From positions 1 through 38,645 of the IMG/VR virus record IMGVR_UViG_3300029319_000155: a stretch of 38,645 nt of DNA; one strand, written 5' to 3'. The notes under the pieces were generated by a model. The model was not told the DNA's origin and made no database searches. It worked only from the letters and a program-made list of their open reading frames with translations. A program made the translations under genes and the position numbers. Positions 1 to 38,645 of this stretch are shown in pieces. How positions within the stretch are numbered: the first letter of the stretch is position 1; the number at the start of each line of letters is the position of its first letter. Origin of the DNA: a virus.

Positions 1-653
1 CAAAAGAAAACGCACGAGTAGCAAAGATTCTAGGAATAAAAGCGTCAGCTAGATGTACAACCGTAAAACCTGCAGGGACGACATCTCTGGTCCTCGGAAC
101 GTCTTCGGGTATACATGCATGGCATAATGATTATTATGTCCGTAGGATGCGCGTAGGAAAGAACGAGGCTATATATACATATTTGTCTAACCAACATCCT
201 GAACTTATTGAAGATGAATACTTCAGGCCTCATGATACAGCTGTGATATCTGTACCACAAAAAGCTCCGGCTAAATCAATACTTAGAACTGAATCACCGT
301 TTGATACTCTTGAAAGAGTTAAACGTGTATCACAAGAGTGGATTAAGCCCGGTCACAGACGTGGTAGCAATACACATAATGTATCAGCTACAATATCTTT
401 GAAACAAGATGAGTGGCAAGAAGCTGGTGAGTGGATGTGGAATAATAGAGATTATTATAACGGTTTATCTGTATTACCATATGATGGTGGTACATATACA
501 CAAGCTCCGTTTGAAGATATTACGGAGGATAAATATACTGAAATGTCTAAAGTATTATCTGATGTTGATTTAACGAAAGTAATTGAAGCTGAAGATAACA
601 CAGACCTGTCAGGCGAGGTTGCTTGCGCTGGCGGTGCCTGTGAAGTTGTTTAA
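1..653 (+). CDS. nrdJ: Adenosylcobalamin-dependent ribonucleotide reductase (class II), C-terminal part, partial
   Basis: This is the 3' part of a gene whose start lies off the left edge; the open frame runs from base 3 to the TAA at 651-653. The product would reduce ribonucleotides to deoxyribonucleotides using coenzyme B12, supplying dNTPs for phage replication. The visible part contains the conserved CTTVKPAGTTSLVLGTSSG loop (about bases 54-110), then GIHAWHNDYYVRRMRV, and IKPGHRRGSNTHNVS at about bases 340-386. It ends in a CX4C pair (CAGGAC, codons at 624-626 and 639-641), the expected position of the mobile thiol pair that re-reduces the active site in monomeric class II enzymes. The 147 ATG is internal, not the real start. 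The gene lies on the opposite strand to the structural genes, as expected for a metabolic arm. The family assignment is firm; the exact substrate (NTP or NDP) is inferred from resemblance to the monomeric triphosphate type. Confidence 0.93.
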   Translation, partial: KENARVAKILGIKASARCTTVKPAGTTSLVLGTSSGIHAWHNDYYVRRMRVGKNEAIYTYLSNQHPELIEDEYFRPHDTAVISVPQKAPAKSILRTESPFDTLERVKRVSQEWIKPGHRRGSNTHNVSATISLKQDEWQEAGEWMWNNRDYYNGLSVLPYDGGTYTQAPFEDITEDKYTEMSKVLSDVDLTKVIEAEDNTDLSGEVACAGGACEVV

Positions 654-669
654 TTTAATAATATATAAT

Positions 670-849
670 ATGAGTTTAGAACAATTAATAAGTACAATGA
701 AACGAGAAATGGAACAAGCTGAAACAGAGACTATGAAATTTAATATAGGAAATAAAGCAGCTGGTACAAGACTAAGAAAACATATGCAGACTATAAAGAA
801 CACTGCACAAGACGTTAGGAAAGAAGTACAAACAATTAAAAATTCTTAA
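670..849 (+). CDS. Histone H1-like (Hc1-type) small DNA-binding protein
   Basis: A 59-aa Lys/Arg-rich, all-helical protein. The stretch NIGNKAAGTRLRKHMQTIKN (about residues 25-44) matches the core of the short Hc1/H1-like proteins widespread in Bacteroidetes, where a GNKAAGTRAR-type signature is usual. These bind and compact DNA in the nucleoid. The ATG at 670 is chosen over the upstream in-frame ATG at 583 because 583 lies inside the reductase gene and its extra 29 residues look like out-of-frame translation, while 670 follows an A/T-rich leader (TAATAATATATAAT) typical of this window. The gene sits 16 bases behind nrdJ and just before a terminator, so the two are probably cotranscribed. It may condense phage or host DNA, or it may be an acquired host gene. 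The family call rests on remembered motif similarity. Confidence 0.75.
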   Translation: MSLEQLISTMKREMEQAETETMKFNIGNKAAGTRLRKHMQTIKNTAQDVRKEVQTIKNS

Positions 850-854
850 ATAAT

Positions 855-882
855 AAAGGGAGCTTAACTGCTCCCTTTTTTT
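855..882 (+). terminator. Rho-independent terminator closing the plus-strand genes
   Basis: A perfect 9-bp stem, AAAGGGAGC (855-863) paired with GCTCCCTTT (870-878), has a 6-base loop and continues into a T run to 882. It sits 6 bases after the histone-like gene stop. The converging minus-strand phosphatase gene ends at 864, inside the loop, so this hairpin separates the two convergent transcription units. The T run favours the plus strand; the minus side has only a weak A/T tail (ATTATTTAAG), so it may be a leaky bidirectional terminator. Confidence 0.85.
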
Positions 883-1394
883 ATATGCTTATACATATCA
901 TTACCAATAGCTTCACCAAATGTAGAGTCTGATTTATAATGCGCTCTAGCTATTCTCCTGCTATCAGATATATTGCGTGCTAGCTTTTTTAGCTTAGATT
1001 TTTTATTAGGATATTTATCACTTAAAACATTTGCAATTAAAAAAGCTTGTGTTGAGTGACCACTAGGATATGATGGTGTTTTCATAGAAGCTATCTCATA
1101 GTCTTTCATCTTGATGTTAAACTTTTTAGCTAAAGCTTTTGGCCTAGGTCTGTTATGATGTTTCTTTATTTTCATTATCAACGGCGCAGACTCTTCTATT
1201 AGTTTTTTTATTAAAGGATCTTTACCAACTATTTTGCTAAAAGCTGGAGCTATGTCATCCATCTCTTTAACAAACTTTTTCCTAATAGGTATATTAGATA
1301 ACTCTTTTAATTCGTTTCTAGTTGTAACAGAATTATCACTAGGCGGTTTTTTATTTAAGTATTTTTTTATACTAAAACCTTTTAACAGTTCCAT
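864..1394 (-). CDS. PAP2 / class A acid phosphatase-type phosphatase
   Basis: A 176-aa protein carrying the complete PAP2 three-part catalytic signature. K77-x6-R84-P85 is within KKHHNRPRP, P110-S111-G112-H113 is the second part, and S145-R146-x5-H152-x3-D156 (SRRIARAHYKSD) is the third. In this superfamily the two His residues form and break a phosphohistidine intermediate; substrates include lipid phosphates, nucleotides and small phosphate esters. No signal peptide or membrane segment is evident, so it looks like a soluble class A-type core acting in the cytoplasm or carried in the virion, unlike membrane lipid phosphatases. It is the last gene of the minus-strand block and overlaps the preceding gene by 13 bases. 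The overlapped coding sequence happens to read AAGGAGGAG just before its ATG, the only Shine-Dalgarno-like start I found, though its spacing is too short to be sure it is used. The substrate is unknown. Confidence 0.85.
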   Translation of the reverse strand: MELLKGFSIKKYLNKKPPSDNSVTTRNELKELSNIPIRKKFVKEMDDIAPAFSKIVGKDPLIKKLIEESAPLIMKIKKHHNRPRPKALAKKFNIKMKDYEIASMKTPSYPSGHSTQAFLIANVLSDKYPNKKSKLKKLARNISDSRRIARAHYKSDSTFGEAIGNDMYKHIKKGSS

Positions 1395-1699
1395 CTCCTC
1401 CTTGCTGCTTTACCTCTCTCGCTAGTCCAACTTCTTGACCTAGCACAAAATGACTTTCTTCGTTTAGCTTCTTTACTATCTGGATTTAATTTAGAAGGAG
1501 GAGTAGTGACAGCGGTCTGCAAATTGCTTCCTGGATTTTTTCTTTTATATTCATCAACTCCTTTTTGGGTCATACCTCCACCTGCAGCACCACCTGTACC
1601 AGTTGGTTTTGCTTTATTAAAATTTTTGCCCGGACCTATAGTTCTACGGACATCATCTTTTTTAGTAAACGGTACAAAGCCCGACATTTTAAAACTCAT
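1382..1699 (-). CDS. Small basic protein with N-terminal FKM-G tag and RRKSFCAR motif
   Basis: A 105-aa Arg/Lys-rich protein of unknown function. The first 14 residues (MSFKMSGFVPFTKK) belong to the tag shared with the genes starting at 1977, 6020 and 19390. A glycine-rich linker (about residues 33-42) leads to GVDEYKRKNPGSNLQTAV and the strongly basic C-terminus RRKSFCARSRSW (80-91), ending in RRRWNC. I recall similar C-terminal modules in marine phage proteins, possibly filed as a DUF, but cannot verify that. The Cys at position 85 and the terminal Cys at 105 could bind metal or form a disulfide. It overlaps the upstream gene by 4 bases (ATGA) and the phosphatase by 13. Its charge suggests nucleic-acid binding or packaging with DNA, which is inference. 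Confidence 0.8.
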   Translation of the reverse strand: MSFKMSGFVPFTKKDDVRRTIGPGKNFNKAKPTGTGGAAGGGMTQKGVDEYKRKNPGSNLQTAVTTPPSKLNPDSKEAKRRKSFCARSRSWTSERGKAARRRWNC

Positions 1700-1977
1700 G
1701 ATTCACCACATTTTTTACTTGGGTTACTAACTTGCACCCAGTTTTCTTTTTCAAACCAGTCTTTTAATGTTGCATTTTTTTTACGAGCACCTTTTACAAA
1801 ACTCTCACTAGATCTTTTGTACTTACCTTTTTTAGCAGCATCACGTTTAGCACGCACAACTTTTTGTCTTTCAGATTCACTCATACTACGAACTTTAGCA
1901 GCAGGTAAACAAACTTTCTTTGTACCTCCGCCTTGTTGTTTTGTGTATGGTGTAAAACCTTTTAATTTAAAAGCCAT
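1696..1977 (-). CDS. Small basic protein with N-terminal FKM-G tag
   Basis: A 93-aa Lys/Arg-rich protein. It begins MAFKLKGFTPYTK, the same tag as its downstream neighbour, but the rest is unrelated to it. The body has CLPAAKVRSMSESERQKVV (23-41), a basic helix, then RSSESFVKGARKKNATLKDW (55-74) and FEKENW, ending KKCGES with Cys90. Cys23 and Cys90 are the only cysteines. The tag-plus-different-body arrangement suggests modular small proteins. It is separated from the upstream gene by 1 base and overlaps the next by 4. No enzyme motif is visible; the function is not known. Confidence 0.8.
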   Translation of the reverse strand: MAFKLKGFTPYTKQQGGGTKKVCLPAAKVRSMSESERQKVVRAKRDAAKKGKYKRSSESFVKGARKKNATLKDWFEKENWVQVSNPSKKCGES

Positions 1978-1978
1978 G

Positions 1979-2437
1979 TTATTTTTGATTTTGTTTCTTT
2001 AATTTAAGTTTAGCAGCTTTAGCTAGTCTAGCTTGTGTCATTTTACCCATTACTCTAGCTCTTTGTTCTAACACTGTTAATATCTGAACTTTTCTAGCAT
2101 ATGGTTTATTTATTTTCATTACTTTAGCTATGGTAGCTCTAGCATCAGCTACTGTCGCAAACTTAATACTAACTGTATCTTTAGGATTTTCGTCAGTATA
2201 TAATCTTCTGCTACTACCTTTAGGTTTCTTACCTGTACCAACTAGTGGATCTTTACGTTTTGATAAAGGAGATTTAGGTCTGTTTGTTTGCATATTAATA
2301 AACCAGTTTGCTAATTGTTTGTCTCGATTAGTTGCGTCAGGTCTTGACTTAAGCTTCTTAGCCTTTTCAACTGTAACATCACCACCGTATAACTTAGATA
2401 TTCTAGCTTTTAAAACACCTCTGTAAGCTTTAGCCAT
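1979..2437 (-). CDS. Small basic phage protein, unknown function
   Basis: A 152-aa protein rich in Lys and Arg. Residues 5-45 look helical and include SRPDATNRDKQLANWFINMQ. A central Pro/Lys-rich linker (54-80) is followed by a second helical half (about 90-132) containing TVADARATIAKVMKINKPYA and KVQILTVLEQRARVMGK, then a Lys-rich tail. I recall this second half in marine phage hypothetical proteins but no function is known to me. It overlaps the upstream gene by 8 bases. The composition would suit DNA or RNA binding, which is not shown by any motif. Confidence 0.78.
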   Translation of the reverse strand: MAKAYRGVLKARISKLYGGDVTVEKAKKLKSRPDATNRDKQLANWFINMQTNRPKSPLSKRKDPLVGTGKKPKGSSRRLYTDENPKDTVSIKFATVADARATIAKVMKINKPYARKVQILTVLEQRARVMGKMTQARLAKAAKLKLKKQNQK

Positions 2438-2714
2438 CTTTCTTTTTACCTAAACGTTTTCTAACTATATTCATAACTGTTTTCATTTTACGAGCATAGC
2501 TAGGATTTTTTTGTCTATTAAAAACATACTGTTGATTTAAACTACTTATTATTTTAGACAAGTTACCTTTTCTAGTTTTAATAAGCCACGATGCTAACGC
2601 AGGTGGTGCTAAGTCTCTAAACTTACCTTTAGCATCAGGTGCGTCTGAGTCGTTCCAAGTAATAGACTTAGATGTTTTCTTTTTTCTTAATGGTGATGAT
2701 TTATATAATGCCAT
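2430..2714 (-). CDS. Small basic phage protein, unknown function
   Basis: A 94-aa protein starting MALYKSSPLRKKK, a basic leader that only loosely resembles the FKM-G tag of other small proteins here. The middle (SITWNDSDAPDAKGKFRDL, residues 17-35) is acidic and is followed by a helical region with ASWLIKTRKGNL and SSLNQQYVFNRQKNP; the tail is KKKDG. It starts at a TAATG junction with the upstream gene (1-base overlap) and overlaps the downstream one by 8 bases, so it is a real member of the coupled run. No known domain recognised. Confidence 0.78.
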   Translation of the reverse strand: MALYKSSPLRKKKTSKSITWNDSDAPDAKGKFRDLAPPALASWLIKTRKGNLSKIISSLNQQYVFNRQKNPSYARKMKTVMNIVRKRLGKKKDG

Positions 2715-3088
2715 TATCCACCGAATTTACTTGGTCCACCAGCTTTAGTACAACGAACACCCCAACCAGAAGCATAAGCACTTGGCCATACTTTAAACTT
2801 ACGTTTAGCAGCAGCTTTACAAGGACCACTAATTTTTTTCATAGGTGTTTTCATTGGCATAGCACTAATAGTTTTATCTATTTTAGCAGCTTGACCAGCG
2901 TGTTTTTTACTAGCATCTTTTAATTGACTAGATACTTTTTTCAAAAGTTTTTTACTAGTTAATGGTCCAGCGTCAACTTCAACTATACCTTGTTTATCTT
3001 TCATAGTCATACCATTACCAGATATTCTAGATCTTCTTCTTCCGCAACCAGTTACTTTTATAGGATTATTTTTTTGTATGTATGCCAT
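2714..3088 (-). CDS. Small basic protein with C-terminal Cys/WPSAYAS module
   Basis: A 124-aa protein. The N-terminus MAYIQKNNPIKVTGCGRRRS is basic with a Cys at 15. A helical Lys-rich middle (44-72) is followed by AMPMKTPMKKISG, and the C-terminus holds C90-KAAAKRKFKV-WPSAYASGWGVRC (C113), ending GGPSKFGG. I recall the pattern of Cys, basic helix, [WY]PSAYAS and Cys from small proteins of marine phages and large DNA viruses, possibly DUF5872, though I cannot check it. The paired cysteines suggest a small fold held by metal or a disulfide. The gene is coupled by TAATG junctions on both sides. Function unknown. Confidence 0.8.
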   Translation of the reverse strand: MAYIQKNNPIKVTGCGRRRSRISGNGMTMKDKQGIVEVDAGPLTSKKLLKKVSSQLKDASKKHAGQAAKIDKTISAMPMKTPMKKISGPCKAAAKRKFKVWPSAYASGWGVRCTKAGGPSKFGG

Positions 3089-3474
3089 TATTGAAATTTA
3101 TTTAGTATTAATGTATCAATAGAGTTCTGTATTGTTTTTTTATCTGCTTCAAGTTGAAACATTATGTTTGCGTTAAACCTTTCTTTTTCTATACCATTAT
3201 CAAATATGATAACAGTTGGTACAGCGGTTATACCATACTCGGTTTGTAATTTTGTGCAGTGCATAATATCAACTCTATATACACTAGTATCTTTTAATTT
3301 ATTAAGGTCTGCAAATTCATTAGCTTTATTCCAGCCAGCCCAAAACTCTACAGCTACAATATCTTTAGCTATTTTGTTATCAAAATTACCAGTGTTAATA
3401 ACCTCTTGCGCACATGTTCCAAAGCAGAATACAAGAGACATCATTGTAACATACAATATATTTGTTATGTTCAT
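3088..3474 (-). CDS. Secreted thioredoxin-fold protein lacking the CxxC active site
   Basis: A 128-aa protein with a hydrophobic signal peptide ending GTCA before Gln23. The mature part has the thioredoxin layout: beta strand IVAVEFWAGW (39-48), then WNKANEF where a thioredoxin would read WCxxC, then YRVDI, a LQTEYGITAVPTVIIFDNG region (76-94) with the conserved cis-Pro at P86, and a helical C-terminus. Both catalytic cysteines are replaced (N49 and N52); only C73 remains in the mature protein. It therefore cannot act as a dithiol oxidoreductase and is more likely a binding or chaperone-like periplasmic protein. Its neighbours are a single-TM protein and other secreted proteins. The fold call is strong from motif order; the role is unknown. 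Confidence 0.82.
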   Translation of the reverse strand: MNITNILYVTMMSLVFCFGTCAQEVINTGNFDNKIAKDIVAVEFWAGWNKANEFADLNKLKDTSVYRVDIMHCTKLQTEYGITAVPTVIIFDNGIEKERFNANIMFQLEADKKTIQNSIDTLILNKFQ

Positions 3475-3815
3475 TTCCTTAATAGTTTTATTTCATCTTT
3501 AATATAATCAAGGTCTTTTATTATTTGGTCTATTTGGTTACGAGCCATTTGATCTTTCATATTAAACTCCATACGAGTTGGCGGCCATGTGTTAGTAGCA
3601 GCTGGATCACCCATGTCTATAGTATACGTACCAGTACCTGGTTTAGGTAATTCTAATGCTTGCTCAACTTTACTTTCAAGTTCTGTAAACTTAGAGTTTA
3701 TACTAGCCATTAAACCAAAATAAGCAGATACAACTGTAACTACCGCTACAACTATACTAACTAATGTTTTAATACTTATTTGAAACTTACTGTCTTCTGA
3801 TAACTCTTTACTCAT
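3471..3815 (-). CDS. Single-pass membrane protein with coiled-coil tail (holin- or spanin-like candidate)
   Basis: A 114-aa protein: a short charged N-terminus (1-14), one clear transmembrane helix (about 15-37, VSIVVAVVTVVSAYFGLM), a short coiled-coil (ASINSKFTELESKVEQAL), a Pro/Gly linker, and a charged C-terminal helix (NQIDQIIKDLDYIKDEIK). I start at ATG 3815 rather than the upstream in-frame ATG at 3866, because 3866 lies inside the 49-aa gene in another frame and 3815 overlaps that gene's stop in the usual tight way. The topology would fit a single-TM holin or an inner-membrane spanin partner, and a DUF5675 protein is nearby, but no family motif proves a lysis role. Confidence 0.75.
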   Translation of the reverse strand: MSKELSEDSKFQISIKTLVSIVVAVVTVVSAYFGLMASINSKFTELESKVEQALELPKPGTGTYTIDMGDPAATNTWPPTRMEFNMKDQMARNQIDQIIKDLDYIKDEIKLLRK

Positions 3816-3957
3816 TATTAATATTTTTAAACTCTTTTTTAGGCCAAGGGTTTCTATCTCTACCAACTGAATCTAGCATTAACTTACCACTACCACCGTT
3901 AGTTTTATTTGCTCTACTATAATGTTTTCTTTTACCTGCTATTCTTCTTCTTGGCAT
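3808..3957 (-). CDS. 49-aa basic micro-protein
   Basis: A small gene of 49 codons. It starts MPRRRIAGKRKHYSRANKTN, has a Gly/Ser-rich middle and ends NPWPKKEFKNINNE. Its ATG overlaps the stop of the upstream secreted-protein gene as TAATG (shared base 3957), and its own stop overlaps the start of the membrane-protein gene by 8 bases. This chain of overlaps with no spare sequence supports it as real although it is short. The Arg/Lys-rich N-terminus could bind nucleic acid or membrane lipids; there is no recognised domain. Confidence 0.7.
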   Translation of the reverse strand: MPRRRIAGKRKHYSRANKTNGGSGKLMLDSVGRDRNPWPKKEFKNINNE

Positions 3958-4649
3958 TACTTAGCATATTTAATTTTACCATTTTCAATAAACAAACCTA
4001 CTCTTTCTCTAATAGCTTTTCCATCAATATTATATATCACATTATTTTGCTTTGATTTATCAAGTAGTTCATCAATACTAAAATTACAAGGCAGTCCAGT
4101 ATCACAATCAACATACTCTGTAATGTACTCTACAAACTCTACATATTCTATTTCTACAATAGTATCATAAACTATTACATCAACATATTCAATAACATCA
4201 ACGTATAATGTATCTAATACATCCTCGTAAACAAATACAGTATCAGTTATATAAATGTATTCTGGAACTAAAGTTTCGATCTCTACGGTGTCTAAAACAA
4301 TGTTATATACATATTCAGTTTCAACTATAGTATCAAATACAAATTCAAGCTCTGTTAATGTTATAAAAACAGTGTCACAAGCAATTGGTGTAGGTGGTCC
4401 ACACTCTGTTGCGAGCGTTGGTCCTTCAGCGTTTTCATCTGCTGCATCTAAACAGTCTTCCCAACCGTCATTAATCCAAGTTGTTTCTACACAACCGTTA
4501 GGTGAATACTGTGTCCAGTTGCTTGGGTCATCACCACAATAAAAACCTTCTTGCTCAGCACAAGCTAAACATAAGGCTTGAAAATCAAAACCTTGTGCAT
4601 TAGCGAGCGAGCCAATAAACGCAAATAGTATTATAATATATTTCTTCAT
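3957..4649 (-). CDS. Secreted acidic beta-repeat protein with no Lys/Arg in its mature stalk
   Basis: A 230-aa protein with a signal peptide (1-18, MKKYIIILFAFIGSLANA) and a mature start at Gln19. Residues 24-91 are Cys-rich (eight Cys: CLAC, YCGD, NGCVE, EDC, TEC and IAC). Residues 92-182 are a beta-prone stalk of irregular repeats built around D-T-[VIL] with alternating hydrophobic, Asp and Glu residues. From residue 4 to 197 there is no Lys, Arg or His. The last 26 residues (IYNIDGKAIRERVGLF, then ENGKIKYAK) resemble the short C-terminal motif found on many secreted Bacteroidetes proteins. Probably exported to the periplasm or cell surface. It lies between an outer-membrane barrel gene and small envelope genes. 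Function unknown; the sorting-signal idea is inference. Confidence 0.8.
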   Translation of the reverse strand: MKKYIIILFAFIGSLANAQGFDFQALCLACAEQEGFYCGDDPSNWTQYSPNGCVETTWINDGWEDCLDAADENAEGPTLATECGPPTPIACDTVFITLTELEFVFDTIVETEYVYNIVLDTVEIETLVPEYIYITDTVFVYEDVLDTLYVDVIEYVDVIVYDTIVEIEYVEFVEYITEYVDCDTGLPCNFSIDELLDKSKQNNVIYNIDGKAIRERVGLFIENGKIKYAK

Positions 4650-4651
4650 AA

Positions 4652-5704
4652 TTAAAATATTAAATAGTTAAAGCCAAATTTAATTTCATATACTGGTTTC
4701 ATCCAGTATCTTTGGTGTGTTCCTTCAACAAACATACCAAGTGATTTAGTTAATCTAGAACCAAACACTACACCAGCATCCCACTCTATATTATCATTAT
4801 CTTGTTTGCCATACTCAAATGAGTACTCATCTAAACCGTGATGTATCGGTAAGCAATTAGCCCAAGCATGTAGCCACATTTTATTAGTGTACTTATAATA
4901 AGCAACGCCAATGACTGCACTTAGTTCTCTTTGTAAACCTAATTTATCAAGCTCACGCTCGTTAAACCTAGCGACAGCTTCACCAAAGTAGTGATTAAAA
5001 AACTCATCGTTTGAGGTAGCGAGTAGGACAGAGTCTCCACTACTAACGTCGTACCAGTTCTGATCAACGTAAAAACCTTGCACCCATTGTTCGGGAGCGT
5101 AACCAAAGTCTTGGGCTATATCTTGAAAGTTAGAAGATCCTGGCACCCAGAAGTCTCTAATAGGATTAACACCATACACAGGATGTATTCTACCTACAAC
5201 ACCAGCTGTTAAATCCCAGTTGCCAACATTAACTCTAAACCTAAGATCTGTTGACATATATTTTAAATTTACTCTTTGATTATCTGCGTACTGCGCTTTT
5301 GCTACATACATGTCACCTAGGTATCTTAACCAAAAGTTTTGATTATTAAACTTCTCACCGCGTTCACGTATAAAAGAATAATTAAGTAAATACTCCCAAC
5401 CATTAGCATTACCTATAGTAACGTTATCAGCTACATTGTCTTCAGTACCGTAGTACCAAGTCTTAACTTTATATTCATAATCAAACCTAGCTATTTTACG
5501 AAGACCAATAGTTAAGTTGTAATCATAAGGATTAACAACGGTTACATCTTCATAACCTTTACCAATAGCTCTATAATCTTCTTGCTCTACAAAAGAAGTA
5601 CCAGTTGTCATTGATGCGTAAAACGTAGAGTACTTAAAAAAATCTTTAACTTGCCCAACACACACCGTGCTAACAAGTAGTAATAATATAATAATGTTTT
5701 TCAT
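4652..5704 (-). CDS. Outer-membrane beta-barrel protein encoded by the phage
   Basis: A 350-aa protein with a signal peptide (MKNIIILLLLVSTVCVG, mature at Gln18). The body consists of alternating aromatic-rich amphipathic strands with short turns (for example DYNLTIGLRKIARFDYEYKV, MSTDLRFRVNVGNWDLTAGV, AVIGVAYYKYTNKMWLHAWA) and it ends in FGFNYLIF with a terminal Phe, the usual signal for outer-membrane barrel insertion. The gene is in a small cassette of exported proteins. Plausible roles are changing the host surface during infection (superinfection exclusion or receptor masking) or forming a pore at lysis; neither can be chosen from sequence. The barrel call is good; I do not recognise a named family. 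Confidence 0.82.
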   Translation of the reverse strand: MKNIIILLLLVSTVCVGQVKDFFKYSTFYASMTTGTSFVEQEDYRAIGKGYEDVTVVNPYDYNLTIGLRKIARFDYEYKVKTWYYGTEDNVADNVTIGNANGWEYLLNYSFIRERGEKFNNQNFWLRYLGDMYVAKAQYADNQRVNLKYMSTDLRFRVNVGNWDLTAGVVGRIHPVYGVNPIRDFWVPGSSNFQDIAQDFGYAPEQWVQGFYVDQNWYDVSSGDSVLLATSNDEFFNHYFGEAVARFNERELDKLGLQRELSAVIGVAYYKYTNKMWLHAWANCLPIHHGLDEYSFEYGKQDNDNIEWDAGVVFGSRLTKSLGMFVEGTHQRYWMKPVYEIKFGFNYLIF

Positions 5705-5705
5705 A

Positions 5706-6020
5706 TTAACCTTTAAATCTACTCATATCAACATGAGTGTATTTTTCACCTCTATTTTCTATTTCTTTTTTTAACTTTAGCATTTGTCTTTCGTATCTAG
5801 CCATTTCAGATTTATCACCTCTATCTTTAGCTTCCAGGTATTCATTATCAAATATACCTTCTATTTGACCTTCTAATTTCCATGTAGGCATTTTTTGCAT
5901 TTCAGTTTGAGGTGTTGAGTCTGTATGCTCACTACCTTTATAACCTCTTGTTTTTGTTTGAGGTTCGTAATCTTTGTCTTTTTTTGTAAAAGCACTAAAG
6001 CCTTTCATTTTAAATCCCAT
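5706..6020 (-). CDS. Small charged protein with N-terminal FKM-G tag
   Basis: A 104-aa hydrophilic protein. The start MGFKMKGFSAFTKKDK is the clearest copy of the tag shared with genes starting at 1699, 1977 and 19390. After a Thr/Ser/Gly-rich disordered segment (17-40), residues 45-95 form a charged helix (KLEGQIEGIFDNEYLEAKD, then MARYERQMLKLKKEIENRG), and it ends HVDMSRFKG. There is one base between it and the DUF5675 gene upstream and one base before the barrel gene. No catalytic motif. A coiled-coil protein whose tag suggests the same destination as the other tagged proteins (inference). Confidence 0.8.
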   Translation of the reverse strand: MGFKMKGFSAFTKKDKDYEPQTKTRGYKGSEHTDSTPQTEMQKMPTWKLEGQIEGIFDNEYLEAKDRGDKSEMARYERQMLKLKKEIENRGEKYTHVDMSRFKG

Positions 6021-6021
6021 G

Positions 6022-6480
6022 TTATATTGTTTTATAAGTTATTGTTACATTTTCTCCACAATCAATAGCATTTGCTATATCAGGATATATCCTTTTATAA
6101 GCTTGAGTTGACTTACCTATAAAACCGTCCTTCGTGATTTGGTTATTTTCTTGTGAGTCTCCGACGAGTAAACAACCTGCCGTGTGTTCGTCAGTATTAC
6201 CGCAATGAATAAGAATGTACTCAAAATTAGGAACGTCGAGAACATGAAGCATGCCAATGTGAATATCACTAAAACGTTTCGAATACTTTGTATGATAGCC
6301 ACCAACCTTGCGTAAACCCAACTTGTAAGTTCCTTCAGGTATTCTTGTCTCGCCAAATTTTTTCTCATCTCTATATTCATCTTCAAGCGTGTATGCTAAA
6401 AATTTATTATTTGTTTTATCTATTAATATTCCATTAGTACTATCAGTACCACTAGAAAATCTAATTACTTCTAATTCCAT
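6022..6480 (-). CDS. DUF5675 family protein (possible cell-wall-related enzyme)
   Basis: A 152-aa protein matching the DUF5675 pattern as I know it: an early strand with LAYTLEDEYRD, the turn TRIPEGTYKLGLRK (45-58), then MLHVLDVPNFEYILIHCGN (77-95) and TAGCLLVG (100-107) with Cys93, His99 and Cys103. The layout of a His-containing strand followed by a G-C loop recalls L,D-transpeptidase (YkuD) cores, so a role on peptidoglycan is often suspected, but no activity is established to my knowledge. No signal peptide. It lies between a small beta-rich gene (abutting, 6481) and the tagged 104-aa gene, ahead of the envelope cassette. No classical endolysin is visible in the window, so this is a candidate lysis gene. 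Confidence 0.75.
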   Translation of the reverse strand: MELEVIRFSSGTDSTNGILIDKTNNKFLAYTLEDEYRDEKKFGETRIPEGTYKLGLRKVGGYHTKYSKRFSDIHIGMLHVLDVPNFEYILIHCGNTDEHTAGCLLVGDSQENNQITKDGFIGKSTQAYKRIYPDIANAIDCGENVTITYKTI

Positions 6481-6804
6481 TTAATTAACTATTACATCTA
6501 AATTATAACTGTTGTCTGTGTTAGATAAAGTAACTACTAAATCAAATCTAACCATATCTATATTTCTTATAGAATCTTCATCATAAATAAGAGTTGCTTT
6601 AGGTGGAAAATCTAAATCAAAAATTGTATGATGAACATCAGAACTACTAACAACTTCTTTTAAAGAAAGCCTAACGTTTTGATTAATAGCACTGGTATTA
6701 GTAAAAGATATAGAATTAAAACTACTACTAGATTTAGTAGATTTAGGCACTATAACATGCTCTGCTGTGTTTGATCCTGATATTTTAACGTATTTTACTG
6801 CCAT
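6481..6804 (-). CDS. Small beta-rich protein next to fibre gene, probable virion accessory
   Basis: A 107-aa protein starting MAVKYVKISGSNTAEHVIVP. It reads as a single beta-sandwich: Ser/Thr/Asn-rich strands (SFNSISFTNTSAINQNVRLS), then TIFDLDFPPKATLIYDED and a final FDLVVTLSNTDNSYNLDV. It lacks cysteine, signal peptide or catalytic motif. Its position directly after the fibre-like gene (10 bases away) suggests a small tail or decoration protein. Not a family I can name. Confidence 0.65.
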   Translation of the reverse strand: MAVKYVKISGSNTAEHVIVPKSTKSSSSFNSISFTNTSAINQNVRLSLKEVVSSSDVHHTIFDLDFPPKATLIYDEDSIRNIDMVRFDLVVTLSNTDNSYNLDVIVN

Positions 6805-6814
6805 GATTATTTAT

Positions 6815-7534
6815 TTAACCAGCTGAAACTTTTAATGTACCACTGTCGTTCCAAAGTTGACCAGCAACAGTTGGATCAGAAGTTGGTAAGCTTGTAAACT
6901 TTATTACACCACTAGCTGTTATAGCTTCAAGTGTACACTCACCATTAACTAATATACCTCCACTACCATTAGCTTTAAAAACTATATCAGTTACAGCCGG
7001 ATCGTTATAATTACTTCCAGCACTACCACCAGACTTACCTAAAAAAACTAAATTACCACTACTAGCTGTGCCAGTACCTCTACCTCCTGTTAGTATTAAA
7101 TTACCTCCTACTTTATTTGTACCAGCTCCACCACCTGCAGAAATTATCATATCTTGACCATTGATGTTAGCGCTATCATTAACATCTTTCATATCTGTTG
7201 TTTGTATATGAGCGGCTATTGGCGCGCCTAAAACACTGTATGGACTAAACTCAATTCTACTTGAAGAACTAGTATATGGAGGTCTATTATTAGTTATAAA
7301 CTGTCTAGTTATTGTAGTTTTATCATTTGTTGCAGCACCTTTAATAATTACTTCTCCCATATCGCTGCTATTTTTAAACAAAGTAATTTTATCATTTCCT
7401 ACGATTTTACTAGCACGAACACCTATAGCGCTTGATGTTGAAGAAGCTCCACTGGGATATTCTATACCGTCTAAATAAACATCACTTCTAAACCTAGCTA
7501 CAAATTGTTGTATAAATTGACCTATCCACCTCAT
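6815..7534 (-). CDS. Tail fibre-like / minor tail protein
   Basis: A 239-aa protein. The N-terminus MRWIGQFIQQFVARFRSDVY is a helix I recognise from marine phage fibre-like proteins (usually MRWIGQ, then ARFR.DVYLE). Gly/Ser/Thr-rich beta-helix-like repeats follow (about 125-200, for example NLILTGGRGTGTASSGNLVF), and the end LPTSDPTVAGQLWNDSGTLK is the small C-terminal motif common on phage fibre proteins. It starts within the ATGA overlap of a 26-aa ORF, so translation is probably coupled. Likely a host-binding or tail-tip structural protein; the receptor is unknown. At 239 aa it is short for a full fibre. Confidence 0.75.
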   Translation of the reverse strand: MRWIGQFIQQFVARFRSDVYLDGIEYPSGASSTSSAIGVRASKIVGNDKITLFKNSSDMGEVIIKGAATNDKTTITRQFITNNRPPYTSSSSRIEFSPYSVLGAPIAAHIQTTDMKDVNDSANINGQDMIISAGGGAGTNKVGGNLILTGGRGTGTASSGNLVFLGKSGGSAGSNYNDPAVTDIVFKANGSGGILVNGECTLEAITASGVIKFTSLPTSDPTVAGQLWNDSGTLKVSAG

Positions 7535-7611
7535 TTCTTTTTAGTACAAAGTTTTATTATTCCTGCAGCTGTAACAACTATTACAGTAGTGCATATTGGG
7601 CAAGGACACAT
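7531..7611 (-). CDS. 26-aa micro-ORF with CPCPIC motif
   Basis: A 26-codon ORF, MCPCPICTTVIVVTAAGIIK followed by LCTKKK. It has a cysteine cluster (C2, C4, C7) followed by a hydrophobic stretch of about 12 residues and a basic tail, so it could be a tiny membrane-anchored or metal-binding peptide. Its start overlaps the previous ORF's stop (TAATG, base 7611) and its stop overlaps the fibre gene's start (ATGA, 7531-7534). Sequence alone cannot show that it is made; the double overlap is the support. Confidence 0.5.
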   Translation of the reverse strand: MCPCPICTTVIVVTAAGIIKLCTKKK

Positions 7612-7790
7612 TATATTTCAAATCCAAAGTTAAACAACATAAGTCTAAACCTCTTACACTTACCTTTACTTTCACAAACCCAACAAGGGCAAAACATTAA
7701 TTCAAACACTGTTAAAGTGCTTATTCTTAATGATATTTCATATATATCTTTTTTATTTCTTGATTTCCAAGAATTTATCCAATTTATCAT
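7611..7790 (-). CDS. 59-aa small protein with CPCWVC motif
   Basis: A 59-aa ORF filling most of the space between the 3076-aa gene and the fibre gene. It starts MINWINSWKSRNKKDIYEIS and carries MFCPCWVCESKGKCKRFR (32-49), with Cys at 34, 36, 39 and 45, a plausible four-Cys metal site, followed by a hydrophobic C-terminus. The next 26-aa ORF also begins with a CPC-x2-C cluster, so the two may be related. Start preceded by TAAATTATG. Coupled to the next ORF by TAATG. Function unknown. Confidence 0.55.
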   Translation of the reverse strand: MINWINSWKSRNKKDIYEISLRISTLTVFELMFCPCWVCESKGKCKRFRLMLFNFGFEI

Positions 7791-7820
7791 AATTTACTTC
7801 TTTTATTTATTATCACACGT

Positions 7821-10800
7821 TTATTGGTGAGCATAACATTTTTTATTAGCGTTTTCAGTTTTGTTCTTACAGCGTTCACCGTTAGATTTTATAGCTGTAC
7901 ATCTATATTCTTTTTTACCATCACCATCAGTATCACTTCCTTCAACAAAACTTCTATGGTGTACACATAAGAATTTTTTCTCTGTTGTTTCACCAGTTAT
8001 CTTACATCTTTCACCGTTAGATCTTATACCAGAACACTGAACAGTTTTAATACCTTTAGCTTCTTTTTCTTTTTGTTCTTGTATTTTTTCTTGTTCTTTT
8101 TCTTCTTTTTTATCTTTCTTCCTTTGTTCTTTAGCATCTTCTTTAGCTTCTTCAAGTTCTTCATCTTCTATACCTATATCCCACTTGTTCCAACCAGCAA
8201 TTAAAGCTACACGTTGCCAAAGCTCATGATTACCAGTAACAGCTTCTTCTATGTTATTAGCTTTGTTAACTAACCTTGCTAATGGTAAGTTTGTTAAAGC
8301 TTCAACCCAGTTAGCAAATATAGACAAGTTAGGATTTTCAACTCTATAACCTATCTCTTTACCAACACCTTGATTAAACTGTTCTGTTTTTATAGCGTTA
8401 TATATTTTTCTAAGCTTACTACCTATAGGTGGAGATAAACTAACAGCTTCTAATAATATTCTACCATCATCTCTTTGACCAAAACCCTTTTGCCTTTGCT
8501 TATGCCATTGTATTAAAGTGTTTTTAAGTGTAGATAACATAGCTCCGTATATACCAGTACCTCTAAGTATAGTATCTAAAGCGCCGTTCATAACTCTTTC
8601 AACTTTTCTATTAACATCGTCACCATCTTCTTCATCGTCATTACCAAATAATAAAAACGCTAAACCACTTTGCATTGCACCAAACCAAACATTTTGTATA
8701 AAACCGTAATAAAGTATTTTAGATATATTAGTTTTCATATCACCTCTACCATTTGCAGCATCAGATAAAGCCTTTTTCAACAAACGAGTCATTTGCATTG
8801 GTGTGTTTTGCCAAGCTAATATTAATCTACCTAGTGTACCAGCTTGTTGTTGTGATATTAAATCTGGTCTAGAAGACTGTTGTGTTTCTTCAGCTACTTC
8901 TTGAAAGTCTAAAAATGCTTGATCTGCAGCTTGTTTAGGTGACATACCGTCTTTTATAAGTTTATTATATCTGTTTCTATAGAAACTAGCACCACCCATT
9001 GCTATAGCAAAACTATCAGCAATACGTGTAGGTGCAAAACCTTTTTCTAATAAAAATGCTATAACTGTTGATGGTGAATAACCTCTTTCTTTAAATACTG
9101 ATGTTAGTTCGTTTGCATTAACATCTATTTCTAAACCAGCACGACGTTGCTTTAACATGTCTGAATTAAATATCATAGCAAAGTCTTTCCAAAACTGTGG
9201 TTGGTTAGCAAATGCTTTAGCTGCTGCAAACATATTATTATCACTCCAGTTTATAAAGTTAACTGTAGATATAGTTTGTAGCATAGCAGATCTTATATTA
9301 AAGAACATTACCGCTCCAACAGAACCGTTTATCCATCTTAATAATCTATTAACATTTTTATCTTTACCAAAGTTTCTATTTGTACCGTTTTCCATACGAT
9401 ACAACATGTCTTCTAAAGCGTTTACATAATCAGGACCGTAAATAGCTTCTAACTTAGCTAAGTTTTCAGGTGAAAATATAATGTCTTTATTAGCTGAAAA
9501 GTCTTGTAAAAACTGTTGTCTACCAACACTACCAACTATACTATTTAAATCACCAGCTATAGTAGACACCATCCAGTTTGGTCCGGGCTCTATATAACCT
9601 TCTGTTCTAGTTATTTGTTGCAAAGACTCAGCATATGTTAGTAGGTCTGGATTATTATTAACTTTATCTAACAGTATTTGTAGTTCAGACTCTGATAAAC
9701 CTGGTATATTATAGCCAGCTTTATTCCAAAGATAAGCTCTTATAGCTGTATCAACAGTGTATGCTGTACCATCAACCTGATCTCTAAGTTTTACATTTGG
9801 CATACGCTTTCTAAGAGCTTGATACTCGTTAGCCATTGTTTGCTTATAAGTATTCCAAGCTCTAATACCCTTAGCATAAGGTTCAAATAGCTTTTCTTTC
9901 ATCCAAACAAACTGCCTGTCACCTACTTTACCTTTACCTAAAAGCTTATACATCAAACCTTTAAAATCTTCAGCTGATGGTGGTATAAAAAAGTCTTTAA
10001 ATTTTCTTGTTATAGAACGTTCAATAACACGACCTCTAACTCTACCTTCTGCCTGTGAAAACCTTCTTGATGAATCAACACCCGTTGTTTCCTCTATTAT
10101 CTTATTAAACTCTTTATCTATAGTAGAATCAGCATCTGGCTCTATTACTTTACTAGACATTTTATCACTAGTATCTACAAGTCTGTTAACTTGTTTTAAT
10201 TTAGCTTGTACAACTTTTGATTTAATATCTAATTGATCGAGTACATTTTTAACAGCGTCAACGTTTTGTAAAGCATCATCAACAAAATACATATCATTAT
10301 AACCTTCAGCAAATTTATCTAGCATCCACTGAGCTTTAGCCTCACCTCTACTATCAGCAAGACCAGTTATGTTTTCAAAAGGTATATCTATACCCTTTGA
10401 TTTTAACCAACCATTAATAGCTGATGCTGCTGCTTGTGGTCTAGCTGTTAGTATAAAAACATTATCAGCTCCATATTTAGCTATTTGATTTTTCATCTTT
10501 TGTAATAAAGGACCATCTACACCACCTCTAACATTAACAAAATCATCAAAGTTAAACTCATAACCCATATCAGCAAACTCAGGCCCTTGAACAGGCCAGT
10601 CACCTGAACTTATTCTTGTTTGCTCACCTGTTAATGGATTTGTAGCTATTACAAAATTTTCACCATCAATAATAAGTGTTTCATCAAAATCAAAAGTAGA
10701 CATACCTTTAACATCAACTTTGTTTTTGCTTTTTAATTTTTTAGTATTTTCTTGAAGTATGTTTTGAGTTTTAACAGCATTGCTTCTATCAAGCTGATTA

Positions 10801-13800
10801 CGATCCATTTCTAATTGTTGATCGTTAAATTGTTTATTTTTATTAAACTCAGATTTAGCTTGTTCTATTGTTTCTATTGAAGCACCACTGAGAACTTTAA
10901 CTATAAGTTCATTTTGAAGCTTTATAGTTTGTTGAGATGGATTACCAACAAAACCAACACCAAATTGTTCTGTTATAGTTTTACCAGTTGGCATCCACTT
11001 TAATTTATTTAAATTTATATACTCAACACTACCATCTTTCATCGTGTGAGGCACAGCGTATCTTATAAATGATATTAAACCATCATCTATGTTTTTTAAT
11101 TTACCATCTCTAAGTGCTGGTAGTATTTTATCATAAAATACTTGAGGAAAACTAGACTTATAATTTTTATTAACTATAGCGTGATCAGCTTTTGACAAAC
11201 TACCTTGAACTAATATTGCCTTTATTATAGGTCTAACTTGATCAACTAAACCAAGTTTAGATGCGTTCATATATAAGTTTCCAACAAGCCTTGCTGGTGA
11301 GCCGTGCTCTTCATCAAATAATGTTTCGGTATCTGTAGTGCCATCAGAATTTATACCGTGAAATAAATATGGAACTAAAACTCTATTATATGCACCACCT
11401 TGATTATTAGTTGTATTAGCTAACAACTCGTTCATAACAACAAAGTCTTGAGGTCTTGTTTTTAAATGTTTTTCAATAGCTTTATGAAAATCGTATAGTA
11501 GTTGTTCTCTAGCTTTAAAATCAGTTTCATATAGCTCTTTAATTTTTTTAGGCTTTTGTTTTTTACCTTCAACAACTTGAACTCTTTTTTCAACAGCTTG
11601 ATCTTGATCGTTTGGAGGATATTCATTATCAAAATTATCAACAGTACCGTACATACTTCTTTCCATACCGAAAACAGTAGTGTTTTTTATTATCTGTCTA
11701 AATTGAGGGTTGTTTTTTAAAAATGTTTTAAAACCAAGTTTAATGTGCTCACCTTGTGTTAAGCCTTGTTCGTATTGAGAAGGAGCTGTAAGATCTATAA
11801 AGTACATTGGTTTTCTTTTGTCTTTTTCAACTTTAAAACCAAGGTTAACTACTTCACCTGTTTCAGCATCTAAGTAAAAAGCTGTACCATCTATTTGTGA
11901 CATCCTAACATCACTAGTTTCTGATAGCTTTTGAATAGTATCACTGTCAATATTTTTTACTTTTCTATTATATAGTTTTTCAGGCGAACCATCTCTAAGT
12001 CTATTAGATATTTCACTACCAACAACTTGATTTTTAACAGCATTAAGTTTTGTTTCTTGAACAGCTGATAATGTAGCTAACACAACAGCTAACTCTCTTA
12101 TAGCACCATCTGCTTTAGTACCTGGTTGTAAACTACCGTTTTCATTTATACCAAACTTATCTAAAAACTCAGCTTTAGTTATATCAGATCTAAGTTTTAA
12201 TGTTGTTATACCAGAACCTGTATCTGTTTTTCTAGCTCTAGCACCTTTGTTATAAAAACTAATAAACGTTTTACCAACAAGTCCAGTAGCTTTACCACCA
12301 GTTGTAGCACCTTGATCTCCAAATATACTTAGTATTTCAGGTTTTAGCTGTCCACTATCATCAACACTTATATCGTATATCAACTTCTTTGCAGCGTTTC
12401 TTTGTTCTGTTGACAAGTCTTGTCTAGCTAAAATTCTAAGTGGATCAATACCCATATAACTAGCTACAGCATTTAAAACATTAAAATAAGGACCAGTTGG
12501 TATAGCAGACTTTTCTGTTTTTAAAGGCTTTTTAGTTTTAGGATTAACTACATCTGGGTCAAAGTCTTTATCAACCACTAAGTTTTTAATATTCTTAATA
12601 GCACTAAACTTAGATTTAGGGTCTGTAAGACTATTCATTAAATCAGCGTTCTGAGCTTGTTGAACTGTTTCGGATATAGTTGATCTATTGTCTTGTGGTA
12701 AATCTATTATGTCTGTAACAAATAACACGTCATCAACAGTTTGTTTTAAATCACGCTTTAATGTTGGTGTCATATCAGCGTTATCGATGTCTGTCATTAG
12801 CGTGTCTTTTTTATCCGCCACTGTATCAGCTATAGTACCACCATCTTCTGAAACTTGTCTGTCTAAAGATCTTCTATCACTACCACCTTCTTTCTTGTAC
12901 TGTTTCATTATATCACCCTTAGCTCTATATATAACAGATTTACCAGCGCCACCCGCAACACCAGTTAACCAACCAAATAAACTTGGGTTAGATATTCTAT
13001 AACCAGGTTTAAACTGCTCTAAACCATTTTCATCTAGTATAGGATTACCATTACGATCTTCAATTCTTTTAGGTAAAAATCTATCAGCTATTCTTTCTTT
13101 AACTTTTCTTGTGAAATCTATTAACGCTTCAGCTGGTAAGCCAAGCTCTGTCATACCTGATTGTATTAATCTGTCTAGTTTTTTACCCTGTAATATTTCA
13201 AAGTAAGCATCGTAAAAATCAGGACTAGACTCAAAGTCTTCTTGCGTTTTATATTTAGGCGTACCATCAGCATTTTTAGTATATTTATCGTATGTTGCCA
13301 TAAGATCAGGATCGGAATCCATATTTTGCTGAACAGATTTATTATGTAGTCTTTGTCTTTTTCTTTCTTGAGGAGTTCTAGCGTCTTCAAATACTTTACC
13401 ATTAGCACCCTTAGCTAACATTTTAGCTATAGCTTTACTTGGTTTATTATTAGCAATAGAATAATGATAATCTCTCATGAAGTTTTTAATGTCTTCAGTA
13501 GTATCAAACTTTATATCTCGTCCTAAATACTTTTGTGTAAACCTTCTATATACACCAGCTAATTTTTGTAATACATTATCGTTGAATTTTATATCACCGT
13601 CAAACATCATTTCAGATGCTATAGCCATCATTTCTTCACCTTGTTGATCTGGATTATATGCAGCTATTCTTTTATTAAACTCATTTAGTTTAGCTGTTGA
13701 AGAAAACGTAACACCTTTACCTTCTAATATAGTTTTTAGTTGATTACCTAATATCTTCCTCATAGCAGGATCTGCTTTCAGAGTATTAGCAAATGTAGCA

Positions 13801-16800
13801 TGTATAAACTCGTGAGCTGGTGTATTTAACATACCATCTGTAATAGCTGTTTCTTTGTTAACTATTATATCTATACCAGTTAAATTACCTTTGTTATCAA
13901 ACTTAGGTTGCATAACCCCATAGTCATCTGCAGCTAATAAGTTATCAGCTATTTTAACTTGGCTCTCAGCATCTTTTAATAGCTCTCTAGCGTTCTCAAC
14001 TTCTGAATCAGTAGAGTTAGGATCGTTTATAATTTCATTTAAACCCTCTACCATACCTATGTTTTCAGAAGCTATATTCTCAACCTGAGCTTTAGACATG
14101 TTTTGATCATACCTAGACTCTCTTTCTGAAAAACCTTCTCTATCAGTTTCTATTATATTTACAACTGGAGCACCATACTCAGCAGCCATGCTAGCCATAC
14201 GTTTTAACGTATTAATTTGTTTTTCGTAGTTTTTATCTACAACATTAGGTGGGTACTTGCTAATTATAGCTTGCTTTCTATTGTTTCTAGAGTCTATTCT
14301 ATTTTGTACTTCTTGTATTTTTTTAGCTCTATCATCTTTAGATAACTCAGGGTCTTTTTTAATATTGTCTATTTCTTTATTATCTAAATAATTTCTTTTG
14401 TCTATTTCAACTAAAGCTCTTTTTTCAGTTGGGTGTAGTAAGTCTACTCTTTTTATATCTTGTTCAACTAGTCTATTGCTCTCATCAACTAATTCTACGT
14501 ATTGATTTTCTAGTTTCTCTATTAACTCTAAGTTTTTAGGATCACCAGAGTTTTTAAGTTCAGTTATTCTTTTTGTTAAGTCACCAATTTCAACACCTAT
14601 TTTAGCAACTCTATCACTACTGTTTTTAGATAAGAAAGGTCTAGTAATAGGTCCTATTAATCTAGGTGATTGCATTGCTGCTGCTAAAACAGCTCCATTT
14701 ATAAAAGCTTCATCTACACCATCAAATAAACCAACTTCATCTTTACCGCTAATATACTTGTCAGCAAAGTTACCAACAACAGCGCTAAGTCCTTCTGCAA
14801 CACCTTCTTCTAACATTTCATTACCTAAACCTATAGTTGTTCTACCAGCTGTTGTTAATATAGAACTTAGTGTAGATTTTACACCAGTATTAATAGCTTG
14901 TTGAGATATAGGTCCAAATAAAGATCTAGCTGTTGCACCTAGTATTTTACCTGTAGTATATTCAAGAGCACCTTCAGCAGCTCCACTTAACGTAGCATTT
15001 AAAGCCATAGAACCAAAGCTATGGTTCATGCCATATATACCTCCAGTTTGTTTATAAAGCTCTCTCTCGTCTTGCATCTGCCTATACTTACCACCTATAC
15101 TAGAAGCTGATATTATAGCTAAACCAGGTAAACCTCCAGTTACAGCTAACGTAGCTAATATAGGTGCTTGGCTAACTGCTTGAGAAGCGAAGTATTCAGC
15201 ATAATCACTACCATCTTTTAAATCTTCCCATTTTGGTGGTATTTTAACTCTAGAATCAAAACTTTCTTTTAAACCTGTATACTTTTCTCTTGTAATATCC
15301 CAAAGACTAACTCTCTCATCTTCACCTTCTTTTTTAACGACATCTGAAAACACGAGATTTGTTACAGGTGCCGCATATGTTAAAGCAGCGTTTGTAAAAA
15401 ACTTAACAGCTTTTCTAGTATTTGGATCATCTATACTATTTATAAGCTCTTCTTTACCTTCTACAGCCATATCAACAGCATCAACAAGGTTTACTGCAAA
15501 ATCTGGAAAAGACATTAGTACAGATCTAAGACCGTAAGCTTCATATATTCTATTAGCTTCTTTGCTATACAAACCTATCTCACTAGCATTTAAATCTAAC
15601 TCATCAAGTTCCGCTCTAGTTTTACTATCAAGCTCACCATACTCTTGCATAGTTTTAAATAAATAATCTTGCTTCTGCTGCTTATCAATAAGTTGATCTC
15701 TTAACTTTGTTAATTTAGCATTAGCTTCATCAACCTCTTCTTGAGTTGTATACTTTCCGTTTTTTATATCATTAAACTGCTTTAACAAAGCCTCACTTTC
15801 AGCCTTGTTATCAATCATCATTTGCTCACCTTTAGTATAAGCATCAGCTATACCTTTAAGTGTTTTTGTTTTAACTTCTACTTCAGTTCTAACATCACTT
15901 AATATATCTTCACTTATTTCTTTTCGTATATTTTTTTGTTCATCAGAAAGATCTTTTTGATCTTCCATAACGTTGTTGTTAAATATCTCACTTTTTAGTT
16001 GTGACTTAACAGAGTTTTGAAAATCATCATGAATATCACCTTGTTCATTTAATGATTTTATAGCATTATTATACTGTTCTTGAGTTATACTACCGTTTTG
16101 TAATTGGTTATTTAAATCAACTCTTTGTTTTCTAAAATCGTTAGACTTTTTTGTAGCTTCATCTAAAAAAGGTTGAAAGTCATTTGCGTTAATTATTTTT
16201 TCGTAATCAACCTCAAAGTCTTTATCATCTTTTCTTTTTTCTCTAACATAGTTTTCTACAGCTGATGATTGAATAGCTTGTTTATAAAGTTGATTATCAA
16301 CAGGTGGTTTAGGTTTTTTTAAAGTTTTTTCAACCATCCTATTGTTTTCATAAACATTAGTAACAATTTCATCTACATCACCATATTGACTAGTCCACTC
16401 TTCTAAATCAGAAGCATATTTTTCTGCGTCTTGATATATTTTATTAACACTATTATTTACCTCATCTTTAATCTCATCATCATGAGTACCTCTTCTAGCG
16501 TTATTTAACTCTTGATTAACTAAATCTCTATTAACGTTAATTTTATGAGTGTTCATAAACTCAGTCATCTGCTTAGCAACTTCTTCGTCTTGAGCTAGAG
16601 TCCATTTATCTATTTTAAACTCTTTAGAAACTTCGTTATCTTGGTCTTTATTTGCTATTATTCTAACAACATCTCTACCTACGGAAGCTTGTTCAAAATC
16701 AAAACCAAATTTAGAATATTGATCTGTTAGCATTTTAACAGCTCTACGCTCGTTACGTCTTGTTATATCAGTTGTTACACTTGGTAGTTCTTCAACTACT

Positions 16801-17051
16801 TCTTTTTCGTTTTTATTTTGTTTGGATTGTTGTTCTAGATTATCGAACGTTGTTACAGAAGGTAACAACTCAGAGTTTTCGTATTTATTTGGTAATGGTT
16901 TTTTAGGCTCGTCTTCGTTTTTAGGAGCGTTTTGAAGTTTTGCATTTGGAAACTTAGATAAGAATAAATCTTTATCTTTAGCGTTTACATCTATTAGTTT
17001 TTCTCTACCTGGTATTTCATATACCAAGATAGAATTATCTTGTTCTGCCAT
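7821..17051 (-). CDS. Giant 3076-aa internal/ejection protein with peptidase-like, HAD-phosphatase and zinc-knuckle segments
   Basis: A 3076-aa protein in the position of the large internal (ejection) protein of T7-like phages. Visible segments: a charged coiled-coil-rich N-terminal third; hydrophobic stretches near 630-650 (LATLAVTGGLPGLAIISAS) and 2780-2807; a HExxH site H1080-E1081-F-I-H1084 with acidic residues in GEEMMAIASE (E1139-E1147), as in zinc peptidases; and a HAD phosphatase module with D2121-F-D2123-E-T-L, T2202 in LTARP, K2239 and D2258-D2259. A helical region (about 2300-2900) resembles phage polyvalent proteins. The C-terminus (3006-3075) has two C-x9-C...C-x2-H knuckles flanking an Asp-rich DTDGDG loop. 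It probably enters the host with the DNA, where its enzymes could act on envelope, protein or small phosphorylated substrates. One open frame, no frameshift seen. The enzyme activities are inferred from motifs only. Confidence 0.85.
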   Translation of the reverse strand: MAEQDNSILVYEIPGREKLIDVNAKDKDLFLSKFPNAKLQNAPKNEDEPKKPLPNKYENSELLPSVTTFDNLEQQSKQNKNEKEVVEELPSVTTDITRRNERRAVKMLTDQYSKFGFDFEQASVGRDVVRIIANKDQDNEVSKEFKIDKWTLAQDEEVAKQMTEFMNTHKINVNRDLVNQELNNARRGTHDDEIKDEVNNSVNKIYQDAEKYASDLEEWTSQYGDVDEIVTNVYENNRMVEKTLKKPKPPVDNQLYKQAIQSSAVENYVREKRKDDKDFEVDYEKIINANDFQPFLDEATKKSNDFRKQRVDLNNQLQNGSITQEQYNNAIKSLNEQGDIHDDFQNSVKSQLKSEIFNNNVMEDQKDLSDEQKNIRKEISEDILSDVRTEVEVKTKTLKGIADAYTKGEQMMIDNKAESEALLKQFNDIKNGKYTTQEEVDEANAKLTKLRDQLIDKQQKQDYLFKTMQEYGELDSKTRAELDELDLNASEIGLYSKEANRIYEAYGLRSVLMSFPDFAVNLVDAVDMAVEGKEELINSIDDPNTRKAVKFFTNAALTYAAPVTNLVFSDVVKKEGEDERVSLWDITREKYTGLKESFDSRVKIPPKWEDLKDGSDYAEYFASQAVSQAPILATLAVTGGLPGLAIISASSIGGKYRQMQDERELYKQTGGIYGMNHSFGSMALNATLSGAAEGALEYTTGKILGATARSLFGPISQQAINTGVKSTLSSILTTAGRTTIGLGNEMLEEGVAEGLSAVVGNFADKYISGKDEVGLFDGVDEAFINGAVLAAAMQSPRLIGPITRPFLSKNSSDRVAKIGVEIGDLTKRITELKNSGDPKNLELIEKLENQYVELVDESNRLVEQDIKRVDLLHPTEKRALVEIDKRNYLDNKEIDNIKKDPELSKDDRAKKIQEVQNRIDSRNNRKQAIISKYPPNVVDKNYEKQINTLKRMASMAAEYGAPVVNIIETDREGFSERESRYDQNMSKAQVENIASENIGMVEGLNEIINDPNSTDSEVENARELLKDAESQVKIADNLLAADDYGVMQPKFDNKGNLTGIDIIVNKETAITDGMLNTPAHEFIHATFANTLKADPAMRKILGNQLKTILEGKGVTFSSTAKLNEFNKRIAAYNPDQQGEEMMAIASEMMFDGDIKFNDNVLQKLAGVYRRFTQKYLGRDIKFDTTEDIKNFMRDYHYSIANNKPSKAIAKMLAKGANGKVFEDARTPQERKRQRLHNKSVQQNMDSDPDLMATYDKYTKNADGTPKYKTQEDFESSPDFYDAYFEILQGKKLDRLIQSGMTELGLPAEALIDFTRKVKERIADRFLPKRIEDRNGNPILDENGLEQFKPGYRISNPSLFGWLTGVAGGAGKSVIYRAKGDIMKQYKKEGGSDRRSLDRQVSEDGGTIADTVADKKDTLMTDIDNADMTPTLKRDLKQTVDDVLFVTDIIDLPQDNRSTISETVQQAQNADLMNSLTDPKSKFSAIKNIKNLVVDKDFDPDVVNPKTKKPLKTEKSAIPTGPYFNVLNAVASYMGIDPLRILARQDLSTEQRNAAKKLIYDISVDDSGQLKPEILSIFGDQGATTGGKATGLVGKTFISFYNKGARARKTDTGSGITTLKLRSDITKAEFLDKFGINENGSLQPGTKADGAIRELAVVLATLSAVQETKLNAVKNQVVGSEISNRLRDGSPEKLYNRKVKNIDSDTIQKLSETSDVRMSQIDGTAFYLDAETGEVVNLGFKVEKDKRKPMYFIDLTAPSQYEQGLTQGEHIKLGFKTFLKNNPQFRQIIKNTTVFGMERSMYGTVDNFDNEYPPNDQDQAVEKRVQVVEGKKQKPKKIKELYETDFKAREQLLYDFHKAIEKHLKTRPQDFVVMNELLANTTNNQGGAYNRVLVPYLFHGINSDGTTDTETLFDEEHGSPARLVGNLYMNASKLGLVDQVRPIIKAILVQGSLSKADHAIVNKNYKSSFPQVFYDKILPALRDGKLKNIDDGLISFIRYAVPHTMKDGSVEYINLNKLKWMPTGKTITEQFGVGFVGNPSQQTIKLQNELIVKVLSGASIETIEQAKSEFNKNKQFNDQQLEMDRNQLDRSNAVKTQNILQENTKKLKSKNKVDVKGMSTFDFDETLIIDGENFVIATNPLTGEQTRISSGDWPVQGPEFADMGYEFNFDDFVNVRGGVDGPLLQKMKNQIAKYGADNVFILTARPQAAASAINGWLKSKGIDIPFENITGLADSRGEAKAQWMLDKFAEGYNDMYFVDDALQNVDAVKNVLDQLDIKSKVVQAKLKQVNRLVDTSDKMSSKVIEPDADSTIDKEFNKIIEETTGVDSSRRFSQAEGRVRGRVIERSITRKFKDFFIPPSAEDFKGLMYKLLGKGKVGDRQFVWMKEKLFEPYAKGIRAWNTYKQTMANEYQALRKRMPNVKLRDQVDGTAYTVDTAIRAYLWNKAGYNIPGLSESELQILLDKVNNNPDLLTYAESLQQITRTEGYIEPGPNWMVSTIAGDLNSIVGSVGRQQFLQDFSANKDIIFSPENLAKLEAIYGPDYVNALEDMLYRMENGTNRNFGKDKNVNRLLRWINGSVGAVMFFNIRSAMLQTISTVNFINWSDNNMFAAAKAFANQPQFWKDFAMIFNSDMLKQRRAGLEIDVNANELTSVFKERGYSPSTVIAFLLEKGFAPTRIADSFAIAMGGASFYRNRYNKLIKDGMSPKQAADQAFLDFQEVAEETQQSSRPDLISQQQAGTLGRLILAWQNTPMQMTRLLKKALSDAANGRGDMKTNISKILYYGFIQNVWFGAMQSGLAFLLFGNDDEEDGDDVNRKVERVMNGALDTILRGTGIYGAMLSTLKNTLIQWHKQRQKGFGQRDDGRILLEAVSLSPPIGSKLRKIYNAIKTEQFNQGVGKEIGYRVENPNLSIFANWVEALTNLPLARLVNKANNIEEAVTGNHELWQRVALIAGWNKWDIGIEDEELEEAKEDAKEQRKKDKKEEKEQEKIQEQKEKEAKGIKTVQCSGIRSNGERCKITGETTEKKFLCVHHRSFVEGSDTDGDGKKEYRCTAIKSNGERCKNKTENANKKCYAHQ

Positions 17052-17081
17052 ACTGTATCGTTAGTTACCCGTTGTTAATAA

Positions 17082-18131
17082 TTATTTTGTAGGAACGAAA
17101 GCGTCGTTATCTGTCTGCGTATTTGTTTTTATTTCAAAACCTTCATCAGGAACTACTCTAAGAGCTGTACCTGCTTCAAAGTTATTTTGTAAGTGTTTTG
17201 TAAAATAGTTAGCTAATAATTCATTAGCTGTATCACTATCATTTTTTATAAGTTCTTTAAATATTAATTCAGCGTCTGCTTCATCTAATTGACCATCACC
17301 ATCCATATCTTTAAGTTCAACACCTAGGTCTTTATAAGTATTTTTTTGTAACTCATCTATAAAGTTTGCTGCAAATGGTTGACCAGGTATAATCTCATCA
17401 TAAAATAAAGACATTTTATTTTGAGACTTACCTATTAAATTTGTTTTAATTTGATCTTTTTGAGCTTCAAAGGGAAAGTTTAATTTTTGACCATATGCAA
17501 CTTGAGCAGATAATTGCATATTTTTATTAGCATAAACTTGTAATAAATCTCTTGAATCTGTATCAACCCTATTTTTTTGTATAGTATCTTTTAATTTAGA
17601 TATATCTGTAAAAACTTCTTCACCGTCAGGACCTGGCATCATAACACCTAATCTACCTTTATCATTTTGAACTAAACTTGATTTATCTTCTAGTAATTTA
17701 AAGTAAGCTTCACCCTCTGGGCTATCTATAAAGCTTTGACTAAAACCATCAGTATCATTAAGTTTTAAGTCAGCTAACTCAGTTCTAAACTCTTTATACT
17801 CACTAACGTCTTGAGCTTTCATGTTTAAGTCTCTTGTAAGTAAAGCTTTATCTTTTCTACTACCACTTATAAACATGTTTCTATTATTCTGTAAACTATC
17901 ATATAACGCGTCATATTCATCAGCTGGTAATTCACCACTAGCATCTAATACAGCTTGAGCTTTCTCATCATAAACTTTAGCTGCTTCTATACGTTTGTCT
18001 AAAAATTTTTGGCCAACACTAGTTATACTATCTATTAAACTACTAGTGCCATCAGCTTTAGCAGTTATTTTAGCTGCACGAGCTTTTGCTACTGCACCTG
18101 CACCTTGTATTAAAGTTTGATCTACTGCCAT
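17082..18131 (-). CDS. Internal virion / ejection-type protein with EF-hand-like calcium loop
   Basis: A 349-aa, mostly helical protein without signal peptide or TM. The Ala/Lys-rich N-terminus (AGAVAKARAAKITAKADG) is followed by charged helices. Residues 275-286 read DMDGDGQLDEAD, a good EF-hand or dockerin-like loop with D275, D277, D279, D283 and D286 as candidate Ca2+ ligands, just before the helix AELIFKELI. It lies between the 211-aa and 3076-aa genes, where T7 has its second internal protein (gp15), though at half that length and with no sequence link visible to me. Role inferred from position. Confidence 0.65.
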   Translation of the reverse strand: MAVDQTLIQGAGAVAKARAAKITAKADGTSSLIDSITSVGQKFLDKRIEAAKVYDEKAQAVLDASGELPADEYDALYDSLQNNRNMFISGSRKDKALLTRDLNMKAQDVSEYKEFRTELADLKLNDTDGFSQSFIDSPEGEAYFKLLEDKSSLVQNDKGRLGVMMPGPDGEEVFTDISKLKDTIQKNRVDTDSRDLLQVYANKNMQLSAQVAYGQKLNFPFEAQKDQIKTNLIGKSQNKMSLFYDEIIPGQPFAANFIDELQKNTYKDLGVELKDMDGDGQLDEADAELIFKELIKNDSDTANELLANYFTKHLQNNFEAGTALRVVPDEGFEIKTNTQTDNDAFVPTK

Positions 18132-18150
18132 ATTATATTATATTTATTAT

Positions 18151-18786
18151 TTACACTTCTATCAAGCCAGCATCAATACCGCCCATTATAGAAGTAGTTG
18201 CACCACTTATACCTTCACCAATACCACTATATACAGCTTGTTGAGCGTCTGCTGCAGCTTGTGCATATTGTGCTGTTTCAGCTTGAGACATACCAAGTAG
18301 TGTACCAACTTTATCTCTTTCCATACGTTGTGACTCTCTTTCGCCTTGAGCTTTTAATCGTTGGTTTTGAGCTGCCTGTGATGCTGCTGCCATTTGGTTT
18401 CTAGATTCTTGTTCACCTATACTAGCTGCTGATTTTTGCGCTGCTAACTGTCCTGATTGAGCTAATTGTTGAGCGATAGCTGCTACACCAGATCCGCCTG
18501 AGGCACCTCTTACGGCATCTAGTATATTAGCTTGACTTTGTTGAAACTGTTGAGCTTCAAACTGAGCTTGTTTCTGGTTCACTGTTAAATCCTCCATGGT
18601 ATTTTCCATGTTGGCATATGGATTACTAGTGTCTAGTTGTGAATAAGCTTGTTTCATCCTATTCATCTCTTTTCTAGCTTTACGCTCTTTTCTTTCCGCC
18701 TGTCTTTTAGCTTTACCAGCGCCTATTGCTTTTATACCACCACCAATAAGTGCACCAGCTGCTAATCCTGCTGCTATAAATGACAT
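18151..18786 (-). CDS. Internal virion / DNA-ejection (pilot) protein, T7 gp14-like by size and position
   Basis: A 211-aa protein. The N-terminus MSFIAAGLAAGALIGGGIKA is a Gly/Ala-rich hydrophobic segment able to insert in a membrane, followed by a very basic helix (KRQAERKERKARKEMNRMKQ) and an Ala/Gln-rich helical body (QANILDAVRGASGGSGVAAI, then AQSGQLAAQKSAASIGEQES). Such Ala/Gln-rich proteins with a membrane-active N-terminus are typical of podovirus internal proteins and microvirus pilot proteins that form a channel for DNA delivery. It is the first of three consecutive genes (211, 349 and 3076 aa) matching the T7 order gp14-gp15-gp16. Good call as an ejection protein; exact homology unverified. 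Confidence 0.75.
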   Translation of the reverse strand: MSFIAAGLAAGALIGGGIKAIGAGKAKRQAERKERKARKEMNRMKQAYSQLDTSNPYANMENTMEDLTVNQKQAQFEAQQFQQSQANILDAVRGASGGSGVAAIAQQLAQSGQLAAQKSAASIGEQESRNQMAAASQAAQNQRLKAQGERESQRMERDKVGTLLGMSQAETAQYAQAAADAQQAVYSGIGEGISGATTSIMGGIDAGLIEV

Positions 18787-18787
18787 A

Positions 18788-19390
18788 TTATTTTTTGTTT
18801 TTTAATATTTTAGCTTGAACTTCTTTTGGAAGCTTATCAAAACCTTTGTTAAGTTTCATAGGGTCTTTGTGTTTCATTTTCATCGGATCTTTCTTCATCT
18901 TCATCGCATCCTTCGTTTTCATCTTCATAGCAACACTTTTGTTTTTACCCTCTTTTTTTTCTCTAGCGTAAGTACCCATACCCGGCTTAACATCTAAGTT
19001 TTTATCTAAATATTTATCTAAACGATATTGACGTTCTAGATTTTTTTCTCTTTCGCTCATTGGTTGGTTTCTCCTCTTTTTTCTAACTGCTAAATCCTGA
19101 GCCCCTCTTGTACCGTAAATATTTCGTTTTTGTGCTTCTTTAATTCTATTAGTATCAGTATCTCTTAAAAATTCTCCTACTTTTCTTTTTGCTTTAGAAA
19201 ATTTAGATTCTTTTTTCATAGGATCTTTAGTTTTCATTTTCATTGCATCATCCTTTTTCATTTTCATAGGGTCTTTTTTCATTGTCATGCCCTCTAATTT
19301 TGATGATTTTTTAAATCCACTGTTAACTTTATTTGGTAGATCGAAACCTGTGCCTTTTCCGAAGTTCATACCTTTCATTTTAAATGCCAT
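18788..19390 (-). CDS. Lys/Met-repeat basic protein with N-terminal FKM-G tag
   Basis: A 200-aa, extremely Lys- and Met-rich protein. It begins MAFKMKGMNF, the tag shared with genes starting at 1699, 1977 and 6020. Two blocks of a 7-8 residue repeat, core K-D-[PA]-M-K-[ML]-K, lie at residues 36-60 and 154-180, separated by a charged helical region with AVRKKRRNQPMSEREKNLER (101-120). The repeats are nearly free of acidic residues other than the single Asp in each unit. It sits directly before the ejection-protein genes (1 base apart), so packaging with DNA inside the head is a reasonable guess. No homologue recognised. Confidence 0.75.
   Translation of the reverse strand: MAFKMKGMNFGKGTGFDLPNKVNSGFKKSSKLEGMTMKKDPMKMKKDDAMKMKTKDPMKKESKFSKAKRKVGEFLRDTDTNRIKEAQKRNIYGTRGAQDLAVRKKRRNQPMSEREKNLERQYRLDKYLDKNLDVKPGMGTYAREKKEGKNKSVAMKMKTKDAMKMKKDPMKMKHKDPMKLNKGFDKLPKEVQAKILKNKK
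18851..18931 (-). repeat. In-gene KDPMKMK tandem repeat, C-terminal block
   Basis: About four imperfect copies of a 21-24 base unit encoding K-[KTH]-K-D-[PA]-M-K-[ML]; on the plus strand it reads as repeated TTTCAT-TTTCAT-(C/G)G(A/G)TC. It covers residues 154-180 of the Lys/Met-rich protein. Confidence 0.75.
19211..19285 (-). repeat. In-gene KDPMKMK tandem repeat, N-terminal block
   Basis: About three imperfect copies of the same unit as at 18851-18931, encoding residues 36-60 (MKKDPMK, MKKDDAMK, MKTKDPMK). The two blocks are about 280 bases apart in the same gene, so they probably arose by duplication or unequal slippage. Confidence 0.75.
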
Positions 19391-19401
19391 AATGATTTTT
19401 T

Positions 19402-19896
19402 TTATTTGTTATTTTTTATATATTCTTTATATTCACTGTAGCTTAATGCTACTATTTGGTTTTCTAATTCTTCAATTACCTTAGTATTTGTAGGGTTTTT
19501 GTGAGTGTTGTACCAACAAGATTTTTGGTGAGCAAATAATATTCTTTTTTCACCTGGATCTGATATGATATAACACGGTGCTATATAATCTTTAGTACCA
19601 CTAGCACTAACTACAGTCAAATGTCCTTCTAATAAAAAGCACATATGTTTATGTTTGTGTATAGCTCCTATAACCATAGTGTTTTTAAACATTGTCATTT
19701 TTCTAATATAAACACCGTCCATAAAAAAATGATCTATAGGAAACTCTTTACTATCATTTACTATAGGTTTGTCTTTACTACCTACAATAATAGTTTTATC
19801 ATCAGCTATACTTTTTATATCGTTTTCTAGTTTAGTAACAGCTTTTTCAAAGTTTTTACCAACTTCAAAACTTGATATATCTATTATATCACTCAT
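19402..19896 (-). CDS. Cupin-like protein
   Basis: A 164-aa protein. The C-terminal two thirds look like a single cupin barrel. GAIHKHKHMCFLLEGHLTV (78-96) has H80, H82, H84 and E90 in the order of cupin motif 1 (HxH...E, then G), and DPGEKRILFAHQKSCWYN (113-130) has P114-G115 and H123 as in motif 2. The metal-binding residues are thus present. I recall similar proteins in marine phages, where the role is unknown; a structural use of the fold or a sugar-modifying role are both possible. It lies within the tail and ejection genes, which favours a virion or assembly role over metabolism. The N-terminal 50 residues are charged and helical. Confidence 0.65.
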   Translation of the reverse strand: MSDIIDISSFEVGKNFEKAVTKLENDIKSIADDKTIIVGSKDKPIVNDSKEFPIDHFFMDGVYIRKMTMFKNTMVIGAIHKHKHMCFLLEGHLTVVSASGTKDYIAPCYIISDPGEKRILFAHQKSCWYNTHKNPTNTKVIEELENQIVALSYSEYKEYIKNNK

Positions 19897-19938
19897 TAAA
19901 TTAAATTTTACTATGTATATAGTTACATTTAATAGTGT

Positions 19939-20325
19939 TTATTTACTACTTTCTGATATCTCACAAGCTGTAGAATACAACTCTGCTTTTCTAGTTGAGT
20001 TATTTCTAAACTTAGCTATACCATAATAACCTAACATAGAAGCTGTATTAACAGCATTATCTTTACTAAACATTATAAAGCTACCATTAACTAAACCTGG
20101 TATTTCACTTAATTCAGTTGGATTACCAAACGCTTGAAATCTAATTACTAAACTATTAGTAAATTTTATTACTTCAGTAATTGGTCCTATTGGTGATGGT
20201 TGACCATCGTTTATTGTAAAGTTATCGTCTAAACCAGCTGTTTGAACTGGAACATAATAACCTATATCTCCAACTTGTATAGAGCTATTAAATCCAGGAG
20301 GAAATGTAATTTGAATTAGTGACAT
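19939..20325 (-). CDS. Small tail-region structural protein
   Basis: A 128-aa beta-rich protein starting MSLIQITFPPGFNSSIQVGD. It has GPITEVIKFTNSLVIRFQ in the middle and FIMFSKDNAVNTASMLGYYG with AKFRNN and AELYSTACEISESSK at the C-terminus. I recall the 'FSKDN...LGYYG.AKF.NNS...AELF' pattern from marine phage late regions, with no assigned function. It lies 11 bases after the 1105-aa tail protein. Likely a tail accessory or fibre-associated protein; inference from neighbours. Confidence 0.65.
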   Translation of the reverse strand: MSLIQITFPPGFNSSIQVGDIGYYVPVQTAGLDDNFTINDGQPSPIGPITEVIKFTNSLVIRFQAFGNPTELSEIPGLVNGSFIMFSKDNAVNTASMLGYYGIAKFRNNSTRKAELYSTACEISESSK

Positions 20326-20336
20326 ATATTATTTTT

Positions 20337-23300
20337 TTAAACTCTTATAAAATTATCTAAATCTAAATTAAAAGTTGTGTTACTTGTACCAAACTTATTT
20401 ATATTCAAATTATAAGTTAGTGTTACGCTAGTAGTTCCAAGACCACTAAAATTAATATTTGTTATTTGAATATCTGTACCACCATTTAAATCTGGGTTTG
20501 AGTTAGTAAAATCACTTGATTTAGTTACACCACTTATAATTGTTGGTTGTTGTAAAAACAAAGGTGTAGTAGCTGAACCTTTAAGCTGTATAACACCACC
20601 TGAAGAAGTTATTGTAAAAGTAACCGTTGAGTTAGGAGCATAACTATAAGATCTACTTAACTTGTTTGTATCTGTATTTGGAGGACCTGTTTTAACTACA
20701 TTTGCAGATATTGTAGTCACACCTATAGAATCTGTACATGAAAAAGTTAACACAGTATCAGCAAATTGATTTATAGTATAAACATCTTGTAATCCACTAG
20801 AAAGCTTTGATGTACCAGCGCTTTCTATTATAACTTTATATTCTGTAGAACTTGTTACCTTAGGTATGTTTACGTAAAATCTATATTCTCCATTTTTATT
20901 TATTTTACCTCTTAAACAAGCTGATTTACCATTGTGTGCTAAAAATTCTTTTTCGTAATAATTAATATTCTGAGAGTTTAGTATAGTAGCACCGTCTAGT
21001 CCACCTAAAACTTTCCCTTGTTTATTAACTTGTATTTCAAACTCAGCTCCAACATCTCCTCTAACAGTAATCTTTTTTCTACCACCATTAGATCTAATAG
21101 ATTTTCTACCTACATCTACAGATCTGATAAGTTTAATACCATCATCTTGAGGTATATTAAAACAATATGGTGTTATATTATATTTTATATTATCACTTAA
21201 ACTAACTTTATTTTTATTTTTATATTTAACAGCGTAACTATATGATATTATTCTATTGTTAGCATCTTTTTCAACGCTTGTTGTTTCAATTTTTACAGTT
21301 TTATTTGTTAAATCATTTTCAGCTTCAAAACTAGGTTGTCTATAAAAATACTTTCCTGTTGGAGCTGTTATTTTAAAATTATTAACAACAGACCTAACAT
21401 TTGGTGCTACATAACCACCTATTCTTAAAACAGTTTCTTCATTAGATTCTCCTCTTCTATTAACAATAGTTTGAGTAAATATATTATCTTCATCAGTTGT
21501 AGATTCTATTAATAATCCTTGCACTCCTTGTGAACCAGAATTAAAAGCCATACCTAACGCAACAGCAACATTTCCAGTTGATGTAGTAACACCGCTACCA
21601 GTAATAACTCTAGGATCGAACGGTATTAATATTTTAACATGTGGAAATAATGTTCCATCGCTTTGTGTAAAGTTGTGAGTAAAATCTTCATTAAACTTAA
21701 CTGTTACTTGAACTATATTATCTTGCCATGTTTCGTAGTTATTTTGTAATGTTCCAGCATAATTAACAAATTGATTTATTATACCAAAAGGATTTGGGTT
21801 ATTAGCAAATTGATTTGATAATAAACTAAATGGATTATCTAAAGTAAAAGGCGTTGAGTTTTGAAACTGAATATACTCTACTATATCTGTTCTAGGTTCA
21901 GATAATTTATTTGATAAAAATACAACAGGCTCTCTAACTAATGTTGGCATATTTTCATTAATATTACCAAAATTAAAACCGCTTTCATCATAAAGACCAG
22001 AAACACTTTCATCGCCTTGAAATAAAGTTTTTAAATAATATTCATATGTTCCAGCTCCAAAAGTAGTTCCAAGTGTATAACCACTTGTTTGATCATTTGC
22101 TGTAGCATTTTCATTTACAGCATATTGTGGCGCAGATTGTGCTGGGTCTACACCTTTATCTATTTGACCTGTTATATAACCTCTATCAGATAATCCAAAT
22201 GGAAATCTAAATCTATTTTTATTTATAGCATAACCATCTACAGCTCTAATAAAAAAATTTTGTGTTCGAGTGTAGCCTAAAAAAGGTTGAAACTCTGTTG
22301 ATGAATCTTGTAATATATTACCATTACTATCCGCTTCAAAATTAAAAATTCTACCACCCTGCCAATTAGATGTATTAGGTTGAGCGTTTTCAACTGTAGT
22401 TTCCCAACCTGGTCTTATTAAACCTTTTCTATTTATAAAATCAATTGCGGTGCCTTGTTGTATTTGAGCTACATCACCATATTTACCAGAAATAGTTTGT
22501 CTATAAGATGGAGTAAAACCTAAACTTCCAAATGAAATAGCACCACCAGTACCACCTATAGAATCAGTTGTTTTGTAAGGAAATGAATCTGATATTATAC
22601 TAGAATGTTTTGGTAGTTTTCCTATACCTTTTCTTATATAATTTGCTATAACGGACACGTTATTAAACCACTGTTCCGGCAGTGAAGCACCGTCTTCTTG
22701 ACCTGTGTTATAGTGGTAAAAAGCAGGAGCACCGTTTAGTTGACCTTGAATTGGAGCACCTATGTAATCAAGCCAATTATTTAAATTAACTTGATAAGAT
22801 ACTCCACCACTACCAATATAAGATGGTAAAATAAGTGGATTAGTACTTGAAACAATAGTAAAAACACTCGAATCAGATGATGATATAGATATTTCTTCAG
22901 TTTCAGTTTTTAAATCTACACCTTTAGCTCTATTTGTCCAGGTTGTTGTAAAAGCAGAACCATCAGGAATATTAGGGTTACCTGGCTGACCAGTTGAAAA
23001 AGTTGAACCAGGATATTGAGCTGTTATACCTGTTACAAAAACTGGTGTTATACTAAAGTTACCAATAGTAGTTTCTTCGATAGGTATAGGGTTATCATCA
23101 CCACTATCATCTTCGTTTATAGTTTCAGTTACAACTGCTATAGGTGTAGCTACACCATCAACATCTAGTGTCATTGACACGTTACCGTTTGGCATTGTAA
23201 AACCATCGTACATTTCTACATTGACAATTACTTCATTATCAGTAGCGTTAGGTGTAGTTGAGTTACTAAATGTTACATATTTAGGAAATGATGTATCATT

Positions 23301-23654
23301 ATCTAATACAGTTTCTAAAGTTAAGTTTTGCAAATCATCTGCTTGCATGTTAATCAACTGTATAATAATTGGCTCATTTTGATCTGGTACTTCAGCTGAC
23401 TCAAATGTTGATTGTTGTATTAAGTTATAAACAAAGGTATCAGATTCGCTTACATACCTAAATTGGTTAATATTAGGTTGCACTGTGTCAAAAGTAACAC
23501 CAACATCTACCCATGAAAAATTTTGAGCAGAAACAACAAAACCAGGATCTGGTGTTATAGTAAGTTGTATAGCACCTATTTGGCCTTGACCCCAGTTATC
23601 GCCAAAGTTTTCAATTTGATTATGAGAGCTTATTGTACAATTATTTATAGCCAT
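20337..23654 (-). CDS. Large beta-rich tail protein (fibre/adhesin-like)
   Basis: A 1105-aa protein made almost entirely of beta-strand-like, Thr/Ser/Asn/Gly-rich segments, with no signal peptide, TM or catalytic motif. The N-terminus MAINNCTISSHNQIENFGDN leads into several Ig-like-looking segments; around 770-880 is a more charged part, and the end (GTDIQITNINFSGLGTTSVT, then LDLDNFIRV) looks like another sandwich domain. It sits directly after the nozzle-like protein (6 bases), the expected place for tail-spike, fibre or nozzle-attached adhesin genes. It could decide host binding. The general call is structural tail protein; the precise part is unknown. Confidence 0.65.
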   Translation of the reverse strand: MAINNCTISSHNQIENFGDNWGQGQIGAIQLTITPDPGFVVSAQNFSWVDVGVTFDTVQPNINQFRYVSESDTFVYNLIQQSTFESAEVPDQNEPIIIQLINMQADDLQNLTLETVLDNDTSFPKYVTFSNSTTPNATDNEVIVNVEMYDGFTMPNGNVSMTLDVDGVATPIAVVTETINEDDSGDDNPIPIEETTIGNFSITPVFVTGITAQYPGSTFSTGQPGNPNIPDGSAFTTTWTNRAKGVDLKTETEEISISSSDSSVFTIVSSTNPLILPSYIGSGGVSYQVNLNNWLDYIGAPIQGQLNGAPAFYHYNTGQEDGASLPEQWFNNVSVIANYIRKGIGKLPKHSSIISDSFPYKTTDSIGGTGGAISFGSLGFTPSYRQTISGKYGDVAQIQQGTAIDFINRKGLIRPGWETTVENAQPNTSNWQGGRIFNFEADSNGNILQDSSTEFQPFLGYTRTQNFFIRAVDGYAINKNRFRFPFGLSDRGYITGQIDKGVDPAQSAPQYAVNENATANDQTSGYTLGTTFGAGTYEYYLKTLFQGDESVSGLYDESGFNFGNINENMPTLVREPVVFLSNKLSEPRTDIVEYIQFQNSTPFTLDNPFSLLSNQFANNPNPFGIINQFVNYAGTLQNNYETWQDNIVQVTVKFNEDFTHNFTQSDGTLFPHVKILIPFDPRVITGSGVTTSTGNVAVALGMAFNSGSQGVQGLLIESTTDEDNIFTQTIVNRRGESNEETVLRIGGYVAPNVRSVVNNFKITAPTGKYFYRQPSFEAENDLTNKTVKIETTSVEKDANNRIISYSYAVKYKNKNKVSLSDNIKYNITPYCFNIPQDDGIKLIRSVDVGRKSIRSNGGRKKITVRGDVGAEFEIQVNKQGKVLGGLDGATILNSQNINYYEKEFLAHNGKSACLRGKINKNGEYRFYVNIPKVTSSTEYKVIIESAGTSKLSSGLQDVYTINQFADTVLTFSCTDSIGVTTISANVVKTGPPNTDTNKLSRSYSYAPNSTVTFTITSSGGVIQLKGSATTPLFLQQPTIISGVTKSSDFTNSNPDLNGGTDIQITNINFSGLGTTSVTLTYNLNINKFGTSNTTFNLDLDNFIRV

Positions 23655-23660
23655 ACTTTA

Positions 23661-26600
23661 TTATTCTATTTCAATATTTAAATTACCACTTCCACCGCTA
23701 ATATCTTGTAAAACTACATTTATGTTATTAGCTATTCCAATACCTTGAAAACTAAATTCACTTGTATCTATATTGTTTTGATTTGTTGGTACTCCACATA
23801 TTTTATTAAACCATTTTCTTTCTTTTTCTTTAAACTCTAAAACTCTACCAGACTGCAAATCTGTTTCAAACGACTCAACAAACCAACCAGCTCTAGCATT
23901 TAAGTTATAAAACTCACCATCATCAACATTTTCAATAATAAAATTATTAACATCTAATATACTAGTTTCATTAGATGGTACAGCTGGAAAAGAAACTGTA
24001 TTAGTATTTATTATATCAAGAAGTGTTCTAGCTTGAGAACCTTCGTAATTAATAGTGTAAAAAGATTTTATTGAACTTGGTTGATCATTAAACACAACAT
24101 CTATAGTTGTATCATATTGAATACCATAGAAATTATTTCTACCAACATCATTTGAATTATGAGCGTAAGCTTGTTCTTGAAAACCAGTTAAATATGTACC
24201 AGTACATGATGTTCCGGCTTCTTGAATAAAAGATTTAAAACTAACCCAACCTTTAGCACCTTCATTAAATGATATAGTAACACTCTCATCACTATGAAAA
24301 TGATTATGCTTTACAGTTAGATTATACTCACCCATAACAGAATCAAAAGAACCTATTAAATGATCTATACTTCTAGATTTTATATTTTCTCTAAAGTAAC
24401 TTTTCATACCTACATTAGATATAGGTGTTATTCCATCACCAGATAATCTTAAAACAGCACCTCTTTGCTGGTCTGTAAAATACATCCTATATTGATCTAC
24501 TGCTAATGACTCTGCGTTTTTAGATATACCATAATCACCATTAAATGGAACTGCTGTACCTAAAACTCTATTTGTTGCTAATAACTCTCGATTACCATCA
24601 GCATTAAATAAAGCATCTTTATTAGCTAGTACCTTTAATATTTTATCTTCACAAAAAGCTATTATATCTGTATTTCTAGTTTTTAAAGCTTGTATAGAAC
24701 CGTAGCTAGGATTTAAATCTTTAGTTATACTTTCACCTATATTAAACTCATTTAAATCATTTACACCTGAAGTTGAGTTGTATATTCCAGAGTGTATTAA
24801 TCTACTACCTAATTTTTGCTCACCATACTCTTCACTAACAGTAGAAACTATAACTCCATTATCTATTTGTGGAGCATTAAAGTCGTCACGTATTCTATCA
24901 GACTCAACACCATTACCAAAAGAATAACAATTATGCCACGCTAATAAAACTGGATTTTGCCAAACGTTAGGATCTATTTCATAAAAACCTAAACTTTCTG
25001 TTTTAAAAGCAACAGCTTTAATTTCTATATATGTAGCATTAGGATCAAAAGCTACGTTTTGATTATACTGTCCTATTGGTTGATCGTACACCCAATCATC
25101 TTCATTAAGTGTTACTGTTAACGGTGAAGCTGGATCACCTAATATACCTTGATTTACAATAGTTTCTATAGATAAATTTTCTGGTATAGTAGCTTGAACT
25201 GGAGAAGTAGTAGCTGTAATTTGAAGCGCTGTTCCAGCTATAATAGGTAAGTTACCTTGAACTGGATCAATAGCATTTATAATCATAAGTTTTTTAACTT
25301 GACCATTAACATTTTGAGTGTAACCAGCGTAAGATATTGACATGTTAAAGTTTTCACTTTCTATTGGTACATACTGACTAGTTGTTGAGTTAAAAAACTC
25401 TGATGTAGCTGGTATTATTTGATCTTCAGTGTCTGGAGTGTTTATAACAGGTCTCATAAAGTTAGTTATTTTAGCCATAGTTTGCATACCATCACTATGA
25501 TTAAATACTAAATAATCTCCTAAAACTATATTACTAATATGAGGTATTGTATTACCTAGTGAGTCTGTAGCTGTAACTAGTATTATTGGATTTGTAGATG
25601 AATAATCTACATGTGCAACTTTATGTTCTGTATTAGCAAGTGTAACATTAGATAAATTATTAACATCACCTCTTTTAACTGTTACACCAGAGTAATAAGG
25701 TGCAAAATCCAAAGTATTAGTAGAGTCTAACCTCATTGGTATAGCTGGTGAAGCTTCGTAATACAAATCTAATCCAACATCTTCTTTTGGTTCAGTTTCA
25801 AAACAAGCGTTAAGTGAAACAGCTTTATTAAACTCACCAGATGTATCAACTCTTTTTAATAAATTAAACTTTAAAACAGTTCTACCATCATGAGTTAATT
25901 TACTTCTAGGATCCCAACCATCTGCTTCAAAATTTAAACCTCTTGTTCCAAAATCTAAAAGCTCACCTGTGTTTCTATTTACTTTTCTAAACTCAACTCT
26001 AAATGTACTTCTTGAAGTTCTAGCATCATCAACTGGATCAGTACTACCACAAGAACTACTACCATCATATTTACCTAACAACAAAGGTGCATCACCAGTT
26101 AAATTTATTTCTTCAGTATCTACAAAAGGAAGAGCCTTATTTGATAAGTTATTTTCTTTTTTATGTAAACAATTAAGAACGTTTGTATCTGTTTGAAGAC
26201 CACCGTTACTAATATTACCAACTATTTGATAAACACAAGGTTGTCCAGCATCTGAAACATCATCGCTAAAGCTAAAATAATTACCTTCAGTTGTCATGTG
26301 TGTATAAAATACTTCTCCAACACTACCTGCTAAACCAAATGAAAGATTATGTGGACCAGAAGCTGATATTGTTACTCTACCAAATTCACCTTGTGGTGTT
26401 GGTCCAAATGTAGCTGGTACATTTGCTATATCTGTTACTAAACCTTTGCTAAAAGCTGTAGGCTTATAAAATCTACACGGTTGAAGTTGGTCTACAACAG
26501 AAGTTGCAGGACCTTCTACTACACCGTCATTATTTAAAGGTTTTCCGTCAACATAACCTTCTGCTATTTGTCCAGGACCATTTTGAAAATTAGATTCACC

Positions 26601-29600
26601 AGCATCACCTCCATATGCTTTTTGCTCCCATTTTAAAAAGAAAGCTCTAGCTCCATCAAGAAATATTAAAGCAGATGTATCATTATTATAAAGTTTATAT
26701 CTAGGATTATCTGCATAATTTTCACCAAAACTAGTTGACAATCTAAACCAACCCCAATAATTAAAAGTTTCTTGTTGAAAATTTATCCATTGTTCAGCAG
26801 CTAAACCTTGGTCAAGAGAGTTGAAACCAAAGGTTGTGTTTTCGTATAAATCACTTTCTTGCCAAGCATCAATATCATCACCAACATAAGCTTCCCAGTT
26901 AAATAAAGAATCTTGTAATTGACCAGCAACTGGATTATTACTAGTAAAGTTGTTTTTTCTAAAACAACCCAATGCAAATCTAGAAACTCTAGGTATATCT
27001 GAATCGTTATAAGTTTCTCCTAAAACACCTGGAAAATCACCTCTATTTATTTCCGCACTAGCTACAGTTGAGTTACCATCGTGGCAACCAAAAGACTCTG
27101 CAAAAGGAGGACTTATATTATTACCGCTATTAAAACCAACAACATGAAGAAAATTATTAGGACTATTAAAAGAAGCTTTAAAAAGAGGTTGTCCATTAAC
27201 ACTACTACCACTTGTTCTAGCGTTCATGAATATGTATTGAGAATAATCATTAACACCAGGGTGAGATGGCGCTTTAATTAAAGCTTCGTTTTGAAAGTTT
27301 GATTGGCCTGGGTTAACAAGTTGTGTATCTATATAGCCAATAGGTAGTGTTCTAATAGGATCGTAACCTATATTAATATTATTAAAACCTAAAACTCTTT
27401 GCCTGAGAACAGTATCAACTTCTACTTTAACGAAAAACTTACCATCAAACTCTGGTTTGTTTTTTGGAACTTCTTCTTTAAATTCTAAAAAATAACTTAA
27501 ATCATTAGCACCACCTAAAGGATAACCAAGAGCGTCAAACTTTGCTAGCATATTAGCCTCTTCTCCAAAAGAGCTATCTATAAATATTTTTGCTGTTGAA
27601 CTAGTTGTTGACTTAGTAAAGTGAGTTACTGTTTTAAAAGAGTTACTTGTAATTGAGTTTACTAAATCTCCAGCTGAATTAAATGATTGACCTACTATAC
27701 GAACTTTTAAATTACTATTTGGTTTAGCTACATATTCTGATAGAAAATCATCATAAGTATTTTGTTGTATTGTTATTGTAGTAGTATCTTGAAGAAGTAC
27801 TGGTGCCACAGCGTTTGGATTTGTAGTTGCATCACCATCTTCAAACATAAAAACAAAATCATCTGATGTTAGCCTAATAGAACCCATTATTCTGTTTTCT
27901 ATTTTTATAAACTCAGGAGCTTCGTTTGATATTGCTATAATTTTATATCTAGCTCTTTCTGGCACTGGTTCATTTGAACCGTTTTCATTTTTTAATATTA
28001 AATACGTTTGTTCATCTACTTTATTCCTATCAGCTGATTGGAACGATAACCATACATTACCATCTTCTGCAAAATACCATCTGTCTAAAACAAGATTATA
28101 ATACTCATTAGATGTTTCTTTGGCGTAGTATTTAACATACTCCATCCAGTCTTCTGGTTGGCCTGGTAGCAAACCATCCCACTCTTGTTGAACTCTAATT
28201 AAATTTTGGCTAGGTGCTAAATCTTTAGAAACTGATATATCACCTGTTGATGTAACTAAATTTTCTCCACTACCTTCTAACTGAGTTGAAGATATTACAG
28301 GTGTTTCTCTACCGTACTTATCTCCAAACACCATGCCAAATTTATATTTTCTTATAGATTTTAAAGATTTTAATGGAGTAGTTGGACTAGCATTATTATT
28401 AGAAACTAACACTTGTTTTAAAGAAACTAAGCTATCAATATTATAACCTTGTACAAAGTTACCATAAACTAATCTATTACCAACTATATCTTGCGCTAGA
28501 GCAACTCTAGGAACATAATCCCATGCTCTTAATATCTGATTACTAGGTAGAGCTTTATGTATCATCTCTGATGTTATTTCTAACTTACCAAACTCCCAAA
28601 CATTATTATTTTGAGAACCATAAGTAAAAAGCTCCCACTCATTACTTTTAGATCTTGTTATAGTTTCAACAACATGTACTACAGGTGAGTCAGTTGTTTT
28701 ATATAATATATCTACAGCACAAACATCTGGTTGTCTAGTTGATATATGTGGTATAAAATCTTTTATAGCTAAATACTTAATAGTATTAACCATACCCAAG
28801 TTAAAACCTTTTTTAGGTTCATAATCAAATTCACCTGGTAAAAAAGCTACTTCAGAAAACGGAGAAAAGCTAGAGTATTCACCATCTTCATATTTATACC
28901 TATAACCAAATCTACATAACTTTGTTTCAAACAAAGCTTTACTTTCTTCTAAACTTATATTCCAAGACAAAGGTCCTTGTATATCTTCTTGATTAAAAAC
29001 AGCTGAAGGTTTAAATGTGTAAATATCAATACCGTCATTTGAACCTATCTCCTGTAAATAAGTAACTATTCTTATTTCAGTTGAACTATCTGTAGAGTGT
29101 ATAAATGTTATTCTGTCACCCAGTCTCCAGTCTACATCTTGAAGTATGTTATCACCAAACTGTATCGCTAATTCAACGCTAGGTGCTAATAAGTTAGAGA
29201 AGCTAGAAAAGTCCCAATTAAAATCTGATATAGAAGTTTTACCTGGCCTTTTAGTTCTTCTCATTTCAAGAGTTGGTGGCATGTTTGGAGCTTGCCTCAT
29301 AACTGTTACGTGCTCTTCTCTAATATCATTTGTTAATGCTAAACCAACAGCAGGTTCAGGATCTAATACAGTTCCTATAGCTTCTATAAATTGAGTTTCA
29401 TCTAAAGGATCTTTTATAAATAACTTGGTATGAGTTACAAAATCAACACAACCAGCTTTACATCTGTTAATATTTATTTTTTTAGGTTCATTTATATTGT
29501 CTGTCCAAAAAAGTAAATCATCAATAATGTTAACACCTGTTATTTTGTTAGCAGCTACAGGTGTAGTGCCAGGTGTAAAGTCAAAAGGTTCGTTTATATT

Positions 29601-30278
29601 AAACTTTAAAACTCTTTCTGATTTAAAAATAAATTTAGTAGCAACCGATATATCAGTATTTTGCTGTTTGTTTAAAACTATATAATTTTCTTCTTCGTTT
29701 ATTTCATCTATAAAAGCATCTTGTAGCAAACTGTTGTCATCAGCATCAAAAGCTGAAACTTCCATACCAACCCTAACTCTAGCAACACTTTGAAGATTTA
29801 TTGAGAAAAAAGTTGTATTATTATTTGGAGCTACATCATTAGAGTGATTATCTAATATAGTACAAAAATGATCTATTAAAACAGGTGCTGTTACATCTTC
29901 TACTAGATCATGTTCTATTATAGCGTCTATGTAAGATACTGTATTACCTGGATGTGATGTTTCAATTGGAGGTGCTGCTACAAAAGAATATACCTTATCT
30001 GACTTTTCATCAGATATCATAGCAACAGTTGTTTGAGCTTCTATATTTGAAGGAGGATTTACTAAAGAGTGTAAACCTATATCTGTAAGTGTTTCACCAG
30101 TAGATGAATTACCTTTTATATTTTGAACTGTACCAGAGTCACCATCACCATCACCACCGCCATCAGTAGTTCTAACTTGTACATTTAAAGCATCTCTATA
30201 CTCACCTTGTGGCACATACCTTATATCAAGGTCTTTGTTCATTTTACCACCGGTAAAAGTGTGTTTAATTTCTGGCAT
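23661..30278 (-). CDS. Very large tail nozzle / stabilisation protein
   Basis: A 2205-aa protein. The N-terminus (residues 5-31) has KHTFTGGKMNKDLDIRYV and PQGEYRDALN, the start I associate with tail stabilisation or nozzle proteins of podoviruses and crAss-like phages (P22 gp10, T7 gp12 role). A Gly/Asp-rich loop and VQNIKGN follow. Towards the C-terminus SIDHLIGSFDSVMGEYNLTV resembles a beta-propeller blade of the same family. The middle 1200 residues are beta-rich and appear to be extra domains, making the protein about three times the T7 nozzle. It lies immediately after two connector-like genes and before the large fibre-like gene, fitting a tail tube closing the DNA channel. Family call moderate. 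Confidence 0.7.
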   Translation of the reverse strand: MPEIKHTFTGGKMNKDLDIRYVPQGEYRDALNVQVRTTDGGGDGDGDSGTVQNIKGNSSTGETLTDIGLHSLVNPPSNIEAQTTVAMISDEKSDKVYSFVAAPPIETSHPGNTVSYIDAIIEHDLVEDVTAPVLIDHFCTILDNHSNDVAPNNNTTFFSINLQSVARVRVGMEVSAFDADDNSLLQDAFIDEINEEENYIVLNKQQNTDISVATKFIFKSERVLKFNINEPFDFTPGTTPVAANKITGVNIIDDLLFWTDNINEPKKININRCKAGCVDFVTHTKLFIKDPLDETQFIEAIGTVLDPEPAVGLALTNDIREEHVTVMRQAPNMPPTLEMRRTKRPGKTSISDFNWDFSSFSNLLAPSVELAIQFGDNILQDVDWRLGDRITFIHSTDSSTEIRIVTYLQEIGSNDGIDIYTFKPSAVFNQEDIQGPLSWNISLEESKALFETKLCRFGYRYKYEDGEYSSFSPFSEVAFLPGEFDYEPKKGFNLGMVNTIKYLAIKDFIPHISTRQPDVCAVDILYKTTDSPVVHVVETITRSKSNEWELFTYGSQNNNVWEFGKLEITSEMIHKALPSNQILRAWDYVPRVALAQDIVGNRLVYGNFVQGYNIDSLVSLKQVLVSNNNASPTTPLKSLKSIRKYKFGMVFGDKYGRETPVISSTQLEGSGENLVTSTGDISVSKDLAPSQNLIRVQQEWDGLLPGQPEDWMEYVKYYAKETSNEYYNLVLDRWYFAEDGNVWLSFQSADRNKVDEQTYLILKNENGSNEPVPERARYKIIAISNEAPEFIKIENRIMGSIRLTSDDFVFMFEDGDATTNPNAVAPVLLQDTTTITIQQNTYDDFLSEYVAKPNSNLKVRIVGQSFNSAGDLVNSITSNSFKTVTHFTKSTTSSTAKIFIDSSFGEEANMLAKFDALGYPLGGANDLSYFLEFKEEVPKNKPEFDGKFFVKVEVDTVLRQRVLGFNNINIGYDPIRTLPIGYIDTQLVNPGQSNFQNEALIKAPSHPGVNDYSQYIFMNARTSGSSVNGQPLFKASFNSPNNFLHVVGFNSGNNISPPFAESFGCHDGNSTVASAEINRGDFPGVLGETYNDSDIPRVSRFALGCFRKNNFTSNNPVAGQLQDSLFNWEAYVGDDIDAWQESDLYENTTFGFNSLDQGLAAEQWINFQQETFNYWGWFRLSTSFGENYADNPRYKLYNNDTSALIFLDGARAFFLKWEQKAYGGDAGESNFQNGPGQIAEGYVDGKPLNNDGVVEGPATSVVDQLQPCRFYKPTAFSKGLVTDIANVPATFGPTPQGEFGRVTISASGPHNLSFGLAGSVGEVFYTHMTTEGNYFSFSDDVSDAGQPCVYQIVGNISNGGLQTDTNVLNCLHKKENNLSNKALPFVDTEEINLTGDAPLLLGKYDGSSSCGSTDPVDDARTSRSTFRVEFRKVNRNTGELLDFGTRGLNFEADGWDPRSKLTHDGRTVLKFNLLKRVDTSGEFNKAVSLNACFETEPKEDVGLDLYYEASPAIPMRLDSTNTLDFAPYYSGVTVKRGDVNNLSNVTLANTEHKVAHVDYSSTNPIILVTATDSLGNTIPHISNIVLGDYLVFNHSDGMQTMAKITNFMRPVINTPDTEDQIIPATSEFFNSTTSQYVPIESENFNMSISYAGYTQNVNGQVKKLMIINAIDPVQGNLPIIAGTALQITATTSPVQATIPENLSIETIVNQGILGDPASPLTVTLNEDDWVYDQPIGQYNQNVAFDPNATYIEIKAVAFKTESLGFYEIDPNVWQNPVLLAWHNCYSFGNGVESDRIRDDFNAPQIDNGVIVSTVSEEYGEQKLGSRLIHSGIYNSTSGVNDLNEFNIGESITKDLNPSYGSIQALKTRNTDIIAFCEDKILKVLANKDALFNADGNRELLATNRVLGTAVPFNGDYGISKNAESLAVDQYRMYFTDQQRGAVLRLSGDGITPISNVGMKSYFRENIKSRSIDHLIGSFDSVMGEYNLTVKHNHFHSDESVTISFNEGAKGWVSFKSFIQEAGTSCTGTYLTGFQEQAYAHNSNDVGRNNFYGIQYDTTIDVVFNDQPSSIKSFYTINYEGSQARTLLDIINTNTVSFPAVPSNETSILDVNNFIIENVDDGEFYNLNARAGWFVESFETDLQSGRVLEFKEKERKWFNKICGVPTNQNNIDTSEFSFQGIGIANNINVVLQDISGGSGNLNIEIE

Positions 30279-30282
30279 AATA

Positions 30283-31299
30283 TTACTTTATTTGTTTACT
30301 CATACCTTTAAGTACTTGAGTAAATTCTTCTATTTTAATATTTGATAACCTTATTTTTGCTTTTCTAGTTTCAGCAAATCTTTCTTTTTTATATCTTTGA
30401 ACAATAGCTTCAGGCATATTTGCTTTTGAAGATATTATACCGTAAGCTATCCACTTATAAACAGCTTCTTCACAAAACTTATGTACAACCATTTCAGAGT
30501 CTGTACCTAAACCGTCACTAACATATTTAAGTGTTATTGTTTTACCGGCTAATGAGGAACCAAAGTGTATAAAACCTCTTAAATAATCTATATAAAAACT
30601 ACCATTGTTTTGAGCACTAGCTGGATCAAGACCGTATCTTCTACCTCTAGTATCATTATATAAATCTATATCATCGTCATTTTCTAAAGAATTAGAACTA
30701 CTAATAACAGGTGTAGCGTTAAAACTATCTATAGTATCACTACTAAAGTTATCATTAACGTTTACATTTGTTATTACAGTTGGATCACCACCTGGTTGTT
30801 CTACTACATAAGTATAGTCTGGCATATCAGGGTCATTATCTGTACCTTGCTCCATTAAATCAACTGGACCATTTTGTGTTGGGTCATCTTGATTAGGTGC
30901 TGGATCAAAAAACACATAGTTACCATTTTCATCTTGCTGTATAGCAAATGGATTTGAAGTTTTGCTAGTAGGGTATAAAATTTTTTCAATACCATTTTCA
31001 CCAAGCATAGTTAACTTAACATAGTTGACATAATCTTGTGGCAAAGCCATTTTTAATGTATTAGGAACTTCTATCTCTTGTGACTTAAAAGATCTAAATA
31101 CATCATATGATAATTCTTGTATAGCTCGCATAGCATGAAACTGCACATCAACAGAACTAACTTTATTTATTATTTTACCTTCACCAACATAAGCTACTTT
31201 AAAAGCAGATATTATATTTGCCAGTGTAACAAATTGATAGTTACCGTATAAAGGTTCGTTATTGTAATATTGAAATTGCGATATATTTATTAGTCCCAT
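30283..31299 (-). CDS. Head-tail connector / tail tubular protein
   Basis: A 338-aa protein, starting MGLINISQFQYYNNEPLYGN. The N-terminal region has a helical part (ISAFKVAYVGEGKIINKVSS, VQFHAMRAIQELSYDVFRSF), a mostly beta and acidic middle with Asp/Asn-rich loops (150-220), and a C-terminal helical region with EMVVHKFCEEAVYKWIAYGI. The helix-insert-helix layout and its place between the 230-aa connector and the nozzle protein match adaptor or ring proteins of podovirus-type tails. It overlaps nothing and is 2 bases from the next gene. Role inferred mainly from position. Confidence 0.6.
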   Translation of the reverse strand: MGLINISQFQYYNNEPLYGNYQFVTLANIISAFKVAYVGEGKIINKVSSVDVQFHAMRAIQELSYDVFRSFKSQEIEVPNTLKMALPQDYVNYVKLTMLGENGIEKILYPTSKTSNPFAIQQDENGNYVFFDPAPNQDDPTQNGPVDLMEQGTDNDPDMPDYTYVVEQPGGDPTVITNVNVNDNFSSDTIDSFNATPVISSSNSLENDDDIDLYNDTRGRRYGLDPASAQNNGSFYIDYLRGFIHFGSSLAGKTITLKYVSDGLGTDSEMVVHKFCEEAVYKWIAYGIISSKANMPEAIVQRYKKERFAETRKAKIRLSNIKIEEFTQVLKGMSKQIK

Positions 31300-31301
31300 A
31301 A

Positions 31302-31994
31302 TTAACTATTTTGTTCTTGTTTCATAACCATTCTGTCTGATTTAGCTATTTCAATTAAACCAGGTTTTTGAACTATAACTCCAGCTAATTCTAATATTCT
31401 ATTAACTAGATATTCTTCTTCAGATTCATGTAAATCAAAATCAACTGCAGCATTTAAATTAAACAAGGCTTTATCATTAACTACAACATAAGCCCAGTTA
31501 GGCGAACTTGGCATAGTCCATCCATCAACACGCATATTAACTAAAGATGCATCATTTGGAATTATACTCACAACATTTTGATCTGTTATAGCATAAACCC
31601 TATTTGTTGAAACTGGTTGAGTTAATGGATTTGCAAGTATAGCAACTGATTCAGCCTCTGAAACTTCTGTTGCTATTCTTCTTACATTGTCAGTATTCAT
31701 ATACGAAACGTGTTCTATTTTATATATAAAAGGCTCAACGAGATTTAAAGTCATAACACTACCAGTACCACCTTGACTAACTTTATGTTCTTGTAGTTTT
31801 TCACTAATAGTATCTAAATGATCATCACTTGTATTTCTATATAACTTTTCTTTTGGCTGAGCAAAATAACTTTCAAATATTTCTTTTTGAGCTTTATCAG
31901 CTAGCAAGTTAAACTCTTGAGGTGTTAAATAACCTCTTTGTTCTTTATTAAGTAACGCTAAAACTTTTTGATATACTCTGTCTACTGGTATCAT
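31302..31994 (-). CDS. Tail adaptor / ring protein
   Basis: A 230-aa protein with start MIPVDRVYQKVLALLNKEQR, followed by GYLTPQEFNLLADKAQKEIF, an N-terminal helical signature I associate with small connector proteins of marine podoviruses. The rest is mixed alpha/beta with a C-terminal EEYLVNRILELAGVIVQKPG helix. In size and position it corresponds to the T7 gp11 adaptor (196 aa), which joins portal to nozzle. The similarity is remembered, not computed. Confidence 0.6.
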   Translation of the reverse strand: MIPVDRVYQKVLALLNKEQRGYLTPQEFNLLADKAQKEIFESYFAQPKEKLYRNTSDDHLDTISEKLQEHKVSQGGTGSVMTLNLVEPFIYKIEHVSYMNTDNVRRIATEVSEAESVAILANPLTQPVSTNRVYAITDQNVVSIIPNDASLVNMRVDGWTMPSSPNWAYVVVNDKALFNLNAAVDFDLHESEEEYLVNRILELAGVIVQKPGLIEIAKSDRMVMKQEQNS

Positions 31995-31996
31995 AA

Positions 31997-32158
31997 TTAT
32001 CTTTTTTTATAAGGAAATAATATGTTCAAAACTTCTTTTCTGTAATCACATCCACAATCGTCTTTACCTAAATAACTAGAAACTAATTGTGTTAATGTTT
32101 TTATACCAGTCATTTTTGTAAATTGTTCTATTGTATCACCTAGTCCTTTTGCTTTCAT
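31997..32158 (-). CDS. 53-aa small protein with CGC motif
   Basis: A 53-codon gene. It reads MKAKGLGDTIEQFTKMTGIK, then a helix and GKDDCGCDYRKEVLN, ending FPYKKR. I recall the pattern 'GLGDTIE.FTK.TGIK ... CGCD.RKE.LN..FP' in marine phage small proteins, next to structural genes; it also fits in the space after the 274-aa gene's terminator with its own A/T-rich leader. Cys35 and Cys37 could bind a metal. Function unknown. It is followed 2 bases later by the 230-aa connector gene. Confidence 0.7.
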   Translation of the reverse strand: MKAKGLGDTIEQFTKMTGIKTLTQLVSSYLGKDDCGCDYRKEVLNILFPYKKR

Positions 32159-32200
32159 ACAATAGTTATAGTTACATAATAAAGCGGAAGGTTAGCCCCT

Positions 32201-32235
32201 AAATAAAAATAGCCACCCATAATGAGTGGCTATTT
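32201..32235 (-). terminator. Terminator after the 274-aa head gene
   Basis: A perfect 10-bp stem, AAATAGCCAC (32207-32216) with GTGGCTATTT (32226-32235), 9-base loop. Read on the minus strand the stem is followed by a U-rich tail (TTTTTATTT, 32198-32206 region), the classic rho-independent form. It lies between the 274-aa gene and the 53-aa gene, separating the head genes from the tail genes. Confidence 0.85.
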
Positions 32236-32251
32236 AAATAAGCTAAATATA

Positions 32252-33076
32252 TTAACTTAACATTTTTTCAACTTGCTTATAAACTTCCATACCTTCATCA
32301 GTTTTAAACCAATGAGCTAAAGCTGTATATGGATGTTCATCAAACGGAACTGTCATAAGCTTTCTATCATTTGATCCCCACATAAAGTATCTATTATCTT
32401 TTGATAATTTTAATATTTTATTTTCAACAGCTAATATACCTTTATTTCTAAGAATAACATTTTCATCAGAAGCTACTTGTAAAAATAAACTAGGATTTTT
32501 TCTAGCCATAACTAAAACGTCTCTTTTCATTTCTTTAGTAGTCATCTTGTTAACATCGCTACCAACTTGAACTCTTAATATAGCTTCAATTTGTTCTATT
32601 TCTAAAGATCTAGCTAAGTTCATAGCGTCTAATTCATACTCTAAATACGCAAACTCTTCTACAGCTTTTTTCTTTTTATCAACTTCATAGTAAAGTTTAT
32701 TTCTTTTAGGATGATATAATGATAAAAACTTTTGCAAAATAGTTTTATTTTTAGGTACATATAAGCTTCCGTTTTTAAAAACAATATGCTCTCTTCTAAT
32801 AGTGCCTTTCATTTCATCAACAAAAGGTGTTGTTTGGTTTGGAGCATATGTTATTTCTCTTTCATAACCTTTTTCTTCATCAAACCAAAGAATATTACCA
32901 GGAGATATAGTATATGTTAATGGTTCTAAATTATTAGCTAACACATATATTCTATCTCTAATCTCCCAAGTGTCTTTAGCTTTTTGTTTAGGAGCTTCAA
33001 CCTTAGGTTGTTCTTTTACAACCACTGTTTCTTCAACTACAGGTTCTTCTATAGTTTTTTCTTTTTTCTTTGCCAT
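32252..33076 (-). CDS. Head-region protein of unknown function
   Basis: A 274-aa protein. It starts MAKKKEKTIEEPVVEE, a charged low-complexity leader like that of the scaffold-like protein starting at 35895 (MAKKKTKVEEPIVEKTEE). The rest is folded: WEIRDRIYVLANNLEPLTYT, WFDEEKGYEREITYAPNQ, then a helical stretch (LEYELDAMNLARSLEIEQIE, AILRVQVGSDVNKMTTKEMK) and MWGSNDRKLMTVPFDEHPYT at the end. I recall similar proteins beside the capsid gene in marine phages but know no function; a capsid accessory or head-assembly role is likely. It is bounded by terminators on both sides (33103-33131 and 32201-32235), which suggests separate dosage. Confidence 0.65.
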   Translation of the reverse strand: MAKKKEKTIEEPVVEETVVVKEQPKVEAPKQKAKDTWEIRDRIYVLANNLEPLTYTISPGNILWFDEEKGYEREITYAPNQTTPFVDEMKGTIRREHIVFKNGSLYVPKNKTILQKFLSLYHPKRNKLYYEVDKKKKAVEEFAYLEYELDAMNLARSLEIEQIEAILRVQVGSDVNKMTTKEMKRDVLVMARKNPSLFLQVASDENVILRNKGILAVENKILKLSKDNRYFMWGSNDRKLMTVPFDEHPYTALAHWFKTDEGMEVYKQVEKMLS

Positions 33077-33102
33077 AATATAATATAATAAAAATTAGTA
33101 AA

Positions 33103-33131
33103 TAAAAGAAAAGAGGAGCGACTAGCGCTCC
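33103..33131 (-). terminator. Terminator after the major capsid gene
   Basis: Stem GGAGCG (33115-33120) with CGCTCC (33126-33131), 5-base loop ACTAG. On the minus strand the stem is followed by the U-rich run TCTTTTCTTTTATTT (about 33100-33114). It lies just after the capsid protein stop (33152), a common place for a terminator in phages, letting capsid mRNA exceed the downstream genes. Confidence 0.75.
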
Positions 33132-33151
33132 CCAAATCTTAATTGTTGTTA

Positions 33152-34687
33152 TTAATAAGTTGCTATACCTTCTAACATTACAAAGTTATTAGCTCCTTGA
33201 GTAATTAAACATCTCTCAGATAAGAAATGCATCTCCATTGCATCTAAGTCTGTAGTAGCCGCTCCAACTGAACCAGTAGTCCAAGTTTTGAATCGTCTAT
33301 CATCCATATTAGAAGCTCGGTATCTAACATGTAAAAACGGTCTCTTTAAGTTTTTACCTAAAGTTTGATCGTATACAGTAGTTACACCAGCTGGAACAAA
33401 TACACCTCTAATGTGGTTTGCAACATCTGCAATACCACCTCTTGTAGATTTATCATTTAGATATTTCCAATCAGTTTTGTAAAAGTCATAAGACGCTCTA
33501 CGGAAACCTGAAAAACCTAAATTTAGTGCCATATCTTCTGAGTTATCAAAAACACCATAAGATGTACCACCTGAACCATAAGAGTTTTGACTAGCTAACA
33601 TAGTGTCTATTTTCAGAGAAGTAGTTCTATTTAAGAACATCATATATTCTTCAATAGCGCCCTGCTCATCAAACAAACCAATTATTTTATCAAAGTCTGC
33701 TAAATGAAGACCTGGATCGTTAGCTGGAGTACCTGAAGCCCCGATTCCGTCGAATATATTACCTCTATCTTTGATAGCTGCAAAAAATCCTTGAGAACCT
33801 TTAATGTTTGCAGTACCTTGGTGACCAACTATACCACCTGTATGAGTGACTAACTCGCTTTCTAACATCATTGTTTCAACGTAATCTGCGAACCTAGACT
33901 TAGTGTCACCAGCAGCTTTTAAATACCACAAGTAACCATTTTGTCCGTCTTCACCTGTTACTTCAACCCAACCGATTTGAGAAACATCAGATCCTGAAAC
34001 CTCATATTTATCTTTCATTATAACAGGGTTGTTGAAAAAAGATTTAAATCTAGGAGCGTTAGCACCTTCTCTACCAGCAGTTCCTTTTGCATATTCAGAT
34101 CCATAAACAAATATAGTTGTTGAAGCGTCTGTAGCTCTACTGTTACCAGTAACTTGTGTTAGAACTCCTAAAGGAGAGTCAGTTATTAAATCAGTCATTG
34201 TTATCTGAGCACATAAAATACTATTAATAGTTGCCGTACCAACATTTGTTACGTAACATTTTCTAGTAAGATCTGCATCAGCAACTACAACTAAGTCACC
34301 TTTTCTAATACCATGGTTTGTAGCTGCGTCAGTTCCAGTTATAGTTGTTCCGTCTATATCTTGAGTTATAGTAAAAACATATTCTCCATCATCTGGATCT
34401 GTATCATCTACGTTACCTTTATAAGATAGATGTAATCTACCTTGTTCAGACCAAACTACTTGATCTGCTGTCATGGGCTCTTCTGCCCCGACCATTTCTA
34501 AAAACCCTCCAATTGTTCTATTGCCGAAAACCTCAGCTTCTTTTTCCATTAAATCAGGTACGTATTGTTGCGCCCAATTAACTCCTGCTGCTGAAGCAAA
34601 ATCAATATAATTTGATTGAAGCGTTTGTTTACCTGGTGCCGGTACACTATTGAGATTAGGGCCGGCGGTAAAATCACTTGCTGCCAT
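33152..34687 (-). CDS. Major capsid protein
   Basis: A 511-aa protein, with N-terminal arm ADFTAGPNLNSVPAPGKQTL, then SNYIDFASAAGVNWAQQYVP, MEKEAEVFGNRTIGGFLEMV and the following AEEPMTADQVVWSEQGRL. The later part has a typical capsid layout with GREGANAPRFKSFFNNPVIM, KYEVSGSDVSQIGWVEV and a long helix region (VETMMLESELVTHTGGIVGH), ending MHFLSERCLITQGANNFVML. I recognise this as the HK97-fold-type capsid protein of marine podovirus-like phages. Supporting context: it follows a scaffold-like gene and the portal, and precedes a terminator. About 100 residues longer than T7 gp10A, with an inserted domain around 95-210. Confidence 0.88.
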   Translation of the reverse strand: MAASDFTAGPNLNSVPAPGKQTLQSNYIDFASAAGVNWAQQYVPDLMEKEAEVFGNRTIGGFLEMVGAEEPMTADQVVWSEQGRLHLSYKGNVDDTDPDDGEYVFTITQDIDGTTITGTDAATNHGIRKGDLVVVADADLTRKCYVTNVGTATINSILCAQITMTDLITDSPLGVLTQVTGNSRATDASTTIFVYGSEYAKGTAGREGANAPRFKSFFNNPVIMKDKYEVSGSDVSQIGWVEVTGEDGQNGYLWYLKAAGDTKSRFADYVETMMLESELVTHTGGIVGHQGTANIKGSQGFFAAIKDRGNIFDGIGASGTPANDPGLHLADFDKIIGLFDEQGAIEEYMMFLNRTTSLKIDTMLASQNSYGSGGTSYGVFDNSEDMALNLGFSGFRRASYDFYKTDWKYLNDKSTRGGIADVANHIRGVFVPAGVTTVYDQTLGKNLKRPFLHVRYRASNMDDRRFKTWTTGSVGAATTDLDAMEMHFLSERCLITQGANNFVMLEGIATY

Positions 34688-34698
34688 ATTTTTATATT

Positions 34699-35895
34699 TT
34701 AATTATTATTACTTTTTCTATTTTTAATTCTTAACTTTAAATCATCTGTAGAACTACCTAGTACTCTGTACTTAACTCCACCAACATTTGTTTCACCATG
34801 CGTTTGCCTAGGATTTAAATTTATATTTTTATCTTTAGCAACTTGACTTTTTATAGCATCTGCTTTACCTTGCTCGTAAAAGTGCTTAGCAATAGCATCT
34901 GCATTCATAGCTGTAAACAAAGATTTATGATAACCTCTAGCGTCTTCAATAACTGAACCATCTTTATCGGTAAATCTGTTTATAAAGTTATTTAAATCAC
35001 TTTGGGTTGTCTTAACTTTGTCAACGTCTTTAACATTAAATCTAAATTTTTTATCTCCGACTTCATAATCAAAACCTTTGAAATTTTTATCGAAAATACT
35101 ATTAGTCTTTTTTAAAAACGTTTTCTTGCTAGCTTCGCTTGCTTTTTGTTTTTCTTCAGATTCTTTATTGTATCTATTAAAGAAGTCAATAGCCTTCTGT
35201 TGTTCAGAGGTCAACTTTGACCCAGCTTTGATATCTTCATAGTATTTGGACTTTTGCCCGTCCAGGTGGGCTCTAGCCTCGGCAACTTGCTCTTTGAGGG
35301 CTATTTTCTTTTTACGTATATAATTTGGATCATCTGTTTCTTCATCATAACCAAAGTTATCTTCTAATAAAAAAGATCTTTCTTCAGCTGTTAAGTGTGA
35401 TTTAGTTGTTCTATAATATTCATCAAGAACATCAGAGTCATCCATCTTAGACACGTCTCTATTTAAATTAACGTAGTCATTTATATCACCACCTGTTTCA
35501 TCCATAAAATCTACCAACTTTTGTATGCTCTCAGGTAATGGTTTACCAGTAACTTCAGCCTCTTGTATAGCTTCTTCAACTTCTTCTTCAACTTGCTGAA
35601 CTTCTTCATCTGTTATTTCTTGAACAACAGGTGTTTCTTCTTCAACAACCTCCTCTTTAACTTCTTCTTCAACTTTAGCTTCAGGTTCTGGATTGACTAC
35701 GACCACCTTATCTTCCTCAGCGGGTTGTTGCTCAACCTCTTCACTTTGTTGAACTGGTGGTTTTCTTAAATCAACTTTAATAACGTCGTCATCTATAGGT
35801 TCACTTTTAATTTCAACTTTAGTGACGTTATCATCTTTTATTTCTTCAGTCTTTTCGACTATAGGTTCTTCAACCTTTGTTTTCTTTTTTGCCAT
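34699..35895 (-). CDS. Scaffold-like acidic head protein
   Basis: A 398-aa protein. Residues 1-115 are low complexity, Glu/Val/Pro-rich and strongly acidic (after the basic start MAKKKTKVEEPIVEKTEE). From about 120 on it is charged helical with coiled-coil character (IALKEQVAEARAHLDGQKSK, YNKESEEKQKASEASKKTFL), and the C-terminal part contains TQSDLNNFINRFTDKDGSVI. Its location directly between portal and capsid genes, high charge and helical nature match scaffolding proteins, which are lost from the mature head. No protease catalytic motif seen, and no separate prohead protease lies nearby. Call by context plus composition. Confidence 0.7.
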   Translation of the reverse strand: MAKKKTKVEEPIVEKTEEIKDDNVTKVEIKSEPIDDDVIKVDLRKPPVQQSEEVEQQPAEEDKVVVVNPEPEAKVEEEVKEEVVEEETPVVQEITDEEVQQVEEEVEEAIQEAEVTGKPLPESIQKLVDFMDETGGDINDYVNLNRDVSKMDDSDVLDEYYRTTKSHLTAEERSFLLEDNFGYDEETDDPNYIRKKKIALKEQVAEARAHLDGQKSKYYEDIKAGSKLTSEQQKAIDFFNRYNKESEEKQKASEASKKTFLKKTNSIFDKNFKGFDYEVGDKKFRFNVKDVDKVKTTQSDLNNFINRFTDKDGSVIEDARGYHKSLFTAMNADAIAKHFYEQGKADAIKSQVAKDKNINLNPRQTHGETNVGGVKYRVLGSSTDDLKLRIKNRKSNNN

Positions 35896-35914
35896 AATAA
35901 AATTTTATAAAATA

Positions 35915-38308
35915 TTAAATATCAAACTTTTCAAAATTCGCTCCACCCGTAATTAAATCATTACCTGATGATTCAAACTTTTTAAATGTTTCACCCCCTT
36001 TTCTTTTGTCTATCATTTCTTTTTGGTGCATAGCTTGCTTATCTACTCTTTGATCTCTACGATCTTCACGCATACTTTCCATTTGATTGTTTACACGTGT
36101 TTTCATATCTTCAAGCTTAGTATTTAATTCGAACTCATAAGCCATTAAATCTTTTTTAACTCTAACTTCATTTTCTAAATACTGTATTCTAATTTGGTTT
36201 TTAGCTTCTTCAAGTTCTATATCAGAAGCTACTTTAGCTTGATTCTTTTGTATCTCTGCTTGTGCAGCAACTTGTTGTGCTTGAGCGTTAGCTTGAGACT
36301 GTGCTTGCATATTTTGTTGTTGCATTGCTTGATCTCTTTTAGCTTTCTTTTTTCTTTTAACTTTTAGTAGTTGATTAGCTAGTTTTAAATTTCTAACATC
36401 TCTAAGATCTATAGCATCGTCTAAGTCAATCAACTTTTGACCTAATGCTGCTTGTATATTGTTTTCAAGTATTTGTTTTTCTTCTTCATCAGGCATTAAC
36501 TCTATAAATATACCAAAGTCATATAAATGTAAATTTTGCATTTCAGATAATGTTGCAACATTGTGAGCACCTATAGCTTGTATAAACGCATTTTTTGTTG
36601 GAGAATATTCTATTATATCTGATATCCTAAGTGATAAACACTCTGCTGCTTCAGCTGTTAAGTATAACATAGACTGTAGTATATGTCTTGTAGCTGTATT
36701 AGAATTAGCTGCTGCTATTTTTTGAACACCAACTAAAGCGTTACGGTCTGGATTACTACCATCTCTCGCTTCATTTAAACCAGTTACGTCACGTATCATT
36801 TGTAAATAGTAGTTATACGTTTGTATAAGCGACTGCATTTTACCACCGTTAACATTGTTATTTATTTGTTGTATTGGTACTTTACCAGGATTCATTTCAC
36901 CATCTGATGTAAAGCTTCTACCTATAACACTACCAGTTTGGAAGAACATATTTAAAGCTTCTTGTGGATTATAGTTTGTTCCATTACCAAGATCTATTTC
37001 TGCTAAACCGTCAGCATCTAAGTAAACACCATCTGGTACCATACGAGACATTACTTGTTGTAACTTTAAATGTGTTAACTGTATCATATCAGCAAAACCC
37101 GTTATCCTACCAACTAATGATTCAATAACACCATTATACATTCTAGGTGCTACTATTTGATAACTCATTTTAACTTTGCTAAAATCAGAATCTGATCTCA
37201 TCATGTTTGGAGCCATACGCCATTGTAACAACTTGTCTGTTCCTAATATATAAACACCTTCGTATAAAGCCTCAACAACTCTTTCTAGTTTTTTAAATTC
37301 AGCATCTTCTGTTTCAGGTGGATTAAATGTATCATCTTTTTCAATTACCTTTTCAGCACCACTACCAACTTTCTTTAATTTATAAACATCATTCATATGA
37401 GTTTTGTAATTAAAGTATAATACTTGTATTTTATTTTTGTCTCTATTTGATTTATAGTTTATTAAATCAGATGAAGACTCTCTTATTTGTTTTATATCTT
37501 CTTCAGATAAATCTGGAAACTCTTTAACAAGTTCATTTAATGGTATCTCTTTAACTTCTCCTACGTAATATATATCGTTAAAGTAAGGATCTTCACAATA
37601 AGAATAAACTAAATTTGCTGGATCAACATATTCGACTTCAGCACCACTACTAAAATCAAATGTTGTTTTTGTAGCTGCTATACCTATAGTAGTAAGATCG
37701 TATAAACATCTTCTTCTTATCAAATCATAATCACTGTTTTCAAACAAAACATTTAAAGCCTGCTCTTCAGCTAACTCAACTGCTTGTTTGTAGTTAAGTT
37801 GCATATGAAGTGCAAGCTCTTCTTCTGAGTCAGGTAGTTTTTCTGAATCGTTTTCGTAAAGATCTATATTAAATTGAGCTTTAGCTAAATCATTATATTC
37901 TCTACTTTTTATATCTCTAAGTATAGACTCCATATACTCAGTTCTTTTACTTATACCGTATTGATCTTGTGAAAAACAGTTTATTTGATAAGATCTTTGT
38001 GCCATACCGTTAACAACAATATCAACAAACTTAGGTATGATAGGTACCGGCTTCCAGTCTAAATTTAAATAAGATAAATCACCATTTATAGATAATTCAT
38101 TTTTATACTTTTGTATTGGTTGTTCACCTCTAGCGTATAATCTTAACTTGTGAAAATTATTTATTTGACCACCAAATTTATTCGTTGTACTTGAAAACCA
38201 CTCATGCTTAATAGCTCTCGCTACTTTTAAACCATAGTCTTCACTAACTTTTTCTAAATCACTTACTGCTTGAGATGGAAAGTTTATATAACCGTTATTG
38301 TATTTCAT
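35915..38308 (-). CDS. Portal protein
   Basis: A 797-aa protein. The N-terminal half has the portal-type core: KLRLYARGEQPIQKYKNELS, LNLDWKPVPIIPKFVDIVVN, then VEYVDPANLVYSYCEDPYFN and AATKTTFDF. The middle has YNYYLQMIRDVTGLNEARDG (about 500-520) and NALVGVQKIAAANSNTATRH, the portal stem-type helices. From about 650 onward the C-terminus is a long Gln/Ala-rich, then Arg/Lys/Glu-rich helical barrel (AQSQANAQAQQVAAQAEIQ). The gene follows TerL with a 4-base ATGA overlap. The dodecameric ring would form the DNA entry channel. Recognised by pattern and context. Confidence 0.85.
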   Translation of the reverse strand: MKYNNGYINFPSQAVSDLEKVSEDYGLKVARAIKHEWFSSTTNKFGGQINNFHKLRLYARGEQPIQKYKNELSINGDLSYLNLDWKPVPIIPKFVDIVVNGMAQRSYQINCFSQDQYGISKRTEYMESILRDIKSREYNDLAKAQFNIDLYENDSEKLPDSEEELALHMQLNYKQAVELAEEQALNVLFENSDYDLIRRRCLYDLTTIGIAATKTTFDFSSGAEVEYVDPANLVYSYCEDPYFNDIYYVGEVKEIPLNELVKEFPDLSEEDIKQIRESSSDLINYKSNRDKNKIQVLYFNYKTHMNDVYKLKKVGSGAEKVIEKDDTFNPPETEDAEFKKLERVVEALYEGVYILGTDKLLQWRMAPNMMRSDSDFSKVKMSYQIVAPRMYNGVIESLVGRITGFADMIQLTHLKLQQVMSRMVPDGVYLDADGLAEIDLGNGTNYNPQEALNMFFQTGSVIGRSFTSDGEMNPGKVPIQQINNNVNGGKMQSLIQTYNYYLQMIRDVTGLNEARDGSNPDRNALVGVQKIAAANSNTATRHILQSMLYLTAEAAECLSLRISDIIEYSPTKNAFIQAIGAHNVATLSEMQNLHLYDFGIFIELMPDEEEKQILENNIQAALGQKLIDLDDAIDLRDVRNLKLANQLLKVKRKKKAKRDQAMQQQNMQAQSQANAQAQQVAAQAEIQKNQAKVASDIELEEAKNQIRIQYLENEVRVKKDLMAYEFELNTKLEDMKTRVNNQMESMREDRRDQRVDKQAMHQKEMIDKRKGGETFKKFESSGNDLITGGANFEKFDI

Positions 38309-38645
38309 ATCCCTTGTTTAATTATTCTAGAGTTAATTCCTTTATTATTGTATGTTGATATGTTTAGGTTTATAGGTTCTCTATTTACTTTTGGGTTTGG
38401 TCTATACAAATGTCTATTACAAGCCATTATTGCTAGACCAGAACTTATTGAAGCGTCATACCTTGTTCTTCTGTTTATATCAAATTTAGACCAATCGTTT
38501 AAAGTGTTATTAAAATACATTGTACCATAAGTACCATCTTCTAATAAACCAACGTGGTCGTTAATATACATTTCAATAGCAGCTGCATGAGCTTGCTTTA
38601 TATCTTCACTTGAGTTTGGTATACCACCTACTTCTTTTTCAGATA
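38305..38645 (-). CDS. terL: Terminase large subunit, C-terminal end (partial)
   Basis: The last 112 residues of a gene that continues beyond the right edge; the open frame covers bases 38643-38305 and the ATG at 38571 is internal, since the frame stays open upstream of it (SEKEVGGIPNSSEDIKQAHA). The conserved pieces include MYINDHVGLLEDGTYGTMYF, FNNTLNDWSKFDINRRTRYD and ASISSGLAIMACNRHLYRP, which I recognise as the end of the nuclease domain of large terminases from marine Bacteroidetes-type phages. The portal gene immediately follows through an ATGA overlap, the expected order. The ATPase half is not in the window, so the call depends on this tail and position. Confidence 0.7.
   Translation of the reverse strand, partial: SEKEVGGIPNSSEDIKQAHAAAIEMYINDHVGLLEDGTYGTMYFNNTLNDWSKFDINRRTRYDASISSGLAIMACNRHLYRPNPKVNREPINLNISTYNNKGINSRIIKQGI

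Follow-up and report, generated by a model that had tools for sequence, protein, structure and literature searches.

LDL-receptor class A (LDLa) modules use an acidic calcium box to bind lysines of their ligands, and calcium-type heads of this kind are otherwise known mainly from animals. Phage tails typically contain elongated oligomeric beta fibres, and outer-membrane proteins such as Lom and Cor, which phages encode near the tail genes, change the surface properties of the host. The triple-stranded beta-helix of T4 gp5 carries a VxGxxxxx repeat (PMC4576200) and alpha/beta coiled coils are trimeric fibres in which insertions of 2 or 6 residues matter (PMC4786415). The locus described here lies in a 38,645-base virus record (IMG/VR IMGVR_UViG_3300029319_000155, positions 1-38,645), which we call the window, meaning the whole stretch of DNA that was analysed. 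Two adjacent genes encode an LDLa-like-headed stalk protein and a predicted outer-membrane barrel (Table 1), and we propose, with a probability of about 0.5, that they constitute a two-gene phage envelope unit for late remodelling of the infected host surface.

Table 1. Features of the stalk and barrel genes, in window coordinates
Feature	Position	Strand	Basis
LDLa-like-headed beta-stalk protein, 230 aa	3957..4649	minus	ORF, composition, relatives (130 distinct complete homologues)
Signal-peptide-like segment, residues 1-19 (MKK + hydrophobic + AQ)	4593..4649	minus	sequence; SQ, AQ or GQ site in homologues
Head, residues 20-90, divergent LDL-receptor class A-like module	4380..4592	minus	profile searches, alignments, model
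Ca2+-box motif WINDGWEDCLDAADE, residues 58-72; expected ligands D61, D65, D71, E72	4434..4478	minus	homologue alignment
Stalk, residues 92-181, turn-free two-residue-register beta segment without K, R, H	4107..4376	minus	composition, register, indel statistics
Tail, residues 182-230: two Cys, short helix, small beta unit, C-terminal YNIDGK...GLFIENGK motif	3960..4106	minus	model, genome searches
Predicted outer-membrane beta-barrel, 350 aa, signal-peptide-bearing, constant partner	4652..5704	minus	model, Foldseek, synteny

Querying IMG/VR with the single window protein recovered 31 stalk loci, whereas an alignment query recovered at least 227 and a query with the head only 216, the best 80 being kept from each of the latter two. 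The 130 distinct complete proteins analysed below were pooled from the best-scoring 80 loci of each scan, with more distant members lying outside this sample; exact duplicates were collapsed before counting, and three head ORFs that had no start or were cut by an end were left out. Eleven of the 130 have no standard stalk delimiters and do not enter the counts made on the remaining 119 stalks. The alignments cover 18 of 31 heads (A2), 17 of 31 tails (A4) and 42 of 81 barrels (A3; 80 plus the window), and alignment A1 leaves out L021, which is identical to L019. A search of 50,697 phage records returned no relative of the stalk protein, nor any match to the head of a divergent member. Among the rows listed, the portal protein is 41-50% identical to those of Flavobacterium elemo phages, Maribacter phage Panino and a Manatee Spring genome, that is, to flavobacterial podovirus-type phages and one environmental phage, and Cellulophaga and Tenacibaculum phages also occur among the 87 portal-matching records. 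This likeness makes a marine flavobacterium the likely host.

The stalk protein stands out by its composition, with only 8 Lys, 2 Arg and no His in 230 residues. A first-pass annotation of the window had pointed to 194 consecutive residues (positions 4-197) free of all three, and this holds exactly: the next longest such runs among the 29 listed ORFs of the window are 116, 104 and 90 residues, the probability of a 194-residue run from a given start is 1.4e-12 at the Lys/Arg/His frequency of the other window proteins (0.131 over 12,029 aa), and in 20,000 shuffles that kept the protein's composition it was never reached. Every one of the 130 relatives keeps such a run (124-281 residues, median 196.5), which makes it a conserved family trait, and the 119 delimited stalks contain no Lys, Arg or His in 11,574 residues. 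Two further details of that annotation were borne out, namely the basic surroundings (neighbours at 864-3088 have K+R far above D+E) and six DT pairs in the stalk, a number reached in its 90 residues by 0.025% of shuffles; a seventh DT sits in the tail. The N-terminal hydrophobic segment is followed at the expected site by SQ, AQ or GQ in 106 of 108 homologues, which supports an exported-type protein and, with it, the earlier description of a secreted phage protein whose beta stalk is negative and whose head is rich in Cys.

The stalk has Cys 91 just before it and Cys 182 and Cys 188 shortly after it, and its length ranges across the family from 24 to 178 residues. Eight residue types, I, V, E, T, Y, D, F and L, make up nearly all of it, and turn formers are scarce, amounting to 18 Gly, 15 Ser, 113 Asn and 201 Pro in the 11,574 residues. 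We observed no plain hydrophobic/polar alternation (46 changes of 89 in the window protein, against a shuffle mean of 43.9), and a register appears only when residues are read by class. In the 103 even-length stalks, Tyr then occupies 3 odd and 1107 even positions, whereas the smallest odd count in 1000 shuffles was 500; Pro (0 odd, 175 even) and Thr (72 odd, 1245 even) share the same face, and Val takes the other (1366 odd, 271 even). Insertions and deletions obey the same rule. Where nearest relatives differ by a single stalk indel, its length is even in all 72 pairs, with sizes of 2, 4, 6 and 10 residues, and since the pairs behind these counts are not phylogenetically independent, we also counted events distinct in size and position, of which there are 23, all even. 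Among pairs with several stalk gaps, an odd gap occurs in 3 of 21. By comparison, head indels in the same proteins comprise 82 of one residue and 2 of two residues, and neighbouring proteins show mixed sizes (Fisher p ~1e-6 against the stalk, on distinct events).

Stalks of odd length account for their own exception. Gly is present in 16 of 16 of them and in only 2 of 103 even-length stalks, and the 11 proteins lacking standard delimiters divide in the same manner, into 3 of odd length with Gly and 8 of even length without, so that all 19 odd-length stalks contain a register-flip Gly. The parity of Tyr flips at the Gly of a W/Y-M/L-E/D-G-A-L-D-T motif, which looks like a classic one-residue beta-bulge. 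The D-T repeats that the first-pass annotation called irregular thus belong to a strict two-residue register.

Taken together, this register and the scarcity of turn formers point to a single long strand per chain, and we infer that the stalk is probably one uninterrupted beta strand in each chain of an in-register parallel homo-oligomer. Such an oligomer is the simplest arrangement because a hairpin or solenoid would be thrown out of register by changes of two residues. For the same reason, and because there are almost no turn formers, the beta-solenoid put forward earlier as a possible stalk fold is disfavoured, as its neighbouring coils would be displaced by each two-residue indel. Structure prediction, the check suggested at that stage for a rigid stalk, speaks neither for nor against it, the AlphaFold monomer giving the stalk a pLDDT of ~23 and no structure; the longest stalk matched no solved structure. 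Hexanucleotide slippage was considered as a source of the even indels and rejected, since the gene holds no tandem repeat and slippage would leave the one-sided placement of Tyr unexplained.

The first-pass annotation had recognised the head as Cys-rich, and its six cysteines (27, 30, 38, 53, 66 and 83) are indeed each kept in 108 of 108 aligned proteins, but its likeness to LDLa had been overlooked. The 108 homologues share the box W/Y-x-N-D-G-W-x-D-C-x-D-x-S-D-E, in which all four carboxylates expected to bind Ca2+ are invariant; we take their identity as ligands from LDLR repeat 5. The reduced pattern D...DC....DE is present in all 130 distinct relatives. A profile of 18 heads run against PDB sequences returned 50 rows, led by VLDLR, LRP1 and LDLR (best E 2.5e-4), all of which we take to be LDLa-bearing proteins. 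Pfam PF00057 (Ldl_recept_a) gave a single match in each of 15 virus records, always in the stalk gene, with scores below the curated cut-off of 24.1 bits throughout (best 22.9, 0 of 15 above it); searched singly, 29 of 31 members matched it, also below the cut-off. In a control of 14 genomes, 10 gave sub-threshold PF00057 matches at E<=10, which leaves an isolated weak match with little meaning; the weight lies in the agreement of 15 records on one gene.

The AlphaFold monomer gives the head core a pLDDT of 83-87. A Foldseek search with the stalk-protein model found no match at E<=0.001, its best-ranked rows not being LDLa, and upon structural realignment with VIA-align the only chains at Z>=2 were two megalin LDLa repeats (Z 2.6 and 2.0). 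The cysteine pattern departs from the canonical one: Cys4 of LDLa is replaced by Asn in 105 and by Ala in 3 of 108 phage heads, and the sixth Cys, which sits in a CxxC, falls outside the canonical set, so that the 1-3, 2-5, 4-6 pattern of six cysteines is not reproduced. Because of the replaced Cys4 and the sub-threshold Pfam scores, we call the head a divergent LDLa-like module and not an LDLa member. Tyr takes the place of the LDLa-box Trp in 48 of 108 heads, and the canonical clamping of lysine by Trp would thus not be uniform across the family.

Cellular relatives of the head are few. A scan of one genome per species over 84,980 species gave two loci with head matches. One encodes a Crocinitomicaceae MAG protein (L041:7956-11372) with a signal peptide, two tandem heads, and PKD, Kazal and T9SS type A domains; its heads are 49-64% identical to the aligned phage heads, and it passes the LDLa cut-off on the protein (26.7 vs 24.1 bits) while scoring 24.0 in a six-frame search. 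LDLa matches were absent from 394 further Bacteroidia genomes, making this type of head very rare in the class (1 of 395 genomes), and a head-profile search of Bacteroidia matched that genome only. The other locus, a Thalassarchaeum MAG protein (L042:3169-5190), has two short Ca-box-type repeats (ENDGWEDCSDGSDE and ENDGEEDCSDGSDE) without the rest of the head.

What the first-pass annotation missed is a constant partner, an outer-membrane barrel gene, 2 nt upstream of the stalk gene in the window and upstream of it in 129 of 130 stalk loci, the remaining one having too little upstream DNA. Conversely, IMG/VR holds at least 588 barrel loci, and among the best 80 of these the stalk gene lies downstream in 78, while in the other two the contig breaks off 7 or 92 bases past the barrel. 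The barrel protein has a signal-like N-terminus, judged by eye, and an aromatic C-terminus; the final residue is F in most homologues and L or Y in a few. Its AlphaFold model shows long strands of barrel type (pLDDT ~85; mean 72.7), and Foldseek against the PDB ranks FapF best (E 4.5e-5), with invasin, porins and autotransporter barrels also among the best matches; none of their query TM-scores exceeds 0.35. These matches support a predicted outer-membrane beta-barrel and no closer family. A viral model, A0A516LKJ4, matches with E 3e-26 and 33% identity; isolate phages gave one weak match (E 0.07), and the 395 Bacteroidia genomes one weak partial match (E 5e-4, in one genome). In one subgroup (loci L066, L077, L086, L106, L111, L113, L114 and L120) the barrel begins with LLISCATPKKCCAQ or similar, a lipoprotein-like signal.

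The tail is modelled by AlphaFold as a helix (192-202) and four short strands at pLDDT ~70, and in the window protein it ends in YNIDGK...GLFIENGKIKYAK. The first-pass annotation had likened this ending to C-termini of Bacteroidetes secreted proteins and considered type IX secretion a possible route. A tail profile matched 11 places in 10 of 395 Bacteroidia genomes at E<=0.01, where about 4 genomes would be expected by chance from the per-genome E-values. At three of the 11 places, and in a further open frame of these loci, we read the motif YN/YD-x-x-GQ/GR ... G-I/V-Y-I-x-NGK, whose end lies 5 residues short of the C-terminus. The likeness to C-termini of some Bacteroidia secreted proteins is weak, though specific. 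An hhalign comparison of the tail with these four C-termini gives 96%, a value that is circular because they were chosen by the tail profile, so that only the C-terminal placement counts. That part of the earlier claim is partly borne out, but type IX sorting is not supported. TIGR04183 has no match in 12 virus records, against 59 places in the positive-control bacterium, one of which is the head-bearing Crocinitomicaceae protein; in an hmmscan of 31 members against all NCBIfam models, T9SS models are absent at E<=10; hhalign of the tail against 10 T9SS domain rows gives a probability of 1.6%; and the T9SS type A sorting domain (TIGR04183 / PF18962) is not recognised in the stalk protein. Tail matches in 88 isolate phage records, with listed rows at E>=1 to Clp proteases and unnamed proteins, were dismissed as chance.

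Several other minus-strand genes of the window drew notice. The one at 3088-3474 encodes a thioredoxin-fold protein with a signal peptide and with W-N-x-x-N in place of the W-C-G-P-C site, and because this W-N...N pattern recurs across the family (97 aligned sequences), the protein looks like a redox-dead secreted thioredoxin. A 131-aa open frame at 3471-3866 (~113 aa from the likely ATG) combines a single hydrophobic segment with a PGTGTYTIDMGDPAA..TWPPTRMEFNMKDQMARN stretch that is strongly conserved; it adjoins the stalk gene in most loci, in a position like that of a holin or spanin. The DUF5675 protein at 6022-6480 contains an invariant ILIHCGNTDEHTAGCLLVG-like stretch that resembles an L,D-transpeptidase-type site. 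At 7821-17051 lies a 3076-aa protein that has no Pfam match and only chance-level PHROG matches.

Our proposal of a late envelope unit starts from three features of the sequences, namely the calcium box with its cysteine set, the two-residue register and the constant pairing with a barrel. Both proteins would be exported by Sec, and the barrel would insert into the outer membrane and anchor or thread the stalk protein. Several stalk chains may then pack as in-register parallel strands, an arrangement in which even indels would be harmless to the oligomer, and the cysteines flanking the stalk may staple it. With a rise per residue of ~0.33 nm for an extended strand, a 90-residue stalk would measure ~30 nm if fully extended, and a Ca-loaded acidic head held off the membrane at this distance could bind a basic partner, whether a surface protein, a receptor or a part of the virion. 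Since the acidic box of LDLa binds lysines, a head and stalk without Lys, Arg and His would not bind their own heads, and avoidance of self-binding is a possible reason for the composition; such a chain would also resist trypsin-like proteases. By analogy with lambda Lom and Cor, the most likely use would be superinfection exclusion or the masking or capture of a receptor. The surface location of the stalk protein, as opposed to the periplasm or the virion, is a prediction, and it counts against it that no T9SS signal or model match was found.

Other readings place the same protein elsewhere. It could stay in the periplasm, bound to the barrel as a tether or outer-membrane-disrupting factor, and act with late envelope genes in lysis; a Sec-type signal with no route found across the outer membrane fits such a role, as do the envelope-type genes that accompany the stalk gene (131-aa membrane-anchored, secreted thioredoxin-fold, DUF5675 and PAP2). 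Yet a stalk varying from 24 to 178 residues suits a fixed periplasmic gap poorly, and no role in lysis is known for a calcium-type binding head, so we regard this location as unlikely. An improbable variant on the outward side would have the barrel serve as a dedicated pore that threads an unfolded acidic chain outward, much like two-partner secretion. The constant adjacency of the genes is what one would expect of such a pair, and Foldseek places FapF, a barrel for amyloid export, at the top, with autotransporter barrels among the further rows, but any barrel of this size gives these rows at such TM-scores, the proteins have no sequence relation, and no TPS or autotransporter domain was found.

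That the protein is a structural fibre of the virion, its head binding the receptor, seems quite improbable to us: the gene does adjoin the distal structural block and a fibre would be in keeping with the oligomeric beta structures of tails, but the conserved signal-peptide-like N-terminus would export the protein from the cytoplasm, where virions assemble, and a constant pairing with an outer-membrane barrel does not suit a virion part. Finally, the stalk might be a compositional curiosity, a fast-evolving acidic segment of low complexity without defined structure, in line with its low AlphaFold confidence and low residue diversity. The uniformly even indels, the one-sided Tyr (3 of 1110, against a smallest shuffle value of 500) and the Gly at register flips instead imply a tight structural constraint, and without a tandem repeat in the DNA of the stalk gene we find this explanation hardly credible.

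If the envelope-unit proposal is right, abundant uncultured phages, judging by at least 227 stalk and 588 barrel loci, build a two-protein structure on the host envelope, which points to a way of building there that has not been described. The two-residue indel rule, moreover, offers a testable signature of a beta fibre to which structure prediction on single chains is blind. More tentatively, and at clearly less than even odds, the stalk could represent a new class of fibrous protein in phages of marine Bacteroidota, a turn-free parallel homo-oligomer in dipeptide register, tens of nanometres long, that bears Ca-bound LDLa-like heads and is displayed via a phage-encoded barrel.

Compared with known systems, the head shares with the LDLa modules of LDLR, VLDLR, LRP1 and megalin the W/Y-x-x-D-G-x-x-D-C-x-D-x-S-D-E box with its four Ca-ligand carboxylates, as well as the canonical cysteines at positions 2, 3, 5 and 6 and a Cys at position 1, but it differs in the replaced Cys4, the extra Cys in CxxC, a longer loop between Cys2 and Cys3 and a score below the Pfam cut-off. 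A search of open-access PubMed Central found no paper joining LDLa with phage, which is not proof of absence. The Crocinitomicaceae protein has heads of the same type, in tandem, on an exported surface-type protein, whereas its PKD, Kazal and true T9SS type A domains set it apart, and neither a beta stalk nor a barrel partner was seen. T4 gp5 and other oligomeric phage beta fibres have an elongated multi-chain beta structure like that which we infer for the stalk, but the stalk has no VxGxxxxx or Gly repeat of the kind described for gp5 (PMC4576200), with only 18 Gly in all the residues counted, and follows a two-residue register alone. Likewise, the alpha/beta coiled coils stand on a background of helical heptads (PMC4786415), while the stalk has no heptads and few helix formers. 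FapF and the autotransporter barrels have a barrel fold in common with the partner protein by Foldseek, at low TM-score and without sequence relation, and Lom and Cor are single small proteins of enterobacterial phages without an LDLa-like partner. Against this background we rate the stalk unit as a variant of phage-encoded envelope proteins that has not been described previously.

Follow-up and report, generated by a model that had tools for sequence, protein, structure and literature searches.

We interpret, with moderate confidence, the 3076-aa protein encoded by the giant gene of a viral fragment as a phage polyvalent protein, multidomain and virion delivered, that carries a Pnkp-like end-healing module. 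The fragment, the 38.6-kb record IMGVR_UViG_3300029319_000155, was analyzed over its full 38,645 nucleotides, hereafter the window. All the motif residues that a preliminary description had cited were found at the positions given there: H1080, E1081, and H1084 in HEFIH (residues 1080 to 1084), D2121 and D2123 in DFDET (residues 2121 to 2125), T2202 in LTAR, K2239, and D2258/D2259. The two C-terminal Cys3His knuckles were likewise present (C3006-x9-C3016-x12-C3029-x2-H and C3051-x9-C3061-x10-C3072-x2-H), and they hold every one of the six cysteines of the protein. When the 3076-aa protein was shuffled, HExxH arose by chance in 1% of the versions and a hydrophobic-DxDxT string in 26%. Thus, the DxDxT motif alone is weak evidence for a HAD domain, and conservation must carry the claim. 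Searches with the whole protein returned no match in Pfam, even at an E value of 1, and none in PHROGs at an E value of 0.01, and tblastn with residues 1501 to 3076 had no match in cultured phages. The features discussed below are collected in Table 1.

Table 1. Features of the giant protein and its cassette, with window coordinates
Feature	Coordinates	Strand	Evidence or distribution
Giant protein P0001, 3076 aa	7821..17051	-	ATG start; ORF and translation; ejection-protein position
Residues 1-560, variable N-terminal part	15372..17051	-	Iterated profiles, 10 to 19 of 83
Residues 560-900, Gly-rich region	14352..15374	-	tblastn, BLASTP, hydropathy and Gly content
Residues 1040-1262, zincin-like metallopeptidase domain (predicted)	13266..13934	-	80/83 complete relatives by iterated profile
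HEFIH, residues 1080-1084	13800..13814	-	H, E, H invariant in 78/78 aligned domains
E1140, candidate third zinc ligand	13632..13634	-	Invariant in 78/78 aligned domains
Residues 1263-2085, linker region, length varies among relatives	10797..13265	-	Iterated profiles
Residues 2112-2290, HAD domain, Pnkp 3'-phosphatase type (predicted)	10182..10718	-	Z 11.8 Pnkp1, 11.7 T4 Pnkp; PHROG_415
Residues 2300-2965, conserved C-terminal domain, mostly helical	8157..10154	-	83/83 complete relatives; helical in model
Residues 3000-3076, two Cys3His knuckles	7824..8054	-	Related tail in 66/83 complete relatives
349-aa protein, cassette middle member, gp15-like position	17082..18131	-	Weak relatives, same place, L001, L003, L009, L022
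211-aa Gly/Ala-rich protein, cassette first member, gp14-like position	18151..18786	-	44-58% identical relatives, same place, six loci

An initial IMG/VR scan yielded 25 loci, and a second one, in which an alignment of the C-terminal part served as the query, gave at least 586 loci with confirmed relatives, the best 80 of which were kept. Binned genomes added six relatives, three of them from Bacteroidota; the others, from Alphaproteobacteria, Aliivibrio, and Woesearchaeota bins, may be misbinned phage contigs. After removal of duplicates, the non-redundant set comprised 98 members, including the window protein. The family comes from a very abundant and mostly uncultured group of Bacteroidota phages. 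In this set, whose best 80 relatives were ranked by a query containing the HAD so that HAD-bearing members are favored, the motifs DxDxT/S, T/S-x-R, and DD were kept in every one of the 95 members with a retained HAD region, and the residues D, D, T, T, R, K, D, and D were invariant in the 63 HAD-only rows. Of the 83 complete members, iterated profiles reached 80 for the zincin region, 82 for the HAD, all 83 for residues 2300 to 2960, and 66 for the knuckle tail, while the HExxH motif was found in 82 of the 83 complete ORFs. Two or more conserved domains of enzymatic type therefore share one large chain, as in polyvalent proteins. One relative, L115, apparently has no HAD. Another, L097, had been read as devoid of the zincin domain, a reading that we rejected since its gene is split and the upstream ORF carries the HExxH domain. 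The two overlapping ORFs of L097 span 1185 to 8075 (zincin) and 8003 to 12826 (HAD with kinase), and the split is due to a sequencing error or, alternatively, to the halves being naturally separate.

The HAD assignment of the preliminary description held: structure prediction and structural search gave a genuine HAD fold, and the catalytic residues were invariant. In a model of residues 2085 to 2973, the HAD part was among the better regions (block pLDDT mostly 58 to 85). When the Foldseek candidates were submitted to full structural alignment, the top seven of 980 chains were all Pnkp1 or T4 Pnkp (Z scores of 10.3 to 11.8 and rmsd of 2.4 to 2.8 over 114 to 128 residues). Pnkp1 ranked highest (4xru and 4xrp, Z 11.8, rmsd 2.5, 125 to 128 residues), and the T4 Pnkp entries ranged from 5uj0 (Z 11.7) and 1ltq (Z 11.3) to 2ia5 (Z 10.3); the next HAD stood at Z 10.1 with an rmsd of 5.1 Å, a small margin from the lowest Pnkp row. 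Foldseek alone yielded weak HAD matches (E values near 0.3), the best being 1zjj, Lem4, Ceg4, and Nir2, with no Pnkp among the matches listed. In a viral structure library, HAD-sized matches included PNKP-phosphatase proteins of phages EC150 and Wc4 along with the polynucleotide kinase of phage BRock. At the sequence level, PHROG_415, named polynucleotide kinase, matched 37 of the 63 HAD-only segments (3e-6 at best) and covered the whole HAD in the three that were inspected; the window protein's own HAD had no PHROG_415 match. Alignment of the HAD profile with the T4 Pnkp sequence was confined to motif I. The T4 enzyme has the motifs DVDGT, SGR, and IDD, and the set DxDxT, S/T-x-R, K, and DD occurs in the 63 family rows; lipin-type HADs, too, have the T/S-x-R of motif II. 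When solved structures were searched with profiles of the HAD-plus-C-terminal and HAD-only alignments, nothing meaningful emerged. Capnocytophaga belongs to the Flavobacteriaceae, the bacterial family of the hosts of the cultured relatives. It is also the source of Pnkp1 (PMC4411300).

Of 95 relatives, 23 have a P-loop kinase inserted into the HAD, at the same point in each. The insert consists of about 200 extra residues directly after motif I (DFDDTL), and the P-loop, GGAGSGKG/S, lies about 35 residues into it. The nested kinase matched AAA_33 (4e-14) and Zeta_toxin (2e-11) in Pfam and the polynucleotide kinase PHROG_505 (2.7e-9 at best). Profile alignment placed it over the kinase domain of T4 Pnkp (E value of 2.7e-5), with a conserved P-loop, D39 opposite T4 D35, and R136 opposite T4 R126. 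A further candidate, L065, was rejected as kinase bearing, as its P-loop match falls outside the HAD. Mapped on the tree of the C-terminal domain, the kinase label required four changes versus about 21 by chance; by this tree, the nested kinase appears to be inherited within clades, yet with several gains, losses, or exchanges. A HAD phosphatase and a kinase in one module is the layout of Pnkp, in a topology unlike that of T4. Together, the fold matches to Pnkp and the nested kinase of the relatives point to a polynucleotide 3'-phosphatase of the T4 Pnkp type as the likely nature of the HAD. On the structural model, polynucleotide 3' ends are its most likely substrate, a shared fold not being proof of function. 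The preliminary description had called a HAD in an ejected protein unusual and its substrate unknown; the former stands, and the latter no longer does, for a likely substrate can be named from the fold matches and the relatives' kinase. The window protein itself has no 5'-kinase domain, and we accordingly do not file it as a Pnkp; just its HAD is filed as Pnkp-phosphatase-like.

Could the HAD, with its nested kinase where there is one, act instead on small molecules or signals such as nucleotides, cyclic-oligonucleotide products, or sugar nucleotides? The kinase would then be a zeta-toxin-like UDP-GlcNAc kinase that weakens the wall during entry. The Zeta_toxin match speaks for this, as does the nearest entry of the viral structure library, apparently a kinase-bearing relative, which bears a kinase name alone (UDP-N-acetylglucosamine kinase in UniProt); moreover, zeta-like kinases are known in polyvalent proteins and in fusions to MuF (PMC5512222). 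However, such a role leaves unexplained why the HAD ranks closest to Pnkp 3'-phosphatases and why HADs without a kinase match PHROG polynucleotide kinases, and a kinase joined to a Pnkp-type phosphatase in one module is how Pnkp is built. We consider this alternative unlikely. A slightly lower probability goes to a HAD of the Lem4/Ceg4 or LNS2 type, a phosphatase of proteins or lipids whose target at the site of entry would be a host protein or a membrane phospholipid. The best HAD rows of Foldseek (1zjj, Lem4, Ceg4, and Nir2) are in line with it, and so are weak matches to DUF2608, a family of the HAD clan, in 14 of 22 members (the window member fell below the cutoff). In the full alignment, Nir2 reached Z 9.8, but rows of this type spanned Z 8.4 to 9.8 versus 10.3 to 11.8 for Pnkp, and a phosphatase of this kind would leave the nested kinase unaccounted for.

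Upstream of the HAD, the preliminary description had noted a peptidase-like HExxH site. Among 19 diverse members with a mean column identity of 24%, the only invariant columns were a G, the H, E, and H of the motif, and a later E, and these five stayed invariant in an alignment of 78 zincin rows. Both HExxH and E1140 lie in predicted helices. In polyvalent proteins, the ligands of zincin-like MPTase domains are provided by a HEXXH helix and a Glu in a later helix (PMC5512222); the invariant H, E, H, and E are the conservation pattern of a zincin and match the MPTase definition of that survey. The zincin fold has a three-stranded sheet; in an AlphaFold model of the region (mean pLDDT of 66), two strands precede the helix with HExxH, and the Glu falls in a helix farther on. 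A structural search with this model found no metallopeptidase; matches were confined to its N-terminal helical hairpin and are uninformative. The profile of the zincin alignment gave nothing meaningful against solved structures, and it matched gp20 of Flavobacterium phage elemoC (E value of 2.8e-7), in which HExxH is kept as HEIFH. The conservation pattern favors the peptidase-like reading, and the poor model gave no peptidase match.

This poor model and the lack of a peptidase among the structural matches would also fit a helical domain in which HExxH is coincidental or binds metal only, a reading compatible with a Pnkp-like HAD; alphaKG-HExxH enzymes, for instance, carry the motif and are not proteases (reference 29 of PMC12633501). 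We regard this as improbable, given that four of the five columns invariant at such low identity are H, E, H, and a later E, the known zincin set, that HExxH is rare by chance in a protein of this composition, and that the elemoC domain matches the zincin profile with the motif kept. If the domain is a peptidase, it is less likely to be an effector delivered for its own sake; by analogy with known polyvalent proteins, its proposed role would be polypeptide processing (PMC5512222).

The remaining segments differ in their conservation. Residues 1 to 560 were reached by iterated profiles in just 10 to 19 of the 83 complete relatives. The Gly-rich region that follows contains the most hydrophobic 19-residue segment of the giant protein (residues 631 to 649) and is common to gp101 of Cellulophaga phage phi38:1 and gp074 of Tenacibaculum phage Gundel_1 by tblastn and BLASTP; it is a candidate membrane or channel part. 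The linker between zincin and HAD, taken by thirds, was reached by the profiles in 29, 49, and 15 of the 83 complete relatives, and the HExxH-to-HAD spacing ranges from about 880 to 1410 residues. This stretch of ∼800 residues could hide another enzyme. The C-terminal domain (residues 2300 to 2965) is the hallmark of the family and, in the viral structure library, weakly resembles ART-PolyVal and LPD phage proteins in structure. The knuckle tail had no match to a Pfam family; the Cys knuckles are real but accessory, and they vary among relatives.

The giant gene comes after the portal, scaffold-position, capsid, and tail genes and is the last of a series of 211-aa, 349-aa, and giant products. 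This agrees with the T7 gp16-like position that had been attributed to it, namely, the third gene of a small-medium-giant cassette downstream of the tail genes. The cassette sits in a late gene run, and the same series occurs in phi38:1 (gp099 to gp101), Gundel_1, and elemoC. In the relatives as in the window, virion genes (portal, capsid, and tail) stand in the same run as the giant gene, which is also the setting of polyvalent proteins. The capsid and portal of the window are nearest those of Flavobacteriaceae podoviruses and their environmental kin (MW202828, Maribacter phage Panino, elemo, and Cellulophaga phages). The similarity to Gundel_1 gp074 extends over residues from about 550 to 1025 and, in part, over the C-terminal domain (7e-11); gp074 also has an HExxH motif. 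A profile search found no HAD in the giants of elemoC, Gundel_1, phi38:1, Panino, or MW202828. The late position, the label structural protein that most syntenic giants of cultured phages carry, and the processing of P1 DdrB before packaging (PMC5512222) could all suit a structural, tape-measure-like internal protein whose domains work only in assembly or inside the head, for example, with the zincin as a maturation protease and no enzyme delivered, but this is the least probable of the alternatives, as assembly offers no obvious task for a HAD of polynucleotide type with an optional kinase, and the catalytic residues of that HAD are kept in 95 of 95 members. The late position and the structural labels are also in line with delivery from the virion, as are the zincin of elemoC gp20 and the C-terminal domain and HExxH of Gundel_1 gp074.

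Several other genes of the window, all on the minus strand, deserve mention. The 349-aa cassette protein has a DMDGDGQLDEADAE stretch that resembles the calcium loop of an EF-hand or dockerin. A 176-aa protein of the PAP2 superfamily (864 to 1394; PF01569, 8e-8), encoded in the late region, is a possible lipid phosphatase. A 128-aa protein with an N-terminal signal-like segment (3088 to 3474) looks thioredoxin-like (FWAGW), and positions 6022 to 6480 encode a DUF5675 protein (3e-27). A 2205-aa protein (23661 to 30278; phrog_14478) has a C-terminal part in common with the 1324- to 1551-aa virion structural proteins of cultured flavophages and is much longer than these.

We also searched the records of the family for a ligase partner, whose presence would make end repair a stronger reading. 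Of 41 records, 14 (the T4 control included) gave an RNA_ligase signal, but ATP-dependent DNA ligases at these same places accounted for it, so it lends no support to RNA ligation. An ATP-dependent DNA ligase, of a type common in phages, was present in 21 of the 40 longer records (T4 control excluded). A T4-Rnl1-like ligase was found in none of 47 records, by a search whose control also gave no signal. The record of L078 (G035) has two separate DNA-ligase matches, and in that of L090 (G040) the ligase is in two pieces.

From the observed gene and its late position, the conservation, the HAD fold with the structures nearest to it, and the kinase nested in relatives, we infer a course of packaging, injection, autocleavage, and enzymatic activity, with a substrate and a benefit. 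The giant protein would be packed together with the two smaller proteins of the cassette and would leave the head with or before the DNA. Its hydrophobic N-terminal part might anchor it in the envelope, and the zincin domain could then cleave the chain, thereby releasing its C-terminal half into the cytoplasm. At broken RNA or DNA ends, the HAD would then strip off 3'-phosphate and perhaps also 2',3'-cyclic phosphate. Roughly one relative in four has the nested kinase, which would phosphorylate the matching 5' ends and so make a complete end-healing enzyme. The gain may be repair, before phage gene expression, of tRNA cut by host defense nucleases or of nicked incoming phage DNA. More tentatively, then, a very large uncultured group of Bacteroidota phages possibly delivers an end-healing enzyme from the virion, a 3'-phosphatase with, in some lineages, a nested 5'-kinase, which would heal tRNA or DNA ends broken by defenses prior to expression.

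Known phage RNA repair, by T4 Pnkp and its RNA ligase, needs phage gene expression after infection. Repair delivered by the virion, if true, would act in the gap that precedes phage expression, when RNA-cleaving defenses strike. A polyvalent ejected protein is of a known kind; the combination of a Pnkp-type HAD with a nested kinase is absent from the text of the defining survey (PMC5512222) and from the literature searched. The size of the family, its strict catalytic conservation, and the recurrent presence or absence of the kinase at one site make the substrate question directly testable.

Four known systems, together with the cultured relatives, offer points of comparison. In T7, the tail gene run ends with gp14, gp15, and gp16 in order of increasing size, and gp16 has about 1318 residues and a transglycosylase domain. 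The window cassette has the same order, but its giant protein has no lysozyme-like Pfam match. The giants elemoC gp20, Gundel_1 gp074, and phi38:1 gp101 occupy the same genomic place and are linked to the window protein by the zincin match of elemoC (2.8e-7) and by the C-terminal domain (7e-11) and HExxH of Gundel_1; unlike it, they all lack DxDxT and do not match the HAD profile significantly. The virion RNA polymerase of N4, gp50, is an analogue known from experiment; this ejected protein of about 3,500 residues combines a likely membrane N terminus with an HExxH domain (C1) and a large helical one (C2) (PMC12633501). The window protein resembles it in its giant size, in a candidate membrane part toward the N terminus, and in an HExxH domain followed by a large helical domain, and ejection together with two smaller proteins is known for gp50 and proposed here; the window protein differs in its Pnkp-like HAD and in having no RNA polymerase match in PHROG or Pfam. 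Polyvalent proteins (Iyer et al. 2017, PMC5512222) are similarly very large, combine several enzymatic domains per chain, including HEXXH with a downstream Glu, and are encoded among virion genes; the proposal made for them is that they are packaged and injected and that their MPTase domains process the chain. Haloacid, phosphatase, and polynucleotide kinase do not occur in the text of that survey, and the window protein, for its part, has no match to any Pfam family. Finally, T4 Pnkp and the Pnkp1 of the Capnocytophaga Pnkp1-Rnl-Hen1 complex (PMC4411300) are the closest HAD folds by Z score and share DxDxT, S/T-x-R, and DD. T4 Pnkp unites a kinase and a HAD phosphatase in one module, as do 23 of the relatives, but its kinase is N-terminal to the HAD, whereas that of the relatives lies inside it, and the T4 enzyme is a separate protein of 301 aa, whereas the HAD described here is part of a giant protein of the late region.
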